Source: Pleurocapsales cyanobacterium LEGE 06147 (GTDB lineage: Bacteria; Cyanobacteriota; Cyanobacteriia; Cyanobacteriales; Xenococcaceae). Taken from it: a DNA stretch of 33,241 nt. The position numbers and the translations under genes were made by a program. Location of the stretch: positions 1 through 33,241 of the forward strand of contig JADEWQ010000064.1 of NCBI GenBank assembly GCA_015207585.1, in the 5' to 3' direction. The notes under the pieces are model-generated. The model was not told the origin of the DNA. It worked only from the letters and a program-made list of their open reading frames with translations, and did no database searches. This document shows positions 1-33,241 of this stretch, in pieces (the stretch's first letter is position 1; every line of letters starts with the position of its first letter).

Positions 1-233
1 TGCCATGACGCAAGAGCGCGAGCGCACTTTAATCTGTTTCCTTTTTTAGTTTAAAATGCCCTTGATGCTTCTATTTCTATATACTTGACAATTTGTACAT
101 TTTCTTAACTTGTCACCAATGGGCAATACCCTTTTCAGGGTTTGGTTTCTAGCCAACGAATCGCACTCCTGCTCGAAACCCATAGTCGATAGTTAGCCAA
201 ACTCTTCAATTTCCTAAAGAAGGAGATACTAAG

Positions 234-545
234 ATGAAAAAGATTTTATCCTTAAGTCTGAGCGCACTGACAGCATTAACGTCTGTTTCTGCCTTTTCTT
301 TATCTGCTAAAGCCTTGGATTTGGGAGACTTTCTCCTGGGGGCGGGAACGGCAGCCGGAGCTAGCATTATAATTAATAACAACAGGCGAGCCGAAGCAGA
401 ACGCCACAGTCCTGTCTCTGCGCAGGAAGAATATTATCGAGGAATTCAAGACGGTACAAACGGAGCTAAATACGACAATCCTCGCGATTCTGCCGACTAC
501 GACCGAGGATACGCGGAAGGACTTCGCAGAAGAGAGGGAAACTAG
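234..545 (+). CDS. small secreted protein of unknown function
   Basis: This 103-residue protein has a clear signal peptide: a Lys-rich start (MKK), a hydrophobic Leu/Ser/Ala core, and a probable cleavage site after AKA near residue 27. The mature part is short. It begins with a Gly/Ala-rich stretch and ends in a charged, tyrosine-rich tail with two related units, YYRGIQDG and YDRGYAEG. A strong ribosome binding site, AGAAGGAGAT at 217-226, lies 7 bases before the ATG and fixes the start. I do not recognise a family. It is probably exported to the periplasm or beyond. It stands alone, convergent with the next gene. Confidence 0.75.
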   Translation: MKKILSLSLSALTALTSVSAFSLSAKALDLGDFLLGAGTAAGASIIINNNRRAEAERHSPVSAQEEYYRGIQDGTNGAKYDNPRDSADYDRGYAEGLRRREGN

Positions 546-615
546 GATTTCACCACGTTAATTGTGAGCTTGTTGAAATTGAAATGGAAACGCGGAAAAA
601 GGCAAATGTTCTTTT

Positions 616-1704
616 TTAAACTGCTAACAACTGCTGCTGAATCTTGATTCCTCTACTTTTCATTGCTTTTTCAAACAAATCCGTAGGTAAAGCTTGTTCT
701 ACTGGGTAAATACCTGGTTTAGGTAACTTTCCTTCCAATAAAAATTGGGCTATGCTACCAGTACCAGCTCCAGCAGCAACTGCTGTATTATCGTGTACCA
801 TTGTCAAGCAGTATTTTACACTTTTACCCTCTTTGCTTCCGGTAATTTCTGCGCGCATAGCAACGCCAATGCCGCTAACTTTATCTGTTACTGAAGTCAT
901 CAAATAGCTTACACGGGAGAAAAACTCTATGCCTTGAGAGCTTTCAATCCAAGCAGAGGGAAAAACGTGAGCAGTAATCCAAGTTAGATGATTATAAAGA
1001 TCGGGTATTGAACCAAATTTGGTGATTACAGTTTGAACGGGAAAAGAATCAGCAAAGGTATAGGTTTCTGGCATGTCAAACCAATATACGCCCGTTTTAC
1101 CATAAGGTTTGGGAAATTCAATTACTTCTCGCTCGCTATAGGGTAAAACTTTTTGCCACTTGCCATCGATCCAGGCATCAAAATCAGTGCGCAAACCAAG
1201 AAAGGTTGTTCGCATCACCGTCAAACCAGCTCCACCAGAACCAGCGACGACATAGCTTAAATGAATTTTTTCTGGGTTATCTAATTGTTCGACTCCTTGT
1301 TTGACCATACTGTTAGAAATGCCAGGAAAAATACCTGTATTGAGTATGGCTGTCACTCCAGCTTCGATTGCTTTATCGCGATATTTAATTACTCGTTCGT
1401 AAAAAGAACGATGATCGCTCACATCGAGATAATTAACTCCTTCCTCTATACAGGTTTTTAAAACGCGACCATCCCGATAATGAAAGGGACCCGCACAGTG
1501 AACTACTAGATCGCAAGAAGCGATCGCCCGTCTCAAACCCTCGAAATCGTCTAAATCTAGAGTGAGAAAATGTAGAGGATTTACTACTTGTTTTGGTTGT
1601 CTGGAGGTAACAATTACTTTTGCCTCTGTGTGGTTGACAATATCTTGAGCTACACTACTACCTATTCGTCCGCAACCGCCAATAACCAACACTTTCTTGC
1701 TCAT
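616..1704 (-). CDS. saccharopine dehydrogenase-like NAD(P)-binding oxidoreductase
   Basis: About 362 residues. The N-terminus has a Rossmann nucleotide-binding loop (VLVIGGCGRIGSSVA, the GxGxxG form), followed by the DLDD...GPF pattern with an invariant-looking HCAGPF stretch, as in the saccharopine dehydrogenase / homospermidine synthase superfamily. The C-terminal half is the alpha/beta substrate domain of that family. The substrate cannot be inferred; in cyanobacteria this family contains many members unrelated to lysine metabolism. I prefer the ATG at 1704 (MSKKVLV) over the upstream TTG at 1713, because the Rossmann strand begins right after it. It is transcribed alone, divergent from the DUF218 gene. 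Confidence 0.8.
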   Translation of the reverse strand: MSKKVLVIGGCGRIGSSVAQDIVNHTEAKVIVTSRQPKQVVNPLHFLTLDLDDFEGLRRAIASCDLVVHCAGPFHYRDGRVLKTCIEEGVNYLDVSDHRSFYERVIKYRDKAIEAGVTAILNTGIFPGISNSMVKQGVEQLDNPEKIHLSYVVAGSGGAGLTVMRTTFLGLRTDFDAWIDGKWQKVLPYSEREVIEFPKPYGKTGVYWFDMPETYTFADSFPVQTVITKFGSIPDLYNHLTWITAHVFPSAWIESSQGIEFFSRVSYLMTSVTDKVSGIGVAMRAEITGSKEGKSVKYCLTMVHDNTAVAAGAGTGSIAQFLLEGKLPKPGIYPVEQALPTDLFEKAMKSRGIKIQQQLLAV

Positions 1705-1873
1705 GATCGTCAAATCAATTTTTTTTTAATAATTCAGCTGCTTTGATTAAATAGCTATCGCTCGACCAGAATTTACTAGCTTAAAAATTTTTAAGCATTT
1801 CTTTCTTTGGTCTAATTGTTTGACTATTTTCCAGATAAATAAAAAAAGGCTGTATTATCTGTTATCGAACCTG

Positions 1874-2482
1874 ATGTCTTTAAATTTTAGTTACCGCAGA
1901 AATAATTACTATCGTGTCAAATCTCGCCCAAGAACCAAAAAATTCTTTCCCTTGCTCTTATCTACTTTAGCAGTCGGCTTGTGGTTAGGTTACAAACAAC
2001 TTGAGAGTTATTGGATACAACCAGAAGCATTGTTTGTCTTAGGAGGACACGAGGAACGAGAAAGATTTGCAGCTAAACTGGCGCAAAAACATCCCAACTT
2101 ACCTATTTGGGTTTCTTCCGGCAGTCCTCAAGATTACGCAGAAAAAATTTTTGCAAAGGCGGGAATTAAGAGCGATCGCCTGCACCTAGATTATCGCGCT
2201 AGGGATACGATAACTAATTTTACTACTATTGTAGATGAATTAAAAGCTAGGGGCATAAATAGTGTTTATTTAGTCACTTCCGAAAATCATATGTTGCGCG
2301 CTCGTTTAATCGGACAAATTGTTTTTGGTAGTCGCGGTATCGTTTTCAAGTCCATCTCTGTCCCTTCAGATTCTCCTCCCGAACCCTTGGAAAAATGTTT
2401 GCGAGATGGTGCCAGAGCAATTTTTTGGCTAGTAACCGGTCATACGGGTGCAACCCTGATGCATTTTCGGGACGATCCTTAA
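1874..2482 (+). CDS. membrane-anchored DUF218 (YdcF/SanA/ElyC-type) protein
   Basis: About 202 residues from the ATG at 1874; an in-frame TTG at 1820 would add 18 residues and cannot be excluded. A basic N-terminus is followed by one transmembrane helix (FFPLLLSTLAVGLWLGY), then a DUF218 domain. That domain shows the family features: strand ALFVLGG, then IWVSSGSP, the DYRARDTITNF region with acidic/Asn active-site-like residues, and VYLVTSENHMLRARL. DUF218 proteins such as SanA and ElyC act in envelope and murein-related processes, but the reaction is unclear for most members. The domain probably faces the periplasm. The gene ends just before the structured RNA element at 2507. Confidence 0.85.
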   Translation: MSLNFSYRRNNYYRVKSRPRTKKFFPLLLSTLAVGLWLGYKQLESYWIQPEALFVLGGHEERERFAAKLAQKHPNLPIWVSSGSPQDYAEKIFAKAGIKSDRLHLDYRARDTITNFTTIVDELKARGINSVYLVTSENHMLRARLIGQIVFGSRGIVFKSISVPSDSPPEPLEKCLRDGARAIFWLVTGHTGATLMHFRDDP

Positions 2483-2506
2483 TAGCACTCGTTTAGTTTG
2501 CCGTGA

Positions 2507-2850
2507 ACTAAAGTTCCGGCTCAAAGCTTAAACCCATTGAAATGGGTTAGATCGACCAAATTGCGAGTCCAAGATACTCCGCTGCCGACCCAGCTCGAAT
2601 CAAATTCGAGCCAGCAAGCGGTGGCAGGGTCGCTCTTGCCTGCCACTGCCTTCGGTGGCAGTGCATTCTGCACCGTCTCACGGACGGAGTTTACAACAGT
2701 CACCAGTGAAAGAAAAACTGGTGACTGACGGGGCGCGTTGTTCTAGGTTGACTGGACACAGCCCCTCGCCTGCTTGGACTTCGTCAGTTTTAACTGACTT
2801 AAGTCTTGAGGGGAGAAAATCGATCTCCTAGGGGCTATGGGTAAGTCCTA
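2507..2850 (+). ncRNA. ORF-less HEARO / omega-RNA-like structured RNA element
   Basis: This spacer between two convergent genes is unusually rich in hairpins. Seen directly: AACCCAT/ATGGGTT (2531-2537, 2542-2548); GCTCGAAT/ATTCGAGC with a 3-base loop (2593-2600, 2604-2611); CACTGCC/GGCAGTG with loop TTCGGT (2644-2663); a perfect 11-bp stem CAGTCACCAGT/ACTGGTGACTG (2697-2707, 2717-2727); GGGGC/GCCCC (2730-2734, 2761-2765); and TCAGTT/AACTGA (2784-2797). The block starts right after GTGA (2503-2506). Known background: HEARO elements lie immediately downstream of ATGA or GTGA, often without their IscB (HNH) ORF, and are common in cyanobacteria. No IscB ORF follows here. The HEARO name is by recalled resemblance, not a model search, and the ends are approximate. 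Confidence 0.6.
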
Positions 2851-2859
2851 TAAATTTAA

Positions 2860-3717
2860 TTAATCATTAATTGCTGAATAAATAGCTGAATAATCATCAT
2901 CGGCAAAACCCAAATCGATCGCCTTTTGTACGATTTGACGCATTCCTTCTAGACTGTTAAGATTTAGTCCGAGTTCTCGTGCTTGTTCTAGAAATAAATC
3001 TGTATCTTTGAGGAGGTGTTTGGTGGGAAAGTTGGGGTTGGCGTAGTTGCGATCGCTCATGCGGGATAATTTTTTATCGAAGGTAGGTGCATAAAGAGCA
3101 CTTTGACGCAAAATCTGCATAAACTGTTCTACGTCAACTCCATAACGCTCAATAAAACCCAAACTCAGACCAAAAGCACCGGTCAAACTGACAATGAGTT
3201 GATTGAGAGCTAATTTTGTAGCCGCAGCCGTACCTACCGGACCGATATGTATCGGTTCGGGACTAAAGTGTTTTAATAAGTTAAACCAGCGATTAAATTG
3301 CTCCTCCGTACTGCCTACCATTACAATCAATTCCCTGGTTTGCACTTGAGGAATACTACCCAGTACTGGTGCTTCTAAATATTCGCCTCCAGCAGCGACG
3401 ATCGCATCGTGAAGCCGTTGGCTTTCTGTCGGCGCGATCGTTCCCATTTGAATAAAGGTACGATCGCTCAAGTAAGGACGGGATGCATCAGAAAACAAAA
3501 CTTCTTCGCTCGCCGCACTGTCGGCAAGCATTAAGATAAAACAATCAGCCGCTTTTATAGCTACTTCTGGCGAATTAGTTACTATTGCTCCTTTCTCTTG
3601 GAGTAATTGCAGTTTGGCAGCAGTACGATTGTAGGCAATCAGTGGGACATTCTGTTCTATCAGACGCAATCCCATTGGTTGACCCATTAAACCAGTTCCT
3701 AATAATCCAATCTTCAC
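2860..3717 (-). CDS. NAD(P)-dependent beta-hydroxyacid dehydrogenase (HIBADH/GLYR family)
   Basis: A 285-residue protein with the family architecture. The N-terminal Rossmann loop is GLLGTGLMGQPM (residues 4-15). The substrate loop EAPVLGS (115-121) resembles the glyoxylate / succinic-semialdehyde reductase branch more than classical 3-hydroxyisobutyrate dehydrogenase. The catalytic Lys is K168 in KLALNQL. The C-terminal helical domain (about 165-285) completes the fold. It would reduce a short aldehyde or ketoacid, or oxidise the beta-hydroxyacid, in the cytosol. The exact substrate cannot be told; glyoxylate or succinic semialdehyde is likely from the APVLGS loop. It starts at an ATG and converges with the upstream DUF218 gene across the RNA element. 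Confidence 0.88.
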   Translation of the reverse strand: MKIGLLGTGLMGQPMGLRLIEQNVPLIAYNRTAAKLQLLQEKGAIVTNSPEVAIKAADCFILMLADSAASEEVLFSDASRPYLSDRTFIQMGTIAPTESQRLHDAIVAAGGEYLEAPVLGSIPQVQTRELIVMVGSTEEQFNRWFNLLKHFSPEPIHIGPVGTAAATKLALNQLIVSLTGAFGLSLGFIERYGVDVEQFMQILRQSALYAPTFDKKLSRMSDRNYANPNFPTKHLLKDTDLFLEQARELGLNLNSLEGMRQIVQKAIDLGFADDDYSAIYSAIND

Positions 3718-3767
3718 AGTCTGACTCTCGCAGTAAATGCTGTCCCAATTATGTTACCGCGATCGCT

Positions 3768-3986
3768 CTAATTAAAATTTTCTACTAACCAATGATTTAC
3801 ACCAAGAACAAACGGCAAGACTATTACTACCAGCTTTAGTAACCATGGTGCACAAACTAGAGTGATAAAGCCAAACAAGACAGCAGTAAACTTCATTGCC
3901 ACCTTAAAAACATCATCTTCAATTATGTAGCTAAGGCAAATTGCCCCTATCGTAATCAGCAAACTAATTAGAGAAAGCACTAGCAT
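3768..3986 (-). CDS. small two-helix membrane protein, unknown function
   Basis: About 72 residues from the ATG at 3986, consisting mostly of hydrophobic helices. Helix one runs from MLVLSLISLLITIGAICLS. A short acidic linker (IIEDD) follows, then a long hydrophobic stretch (FTAVLFGFITLVCAPWLL and LVVIVLPFVLGV). I chose the ATG over the GTG at 3995 because AGGGAG (4000-3995 on the minus strand) lies 8 bases before the ATG but overlaps the GTG. No family is recognised. It lies 50 bases upstream of the dehydrogenase start and may share its transcript. Confidence 0.55.
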   Translation of the reverse strand: MLVLSLISLLITIGAICLSYIIEDDVFKVAMKFTAVLFGFITLVCAPWLLKLVVIVLPFVLGVNHWLVENFN

Positions 3987-4456
3987 CGCTTTCACTCCCT
4001 AGAGATAGATGCGGTGCGTTCCTTCGGTTAATTAAACCTACTTCCGTCTCTCCACGGTCTTTGTTTTGGAGGCTGTGGTGAGATGAACGATTGACATAAG
4101 ACACGAGTCCTGCGATTCGACAACAGGGACGTGCCTTCACGAAATCCAAACAGGCTAAGCCCTTGAAAGGCAGAGGACGTTGGACTCATTCAATATTAAG
4201 ATATTATAACTCAGTACGCCAGTGTTAACTGTTATTTAAAATTTGCTAAGGGATTGCTAGGTAGATCTTCCTTCGTACGAATTCTGAGGAAGGTGAACTT
4301 TTTGTATTTAATTTATTCGAGTAAAGGACTTGAATTCAGCTAAGAGAAATTTGAGAGGTCAGAAGTCAGGGGGCGGGAGTAGAGTAATTAAATTGCTGAC
4401 CGCGGGGCTGGGTGGTGCCGACCTCATACCTCTGACCTCCTTCTGACAAGTCTATT
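3987..4456. other. gene-free spacer, about 470 bases
   Basis: I see no convincing gene here. The part from about 4010 to 4190 is visibly richer in G+C than its surroundings, with short open frames on the minus strand but no signal or family motif. A weak hairpin CTTCCT/AGGAAG (4267-4272, 4287-4292) encloses the palindrome TCGTACGA. The part next to glgB carries the inverted repeat listed separately. The G+C-richer block could be a decayed mobile-element end, but I could not match it to one. Confidence 0.4.
4356..4438. repeat. inverted repeat AGGTCAGA...TCTGACCT downstream of glgB
   Basis: AGGTCAGAAG at 4356-4365 is mirrored by TCTGACCT at 4431-4438, with further GTCAG/CTGAC copies close by (4365-4369, 4443-4447). 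Such short GTCAG-type repeats are common spacer filler in cyanobacterial genomes. The pair could form a long-loop stem after the glgB stop on the minus strand, but there is no T-run, so a terminator role is not supported. Confidence 0.45.
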
Positions 4457-6754
4457 CTAAGTCTCAGATTTCATCGCTGCAGCAGTTTTCGTACGGTCTA
4501 ATTTGAAAACAAGTACGCCCAGGGGTGGTAAACAAAGATCGAGAGAATGGGGAAAATTATGGAAAGACCATTCATCCGTCCACTTACCCCCTAAGTTTCC
4601 CATATTGCTACCGCCATACTGACGAGCATCGCTGTTAAATATTTCAGTGTAAAATCCTGCTTCCGGTACGCCGATCCGATAATGACTGTGCGGTTGAGGG
4701 GTAAAGTTACATACCACCACCAGAAAATCATGAGGATCTTTGCTACGACGAATAAAAGAGACTACACTATGGCGATTATCGCTACAATCAATCCACTGAA
4801 AACCTTCCTCTTCAAAATCTTGAGTATAGAGAGCCGATTCATTCCGATAAAGCTTATTGAGATCGACAAATAACTGCTTGAGCTTTTGATGAGGCTCATA
4901 CTGGAGTAAATACCATTCGAGATCTCCCCACACATTCCACTCACTCCACTGTCCAAATTCCATGCTCATAAACATGGTCTTTTTACCTGGGTGAGTAAAC
5001 ATATAGGTAAACAAACAGCGAACGTTAGCAAATTTTTGCCATTCGTCTCCTGGCATCTTACCTATGATATTACTCTTGCCGTGAACCACTTCATCGTGGG
5101 AAAGAGCCAGCATATAATTCTCGCTGTGATGATACCACATGCTGAAGGTAATGTTATTTTGATGAAACTGGCGGAACCAGGGATCCATGCTGAAGTAATC
5201 CAGCATGTCGTGCATCCAACCCATATTCCATTTCAGGTTAAAGCCCAATCCTCCTACATAAGTTGGCCAAGATACCATCGGCCAAGCGGTTGACTCTTCA
5301 GCGATCGAAAGAACCCCCGGAAAATAGCTAAAGATCAGATGATTTGCCTGACGCAAAAAGTCTGCAGCTTCTAAATTTTCTCTACCACCATATTCGTTAG
5401 TCACCCATTCTCCTGGCTTGCGGCAATAATCAAGGTAGAGCATGGAGGCTACTGCATCCACCCGAATGCCATCAATATGGAACTTGTCAAACCAGAATAA
5501 GGCATTGGCAACCAAAAAGTTGCGCACTTCATTGCGGCTGTAATTAAAAACTAAAGTACCCCATTCTTTGTGTTCCCCTTTGCGAGGATCTGCGTGTTCG
5601 TACAGGTGAGTGCCATCGAAAAACGCCAAACCGTGACCATCTTTGGGAAAATGACCGGGAACCCAATCTACAATCATTCCAATACCGTTTTGGTGGCATT
5701 GGTCTACAAAATACATAAAATCTTCGGGATTACCATAGCGCGAAGTTGGCGCAAAATAACCCGTCACCTGATAACCCCAGGAGCCATCAAAGGGATGCTC
5801 GGCAATGGGTAATAGCTCGATGTGAGTATAGCCTAATTCTTTAATATAAGGAATTAATTTTTCTGCCAGTTCGTAATAGCTCAAAAAACGAGCTTCTGGC
5901 TTCCATTCCGAGACTTGAATCGGTTCTGATTCTCCTGAAAGCAAGCGGGTTTTTTCTTGAGAGGAAGCGTGCAACCAAGAACCAAGATGAAGTTCGTAAA
6001 CGGAAATAGGCTGAGTTAGCGGATCGGTGTGACGACGATTCTCCATCCATTTATCGTCATGCCATTTATAGGTATCTAGATTGGCAACCACAGAAGCAGT
6101 TTTTGGTCTTACTTCTTGTTGAAATCCGTAGGGATCGGATTTTTCGTAGATATGCCCCTCCCAGTTTTTGATTTCGTATTTGTATCTGGTGCCCGCTCCA
6201 AGTTCGGGAATAAATAATTCCCAAACCCCATTATCCCGTTTACGCATTTGGTGTTCTCTACCATCCCAGTGATTAAAATCACCGATTAGAGAAATATTGC
6301 GAGCATTGGGAGCCCAGACAGCAAAGTATACTCCTTCAACCCCATCAATTTTGGTCGGGTGTGCACCTAATTTTTCATAGATACGATGATGATTTCCTTC
6401 AGCAAAGAGGTGAATATCAAAATCAGTTAGTTTGGGAGAACGAAAAGCATAAGGATCGTAGATAACTCGTTCCCGTTCTCCTTCTTTAAGACGCAGTTGA
6501 TAGTTTACCAGTTCTGGGGTTTCAATGGTACAGACAAAGAAATGGGGATGATGCAAAGGTTGCATGGGGTATTGAGTCCGCTCTGCTGGACAAATTACCC
6601 AAGCAGCTTCAGCTTTAGGAAGATAGGCGCGGACTACCCAACTTTTTACTTTGCCATTTTGTTCTAGAGGATGACAGCCAAGAATTTCAAAAGGGTCATG
6701 ATGGAGATTGTTAACAATCTGATAGACTTGTTCGGGAGCAAGAATTGAAGACAT
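4457..6754 (-). CDS. glgB: 1,4-alpha-glucan branching enzyme
   Basis: A 765-residue GH13 enzyme that makes alpha-1,6 branches in glycogen. Order of domains: an N-terminal GlgB extension (about 1-120); a CBM48 module (about 135-225, [19 protein letters not shown]); the catalytic barrel (about 250-620); and a C-terminal all-beta domain. Catalytic motifs are intact: [14 protein letters not shown] (363-376); nucleophile D433 in [11 protein letters not shown]; acid/base glutamate in the IAEES motif (E486/E487); and D554 in [10 protein letters not shown]. Length is normal for cyanobacterial GlgB. It acts in cytosolic storage glucan synthesis after GlgC and GlgA, which are not in this window. It is transcribed alone or with the small secreted gene upstream at 6868-7152. 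Confidence 0.98.
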
Positions 6755-6867
6755 TAAACTACTAATACCAATTTATGTTTAAAGCAGATAGATGGTAGTT
6801 GACTTACTTTTTTTAATATTTTGATACATTTTTAACTATTTTTTACGTTTTTGTTCTAATAAATCTC

Positions 6868-7152
6868 TTAAAAGGGAGTTATTGTTTTAAAAAATTTGCG
6901 TATTTCTAGTAAAAAGATGAGCTGTCGTATTTCGGAATTTAATTGTTGGGGATAGGGGCTTTCAGCTAATTGAGCTTGTAATTGAGCATATTCAGCAGCA
7001 GTCAAAGGTTTGCCATTGATAGGCGATCGCGCCTCCAAGATTATTTCCGTTCTCAATATTTCTTCTGGAATGTCTTCTGGCGGCGGCAAAGCCAAACTAG
7101 ATTGTGAAAATAACACTATTAAAAGAGTAAGGCTTAAGAGCGGATTTTTCAT
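6868..7152 (-). CDS. small secreted protein, conserved-looking, unknown function
   Basis: A 94-residue protein with a signal peptide (MKNPLLSLTLLIVLFSQSSLA, probable cleavage near residue 22). A Pro-rich stretch (LPPPEDIPEEILRTEI) and a soluble helical tail follow, with LTAAEYAQLQAQLAESPYP and SEIRQLIFLLEIRKFF. The regular amphipathic helices and the lack of low-complexity sequence suggest a real gene. I believe similar small proteins occur in other cyanobacteria but know no function. It is divergent from the pentapeptide gene at 7282 and 113 bases upstream of glgB on the same strand. Confidence 0.7.
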   Translation of the reverse strand: MKNPLLSLTLLIVLFSQSSLALPPPEDIPEEILRTEIILEARSPINGKPLTAAEYAQLQAQLAESPYPQQLNSEIRQLIFLLEIRKFFKTITPF

Positions 7153-7281
7153 AACATTTCTGACTTTTTCTGAAAAAATAGAGACTGCCGAACAAGTAAA
7201 AATTTTTTATGGCAAACAAACAAGCAACGGCACCATCATGATAGCGTTATGGCAGAGTGAGTTAAGCCGAGTCTATTAGCC

Positions 7282-8436
7282 ATGCAAAATACTGTCTCTA
7301 ATATGCGCCTCTTAGAGTTAGAGAATAGGTGTCCAGACTTTGTCTCCATCCAATTAGAAGCTATTGCAGCTCAATCTAATGATAACGAGTCAAATAAGTT
7401 CGATCTCTATTGGAATATTAGCTTTAAGCCCCAGTGGCAGTCTTTGTTAGATGGACGGGTTAAATTGGGATTAAAAGGCGGAAAACTCAATCTTACCCTA
7501 GACAATGGCAAGTTTACACGGATAAATCGCCAACTTGCTAGGGAGTTGACTATAACCGCCGCTGAAACTACTAAAACTAATGTCAGTTGGCTTTTGGAGA
7601 TCGAAGCAGGAAAAAGTGTTTTAACAGGTTCTTTCAGGGGGATCGAACTAGGAACGATTGAAGCGATCGCCCATCCCTGTAGTTTAGCGGTAACTTTTAC
7701 TGTTGATTCTGCCGCTGTTTGTGTGAGCGATACCGAAGATTTATGGTCTCATAATATTAGTCCGAACAAGCATGCCGTCTTAGAAAGGAAATTAAGTTTA
7801 TTTCTGTGGGAAAACCAGTTAACACCTTATCTTAGTTGGGCACAGTTAGCGTCTGGCGAATTGGAATCTTGGCAAAGTTTGGGAGAAAAAAACAGACAAA
7901 CAATTTCTTATTCAAGATTATCCCAATTAAAAGATCTAACTCAACAAATTTATGCAGCCAAAACTAACGATCTGCTAGAGTTAACCAGGCTTGCAGGTCT
8001 TAATCCACTGACAGATTTTGCCGGAGGTAATTTACTGGGTGCTGACCTCAATAATACAAATCTTAGCGGAGCTAATCTTACCCGCGCTAATCTAAGGGGA
8101 GCCAATCTTACAGACGCAGATTTGAGTGAAGCCAATTTAAGTCATGCTAAACTTAGCGGTGCAGACTTGAGTGGTGCCTATTTAGACAATGCTGATTTGA
8201 GTCACGCCGATTTGCATCGGGCTAGTCTAGTTTTAGCCAATCTTAGCAATGTAAATCTTAGCAATGCCAATTTAGAAGAAGCAAACTTAAGTAATACTAA
8301 TTTGAGTGGTATTAAAATAGCAGCAGCTAAGCTAGGTAATAATCCAGGTATTTCCGAACGGACAAAGCTCAGTCTCGAACAACAAGGAGCGATTTGGGAC
8401 GATATTTCTCTCAAGGGCGATCGCTCTTTCTCCTAA
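7282..8436 (+). CDS. pentapeptide-repeat protein with a large unassigned N-terminal region
   Basis: A 384-residue protein. Residues about 246-343 form roughly 19 tandem pentapeptides of the A(D/N)LxX type (LSGAN, LTRAN, LRGAN, LTDAD), which fold as a right-handed quadrilateral beta-helix. A 41-residue tail (GNNPGISERTKLSLEQQGAIWDD) follows. The first ~245 residues have no repeat. They look beta-rich up to about 150 (WNISFKPQWQ, GKLNLTLDNGKF, SWLLEIEAG), then helical. I do not recognise that part as a known domain. No signal peptide is seen, so it is probably cytosolic. It has its own promoter region, divergent from 6868-7152, and ends before the hairpins shared with psbO. Confidence 0.85.
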   Translation: MQNTVSNMRLLELENRCPDFVSIQLEAIAAQSNDNESNKFDLYWNISFKPQWQSLLDGRVKLGLKGGKLNLTLDNGKFTRINRQLARELTITAAETTKTNVSWLLEIEAGKSVLTGSFRGIELGTIEAIAHPCSLAVTFTVDSAAVCVSDTEDLWSHNISPNKHAVLERKLSLFLWENQLTPYLSWAQLASGELESWQSLGEKNRQTISYSRLSQLKDLTQQIYAAKTNDLLELTRLAGLNPLTDFAGGNLLGADLNNTNLSGANLTRANLRGANLTDADLSEANLSHAKLSGADLSGAYLDNADLSHADLHRASLVLANLSNVNLSNANLEEANLSNTNLSGIKIAAAKLGNNPGISERTKLSLEQQGAIWDDISLKGDRSFS

Positions 8437-8551
8437 AGGAAAATTTTGGAATCATAGTCGTTCCCAATAAAAACCGTAAGCCATAGCTCAAACTCTTCCT
8501 TCCCGTTCCCTGTTTGACACATTACGAAAAAATTAATTGGAATGACTATAT

Positions 8552-8575
8552 AAAAAAAGAGGGGATTTCCCCTCT
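8552..8575 (-). terminator. rho-independent terminator of psbO
   Basis: On the minus strand an AGAGGGG/CCCCTCT stem with a 4-base loop (8575 down to 8558) runs straight into T7 (8558-8552). It sits about 70 bases past the psbO stop. The same stem could also work on the plus strand after the pentapeptide gene, but there the trailing T-run is interrupted. Confidence 0.8.
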
Positions 8576-8577
8576 AA

Positions 8578-8623
8578 TTTCTTTTTATTAGATCATTTAA
8601 CAAAATAATCTAATAAAAAGAAA
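8578..8623. repeat. 16-bp perfect inverted repeat in the convergent psbO spacer
   Basis: TTTCTTTTTATTAGAT (8578-8593) and its exact reverse complement (8608-8623) flank a 14-base loop. The stem is AT-rich and lies between the psbO stop and the GC-rich terminator hairpin. In a psbO transcript both stems would form in series at the 3' end, which suggests mRNA 3'-end protection or a bidirectional terminator. Confidence 0.7.
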
Positions 8624-8644
8624 GTAGTAGATTTGCTTCGCTTT

Positions 8645-9499
8645 CTAAACTTTTGGTTCGACTCGTCCGTAGAAAATACCACGAATTTTTACTTCTTTAG
8701 GCTCATCAGCACCTAAGTCAGTATCAGAAGTTTGTTCGCTTTCAAAAACTCCGGCAATTTCCCCCGTAGCACCATCTACTTTGGTGACATTCAAGACAAT
8801 TTTGCCTTTGTCAGAATCCGTTCTTTTGAGGTTAGCGCGGATATATTCTTCATCATCTGCTTGTGATGGAAGTGCTACAGCGTTGTCGTAGCCAGTAGCG
8901 GCACCGCGACCTTTAGGATCGAGGAATCCAGCTCCCCGATAAGAAGGAACGTTAAATTCTCCTTCGAAATCAATAGAAGCGTTAACGGACTTCAAACCTG
9001 GCCGAGTTGTGGCAACTAATTCTTTAATAGTGAATAGGAAAGGCACTTGCTCACCACCAGGTAACTGGACTGTAATTGCCTGGAAGTCGAAACCATCCTC
9101 TTCAATGAAAGTCAGGCTTCCATCTTCATTTACTTTAAGTTGCCCACTAACTTGGTCAAGTTTTACGTTGCCTGGTGTCACTACTTTACCAGGAACAAAT
9201 TCTGCTTCTTTTCTTTTACTAGTGGGTTCTTCCTTGACAAAAAAGCTAGTTGGCTCTAAACAGAGATCTTTTATAACGTATGACGTATTAGGCTCTAGAG
9301 TAATAGAACCGCGAGCCCTTTCTGGCATCTGCGGGCAATAGTTTGCCAGACCAGTGCCGAGAACATCGTCATAGCTTCGTTGTTGAATCTTCTCGTAGGT
9401 TAATTGCTCTGTGGTGGCCGCCGTCGGACCTGCGCTACAAGCAGTTAATACACCTAAGCACAATGCCAAAAAAGCAGCAATGAATGCACGATACCTCAT
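8645..9499 (-). CDS. psbO: photosystem II manganese-stabilizing protein PsbO
   Basis: About 284 residues. PsbO is the 33-kDa extrinsic lumenal protein that stabilises the Mn4CaO5 cluster. Family landmarks: LTYEKIQ...GTGLANYCPQ; the second cysteine in KDLCLEP (the two Cys form the conserved N-terminal disulfide); FFVKEEP; the DGSLTFIEEDGFDFQ region; NVPSYRGAGFLDPKGRG; GYDNAVALP; GEIAGVFESEQ; and the C-terminal GIFYGRVEP. The ATG at 9499 is preferred to those at 9535 and 9511, because GAGG lies 6 bases before it and MRYRAF matches known PsbO starts. The leader ends LTACS, which looks like a lipobox. It carries its own terminator and appears monocistronic. Confidence 0.98.
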   Translation of the reverse strand: MRYRAFIAAFLALCLGVLTACSAGPTAATTEQLTYEKIQQRSYDDVLGTGLANYCPQMPERARGSITLEPNTSYVIKDLCLEPTSFFVKEEPTSKRKEAEFVPGKVVTPGNVKLDQVSGQLKVNEDGSLTFIEEDGFDFQAITVQLPGGEQVPFLFTIKELVATTRPGLKSVNASIDFEGEFNVPSYRGAGFLDPKGRGAATGYDNAVALPSQADDEEYIRANLKRTDSDKGKIVLNVTKVDGATGEIAGVFESEQTSDTDLGADEPKEVKIRGIFYGRVEPKV

Positions 9500-9740
9500 G
9501 GTCAACCTCATTTTGTCAATTTTAGATTTAAACATCGAGCGCGAATATAGGCAACAATAGGCTGTTAGACAAGCTTGGCTAGACTAATTGGTATCTACTG
9601 TACCAAATAGACATAACCCATAGTTCAATCAAAAAAATTCTTGTAGTTGATGTATTCTCTTAACTACAACCGAATTAAGGATAGGCTTATGATAGGGGAA
9701 AGTTTTTTAGCTATGCTCAAACAGTTACAGTAGATTGCTT

Positions 9741-10073
9741 ATGAACTATGAACGAGATTTGCATGCAAAGAATTCAAGCCCTGAATTACAAAAAATTATT
9801 GCCGATCTGAGGACTTTAGCAGAGAAACATAAACAAGATAGTTTGTTTTTGCTATGTTTATTACGAAGTCTCGAGTCTATCCATCGAGAAATCCGCATTG
9901 AAATGTTTGAATCCTCTTTACCAGACACCCGTAACGATTTGTATCAATTAGTAAAAGATATAGAGGAAAAAGGCGGATGGCCTTATATAGAGAGGATGAA
10001 ATTGCAAGATTTACTGAGAAATCTTCGAGCGAATCCAGATAATATGACCGAACCCAGTCAATATAACCCCTAA
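9741..10073 (+). CDS. small conserved-looking helical protein, unknown function
   Basis: About 110 residues from the ATG at 9741 (MNYERDLHAKNSSPEL); an in-frame TTG 6 bases upstream is less likely. The protein is predicted all-helical and soluble, with an even charge distribution. Notable stretches are LQKIIADLRTLAEKHKQDSLFLLCLLRSLESIHREIR and KDIEEKGGWPYIERMKLQDLL, read in two parts. No signal peptide, membrane segment or known motif is seen. The non-repetitive, codon-regular sequence and compact gene size support a real gene, probably a lineage-specific cyanobacterial protein. It lies between psbO and the phosphohexomutase, with its own upstream spacer. Confidence 0.75.
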   Translation: MNYERDLHAKNSSPELQKIIADLRTLAEKHKQDSLFLLCLLRSLESIHREIRIEMFESSLPDTRNDLYQLVKDIEEKGGWPYIERMKLQDLLRNLRANPDNMTEPSQYNP

Positions 10074-10169
10074 TTAAACTCAATTAAAATTATTGATTTT
10101 TCGGTTCTCAAACCATAACTCAAAGGCTAATCTAAAAAAAAGTTATTTAAGTTATTAATATTTTGTTTT

Positions 10170-11612
10170 ATGCCGTTTATTGTAAATCCGATTAAGTTTG
10201 GCACAGATGGCTGGCGCGGCGTAATTGCCGCAGACTTTACTTTTGAACGAGTAGCTATGCTTGCGCCTTTGGCGGCTGAGGTTCTAGCCGATCGTTATGG
10301 TAAAACAACAGCAAATCGTAAAATAATTGTTGGCTACGATCGCCGCTTTCTGGCAGAAAACTTCGCTAAGGTAGCAGCGGAAGCATTACAAGAAGCAGGG
10401 TTTGACGTTTTACTTTCTCAATCCTACGCTCCTACGCCGGCATTTAGTTGGGCAGCCAAAACAGAAAATGCTCTAGGGGCAATCGTGCTTACTGCCAGTC
10501 ATAACCCAGCAGCTTATTTGGGATTGAAAGTAAAGGGAGCTTTTGGGGGTTCTGTATCTCCTGAAATTACCAAGCAAATAGAAGCTTTATTATCTCAACC
10601 GCAATCTACAGCTAAAGCAGCTGGTAAAATAGAATTATTCGACCCCTGGCCTAGTTATTGTCAGGGATTACAAGCAAAAGTCAATATTGCTGCCATTAAA
10701 GAGGCAATTACTACAGGAAAGCTCAAAGTTTATGCCGATGTAATGCACGGTGCGGCGGCAAGCGGCTTGAATCGTTTGTTGAATTGTTCTATTGAAGAAC
10801 TTAACAGCGATCGCGATCCTCTGTTTGGCGATGGCGCACCCGAACCCTTACCCCGTTATCTATCGGATTTATTCCGTACAATTAAGGAGGCAGCCGAGCA
10901 ATATCCAGAGAGCATCAGAGTAGGTTTAGTTTTCGATGGAGATAGCGATCGCATTGCCGCAGTAGATGGTCAAGGAAATTTCCTCAGTTCTCAAGTTTTG
11001 ATTCCCATCCTGATCGAACACCTCGCTAAGAGAAAAGGATTTACAGGGGAAATAGTAAAAACTGTCAGCGGTTCGGATTTAATTCCTCGTCTAGCCAAAT
11101 TGTACGACCTACCCGTATACCAAACTCCTATCGGTTATAAATATATTGCCGATCGCATGTTAGCTACAGAAGTAATGATCGGTGGAGAAGAATCGGGCGG
11201 TATCGGTTACGGCACCCATATTCCAGAAAGAGATGCTTTACTTTCTGCTTTGTATGTCCTAGAAGCAATAGTAGAATCGGGTCAAGATTTAAGGGATATC
11301 TACGCCCGATTGGAAGAAAAGACAGGTTTTAGTGCTACCTACGATCGCATCGATCTGCCCCTAGCTAGTATGGAGGTACGGGCTAAGTTATTAGAACGCT
11401 TGGAAAAGGAAGCACCTAAAGAAGTAGCTGGTAAGTCTGTCGTCGATTGTCTAACTGTCGATGGTTATAAATTTAGGTTAGAAGACGATAGTTGGTTACT
11501 CATTCGTTTTAGCGGTACGGAACCAGTTTTGCGTCTTTACTGCCAGGCACAAAACCCGGTAGAGGTACGAAAAACCTTAGAATGGGCTAGAGATTGGGCA
11601 AATTCTGTTTAA
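10170..11612 (+). CDS. phosphoglucomutase/phosphomannomutase family protein
   Basis: A 480-residue alpha-D-phosphohexomutase that interconverts hexose 1- and 6-phosphates through a phosphoserine. All four active-site loops are present: the phosphoserine loop TASHNP with S110; the Mg loop DGDSDR (256-261); the sugar-binding loop GEESGG (339-344); and the phosphate-binding loop RFSGTEP (446-452). The N-terminal KFGTDGWRG is typical of the family. Whether glucose or mannose phosphate is preferred cannot be read from the sequence. Cyanobacteria usually have two or more such enzymes. It would feed glucose-1-phosphate to glycogen or nucleotide sugars in the cytosol. Confidence 0.93.
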   Translation: MPFIVNPIKFGTDGWRGVIAADFTFERVAMLAPLAAEVLADRYGKTTANRKIIVGYDRRFLAENFAKVAAEALQEAGFDVLLSQSYAPTPAFSWAAKTENALGAIVLTASHNPAAYLGLKVKGAFGGSVSPEITKQIEALLSQPQSTAKAAGKIELFDPWPSYCQGLQAKVNIAAIKEAITTGKLKVYADVMHGAAASGLNRLLNCSIEELNSDRDPLFGDGAPEPLPRYLSDLFRTIKEAAEQYPESIRVGLVFDGDSDRIAAVDGQGNFLSSQVLIPILIEHLAKRKGFTGEIVKTVSGSDLIPRLAKLYDLPVYQTPIGYKYIADRMLATEVMIGGEESGGIGYGTHIPERDALLSALYVLEAIVESGQDLRDIYARLEEKTGFSATYDRIDLPLASMEVRAKLLERLEKEAPKEVAGKSVVDCLTVDGYKFRLEDDSWLLIRFSGTEPVLRLYCQAQNPVEVRKTLEWARDWANSV

Positions 11613-11614
11613 TA

Positions 11615-11638
11615 CAGTCACCAGTCATCAGTCACCAG
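11615..11638 (+). repeat. two direct copies of CAGTCACCAG
   Basis: CAGTCACCAG occurs at 11615-11624 and 11629-11638, with GGTGGCTG at 11686-11693 as an imperfect inverted partner. It is short spacer repeat material between the phosphohexomutase and rdgB. The same 10-mer forms the longest stem of the RNA element at 2697-2727. Confidence 0.5.
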
Positions 11639-11722
11639 GTTTTAGGTTAAATAATCATTCACTTACCACCTAATAACTGACAATTGGTGGCTGATTACCT
11701 CGGATAATTAGGTAACCAACCA

Positions 11723-12292
11723 ATGAGAAAGTTAATTGTTGCTACGGGTAATCCCGGTAAGCTGCGAGAGATGCAGGAGTATCTAACGGGTTTGAACTGG
11801 AAATTACAGTTAAAGCCTGCGGAGATAGAGATAGAAGAAACAGGGGCTACTTTTATGGAGAATGCTTGCTTAAAAGCGTCCCAAGTAGCAAAAGCAGTTG
11901 GAGAATGGGCGATCGCCGATGATTCGGGGTTGGCTGTGGACGCGCTAGATGGCGCACCCGGTATTTATTCGGCGCGTTATGGCAAGACAGATAAAGAAAG
12001 GATTGAAAGATTGCTAAAAGAATTAGGGCAACAGAAAAATAGAAAGGCTAAGTTTATCTGTGCCGTGGCGATCGCTCGTCTGGATGGTTCCATTGCTTTA
12101 CAGACTGAAGGAGTATGTCTCGGGGAAATTGTTGATTCCCCTCGCGGTGAGGGTGGATTTGGTTACGATCCAATTTTTTATGTCCCCCAAATGCAGCAAA
12201 CTTTTGCCGAAATGTCACCGCAAGTGAAGGGTGAGGTGAGTCATCGAGGGAAGGCTTTTGAGCAATTGTTGCCTCGGTTGCAAGAAATTTGA
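11723..12292 (+). CDS. rdgB: XTP/dITP pyrophosphatase (HAM1/RdgB)
   Basis: A 189-residue enzyme that hydrolyses non-canonical purine triphosphates (XTP, ITP, dITP) to monophosphate and pyrophosphate and so keeps them out of DNA and RNA. Motifs of the family: ATGNPGKLREM at residues 7-17; the Glu/Asn-containing ATFMENACLKA; ADDSGL (65-70) with the catalytic Asp pair; GAPGIYSARYG; GGFGYDPIFY near 150; and SHRGKAF near the C-terminus. The length is normal. It is about 110 bases downstream of the phosphohexomutase on the same strand, with repeats between them, so co-transcription is uncertain. Confidence 0.97.
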   Translation: MRKLIVATGNPGKLREMQEYLTGLNWKLQLKPAEIEIEETGATFMENACLKASQVAKAVGEWAIADDSGLAVDALDGAPGIYSARYGKTDKERIERLLKELGQQKNRKAKFICAVAIARLDGSIALQTEGVCLGEIVDSPRGEGGFGYDPIFYVPQMQQTFAEMSPQVKGEVSHRGKAFEQLLPRLQEI

Positions 12293-12302
12293 TTTTTTCT
12301 CT

Positions 12303-12355
12303 CGCCAAGGCGCAAAGGGCGCAAAATTTTTCTTGGCGTACTTTGCGCCTTGGCG
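12303..12355. repeat. 15-bp perfect inverted repeat after rdgB
   Basis: CGCCAAGGCGCAAAG (12303-12317) is mirrored exactly by CTTTGCGCCTTGGCG (12341-12355). The loop holds a related GCGCAAAATTTTTCTTGGCG stretch. Palindromes built from GCGCAAAG units are typical dispersed intergenic repeats in cyanobacteria. Placed 10 bases after the rdgB stop, it may also end or stabilise the rdgB transcript, although no T-run follows. Confidence 0.65.
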
Positions 12356-12442
12356 TGAGGCTAATTTCTAGCTAAGGTCGTTGGGAGAGTGTCAAACTAG
12401 TAATTGTACAGAACTAATTTCCTGGTTTTTTAGCAATAATTA

Positions 12443-14356
12443 ATGAAACTCGACCCTAAAATCCCTCCTGGCAGACTGCAAGATAAATGGGATTATTACA
12501 AAGACCACTGCCAGCTAGTAAGTCCGGCAAATAAACGCAAATACAACATCCTCATTGTCGGTACGGGTTTGGCAGGGGCTTCGGCTGCCGCTACTCTAGC
12601 AGAATTGGGTTATAACGTTAAGAGTTTTTGTATCCAAGATTCTCCCCGTCGCGCCCACAGTATTGCCGCCCAAGGGGGAATTAATGCCGCTAAAAACTAT
12701 CCGAATGATGGGGATACAGTTTGGCGTTTGTTCTACGACACGATCAAAGGCGGTGACTATCGTTCCCGCGAAGCTAATGTTTACCGTCTGGCACAGATTA
12801 GTAATAGTATTATCGACCAGTGCGTCGCCCAGGGCGTACCCTTTGCCAGAGAATATGGGGGGCTGCTTGCCAATCGTTCCTTTGGTGGGGCGCAGGTATC
12901 CCGTACTTTTTATGCTAGGGGACAAACGGGACAACAGTTACTGTTAGGGGCTTACAGTGCCATGTCCCGTCAAATTGAAGCAGGTAAAATCCAGATGTTT
13001 CCCCGTCGCGAAATGTTGGACTTGGTAGTAATTGACGGTAAAGCGAGGGGAATTGTCGTCCGTAACCTGATAACGGGAGACATCGAACGCTACGCCGGAG
13101 ATGCAGTATTGCTATGTACGGGAGGCTATAGCAATGTTTTTTATCTTTCTACCAATGCCAAAAACTCCAATGTTACGGCGGCTTGGCGGTGTTATAAGCG
13201 AGGCGCTTTTTTTGCCAATCCCTGTTTTACCCAAATTCATCCTACCTGTATTCCCGTTTCTGGGGATTATCAATCGAAATTGACTCTTATGAGTGAGGGG
13301 TTGCGCAATGATGGACGAGTTTGGGTACCCAAGCAATCGGGGGATAAACGCCATCCCAACCAGATTCCTGAAGCAGAAAGAGATTATTACTTAGAAACCA
13401 GATATCCTAGCTTTGGCAATCTCGTTCCCCGCGATGTTGCCTCTCGCAACGCTAAACAAGTAACCGATGAGGGAAGAGGAGTAGGCGAAACGGGATTAGC
13501 TGTCTATCTAGATTTTCGAGATGCGATCGCGAAGTTAGGTAAAAAGGCGATCGCCGAACGTTACGATAATCTTTTCCAGATGTACGAACGCATCACTGCT
13601 GAAAATCCTTATGAAGTACCGATGCGCATCTATCCTGCCGTTCACTACACTATGGGCGGTTTGTGGGTAGATTACAATCTGATGAGTACGATTCCTGGGT
13701 TGCACGTACTCGGAGAAGCTAACTTTTCCGATCACGGTGCCAATCGTTTGGGGGCGAGTGCCTTAATGCAAGGTTTAGCCGATGGTTATTTTATAATTCC
13801 CTATACTCTCGGTAATTATTTGGCAACGACGGAATTAATTCCTATAGATATTAATAACCCTTCTTTTGCCGAAGCCGAAGCAACCGTCAAAACTAAAACC
13901 GAAAAGCTTCTCAGTATTGAGGGAGAGAAAACCGTGATGGAATTTCATCGCCAATTAGGGAAGCTTGTTTGGGATTATGTAGGGATGTCTCGCCATCGGG
14001 AAGGATTAGAATATGTTATTGGCGCGATCGCTTCCTTGCGCGAAGAATACTGGCAAAATGTGAAAGTTGCTGGTAGTAGCGATAATCTCAATAAAAACCT
14101 CGAATTTGCGGGTAGAGTTGCCGATTTTCTCGAATTAGGCGAACTAATGGCACGAGATGCCCTACAACGAGAAGAATCCTGTGGCGGTCATTTTCGAGAA
14201 GAATACCAAACTCCAGAAGGAGAAGCCCAGCGAGATGACGAACATTTTGCTTATGTAGCTGCCTGGCAGTATCGGGGAGACGAACAAATTCCCCTTATGC
14301 ATGAGGAAGAGTTAAAGTTCGAGAACGTTAAGTTGACTCAACGTAGCTATAAGTAG
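12443..14356 (+). CDS. sdhA: succinate dehydrogenase/fumarate reductase flavoprotein subunit
   Basis: A 637-residue FAD-binding subunit of succinate:quinone oxidoreductase. The dinucleotide loop is [15 protein letters not shown] (37-50). The FAD-linking His is H72, in [14 protein letters not shown]. Catalytic features include HPTCIP, the [12 protein letters not shown] region, [24 protein letters not shown] and [14 protein letters not shown]. The C-terminal domain contains [12 protein letters not shown]. The overall pattern matches the SdhA type of Bacillus and cyanobacteria rather than E. coli SdhA. In cyanobacteria it links succinate oxidation to the thylakoid plastoquinone pool. The iron-sulfur subunit gene is not adjacent. 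No clear ribosome binding site precedes the ATG. Confidence 0.95.
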
Positions 14357-14388
14357 TTAGCTGGCTTTTCATCAGTGCTGCATCATGG

Positions 14389-15030
14389 ATGTATACTCAT
14401 AGAAAATTCATGAATGATAGAAGTCAATATCTTCTGAAACTGGCAAAGTGCAACGTAAAAGTTGATATTGCCAACCTAAAGGTCAAAGCAAAGCTGTATG
14501 GAAAAGCGATCGTCATGGGAAAAATTGTTGTCCAAGAAAACGATATTCCAAGTACAAGTCTGGCAATGCGTTCGTTACCGCACATCGATTTTGCTGATGC
14601 GTTTAAATCCCAGCTTCCAGGAAATCAACCTCAGAATATAGATTCAGTTACGCGAGCAATCTTTTTGAAGATGCCTGAGTGGATAACAGGATTGTTGGAG
14701 TTACGCAACATAATTGTTCGTCCATTGGGCTTGAAAACAACGATCGATCCAAATCCACCCAGCGATCGAGATAAACTTAAGCCAGGGGTTACAGTTGGTG
14801 TATTCGAGGTGCTTGACCGCAGGCTAGATGAAATCATGCTAGGTGAGGATGATAAGCACCTGGATTATCGGGTTTCCGTTCAATTAGAGCGTCAGGGGAA
14901 AGCCTGCTGGGTCATTGTTTCAACTGTGGTGCAATTCAATAATTGGCTAGGTCGCGCTTATTTTGTTCCAGTCAAACCAGTGCATAAGATCATTATTCCA
15001 GCCATGATGAGATATGGCTTGGAGAATTAA
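14389..15030 (+). CDS. DUF2867 family protein
   Basis: Up to 213 residues. The DUF2867 core covers about residue 50 to the end: HIDFADAFK, the helix PEWITGLLELRNIIVRPLGLKT, the strand pair EIMLGEDDKHLDYRVSVQLE, and the closing LGRAYFVPVKPVHKIIIPAMM. This pattern is well recognisable. Biochemical function is unknown for the family; the fold suggests a small-molecule-binding cavity. The start is uncertain: ATG codons at 14389, 14410 and 14515 are all possible and none has a good ribosome binding site; the domain would allow the last. It is the first of three same-strand genes (14.4-16.5 kb) and begins 32 bases after sdhA. Confidence 0.8.
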   Translation: MYTHRKFMNDRSQYLLKLAKCNVKVDIANLKVKAKLYGKAIVMGKIVVQENDIPSTSLAMRSLPHIDFADAFKSQLPGNQPQNIDSVTRAIFLKMPEWITGLLELRNIIVRPLGLKTTIDPNPPSDRDKLKPGVTVGVFEVLDRRLDEIMLGEDDKHLDYRVSVQLERQGKACWVIVSTVVQFNNWLGRAYFVPVKPVHKIIIPAMMRYGLEN

Positions 15031-15074
15031 TAAGCAATTCGTCGTGCCAAGTATCATAATAGTGCTGTTCCGTT

Positions 15075-15140
15075 TAAGGATTGTAGCTGATTTCTACGAT
15101 CGCTTCTCCTTGACGCAATTGTTCTAAGGCATCAGGTAGA
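15075..15140 (-). pseudogene. possible C-terminal gene fragment, antisense to flanking genes
   Basis: Read on the minus strand, the spacer encodes a very protein-like tail (ILPDALEQLRQGEAIVEIS, then YNP and a TAA stop at 15077-15075). There is no start codon, and the frame continues upstream only as shadow of the histidine phosphatase. It looks like the surviving end of a gene removed or overwritten at this junction. I cannot name the family. Chance remains possible for a stretch this short. Confidence 0.28.
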
Positions 15141-15752
15141 ATGACAGTCAGAAGTTGTCTCAAATTGCGATTTGTGAAGTACTTTAAAGAATCTGCATGT
15201 ATAGTCTTAGTGAGGCATGGAAAACCTACAATTCTACCACAAGAGTGGATTAGCGGTCGTGAATTACCTCAATTTGCGAATCGATATCAAGCAGCAGGTA
15301 TTCTTAGTAGTTCTCTACCCCCAGAAAATGTCAGGACACTTGCTCGATCGGCTAAGATGGTTTTCACTAGTGATATTTTTCGTGCCGTGCACTCTGCCCA
15401 AATCCTTGAGCCTACTGTTACCCCTGTAAGCAATTCCATCTTTCGGGAAATAGAGTTTTGGTTCGAGTTTCCAAGCAATCTTCGATTACCAGCCCAAATC
15501 TGGATTATTCTCGCTAGATTGCTCTGGGATTTTGGTTATTCCCATCACTCCCAATCTCAGGTTGATGCTAAAGAGCAGGCTAAAAAAGCGGCTGTATTCT
15601 TAGAGCAGCAATCCTGTGAGGCTGGCTCTGTAGTCTTAGTTGGTCACGGTATTACAAACCTGTTCATTGCTAGAGAGTTGAAAAAGCTAGGATGGCGTGG
15701 TCCTCGAATTCCTAATATGGCACACTGGGGTTGTACAATTTACAGTCTGTAA
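15141..15752 (+). CDS. histidine phosphatase superfamily protein
   Basis: A 203-residue protein of the phosphoglycerate-mutase-like fold. The phospho-accepting RHG motif is at R25-H26-G27 in IVLVRHGKP. The second Arg is R81 in SDIFRAVHSA, the likely general acid is E103 in FREIEF, and the second His is H169 in VVLVGHGITN. The core is therefore intact and probably active. The substrate is unknown. Residues about 108-135 (LRLPAQIWIILARLLWDFGY) are an unusually hydrophobic insert seen in some members. A GTG at 15174 is an alternative start nearer the first strand. It lies between DUF2867 and the amidotransferase-like gene on the same strand. Confidence 0.87.
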   Translation: MTVRSCLKLRFVKYFKESACIVLVRHGKPTILPQEWISGRELPQFANRYQAAGILSSSLPPENVRTLARSAKMVFTSDIFRAVHSAQILEPTVTPVSNSIFREIEFWFEFPSNLRLPAQIWIILARLLWDFGYSHHSQSQVDAKEQAKKAAVFLEQQSCEAGSVVLVGHGITNLFIARELKKLGWRGPRIPNMAHWGCTIYSL

Positions 15753-15815
15753 ATAATCGGTTGGGCATTCAGTAGTAAGTTGGTTTGCAGAAGTCGTATG
15801 GGTTGTGAAGGAATT

Positions 15816-16517
15816 ATGAAGAAAAAAGTTGCCCTTCTAGGAGAGTACACTCCAACGTTTCAACCCCACATCTCGACAGGTAAAGCTATTGAGCATTCAT
15901 GCTCATTGTTGTCGGTCGATCTTGAAGGAGTTTGGGTTTCAACTGAAAATATTAGTGATTCACTCTTTGATGTTTATTCTGGAATTTGGGTTGCCCCTGG
16001 TAGTCCTTACAAAAATATGGACAAGACGCTCTGGGCAATTCGTTATGCTCGTGAGAATGGCATTCCTTGTATCGGTACATGTGGCGGCTTTCAGCACATC
16101 ATCATTGAGTATACCCGCAACGTTCTAGGGTTTAAAGATGCCCAACACGCAGAGTACGATCCCTACGCCTCTGCACTTTTTATTTCTAAGCTTGACTGCT
16201 CACTGGTTGGGCGGGAAATGACCTTGAACTTTGTAGCGGAGTCGCACGTTGCAACCATTTATGGAGCGTTAACAGCGATCGAGCAATATTATTGCAATTT
16301 TGGGGTCAATCCTGAGTATATTCCACTTCTAAAGAATAGTTCTTTAAAGATTACAGGTTCGGATCGGGAGGGTGAAGTGCGAGTAATTGAGCTTTCCGCT
16401 CATCCATTCTTCATTGGGACATTGTTTGTGCCTCAAGCTCGTTCAACTGCTGAAATTCCCCATCCTTTGGTTACAGCATTTTTGAAGGTGATAGTTGAGA
16501 ATAGCAGCCCCACCTAG
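15816..16517 (+). CDS. CTP synthase C-terminal region-related protein (class I amidotransferase fold)
   Basis: About 233 residues from the ATG at 15816, preceded closely by GAAGGA; a TTG-type start 36 bases upstream is less likely. The protein starts like the CTP synthase glutaminase domain (KKKVALLGEYTPTFQPH) and has the nucleophile elbow GTCGGFQH with C89. The usual CTP synthase FHPE pair is replaced: HPFFIGTLFVPQ (196-207) has Val and Gln where the catalytic His and Glu should be. It is thus unlikely to be an ordinary glutaminase. This matches the family annotated as CTP synthase C-terminal region-related (seleno)protein, in which the active Cys can be selenocysteine; a redox or thiol role is an inference. 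Confidence 0.85.
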   Translation: MKKKVALLGEYTPTFQPHISTGKAIEHSCSLLSVDLEGVWVSTENISDSLFDVYSGIWVAPGSPYKNMDKTLWAIRYARENGIPCIGTCGGFQHIIIEYTRNVLGFKDAQHAEYDPYASALFISKLDCSLVGREMTLNFVAESHVATIYGALTAIEQYYCNFGVNPEYIPLLKNSSLKITGSDREGEVRVIELSAHPFFIGTLFVPQARSTAEIPHPLVTAFLKVIVENSSPT

Positions 16518-16622
16518 ATATCTTCAGTCAGTGTAAATAAACTTTGATAGGATTAATTCTACTTAATGGGTTGCCATTCCTTTCTGTAGTAGACTCGGAA
16601 GGGAAGCACGACAAAATCAAAC

Positions 16623-17597
16623 ATGAGCAAGAGAATCGCTACTGCTGTTATTTTCGGTGTAATTTTATTTTCGATCTTCTTGACTGGTTGTGGCGAACTC
16701 TTGGGGCGATCGCTCACTTCATTGTCGGTAGTTCCAGAAAATCCTGCCAATCAGCTAGTCTCCGTTGTGCCTGACGATGCAGAGGTAGAAAAAATAGCTA
16801 GCGAGTTTAAATTTACCGAAGGACCTTTGTGGCATCCCGATGGATTTCTGCTCTTCAGCGATATTCCCGCCGATACTATTTATCAATGGCAACCAAATCA
16901 GGAAGTAACGGTATTTCGTCGTCCTTCTGGTATGGCTAATGGCAACACTTTAGACCGACAAGGACGTTTGGTTACGGCAGAACATAGCAATCGTCGTGTA
17001 TCGAGAACTGAAGCAGACGGTACAGTAGTCACTCTTGCCAGCCAATATCAGGGAAAGCGACTGAATAGTCCTAACGATCTCGTAGTTAAATCCGATGGCA
17101 GTATTTACTTTACCGATCCTCCCTATGGGATTAAACCAGAACAGGAGGAACTGGGTTTTTATGGAGTTTATCGTCTTAATTCAGAAGGGGAATTAACTCT
17201 GTTAGTAGATGACTTTATTCGTCCTAACGGCATTACTTTTTCTCCAGATGAAAGCAAATTATATATTAATGACTCCGAAGCAGGGCACATTCGCGTTTTT
17301 GACGTGCAAGCCGATGGCACGTTAAGCAACGGACGTATCTTTGCCAAACTGAAAGACCCCAATAAAGAAGGCGTACCCGATGGCATGAAAGTGGATATTG
17401 AGGGAAATGTTTATAGTACGGGACCGGGTGGAATTTCGGTTTTCTCTCCCGATGGGGAATTACTCGCTCTTATTAAAGTTTCAGAAGTACCGGCGAACCT
17501 AGCTTGGGGAGATAGGGATTATCAAACTCTCTACATTACAGCCAGAACAGGTCTTTATCGTATTCGCCTGTCTATTCCAGGATTTGTTAATTATTAA
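16623..17597 (+). CDS. lipoprotein of the SMP-30/gluconolactonase family
   Basis: A 324-residue protein. The N-terminus is a lipoprotein signal with lipobox LTGC (C23), so the mature protein should be lipid-anchored outside the cytoplasm. The rest is a six-bladed beta-propeller of the SMP-30/gluconolactonase/LRE type. Metal-site segments are visible: FTEGPLWHPDG with the first Glu; SPNDLVVKSDGSIYFTDPPYG with the Asn; RPNGITFSPDESKLYINDSEAG with Asn and Asp. Members hydrolyse sugar lactones or related esters using Ca or Zn. The substrate here is unknown. It is separated from the preceding three genes by about 105 bases and seems independent. Confidence 0.92.
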   Translation: MSKRIATAVIFGVILFSIFLTGCGELLGRSLTSLSVVPENPANQLVSVVPDDAEVEKIASEFKFTEGPLWHPDGFLLFSDIPADTIYQWQPNQEVTVFRRPSGMANGNTLDRQGRLVTAEHSNRRVSRTEADGTVVTLASQYQGKRLNSPNDLVVKSDGSIYFTDPPYGIKPEQEELGFYGVYRLNSEGELTLLVDDFIRPNGITFSPDESKLYINDSEAGHIRVFDVQADGTLSNGRIFAKLKDPNKEGVPDGMKVDIEGNVYSTGPGGISVFSPDGELLALIKVSEVPANLAWGDRDYQTLYITARTGLYRIRLSIPGFVNY

Positions 17598-17636
17598 CTG
17601 AGAGCGATGGCGAACACCTGGCATACTTGTGAGGAA

Positions 17637-18296
17637 CTACTGGACAAGTCCCTCCAAAGTTACGCCAACAACTCGATAATCAGAATCTTGTCGCAGTTTC
17701 ATTAGAGCAGCTTGCGCTCTTGGGTCATCAAAATGTCTTAAGACTCTTGCTGTTTGCGCTCGAATTGCGACTGCTTCGGAGGTGGCTAGGGAAAGAAGGA
17801 TTGTCAACGCATCTACCTCTTGGGGAGTTCCCTGTAACTGTCCCAAAGTAGCGATCGCTGTTTCTCGAACGACAGGGTCATCTCCTTCAACTCCCCAACG
17901 GCACATCTGTAAAATAATTTCAGGACGATTGGTTCCTTCCATAGCAGCTAAAATACTTTGTCGCACAAGCCAGTGGGAGTCCCGTTCAAATAATTGCAAT
18001 AGATGAGGAAAAGATCTCTGTCCGTATTTCGCCAAGGAATTAGCAGCTTCCGCTCTAACATTGGGATCGCTGTCGTATTTGATTAAGTCTAGTAATGCTT
18101 CAAAAGCTTCCTCTGTTCGCTTGCTTCCCAAACCCATAGCCACAAAGGAACGAATGATAAATTCTTGGTCACGCATCCGTCGTCTCAGTAAAGGGACGAC
18201 CACGGAAGGGAGGTGGTACCTCAATTCAGTAATCGCTTTCATGCGGTCTTGAGGATTGGGACTATCGATGTAGGCTTCAATTTGATGTAGTTCCAT
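17637..18296 (-). CDS. HEAT-repeat protein
   Basis: About 219 residues from the ATG at 18296 (MELHQIEAYI). The upstream in-frame start at 18341 adds a poorly conserved-looking 15 residues. The whole chain is helical HEAT/PBS-lyase-type repeats, for example RRMRDQEFIIRSFVAMGLGSK, DSDPNVRAEAANSLAKYG, DSHWLVRQSILAAME, DDPVVRETAIATLGQLQG and AVAIRAQTARVLRHFDDP. About six units are visible. Such proteins in cyanobacteria include phycobilin lyases of the CpcE/F class, but also many scaffolds; the extra lyase signatures are not evident. It converges with the SMP-30 gene 39 bases away. Confidence 0.88.
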   Translation of the reverse strand: MELHQIEAYIDSPNPQDRMKAITELRYHLPSVVVPLLRRRMRDQEFIIRSFVAMGLGSKRTEEAFEALLDLIKYDSDPNVRAEAANSLAKYGQRSFPHLLQLFERDSHWLVRQSILAAMEGTNRPEIILQMCRWGVEGDDPVVRETAIATLGQLQGTPQEVDALTILLSLATSEAVAIRAQTARVLRHFDDPRAQAALMKLRQDSDYRVVGVTLEGLVQ

Positions 18297-18361
18297 GAAA
18301 TTCTCAGAAAATTTAATTATCTTAATATTATGTTTACACAAATTTACAATACGTGAGATGA

Positions 18362-18568
18362 GAACTGAGCAGTCGGTTTGTCATTAGTCAATGGTGGGAT
18401 AGACAAGAGCTGTCTTTGACAACGATAAAAGATCGTCTCAAATTTTCTTTTGAGATAGCTGATTACTATCATCAAGATCTCGATTGGAAAACAACCAGTG
18501 CCGACCCGATCGCAGATAAAAAGGGGAGATGGTGGTTGCACGTAGTTAAAGAAGGAGAAATCAATTAA
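18362..18568 (+). pseudogene. start-less reading frame, probable C-terminal gene remnant
   Basis: The plus strand is open for 68 codons, from a TGA just before 18362 to the TAA at 18566-18568. There is no ATG or GTG; one internal TTG near the middle would give about 50 residues. The translation is protein-like and tryptophan-rich: FVISQWWDRQELSLTTIKD, then FSFEIADYYHQDLDWKTTS, then KKGRWWLHVVKEGEIN. I cannot assign a family. Because the end is intact and the start missing, it reads as a truncated gene. An overlapping minus-strand frame (18344-18658) is Cys/Phe-rich and less convincing. Confidence 0.35.
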
Positions 18569-18654
18569 AAGACATCTGAAAAAGATATCTGGCATACAGA
18601 AACGGTTTCGCACTGATTGCGATCGTGTTCTTTCTAAAAGACTGGTGCAATCGG

Positions 18655-18741
18655 TCAATAGGGAGTCACTCCTTCAGGTTGCTCGTAGTGCTTCAAGTTT
18701 TCCAAGATTTGATGCAGAGCGGAAATAGACAAAACAAACAA
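18655..18741 (-). pseudogene. short C-terminal gene remnant
   Basis: On the minus strand a 28-codon frame ends in TGA (18657-18655) and reads SISALHQILENLKHY, then EQPEGVTPY. It is preceded in frame by TAA at 18744-18742, with only a TTG in between. The composition is that of a genuine protein tail, but it is too short to identify. The rest of the spacer (18745-18886) is AT-rich and holds the presumed promoter of the CBS-GAF kinase; I see nothing else in it. Confidence 0.25.
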
Positions 18742-18886
18742 TTAAAATCGACAAGATAAGTAAATTACCAATTATAGTTTGACAAATTAGTTCAAACGAA
18801 AAAATCTTTCTTAGGAAGTGTAAATATACAACAAGAACAAGGCAAACCTTTTCTCAATCGTCTACAGCAAAGACTAGCGATTAATC

Positions 18887-21091
18887 ATGCCACAGCAAGA
18901 CCCATCTATATCTCTATTGAGCTTAGAGCCTGCAATCGATCGCCGTCCTCTGACAGTGTCGCCCGATACCCCATTATTAGAGGTCATTACCATCATGGGC
19001 AAGGCACACAGCAGTTGCGTGCTTCCCGGTTTAGGTCTACCCCTAGATGCATTGCTAATTAGTCAAGCCCGCGGCAGCACGATTTTGGTGACTCAAGGGT
19101 CGCAGTTATTAGGTATCTTCACTCAAAAAGAAGCAGTAGAACTAATCGCCTCGGGTAGGAATTTAGATCTACTGACAATTGCCCAAGTCATGAGTCCACC
19201 AGTTATTGTCTTAACTGAATCTGAGGAGTCCGATATTTTTGAAGCACTGTCATTGCTGCGCCAATACCAAATCTCTCACCTCCCCGTCGTGGACGAGCGA
19301 GGACAACTGACTGGTTTGGTTACTTATAACAGTATTCACCAACCATTGCCTCTTGATGAATTATTAAAATCAAGGCAGTTAGCAGAAGTGATTTCTACTT
19401 CACTAATTTCTGCACCAGAAACCACTTCAATATTGGATTTAGCTAGGCTGATGGCTCAACATAAGGTGGATTTTGGTGTTCTTACCAAGGCTCCAGACCA
19501 TTCCCTACCCATAGGAATAGTGGCACAACCCGATCTCATCGAGCTTTTTGCTCTAGAGTTAGACCTATCACAGATACAAGCTCGGACGGTCATGAGTACG
19601 CCATTGTTATATTTAGATGCCGATGAATCCGTTCTAGCTGCCTACTGGCAAATGCAGCAAGAAAAAGTGCAACAAGTTATTGTATCCGAGCCATCTGGAA
19701 GTTTATTAGGTATTGTTACCTTCTGTAGCTTCTTAACAACCCTTGAGTTAGAAGCAATGCGAAAGACGGTTGAGCAACTACAGCAATCCATCGAGCGGTT
19801 TGAGGCTCAAAAAAGACACCCCTCACCCAGCAGCTTTGTTACTCCCGAACTAGAGGTGCCAGAAACTCGAAGCGAATTATTAGAACAGCTCAAGTGCAGC
19901 CGCATTTTAACTGCCATGGCACTGCGCATTCGCGAATCCCTTAATTTAGATGAAATTCTCAAGACGGCAGTAGACGAAGTGCAGCAATTTCTTAAGACTG
20001 ACCGGACTATCGTCTATTGTTTTAATTCGGACTTCAGTGGGAAAGTCGTAGTCGAATCCGTTGCTGAAGGCTTACGACCGGCTCTCAATAGCACGATTCA
20101 AGACACCTGCTTTGGCAAAAACTATGCTGAAGCCTACAAACAAGGACGAACCCAAGTTATAGAAGATATCTATACGGCTGGTTTAACCCAATGCCATATC
20201 GATATTCTCGTTTTCTACGATATCCGTGCCAGTCTTGTCGTTCCGATTCTTCAAGGAGAGCATCTATGGGGATTGTTGTGTGCTTATAACTGTTCTGGAC
20301 CCCGGAGTTGGCGAGATTTTGAACTCGATCTGCTCAAACAATTGGCAACCCACATGGCGATCGCCATTCAGCAGTCCGAACTGTATCAGCAACTGGAGAC
20401 CGAACTAGCCGAACGTAAACGTGCAGAGGAGCAGTTGAAATTATCCCTTAGAGAAAAAGAAATTTTACTCAAAGAAGTTCACCACCGTGTCAAAAATAAT
20501 TTACAAATTATTTCCAGTTTGTTGAGGTTGCAATCTGACTACATTCAAGATAAACGGGCTTTGGCTTCCTTCAAAGATAGTCAGAATCGGATACGTTCCA
20601 TGGCTCTAATCCACGAAAAGCTTTATCAATCAAAAGACCTGGTCAAAATCGACTTTGCCGAGTATCTTCGGGATCTGACTTCTAATTTGCTACATTCCTA
20701 TGGAGCTAATGCACAAGAAATTACGTTAAATATTAATGTTAACGAGATCTGGTTCACCATAGATACGGCAATTTCTTGCGGTTTAATTATCAATGAACTC
20801 GTTTCTAACTCTCTCAAACACGCTTTTCCCCATGCTAGTTCCGAAAATAAAGTGGAAATTGATATTCGCCCCATCAGTGACAATAATTTTCGGCTAGTTG
20901 TCAGCGATAATGGAATAGGATTTCCCCAAGATATAGATTTCCAAAATACTGAATCTTTAGGGCTGCAGTTGGTCTGTACCTTTGTCGAACAGCTGGAAGG
21001 AACTATCGAACTAGAACTGACTGGCGGTACAACATTTATAATTACATTTGAGGAGCTAGGCGCGGCGGGAAGAATCAAAAAAAATGGTTAA
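18887..21091 (+). CDS. CBS-CBS-GAF sensor histidine kinase, predicted DXCF cyanobacteriochrome
   Basis: A 734-residue soluble kinase. Order: two CBS pairs (about 15-155 and 165-285; repeats of [13 protein letters not shown] and [14 protein letters not shown] type); a short coiled coil (about 286-312); a GAF domain (about 345-500); a coiled linker; a HisKA_2 domain with H533 in EVHHRVKNN; and a HATPase with N-box [13 protein letters not shown] (635-647), DNGIGFP (674-680) and LGLQL. The GAF domain carries DTCF (C408) and CH (C436-H437), 28 residues apart. These are the two bilin-linking cysteines of DXCF cyanobacteriochromes, followed by the typical [15 protein letters not shown] strand. Likely a blue/green-type light sensor, with CBS domains perhaps adding adenylate sensing. 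The stop overlaps the next gene by 8 bases. Confidence 0.9.
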
Positions 21092-22202
21092 GGCAAAAAT
21101 TTTAGTCGTTGAAGACCAAAGAATTGTTGCTAAAGATATAGCCAAGAGATTAGAAAGTTTAGGTTATTCGGTAGTAGCTACTGTTTCTTCTGGAGAAGAA
21201 GCCATTGAAAAGGTTGCCGAAACAACTCCGGATTTAGTCTTAATGGATATTCGCTTGAAAGGTGAAATGGACGGAATAGAAGCCGCCGAAAAAATTCGTG
21301 ATGATTTTGATATTCCCGTTATCTATTTAACGGCTTATGCCGATGAAAACACTTTACAACGCGCTAAAATCACCGAACCCTTTGGCTATATTGTTAAGCC
21401 TTTTGATGAAAAAGATTTACATACAGCAATTGAAATTGCCTTACGCAGGCGTTTGGCAGAAGCAGCCATTCGCGTGGCTTTAAAAAAAGAAAAAGAATTG
21501 AGCGAGCTGAAATCTCGCTTTTGGTCAATGGTTGCCCATGAATTTCGCGTTCCCATGACAACCATATTATCTTCAGCCCAATTACTCGAACATCATCAAC
21601 ACGAATTACCAGAAGAAAAAAGGCGGGAATTACTATTTTTAATCCAAAAAGCGATTAGATCTATGAACCAGCTATTAGATGATGTTTTAGATCTTAATAA
21701 AGTAGAAGTAGGTAGCTTAGAATTTAATCCCGAACCTTTAGATTTAGAAGAATTTTGTCAGCGAATAGTTGAAGAAATACAATTTAATGCTAGCTCAAAA
21801 CATCGAATTATTTTTAATAAGCATAATGGATGTACTAATGCTTGTTTAGATCGAAAACTTTTGTGGCATATTCTTAGTAATTTGCTAGTAAATGCTATTA
21901 AATATTCGCCTCAAGGCGGTCATGTATATTTGGAACTTGCTTGTCCAGATAATCAAGCTATCTTTAAAGTTCAAGACAAGGGTATTGGTATTCCTCCAAT
22001 GGCTCAAGAGCATTTATTTGAGCCATTTCGACGAGCTGAAAATGTTGGCAATATCCCCGGTACTGGACTCGGACTGACAATGGTCAAAAAGTGTTTGGAT
22101 TTACATAATGGAAAAATTGATGTCCAAAGCACTGTTGGTGTAGGAACGACGGTTACGGTTACACTTCCTTTAAATAAAGGGGTTTCCGTTAATTCCAGTT
22201 GA
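21084..22202 (+). CDS. response regulator-histidine kinase (REC-HisKA-HATPase)
   Basis: A 372-residue protein. The N-terminal receiver domain (about 4-120) has the acidic pair E10-D11, phosphoacceptor D55 in [15 protein letters not shown]83 and K105. A coiled linker leads to HisKA with H152 in [12 protein letters not shown] HATPase follows with N-box [13 protein letters not shown] (265-277), DKGIGIP (299-305) and GTGLGL (327-332). It is soluble with no sensor module, so its kinase is presumably controlled by phosphorylation of its receiver. The natural donor is the overlapping CBS-GAF kinase upstream: the ATG at 21084 lies within that gene's last codons, which implies translational coupling. 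No DNA-binding output is present; a further regulator must lie elsewhere. Confidence 0.95.
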
Positions 22203-22525
22203 ACGCTATCTGAGATCGGCAACGATCGCGCCTCACTGTAACCCCTGTCAAACCGGTTTAGTTAAGGCAGCGAGGGTATTATCCAAAATTTCGATGCTAT
22301 GAATTTAGATTATTGTTAATTATCCCTGTCCGGCTTGAGCAGCCAAAGCGATCGCCGTATTATATCAAATTTGTATAATTGCACATACTTAGGCTTTTCA
22401 ATCACAATCTTTCTCCTCCTGCTTCCCCTGCTCTCCTCACCAAAAAGTATGGCTATTCAACTGGATTTGATTTTATAAAATCGTTGTGTTGAACTCTAAA
22501 TTTGAACTCAAGCTAGGAGTAAAGC
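22203..22525. other. gene-free spacer, about 320 bases
   Basis: No complete gene is visible. On the minus strand two short in-frame pieces look like protein tails: NTAIALAAQAGQG then stop (22361-22320), and IHSIEILDNTLAALTKPV then stop (22304-22248). They share a frame but are separated by stops and may be a decayed gene or chance. A C/T-rich filler (about 22410-22440, CTCCTCCTGCTTCCCCTGC type) is of a kind common between cyanobacterial genes. Confidence 0.4.
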
Positions 22526-23287
22526 TTATGACTTGCTCATTGTTTTTAGCACATTAATATACTGGGCGATCGCATGATCTCTAAACCGTTGAGAGAGGAA
22601 GTTTACACTAAATCGTCGACCTATACGGAACTCCTTGTCTACATGGCGATAGCCTTGCCACCACCTCGGCAACTCCGGCACGATATCCATGCCATGAACA
22701 AACCGATAATTATCAGGAACCCTCCGATTAAACGATTCGCGAAATCCATCGTTCCCAACTTTTGGCGCACCAAAAGTGTAACCTTCTATAGACACTTGGT
22801 TAGAAAAATTGTACTGAATGTCGACAGCACACAAAGTTGCTAATGCTCCACCTAAGCTGTGTCCCGTTGTAGTAACGCTAGAAAGTTCGCGATTCCTGAT
22901 ATACTCGTGAATTCGCTCCCGCACCGAAAAATAAGCTCTAATAAATCCACGGTGCATTAATGCTCCGGAATCGCTTTTTTCTTCATAGGGATAGACTTTT
23001 TCCTGTTCGGCGACAATTTCTTCACGAATTACTTTTTGTTCAAATTCTGCTCTTTCCTGTTGAGTATCGAGGTTAGTTTCCCAGTCAAAGGATGATTCAC
23101 TGCCACGAAATACGATGATAATTTCTGTACCGTCTCGCAAGATGGCACATTGGGTGTCGGTACTATCATCACTAATTAAAACGGGATCTTCTGTCAATCC
23201 GTTAAACTTAAGATCTTTGGAAAAATTTTGATAAATTTCTTGGCAGAAAATCGCATACTTTACTGCTTTGGAATAATCAACTGCCAT
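22526..23287 (-). CDS. class 3 lipase family protein
   Basis: A 253-residue alpha/beta hydrolase. The family pattern is complete: IIIVFRGSES with the oxyanion-side segment (about 56-65); the nucleophile elbow TGHSLGGALATL with S144; YTFGAPKVGN; the catalytic Asp D201 in HGMDIVPELPR; and the His H215 in YRHVDKEF. There is no signal peptide or membrane segment, so it is cytosolic or membrane-peripheral. It probably hydrolyses acyl esters of glycerolipids; the natural substrate is not known. The ATG at 23287 starts the domain directly. It is monocistronic and convergent with the kinase pair. Confidence 0.93.
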   Translation of the reverse strand: MAVDYSKAVKYAIFCQEIYQNFSKDLKFNGLTEDPVLISDDSTDTQCAILRDGTEIIIVFRGSESSFDWETNLDTQQERAEFEQKVIREEIVAEQEKVYPYEEKSDSGALMHRGFIRAYFSVRERIHEYIRNRELSSVTTTGHSLGGALATLCAVDIQYNFSNQVSIEGYTFGAPKVGNDGFRESFNRRVPDNYRFVHGMDIVPELPRWWQGYRHVDKEFRIGRRFSVNFLSQRFRDHAIAQYINVLKTMSKS

Positions 23288-23465
23288 AACAGCTCCTTCT
23301 CCGTCGGAGTCTTTTAATAAATTGGAATTATTGAAAAGTTAGGAAATTCCCCAGCAATTTACTGTTTTTATACAATTACCTGAATTGTATCGCCTGCTAT
23401 GTGTGGCGTTTGATAAAAAATGTATCTAGATTATCTATAACTTGAAGATGTCTCGATCTCAAAAT

Positions 23466-24443
23466 TTACTTAGTTTGAAAGATATTTTGGACCATTGTTT
23501 TATCTACACTCCCAGCAGCTTTATCTAACTCTGCAATTTCGTTTGAGTCCAAATACCATCCCAAAGCACCGATATTTTCTCTCGCCTGTTCTACAGTCTT
23601 TGCTCCGGGAATGGGAATGGTTCCTTTACAGATACACCAGTTGATTGCTACCTGGGACATGGTTTTATGTCGCGATCGCGCTACTTCTCGCAAACAGCTT
23701 AAGAGTGGTTGAATATTTGGTAATAATTGCCGAAAGAGTAGACCTCGAATACCTCTAGGCAAAGAGTCTTTCTCAGAGTATTTTCCGGTCAAAAGTCCCA
23801 AGGCTAAAGGACTGTAGGCAATCAATCTTATTCCCAGCTCATCACAAACATCTTTGACTCCTAGTTGAGTAACGGGATATGTAGACAGTAGGGAGTACTG
23901 AACTTGTAAAGTGCTAATAGGAACGCCGCGATCGGCAAACTTTTTATACACTTTTTTGAGCCGTTTCGGTCCATAATTCGACAAACCTACTCCCTTTACC
24001 AATCTTTGCTCGTAAAGGTCGGCAAGACCATCCAAAAGTGCCCATTCCTGCCAGGGAGCATAGTTAGCCGTAGACCAGTGCATCTGTACCAAATCTACGT
24101 TTTTTCCCAGACGTTTGGCAGAACATTGACAAGCTCTTACCATTGATTTGCGTGTCAATCTCCAGGGATAGACAGCAAGCTTAGTAGCGATGCAAATATT
24201 TTCTTTGTTCGAACCAGAATATTCCCTGAAAAATCTTCCCAAAAGTTTCTCGCTGCGTCCATTCAATCGCCCAGTTCCATAGGAATCCCCCGTATCGAAT
24301 AAGGTTACGCCGTTGCTCACACAAAGGTCAAAAACGGCTTGCAGTTGCTTATCCATACTTTCGTCGTATCCCCAGAGCAATCGGTTGCCCCATGCCCAAG
24401 TTCCGCAGCCCATATTTGGAAGGGTGATGTGGCTAGTTTGCAT
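23466..24443 (-). CDS. aldo/keto reductase
   Basis: A 325-residue NADPH-dependent TIM-barrel oxidoreductase. The catalytic tetrad is present: D50 and Y55 in TLFDTGDSYGTG, K88 in CIATKLAVYP, and H122 in DLVQMHWST. NADPH-binding segments follow: KGVGLSNYGPKRL; LQVQYSLLS; LIAYSPLALGLLTGKYS; and the 2'-phosphate loop IPIPGAKTVEQARENIGAL. The WGWGN-like N-terminus (GCGTWAWGNRLLWGYD) is typical of plant and cyanobacterial members. It reduces aldehydes or ketones in the cytosol; the substrate is unknown. It is divergent from the DUF29 gene with an 79-base shared promoter region. Confidence 0.95.
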   Translation of the reverse strand: MQTSHITLPNMGCGTWAWGNRLLWGYDESMDKQLQAVFDLCVSNGVTLFDTGDSYGTGRLNGRSEKLLGRFFREYSGSNKENICIATKLAVYPWRLTRKSMVRACQCSAKRLGKNVDLVQMHWSTANYAPWQEWALLDGLADLYEQRLVKGVGLSNYGPKRLKKVYKKFADRGVPISTLQVQYSLLSTYPVTQLGVKDVCDELGIRLIAYSPLALGLLTGKYSEKDSLPRGIRGLLFRQLLPNIQPLLSCLREVARSRHKTMSQVAINWCICKGTIPIPGAKTVEQARENIGALGWYLDSNEIAELDKAAGSVDKTMVQNIFQTK

Positions 24444-24522
24444 CTTTACTAAGTATATTTCCTACACTAAAACTACCTACGCTATAGTCTAATTACATCA
24501 TTTCTCTGACTACAACACGCTA

Positions 24523-24987
24523 ATGCTCGATTCTAAACAACTTTACGAACAAGATTTTTATTTGTGGATTACAACCACAATTCAAAAAATACGTAATCGC
24601 GATTTTGATTCGGTTGAGTGGGAAAATGTATTAGAGGAATTAGAAGATTTGAGGAATGAAAGAAAGAACGAACTAGAAAGTCGTTTAATGATTTTGTTCG
24701 AGCATTTGCTTAAACTCGCTTACTGGCATGAAGAGATAGCCTACAATGAGCGCGGATGGAAAGGAACGATTCGCGAGCAAAGAAAGCGGCTAAATCGGCT
24801 ATTAAAAAAAAATCCGAGTTTAAAACCCTATTTAATTGAAGTATTCGATGAAATGTATTTGGATGCTAGAGATATAACCATCGATAAAACAGGATTGCCG
24901 CCTGATACCTTTCCCATTAAACCTATCGTGACAGTAGAACAAGCTCTAGATGAAGCTTATCTCCCTGTATCATTCCCGCATCTGTAG
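24523..24987 (+). CDS. DUF29 domain protein
   Basis: A 154-residue all-helical protein with the full DUF29 pattern: LYEQDFYLWITTTIQKIR; DFDSVEWENVLEELEDL; ESRLMILFEHLLKLAYW; RGWKGTIREQRKRLNRLL; NPSLKPYL; and the closing TGLPPDTFPIKP with VEQALDEAYLP. The family is expanded in cyanobacteria and its function is unknown. It is soluble. The gene is about 110 bases upstream of the PD-(D/E)XK gene on the same strand. DUF29 genes often occur in genome-variable regions, so a link with mobile or defence functions is possible but not shown here. Confidence 0.93.
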   Translation: MLDSKQLYEQDFYLWITTTIQKIRNRDFDSVEWENVLEELEDLRNERKNELESRLMILFEHLLKLAYWHEEIAYNERGWKGTIREQRKRLNRLLKKNPSLKPYLIEVFDEMYLDARDITIDKTGLPPDTFPIKPIVTVEQALDEAYLPVSFPHL

Positions 24988-25099
24988 CAAAAACCTGAAA
25001 ATTCCCTTTTCCCCTAATCTTAATAATTTCTTCGATCGATCGAATAAAAGAATAAATTTACAACCTAAAGAAATGAAATAGAGATTAATAATTAACTTT

Positions 25100-25750
25100 A
25101 TGGCAATCACCGCTATCACGGAAGCGATTAAAACCTTAACAGAAGCAGAACAACGATTTAAGCTTGCTCGTACAGAAGAAGAAGTATTTTTTACAGAATG
25201 GCGTATCGATTTACCGACGTTAACAGAAATAGATAAAACCCAACTAAATCAACTAAGACAACGGTATCTTTATCAACGAGCCGAAAATCAATTGTTAGAA
25301 GCAACCGTTATGCTTTTATTCGCTTCTCCGCTTTTAACCATTGCGGGTTTGTTCGATCCTCCCTTTAAAGTTCGTTCAGAGGAATCTATACAGCTTATCT
25401 TCAATGACGGGGAAGAAGTGTTACAGGGAAGAATAGATGTATTAGTGTTGCAAAATCAGCTTTGGGTGGTGGTCTTAGAATCAAAAAAAACGGCCCTGTC
25501 AGTATGGACTGCCTTACCTCAAACCCTTGCTTATTTGACAGCAAATCCACAACCTAAATTGCCTAGCTTTGGAATGATGACCAATGGAGATGAGATTATT
25601 TTTGTTAAATTAACTCAAGGAGAACAGGTAAAATATGATGTTTCTAGGGTATTTTCGCCCTTTATTTCTAATCAAGAACTTTATCAGGTTGTCCAAATTT
25701 TGCGCTCTATTGGTCATACCATTAGACTTCTTGCAGAAGTCAGGGAATAG
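25100..25750 (+). CDS. solitary PD-(D/E)XK nuclease-like protein (HsdR N-terminal type)
   Basis: A 216-residue protein. A helical N-terminal part (1-65, AEQRFKLARTEEEVFFTEW) leads into a restriction-endonuclease-like core. The core motif is GRIDVLVLQNQLWVVVLESKK: D113, then E127 and K129 of the ExK pair. QTLAYL (Q141, Y145) follows as the QxxxY motif typical of HsdR/RecB-like nucleases. TNGDEIIFVKL comes after. In type I enzymes this domain is joined to a helicase; here the protein ends after it, and no helicase, methylase or specificity gene is near. Such solitary proteins are annotated in cyanobacteria as restriction endonuclease subunit R. Nuclease activity is likely from the motif but its target is unknown. 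Confidence 0.85.
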   Translation: MAITAITEAIKTLTEAEQRFKLARTEEEVFFTEWRIDLPTLTEIDKTQLNQLRQRYLYQRAENQLLEATVMLLFASPLLTIAGLFDPPFKVRSEESIQLIFNDGEEVLQGRIDVLVLQNQLWVVVLESKKTALSVWTALPQTLAYLTANPQPKLPSFGMMTNGDEIIFVKLTQGEQVKYDVSRVFSPFISNQELYQVVQILRSIGHTIRLLAEVRE

Positions 25751-25914
25751 GGAATAGATATAAGTCATAAAGCTTTACTTAATAAATCTAATTTTTCTAT
25801 CTCTTTACTAAAAGGAATTCAACTAACTTCCCAACAAATTGTTCGGCAAGCAGGACTTCTCGATTAAGCTAAAAATTATAGAAATTATTTGCAAAATTAT
25901 AAGGGTAAACTTCA

Positions 25915-27693
25915 TTGGTTCAACAACCAAAACTACAAGAAACTTCATCGGTGGGATCGCTCCAGCGCGTGCTGGGAAGTTTAAGTTCGTATCGTTGGAT
26001 TGCGTTGGGAGCGTTAGTTAGTTCGTTGCTGTTAACGGCTGCCTACGCTGTCACTCCGCAACTGTTTCGGTGGGGAATCGACGAAGGCATTATTCAACAA
26101 AACTTACAAATCGTGCTTTATAGTGCGGGTGCAATGGTGATTGCGGCGATCGCGCGCGGTTTGTTTAATTTTGGGCAAAGTTTCTGGGCAGAAGCCGCGT
26201 CTCAGGGTGTTGCCTACGACCTTAGAAATAAGATTTTTAGCAAGATTCAACATCTCAGCTTTAGCTACCACGACCAAGCACAGACCTCGCAATTGCTGAC
26301 TCGCGTTACCAGCGATATCGAGCAAATCCGCACGTTTCTCAGTACGAGTTTGATGCAAGTTATCAGTGCTCTCGTGACGTTAGCGAGTATTGCTGTAATT
26401 TTGTTGCTCATGAATTGGGAACTGGCATTGATTACCCTAACGGTAGTGCCAATATCAGGGTGGTTAATGGCACGTTTTCTCAGTCGCAATAGTAAGCTAT
26501 TTCGATTGATACAAGAACAACTGGGCGATCTCAATGCTGTCTTACAAGAAAATTTGTTTGGCGTACGAGTAGTAAAAGCATTTGTGCGCGAGTCGGCAGA
26601 AAAGTCACGCTATACGACTGCGAATAATATTCTGGTCGGAACCAATATGAAAACCATTCGTGCCATCCGCAATACCTTCCCGTTTATGTTTTTACTGAGT
26701 AATTTGGTGACGGTGGTGGTGATTGGTTATGGTGGTGCGGCAGTAATTGAAAATCGTTTTTCTATTGGCGAACTGGTAGCATTTAACTCTTATCTGCTAT
26801 TGATTTTTCAACCCGTTCTGCTAATAGGCTTTGCGGCTCCCGCGATCGCCCAAGCGGCTGCGTCTGCCGAACGGGTTTATGAGGTGGTAGATGCCCAGAT
26901 TGAAATTCGCGATCGCCCCAATGCTATCCCGTTTGAAACTTGTGGAGGCAGAATTACCTTTGAAAATGTTTCTTTCCGCTATCCTGGGGCTACTCGGGAA
27001 GCAATTCAAGGAGTATCTTTTGAAACCAAACCTAAAGAACTGATTGCCATTTTAGGAATGACGGGTTCTGGTAAAAGCACGATAGTAAACTTGATTCCGC
27101 GCTTTTATGATGTTACGTCGGGGGCAATTCGCATTGACGGAAGAGATGTGCGAGATTTCACTCTAGCCAGTTTGCGATCGCACATTGGCATCGTGTTTCA
27201 AGAGATCACTTTATTTTCTGGGACTATCCGCGAGAACATTACCTATGCCAAGCCAGATGCACCATTAGAGCAAGTAATTGAGGTTGCTAAAACCGCGCAA
27301 ATTCATGACTTTATTATCAGCTTACCCGATGGGTACGAAACAATTGTAGGAGAAAGAGGTGTGGGCTTATCCGGCGGACAGAAACAAAGGATTGCGATCG
27401 CTCGTACTCTATTGACAGATTACAGCATTCTCATCTTGGATGACAGCACTTCTGCCGTAGATGCGAAAACTGCTGCTCAAATTCAAGAGGAACTCGATTA
27501 TCTGATGCGCCAAAAAACCTGTACTGCCTTTGTCATTGCCCAACGAATCGGTACTATTAAAAATGCCGATCGCATTTTATTAATGGATAAAGGAAAACTA
27601 GTAGCCCAAGGAACCCATGAAGAGTTGATGGGACATAGCCCGCTTTACGGTGCTATTTTGGAATCTCAGGTAAAGCAACCAGCCCAGAGATAA
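25915..27693 (+). CDS. ABC exporter half-transporter with a degenerate ATP site
   Basis: A 592-residue type IV ABC exporter half: six transmembrane helices (about 28-315) and a nucleotide-binding domain (about 345-585). Walker A is GMTGSGKST (381-389) and the signature LSGGQ is canonical (485-489). The Walker B carboxylate is Asp instead of Glu (LILDDSTSAVD, D510), and the switch His is Gln (IAQRIGT, Q543). These changes mark the non-hydrolysing site of heterodimeric exporters such as TM287/288. It begins at TTG (25915) with AAGGG 9 bases before; no nearer ATG exists. The partner is the next gene. The substrate is unknown, probably a lipid or hydrophobic compound. Confidence 0.93.
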   Translation: MVQQPKLQETSSVGSLQRVLGSLSSYRWIALGALVSSLLLTAAYAVTPQLFRWGIDEGIIQQNLQIVLYSAGAMVIAAIARGLFNFGQSFWAEAASQGVAYDLRNKIFSKIQHLSFSYHDQAQTSQLLTRVTSDIEQIRTFLSTSLMQVISALVTLASIAVILLLMNWELALITLTVVPISGWLMARFLSRNSKLFRLIQEQLGDLNAVLQENLFGVRVVKAFVRESAEKSRYTTANNILVGTNMKTIRAIRNTFPFMFLLSNLVTVVVIGYGGAAVIENRFSIGELVAFNSYLLLIFQPVLLIGFAAPAIAQAAASAERVYEVVDAQIEIRDRPNAIPFETCGGRITFENVSFRYPGATREAIQGVSFETKPKELIAILGMTGSGKSTIVNLIPRFYDVTSGAIRIDGRDVRDFTLASLRSHIGIVFQEITLFSGTIRENITYAKPDAPLEQVIEVAKTAQIHDFIISLPDGYETIVGERGVGLSGGQKQRIAIARTLLTDYSILILDDSTSAVDAKTAAQIQEELDYLMRQKTCTAFVIAQRIGTIKNADRILLMDKGKLVAQGTHEELMGHSPLYGAILESQVKQPAQR

Positions 27694-27849
27694 GAGAACA
27701 GTTATTAGTTATCAATTATCAATTGTCAATTTTTTTAATATGAAATAGAAAAAAGAATGCTACATATAGATCGCCCAGTCTCCCCGTCCCCTCGTCTCCC
27801 CGTCAACGATTTGTCGCAAACAATTAAGTATTTCATATAAGGAGTAGGA

Positions 27850-29625
27850 ATGAGAGGTACTGGTACAGTTGTCGCATCTGAACAAAAAGCGGGTCAGCAA
27901 CTCTCGACTCTGCGACGCTTTTTACAATACCTCCGACCTTATAGTAAAGAAATTCCAGTTGCTTTAATCTTAGTCGCGCTCGGTGCTTCAACCCTGTCTA
28001 TCGGACCTTTTTTAATTGGCTGGTCTATCGATAATCTCATCGTAACGGGTAATCTGCCAGGGTTGTGGTTAATGTTGGGAGTTTTAGCACTTATCTACAT
28101 CATCGGCACCTGGGCAATTCGCGGGCAAATTATGCGAACTGGCTCGATTGTGCAGGGAGTATTAGCTCAACTGCGGCAAGATATTTTTACCAAAATTCAA
28201 AGCCTTCCTGTCAGTTTTTTCGATCGCAGCGAAGCAGGGGATTTGATGAGCCGTCTGCTTAATGATGTCAATACGGTCAATCAGGCGTTTGGACAAACTA
28301 TTCCCCAAATGCTGGGAAACACTTTCAGCTTGATTGGCATTATCATTGCCATGCTTGCGATTAATTTTAGACTCGGCTTGCTGAGTAATTTAGTCGTACC
28401 CCTAATGATTTTTACTACTAGCTTATTTGCCCGTTGGGCAAGAGCTAGATTTCGCGTCACCCGACAAACTATCGGGGATCTTTCGGCTAAGTTAGAAGAA
28501 GGTATTACCAGTGTACGGGAGGCGCAAGCTTTTAATCGGATACAGCTTAACATCGAAGAGTTCGACCTCGTCAATGCTGCCAATCGCGATGCTAACGTCC
28601 AGGCTGTTGCCATTACTGCTGCCTTTTTGCCGTCAATTGATTTTCTCAATACATTAGCTACCGCAGGAGTACTGGCTTATGGCGGTTATCTTGCGGTTAC
28701 GGGTGCAGCTACGGTGGGGGTCGTGACGGCTTTTTTAATTTACGTTCAGCAATTCTTTCGCCCCATCCAAATTCTAAGCCAGTTTTATACCCAAGCTCAA
28801 TCTGCCCTAGCAGGATTGGAGCGGATCTTCTTGCTATTAGATGAACCGTCACAACTTAATGATGCGCCCAATGCTATTGAAATGCCTACAATTCGTGGTG
28901 AAGTAATCTTTGAGAATGTTGCCTTTGGCTATAGCCCAGATCGACTCGTACTCAAAGGAGTGAATCTACAAGCTCGACCGGGACAGACGATCGCTTTAGT
29001 GGGTCCGACGGGAGCTGGTAAAAGTACGATTATTAACCTAATCTTGCGCTTCTATGATGTCTCTGGCGGTGCGGTTAAAATTGACGGGATCGATGTACGC
29101 AGAGTAACTCAGGCGAGCTTGCGCCGTCAAATCGGCATTGTCTTGCAAGATAATATTTTGTTTAGTGGCACCGTAGCTGAAAATATTGCCTTTGGTCGTC
29201 CCCATACCTCCCAAGCTGAAATCGAAGCGGCTGCACAATTGGCGAATGTCCACGAATTCATCACCTCCTTGCCCCAAGGATATACGACTCAACTGGGAGA
29301 ACGGGGTGCCCCCCTCAGTCAGGGACAGCGACAGCTAGTTAGCATTGCTCGTGCGGTACTGATCGACCCAAAAATTCTAATTTTGGATGAAGCCACCAGC
29401 AGCATCGACACCCGTACCGAAGCATTAGTTCAAGATGCGATCGCCCGCTTGCTGAAAGGTCGCACTAGTTTCATCATTGCTCACCGTCTCAGTACGGTAA
29501 CCCAAGCAGATCGAGTTTTGGTCATTCAGCAGGGAAAAATTGTAGAACGGGGCACTCACGCAGAATTGATCGCACAACAGGGTGTATATGCAAATCTCTA
29601 TGCTCTTCAAATGGGTGCGACCTAA
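27850..29625 (+). CDS. ABC exporter half-transporter, catalytic partner
   Basis: A 591-residue half-transporter with a transmembrane domain (about 33-325) and a nucleotide-binding domain (about 350-590). Walker A is GPTGAGKST (385-393). Walker B has the catalytic Glu (LILDEATSSID, E514) and the switch His is present (IAHRLST, H545). The signature is altered to LSQGQ (489-493). Together with the upstream half, this gives one complete ATP site (this Walker A/B with the partner LSGGQ) and one degenerate site, the same division of residues as in TM287/288-type exporters. The start ATG has AAGGAG (27839-27844) 5 bases upstream. The 156-base gap to the first half contains C/T-rich filler but no terminator. 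Confidence 0.93.
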   Translation: MRGTGTVVASEQKAGQQLSTLRRFLQYLRPYSKEIPVALILVALGASTLSIGPFLIGWSIDNLIVTGNLPGLWLMLGVLALIYIIGTWAIRGQIMRTGSIVQGVLAQLRQDIFTKIQSLPVSFFDRSEAGDLMSRLLNDVNTVNQAFGQTIPQMLGNTFSLIGIIIAMLAINFRLGLLSNLVVPLMIFTTSLFARWARARFRVTRQTIGDLSAKLEEGITSVREAQAFNRIQLNIEEFDLVNAANRDANVQAVAITAAFLPSIDFLNTLATAGVLAYGGYLAVTGAATVGVVTAFLIYVQQFFRPIQILSQFYTQAQSALAGLERIFLLLDEPSQLNDAPNAIEMPTIRGEVIFENVAFGYSPDRLVLKGVNLQARPGQTIALVGPTGAGKSTIINLILRFYDVSGGAVKIDGIDVRRVTQASLRRQIGIVLQDNILFSGTVAENIAFGRPHTSQAEIEAAAQLANVHEFITSLPQGYTTQLGERGAPLSQGQRQLVSIARAVLIDPKILILDEATSSIDTRTEALVQDAIARLLKGRTSFIIAHRLSTVTQADRVLVIQQGKIVERGTHAELIAQQGVYANLYALQMGAT

Positions 29626-29765
29626 TACCGCTGTGCTGAAAACAAAGTTCGCTCGTTACTTGTTTCCTCTGCCCTTGACTGCCCGACAAATTTGTTTGAA
29701 CGGCAGCTAAAACAAGCTCTGCACTCCAGCGAATACAAGAAAACCAGCTAAAAATCTAAAAGAAG

Positions 29766-30485
29766 ATGGAAGTAAATAAATTTTTACAACAATACACCGC
29801 AGGCGAAAGAGCTTTTCAAAAGATAAATTTACAAGAAGCAGAATTAATTAAAGTTAACCTCAGTAGAATAGATTTGACCGCAGCCGATCTGCGACAATCA
29901 CGATTAGGAAGAACTAATTTAAGTTATGCTTGCTTGCGCGAAGCAGATTTGAGCGAGTCAATTCTCTGGGGTACAGACTTAACTGAAGCAGTCTTGGAGC
30001 GAGCATTATTAAGAGAAGCAGACCTTAGTGGTGCGATCTTAACTAAAGTTAATTTAGAGCAAGCTAATCTTATTAAAGCTATCTTAAAAGGTGCAAATCT
30101 CAGTGGGGCTAAATTGTGTCGCGCCCTTATGTTTGAAGTAGACTTGCGTCCTGCTTCCGATTATCGTACTAATCTCGCTCAAGCAGATTTGAGTCATGCT
30201 GACTTAAGTTATGCCAATTTGAGTATGGCTATTTTATATCAAGCTAACTTAGATGGAGCTAAATTTTGTCGGGCTAATTTAAGTGCGGGAATGGGAGGAA
30301 GTGCTTTAGCTACGGAGCTGACAGAAGCTAGTTTGCAGGGTGCAGATTTTAGTTATGCCGATCTCTGTGGTGCGATTTTATACAAGGCTAATTTACGGGG
30401 TGCAGATTTAACTGGAACAAATCTCGATGATGCCGATCTCAGAGAAGCAATTATGCCTGATGGTAGTATTTATAACGCTCTTTAA
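29766..30485 (+). CDS. pentapeptide-repeat protein
   Basis: A 239-residue protein made almost entirely of pentapeptides from about residue 20 to 230 (LQEAE, LIKVN, LREAD, LSGAN, LSHAD, LRGAD, LDDAD). Short breaks occur near residues 130-140 (RPASDYRT) and 175-190 (SAGMGGSALATE). A ~17-residue helical lead (MEVNKFLQQYTAGERAF) resembles the N-terminus of many cyanobacterial pentapeptide proteins. It should form a single beta-helix rod and lacks a signal peptide, so it is probably cytosolic. Function is unknown for this class. It has a different architecture from the other pentapeptide protein at 7282. Confidence 0.9.
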   Translation: MEVNKFLQQYTAGERAFQKINLQEAELIKVNLSRIDLTAADLRQSRLGRTNLSYACLREADLSESILWGTDLTEAVLERALLREADLSGAILTKVNLEQANLIKAILKGANLSGAKLCRALMFEVDLRPASDYRTNLAQADLSHADLSYANLSMAILYQANLDGAKFCRANLSAGMGGSALATELTEASLQGADFSYADLCGAILYKANLRGADLTGTNLDDADLREAIMPDGSIYNAL

Positions 30486-30687
30486 AATAGTTTTTCTAGG
30501 ACGTTTTAGATATATATTCAAATTCAGCAATGCCTTGAATCAAAATCTAGTTTTTTTATAGTTCGAGAGATGAAACTTTACTATATTCCTAAATTCACCT
30601 GCACGAGCTTATTATTATCAATGGTTATTTTATGCTCCCCTAACTTTAGAAGCATCAGTGGAGAAGCAACTATATCTGATAGATTGG
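30486..30687. other. AT-rich spacer with a start-less open frame
   Basis: No complete gene is seen. From 30574 the plus strand is open for 40 codons without a start and reads AYYYQWLFYAPLTLEASVE, then KQLYLIDWFK. Its stop (30694-30696) lies inside the left end of the inverted-repeat element. Another frame offers a 39-residue ATG ORF at 30571. Neither is convincing as a live gene. Confidence 0.3.
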
Positions 30688-30815
30688 TTTAAGTAAGTTG
30701 GCACAAATGAAGCTAACTGACGAAGATCGTTATTAGTCCTCTGTCATTGGTAAAGATTTCAAGCGTGTTTATGTTTCGTAATATAGTTTGGTTTATTCCC
30801 ACCGACTTACTTAAA
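30688..30815. mobile_element. MITE-like element with 14-bp terminal inverted repeats
   Basis: TTTAAGTAAGTTGG (30688-30701) and CCGACTTACTTAAA (30802-30815) are reverse complements apart from one T/C difference (a G:U pair in RNA). They bound a 128-base segment with no ORF. Both ends contain TA next to AGTAAGT, compatible with TA-targeting Tc1/mariner/IS630-type transposases. The right end stops 2 bases before the persulfide dioxygenase stop codon. The element class is an inference from the end structure. A simple long stem-loop between convergent genes is the alternative. Confidence 0.45.
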
Positions 30816-30817
30816 TT

Positions 30818-31516
30818 CTAGGCTGTAGCTGCTACTTGACCGCAGCGTTGGTTGGCAGGAACTGCCTCGGCTATCTTTTTGGGATTGGGCAGGTTAAGAT
30901 TATTCATAAATTCAATGAAGCTAGCACGGTTGCGTCCAACAAAGCGGGGATTGAATTGTTTCTCTTCGCCGATAGTAGAAACGGTTTGCCCTCGGTAGTC
31001 GTGACCGGGATAAACTAAAGTTTCATCTGGCAAAGTAAATAATCGCTGGGTTACGTGGTCGTATAAAGTTCCGGCATCTCCACTTTGGAAGTCAGTCCGT
31101 CCGCAGCCTCGAATAAATAGGGAATCTCCCGTAAGAACGTTACTGCCGTTGACGAGATAAGACATATGACTGTCGGTATGACCAGGAGTTGCGATCGCTT
31201 TTATTTCAATTTCGCCGACTTTTAAAACTTCTCCATCCTGAATAAAGCGGTCTGCACAAGCAGCTTCGGCATGTTCTGGTACTATACCCTGACAACCTGT
31301 TAATTCTCTTAGTTTGCCCGTTCCGGTAACGTGATCGGCGTGGATATGAGTTTCTAGGCAATAGCGCAGTGTTAATCCCAGCTCTTTAATTAGCTGTAAG
31401 TCTCGCTCTACCTGTTCTAGCACTGGATCGACCAGAACCGCTTCTTTGGTATTTAGATCGGCAATTAGATAAGTGTAAGTCCAGGTGTCGCGATCGAACA
31501 ATTGACGCAATAGCAT
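30818..31516 (-). CDS. ETHE1-type persulfide dioxygenase (metallo-beta-lactamase fold)
   Basis: About 232 residues from the ATG at 31516, preceded by AAGGAGAG; the longer in-frame start at 31579 is less likely. The MBL motif THIHADH gives H57, H59, D61 and H62. Further ligands are H113 (TPGHTDSH), D131 (LTGDSLF) and H172 (YPGHDYRGQ). The spacing H57-H113 equals that between the human ETHE1 iron ligands H79 and H135, and GCGRTDFQSGD is the sulfur dioxygenase signature. It should oxidise glutathione persulfide to sulfite and glutathione, detoxifying sulfide. An ArsR-family regulator gene lies just upstream on the same strand. Confidence 0.88.
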   Translation of the reverse strand: MLLRQLFDRDTWTYTYLIADLNTKEAVLVDPVLEQVERDLQLIKELGLTLRYCLETHIHADHVTGTGKLRELTGCQGIVPEHAEAACADRFIQDGEVLKVGEIEIKAIATPGHTDSHMSYLVNGSNVLTGDSLFIRGCGRTDFQSGDAGTLYDHVTQRLFTLPDETLVYPGHDYRGQTVSTIGEEKQFNPRFVGRNRASFIEFMNNLNLPNPKKIAEAVPANQRCGQVAATA

Positions 31517-31601
31517 TGTTTCTCTCCTTACAAAATCCTTTTGGTTGTATATGAGGCACTTTTGAGCTTTCGATATCAAACATCACGTTTGCTCTTTAGA
31601 T

Positions 31602-31621
31602 ATATAACTATTTAGCTATAT
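31602..31621. promoter_or_regulatory. candidate ArsR operator upstream of the persulfide dioxygenase gene
   Basis: ATATAACTATTTAGCTATAT is an imperfect 20-base palindrome of the form ATATAnCTAnnTAGnTATAT. It lies 86-105 bases before the dioxygenase ATG, between it and the regulator gene. The left two thirds recur upstream of the regulator at 32110-32123. ArsR proteins bind such 12-2-12-like AT-rich dyads; binding here is inferred. Confidence 0.5.
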
Positions 31622-31708
31622 GTGATACATTATATTCTTAAAAGCGACTTCTGCTCAAAAGATTAGCACTTAATTAGTTCCCAAATGGGTTCTATAATAA
31701 AATTTATT

Positions 31709-32083
31709 TTACTTTGTAGAAGCACTAAAGGCATTTAATCGCTTAAATTTTTCTGCCTTTTGCTGCATTCGTTCATAAAGGCTATCGCAAACTAACTCAC
31801 ACAACTCGAAAATCATGGGGTCTTTGATTTCGTAGTAGACACTTACTCCTTGAGGTTGACGGGACAAAATTTCTGCTTCGGTCAACATCTTTAAATGCTT
31901 TGACAAATTAGCCTGTCCTAAACCAGTAGCCTCGCCAATTTCACTCACATTCATCGGTCCGGATCTCAAGCAGCTTAAAATTTGTAACCGACTTACTTCC
32001 GAAAGCACTTTAAAATAATCGGCAACTGGAGCGAGAAATTCTGGCGGCTTGGGTGTCTTGTCGCGAGTGGGAGTTTTTGGCAT
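31709..32083 (-). CDS. ArsR/SmtB-family transcriptional regulator
   Basis: A 124-residue winged helix-turn-helix protein. The core runs from FKVLSEVSRLQILSCL through the recognition region MNVSEIGEATGLGQANLSKHLKML to the beta-wing ILSRQPQGVSVYYEI. The classic ArsR metal motif ELCVCD is absent. Three cysteines remain: C38 after helix 2, and C95 and C99 in helix 5 (FELCELVCDSL). This arrangement suggests thiol, persulfide or metal sensing. Being upstream of a persulfide dioxygenase gene on the same strand, it probably represses that gene and itself and is released by sulfide-derived species. That link is inference; a metal sensor remains possible. Confidence 0.9.
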   Translation of the reverse strand: MPKTPTRDKTPKPPEFLAPVADYFKVLSEVSRLQILSCLRSGPMNVSEIGEATGLGQANLSKHLKMLTEAEILSRQPQGVSVYYEIKDPMIFELCELVCDSLYERMQQKAEKFKRLNAFSASTK

Positions 32084-32109
32084 GGACGAAAAAATTTACT
32101 TGATGACTT

Positions 32110-32123
32110 ATATAACTATATAG
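32110..32123. promoter_or_regulatory. candidate ArsR operator upstream of the regulator gene
   Basis: ATATAACTATATAG at 32110-32123 shares ATATAACTAnnTAG with the site at 31602 and contains the perfect palindrome ACTATATAGT (32115-32124). It lies 27-40 bases before the regulator ATG, where it would overlap the promoter. Autoregulation by the ArsR protein is the simplest reading. Confidence 0.5.
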
Positions 32124-32253
32124 TATTTTAACAAAAAAAGTAAAATCTTGAAAACTATGCTTGGATTTATTCCTGCACAGTTTTCAAGCATGTTCTACAC
32201 CACTCTTACTCCAGCGATCGCGAGACGGCTAAAAATTAGCAACTTGGCGATCG

Positions 32254-32439
32254 CTAATCGGATAAAAGCAGTTGCCCTAAATAACCTGTAACAATGCGAC
32301 TGCCATCTTTAAGAACATGAACTTCGGTTTGGTCGCTAGCCCAAGTTATTCGGTCTTTTAATAATACATAACCCATGAGGTTGAGATAGCCAGGGGGAAT
32401 TTCGTTTAGTTCCGAGTAGGGATTTTTGTTGATTGCCAT
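32254..32439 (-). CDS. small protein of unknown function
   Basis: About 61 residues from the ATG at 32439, with AGGAGT close upstream on the minus strand; a longer frame from 32478 would overlap the DUF3122 gene. The sequence (MAINKNPYSELNEIPPGYL, then MGYVLLKDRITWASDQTEV and a GSRIVTGYLGQLLLSD end) has no signal peptide or membrane segment and looks like a compact beta-rich domain. The family is not recognised. It follows the DUF3122 gene by about 20 bases on the same strand, so the two are probably co-transcribed. Confidence 0.65.
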   Translation of the reverse strand: MAINKNPYSELNEIPPGYLNLMGYVLLKDRITWASDQTEVHVLKDGSRIVTGYLGQLLLSD

Positions 32440-32458
32440 TTTCTTACTCCTAAAACTT

Positions 32459-32977
32459 CTAGCTTTGGGTAGCGACACTCTTCCATTCCAATACTACTTC
32501 GGGAGGAATTGACAGATTAGTCGAGCGATCGCCTTTCATTCCCAAAGAAAGATTCAGTTTGGTTATAGGTAATTGAGACAAGATATCCTTAACATCAAAC
32601 TGACCCACATTAGGAGCGGGAGACTTTTGTGCAAACATATCTTCAGCTTCAAATAAGTCTCCCTTATTAGTACTAACTTGCAATGGTTGGGGATGAGCAA
32701 AATCCGCCTTACCAGGAAAATCTACTAACCGCAGATTGATGATGGTCGAACCATCGGCGAAGAAGCGTTTGAACAGCACTACCTGCCAAGAGTCACCCTG
32801 TTCGTCTTGAAGAGTATGTCGGGATTGAATCAATATCTGTCTCGGTGCCTCTTCCATCTGACGGATCGAAGCTAAAGCTAATTGAGTGTTGAAATTATCC
32901 AGACCGATGAATATAAGTAGGATTATTGTTCCTACTAAAACTAACTTGGCTGAAAATTCGCGAATTCGACACCCCAT
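32459..32977 (-). CDS. DUF3122 family exported protein
   Basis: A 172-residue protein. The N-terminus has a transmembrane or signal segment (LVLVGTIILLIFIGLDNF) followed by ALASIRQMEEAPRQILIQSR, which matches the start of cyanobacterial DUF3122 proteins. Then come HTLQDEQGDSWQVVLFKR, STIINLRLVDFPG and a C-terminal SIPPEVVLEWKSV. The domain is predicted to be beta-rich and outside the cytoplasm, in the periplasm or lumen. Function is unknown. It is the first gene of a likely two-gene unit with 32254-32439. Confidence 0.85.
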   Translation of the reverse strand: MGCRIREFSAKLVLVGTIILLIFIGLDNFNTQLALASIRQMEEAPRQILIQSRHTLQDEQGDSWQVVLFKRFFADGSTIINLRLVDFPGKADFAHPQPLQVSTNKGDLFEAEDMFAQKSPAPNVGQFDVKDILSQLPITKLNLSLGMKGDRSTNLSIPPEVVLEWKSVATQS

Positions 32978-33130
32978 TGACAGATTACCTTTTTATTGAA
33001 TTACTAATTTTAACTGTTATTTGTATCTGAATAATGCAGCTTGAAGCTCGGGAATAAACACCGAATACATCCCTCGCAAATCCCCTACTTTAAAATCAAA
33101 AGCAAGGTCTTGGAGAATCCAGCAGAACTT

Positions 33131-33150
33131 AAATAATTGGACATAATTGG
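33131..33150 (+). repeat. tandem 10-mer ATAATTGGAC, two copies
   Basis: ATAATTGGAC is repeated back to back at 33131-33140 and 33141-33150, with GGACA-like partners nearby (TAGACATA, and GTCCAA within the start of the next gene). It lies 36 bases upstream of a helix-turn-helix gene start. Such short repeats at this place resemble recombinase-binding repeats at the end of IS607-type elements, but could also be an operator. Confidence 0.4.
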
Positions 33151-33186
33151 ACAATCATAGACATATTTTTATGTTATATCGAGTTT

Positions 33187-33241
33187 ATGTCCAACTTATT
33201 AACTGTTACTGAAGCTGCTCAACTTCTTGGTGTTTCTACCA
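33187..33241 (+). CDS. partial helix-turn-helix gene, probably IS607-type resolvase (cut by window end)
   Basis: Only 18 codons are visible: MSNLLTVTEAAQLLGVST. This is the start of a MerR/excisionase-type helix-turn-helix (TVTEAAxLLGVS). It matches the N-terminus of IS607-family serine recombinases (TnpA), which begin with this domain, and also of excisionase-family proteins. The direct repeats just upstream favour the IS607 reading. No good ribosome binding site is seen before the ATG. The rest lies outside the window. Confidence 0.6.
   Translation, partial: MSNLLTVTEAAQLLGVST

Follow-up and report, generated by a model that had tools for sequence, protein, structure and literature searches.

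A predicted DXCF cyanobacteriochrome kinase with a four-CBS disc and a conserved neighbouring kinase in Pleurocapsales cyanobacterium LEGE 06147

A sensor kinase encoded by Pleurocapsales cyanobacterium LEGE 06147 is very probably, on the basis of domain, family and tree comparisons, a real, conserved, functional DXCF cyanobacteriochrome kinase. The preferred reading, to which a probability of about 0.65 is assigned, is that of a two-input sensor kinase acting together with the kinase encoded next door, in which a DXCF GAF domain would perceive light, a helix would relay the signal, the phosphoryl group would be transferred to the REC domain of the neighbour, and nucleotide at the CBS domains would bias the output. 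By sequence the light part of the kinase is near certain. The gene lies on contig JADEWQ010000064.1, and the window, i.e. the whole stretch of DNA that was analysed, comprises positions 1-33,241 of its forward strand (33,241 nt). Features are listed in Table 1.

Table 1. Features of the kinase gene and its partner gene, with positions in the window
Feature	Position	Strand	Basis or remark
Sensor kinase, CBS x4 - GAF (DXCF cyanobacteriochrome) - HisKA_2 - HATPase_c (predicted)	18887..21091	+	ATG start, 734 aa; Pfam, model
Four-CBS disc, residues 14-290	18926..19756	+	Pfam CBS; gamma-AMPK-like fold in model; VIA
CBS1 ribose-type motif GIFTQKE, residues 76-82	19112..19132	+	Family comparison
CBS3 ribose-type motif GIVAQPD, residues 210-216	19514..19534	+	Family comparison
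GAF, cyanobacteriochrome type, residues 353-494	19943..20368	+	Pfam, PDB comparison, tree, Foldseek
DTCF motif; C408, predicted second (C10) thioether cysteine	20102..20113	+	Aligned to TePixJ DPCF (C494)
C436-H437, predicted canonical bilin cysteine and its His	20192..20197	+	Aligned to TePixJ C522-H523
HisKA_2 dimerisation/phosphoacceptor domain, HHRVKNN, residues 530-605	20474..20701	+	Pfam
HATPase_c, residues 633-722	20783..21052	+	Pfam
Partner gene REC-HisKA-HATPase_c, 372 aa	21084..22202	+	Pfam; overlaps kinase gene by 8 nt

The domain composition of the kinase was upheld as the first-pass annotation had given it (four CBS domains, GAF, HisKA_2). All four Pfam domain scores exceeded the gathering cut-offs, with 104.6 bits for CBS, 87.6 for GAF, 108.1 for HisKA_2 (PF07568), and 51.2 for HATPase_c (PF02518). 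Two CBS stretches pass Pfam on their own, and the alignment of a model of residues 1-320 with tetra-CBS discs, spanning residues 9-300, supports the presence of four CBS domains. Assignment to the HisKA_2 kinases rests on an HRxKNN-type H-box and an HATPase_c domain, both of which were found. In the full-length model an unbroken helix (residues 477-550) runs from the GAF domain into the H-box, while the pTM of this model, 0.56, leaves it uncertain where the CBS disc sits relative to the kinase.

A scan of named genomes returned 13 loci, namely eight full-length relatives, one split gene and four partial matches. The full-length relatives belong to Oculatella sp. LEGE 06141, Leptolyngbya sp. 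FACHB-321 and FACHB-8, Myxacorys californica, Phormidium tanganyikae, Phormidium tenue FACHB-886, filamentous cyanobacterium CCP5, and Cyanobacteria bacterium FACHB-502. The family as assembled here consists of 18 distinct proteins including that of the window, 17 of them complete, with no pair above 95% identity; the other 16 complete proteins are 55-68% identical to the window protein, and the split gene was scored on its two pieces in all counts over 18. Within the order, the compact HisKA_2 form was detected in 9 of 388 genomes, the source genome included (E <= 1e-150). The other eight genomes with a full relative at this threshold fall into six other families and none into that of the source organism, a patchy distribution. 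Relatives covering the CBS and GAF parts (residues 1-503) were found in 151 of the 388 genomes, again including the source genome, at E <= 1e-75, a threshold that CBS or GAF alone should not reach, judging from single-domain matches; among the matches listed for this count, G064, G086 and G040 span only about residues 207-503, with the CBS1-2 part aligning apart, and G036 is a fragment. These relatives are mostly longer, and the open frames of the matches listed range from 590 to 3091 aa. A rare architecture, considered for CBS plus GAF, was thus rejected, and the "unusual combination" of the first-pass annotation survives in part: the pairing of CBS with a cyanobacteriochrome-type GAF is common, whereas the compact HisKA_2 form is uncommon but conserved. 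The split gene comes from a MAG deposited under Chloroflexaceae, in which one short contig bears broken copies of the kinase and partner genes (L064 / L077); the kinase gene has a frame change within the GAF domain, and the partner gene is disrupted too.

Alignment of the kinase GAF domain with TePixJ (3vv4) was free of gaps between the cysteines, with DTCF opposite DPCF and QCH opposite ECH. The 28 residues from C408 to C436 equal the C494-to-C522 spacing of the TePixJ chain, exactly as had been read from the sequence at first pass. The available text of PMC6955287 identifies C494 and C522 of TePixJ as the two thioether cysteines, includes H523 and Q526 in the pocket, and describes the photoproduct D-ring as twisting towards Q526. 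In the alignment, H523 corresponds to H437 of the kinase and Q526 to I440, which is invariant in the 17 complete family proteins; with Q526 so replaced, the colour of the kinase GAF may differ from that of TePixJ. C408, C436, H437 and the H-box HHRVKNN are invariant in 18/18 family members, all of which also carry the motif D[TSNK]CF, and D406 and F409 are invariant in the 17 complete proteins. Two further cysteines of the GAF domain, C465 and C469 (LLCAYNC, 20279-20293), are likewise invariant in the complete proteins; TePixJ has a counterpart of C469 and none of C465.

Searches of the PDB matched the GAF domain to cyanobacteriochrome or phytochrome chains with E-values down to 2.5e-52 (best match 6oap). 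Leaving aside FD15 and those chains whose sole label is "histidine kinase" or "sensor protein", the recognised chains among the best 60 of the 63 matches are presumably all bilin GAFs. Foldseek TM-scores, normalised by target, were 0.79-0.90 for TePixJ chains and up to 0.95 for miRFP670nano, and the best sequence relatives in the PDB (6oap and the miRFP nano proteins) are without the second Cys. The DXCF, XRG (WXDXXL) and NpR3784 lineages are set out in PMC11284453, whose available text gives the NpR3784 lineage as being without the second Cys and having Val at the W position. Membership in the XRG lineage was ruled out since IQDTCF stands where WXDXXL would align, and membership in the NpR3784 lineage was ruled out by the presence of the second Cys and of Ile at the W position. 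In some other family members that position is Val or Leu, with the Cys kept in all.

A tree of 61 GAF domains was built from 55 of 85 GAF matches and six references; repeats, the split L024/L064, loci numbered L069 or higher, and matches spanning fewer than 130 positions of the model were left out. The window family formed one clade of 17 rows (support 100/99). Its closest neighbours were three DXCF GAFs from other cyanobacteria (93/84), followed by the C36 GAF of the source genome, with motifs DPCF and PCH (84/81). Three XRG references grouped separately with 6oap and miRFP670nano, which have no second Cys (98/93). Six GAFs of the source genome without the cysteines fell outside (the second GAF of L005, L010, L013, L014, L015 and L017). 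Other Cys-poor domains, i.e. the GAFs of the C224 and C203 paralogues from the same genome and those of L011, L025, L026, L029 (second GAF), L039, L040 and L045, lay inside the cyanobacteriochrome group, a placement such as secondary losses would give. The placement of TePixJ relative to the window family is left unsettled by this tree. Clustering with non-bilin GAFs, which the first-pass annotation had named as the outcome that would speak against a cyanobacteriochrome, was not what the tree returned, the neighbours of the family being DXCF GAFs; on this basis, with the PDB matches and the conservation in 18/18, a non-bilin GAF was rejected. From alignment, tree and conservation, the identification of the domain as a DXCF cyanobacteriochrome is well supported. 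The source genome should also be able to supply phycocyanobilin, since it contains a PcyA gene (365.7 bits, cut-off 206) and two genes for heme oxygenase.

Three further kinases of the same genome were compared. C36 (L080:2161-3996) is a GAF-GAF-HisKA kinase of 612 aa with DPCF and PCH in its first GAF; it is a probable second DXCF cyanobacteriochrome, judged from these motifs, and its GAF is the nearest relative from the source genome in the tree. The C224 paralogue (L078:3246-9991; CBS4-GAF-PAS-PAS-HisKA_2, 1107 aa) has HY in place of the DXCF cysteine motif and CQ in place of CH, and its gene is directly followed by a REC-GGDEF-EAL gene and then by REC-HisKA_2. C203 (L079:3131-7963; 1611 aa) contains CBS, two GAF, PAS, HisKA and HATPase domains, and its later GAF (928-1088) is without both bilin cysteines. 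Elsewhere in the window are a gene for manganese-stabilising protein (PsbO; 8645-9535), a gene for a protein related to the C-terminal region of CTP synthase (NF004836, 283.1 bits, cut-off 260; 15780-16517), and, upstream of the kinase on the opposite strand, one for an NblB-related HEAT-repeat protein that scores below the cut-off (86.5 bits, cut-off 300; 17637-18341).

The model of residues 1-320 (mean pLDDT 88.4) takes the fold of a tetra-CBS disc, with Z-scores of 17-23 to solved discs. With VIA, the CBS model matched SSO3205-AMP (3ddj) at Z 23.2 (rmsd 3.3, 262 aligned residues), MJ1225 at Z 21.9, and AMPK gamma and its fungal homologues at Z 17.0-20.1; Foldseek also groups it with tetra-CBS discs. 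At occupied CBS sites the ribose-binding Asp is the last residue of the motif G-h-x-T/S-x-x-D. In the window protein this position is E82 in CBS1, S149 in CBS2, D216 in CBS3 and S281 in CBS4, i.e. Glu replaces Asp in CBS1, and the CBS3 motif has Ala for Thr. Across the family, an acidic residue stands at CBS1 in 17 of 18 members and at CBS2 or CBS4 in none, while CBS3 has Asp in 10 and His in 8. Among 36 sampled CBS-GAF relatives, Asp was found at CBS1 in 34, at CBS2 in none, at CBS3 in all 36, and at CBS4 in two (plus one Glu), in a sample of best-scoring loci that leans towards the query. It comprises the 46 of 52 rows remaining after removal of repeats, minus 10 of the window family, and excludes proteins that were unaligned at the C408 column and also at one or both of the CBS1 and CBS3 sites. 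In the first GAF that follows the CBS domains, 32 of the 36 have both cysteines (28 with His after the Cys and 4 with Tyr). From the Asp pattern, the wider class looks as if two of four sites were kept, and the window family looks as if it has partly relaxed that two-site pattern. Mean pairwise identity among 17 proteins was 57% for CBS1-2, 54% for CBS3-4, 42% for the linker and 63% for HATPase, with HisKA_2 (79%) and GAF (78%) the most conserved domains of the kinase.

Beyond what had been noted at first pass, the kinase has a conserved partner kinase next door. The partner gene adjoins the kinase gene in 18/18 family loci, and at 16 of 17 measured loci the gap is -8 to +16 nt, the remaining one being 109 nt, with start codons chosen by hand. 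The predicted phosphoryl acceptor of its REC domain is Asp55, in LVLMD; this Asp is present in 17/17 complete proteins and the HisKA His in 18/18. The best NCBIfam match would give the partner the name of a scytonemin kinase, which was rejected at 272.7 bits against a cut-off of 865. Partner-type genes occur in 125 of the 388 genomes (E <= 1e-95) and are thus far commoner than the window family. In 32 partner-type loci, a subset of the matches listed in the partner searches, a HisKA_2 gene lies just upstream in 27, or in 20 of 25 without the seven of the window family; two of the five loci that have none are longer proteins matched in the kinase part only. Ten of these 20 upstream kinases were checked over the part of the sequence covered, and nine have PAS sensors and one a GAF sensor. 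From these counts, the arrangement seems to be a general cyanobacterial module of a HisKA_2 kinase and a REC-gated second kinase, here fitted with light and CBS input. Flanking ORFs were clustered in search of further conserved neighbours that might point to the output, and among the clusters listed (at most the 14 largest), no neighbour other than the kinase and partner was common to all 18 loci; the flanks were of unequal length, and for the window ORFs starting at 12000-28000 were clustered. A gene of 323-334 aa recurs in four family loci, one of which has it at a different distance; many of the smaller clusters are antisense ORFs overlapping the kinase and partner genes.

The CBS disc is where the preferred reading is most exposed. 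If in this family the disc no longer bound a ligand and served as a platform for structure or dimerisation, the signal would come from the GAF domain alone, and this has a considerable, though lesser, chance of being correct. The lower identity of the CBS domains (54-57%, against 78% for the GAF), the Glu and the missing Thr at CBS1 and CBS3 of the window protein, the His at CBS3 of eight members, and the uniform lack of an acidic residue at CBS2 and CBS4 are what such a platform would predict, but CBS1 has stayed acidic in all but one of the 18, Asp at CBS1 and CBS3 of the relatives with none at CBS2 is the pattern expected if two sites were selected, and the best match of the gamma-AMPK-like fold is an AMP complex. 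The ligands of CBS domains vary, and a ligand other than adenylates (e.g. c-di-AMP, Mg2+, S-adenosylmethionine or another nucleotide) is unlikely here, although MgtE and IMP dehydrogenase appear next to AMP binders among the CBS profile matches; entries of SSO3205 and AMPK gamma with bound AMP, ADP or ATP are among the top whole-disc structural matches, even if a shared fold shows no ligand. Adenylate sensing by the disc, suggested at first pass, is therefore retained as a hypothesis drawn from the model: the fold and the Asp residues of the relatives speak for it, and the substitutions and lower identity in the window family speak against it.

It is very improbable that the GAF domain is a remnant that no longer carries a chromophore, or that it holds a bilin but shows no photochemistry. 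One or both cysteines are missing in C224, in the matched GAF of C203 and in 4 of the 36 relatives, so that such losses do occur in related proteins, but within the family both cysteines and H437 are kept by every member, D406 and F409 by every complete one, and the genome encodes bilin enzymes. As for output, cyanobacterial kinases often have unlinked partners, and the five of 32 partner-type loci that have no HisKA_2 neighbour would suit a HisKA_2 kinase phosphorylating an unlinked regulator, the adjoining REC gene being merely co-transcribed; adjacency throughout the family and at 20 of 25 other loci, and the PAS or GAF sensors of all ten checked upstream kinases, make this improbable. Gene adjacency is not proof of phosphotransfer to the partner REC, but its conservation in 18/18 makes a light-driven relay likely, as the two-input reading with its partner kinase supposes.

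Comparison with known systems places the kinase between several of them. The TePixJ GAF (PDB 3vv4, 4glq) shares its fold, its DXCF and CH cysteines and their ungapped 28-residue spacing, at about 40-42% identity in structural alignment. TePixJ differs in that its chains are annotated as methyl-accepting chemotaxis proteins, whereas here the output is HisKA_2 and a CBS disc is N-terminal; it has Gln where the kinase has Ile, and in sequence the kinase GAF scores higher against 6oap and miRFP670nano. The dual-sensor histidine kinase 6oap, which we take to be PPHK, is likewise a photosensor kinase and the best GAF sequence match, but has DQYF for DXCF, and no CBS match was seen in its chain. AMPK gamma, MJ1225 and SSO3205 likewise have four CBS domains in a single chain, and the discs listed align over about 236-262 residues at Z 17-23, yet they are only 11-20% identical to the CBS part of the window protein; unlike them, the window family has an acidic ribose residue only at CBS1 and partly at CBS3, and its disc is joined to a photoreceptor kinase. 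Other pairs of HisKA_2 with REC-HisKA-HATPase have the same two genes with PAS or GAF sensors in place of the CBS disc and DXCF GAF. CBS domains in sensory kinases are also represented by the multi-sensor kinase SPLC1_S082010 of Arthrospira (PMC7291507) and by those counted in kinases of thermophilic cyanobacteria (PMC9953108), and the available text of these two sources mentions no cyanobacteriochrome GAF in the same protein. In the titles and abstract starts of the open-licence PMC literature, no description of a fusion of CBS with a cyanobacteriochrome was found.

In the proposed mechanism, all steps after the chromophore are inferred. Phycocyanobilin or, after isomerisation, phycoviolobilin would be bound by the canonical C436, and C408 would form a further, light-labile thioether at C10. 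The dark state would then absorb blue light, and the photoproduct probably green or teal. Isomerisation of the bilin and the change in the C408 adduct would move the helix of residues 477-550, through which the light state of the GAF domain could reach the HisKA_2 H-box and set autophosphorylation. The phosphoryl group would then pass to Asp55 of the partner REC, as the conserved gene adjacency suggests, and the partner kinase, so changed, would hand the signal to a regulator encoded elsewhere. Least certain is that one or two of the four sites of the CBS disc, CBS1 and perhaps CBS3, may bind an adenine nucleotide; the ligand state of the disc may bias the kinase through two helices (288-310 and 328-350) and a loose linker (313-326). 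Rather doubtful, and put forward tentatively, is the broader proposal that a gamma-AMPK-like adenylate disc using CBS1 and CBS3, coupled to a DXCF GAF, defines a widespread cyanobacterial class that would compute light colour with energy charge in one polypeptide, of which the window protein would be a compact HisKA_2 form driving a REC-gated neighbour kinase.

For cyanobacteria, the colour of the light has to be weighed against the energy gained from photosynthesis. The energy part of the kinase is hypothetical but worth testing, and the conserved partner gene names a candidate phosphoryl acceptor. If the CBS disc does bind adenylates, the kinase would be a single-chain coincidence detector of light and energy, from a class represented in 151 of the 388 genomes searched within the order.
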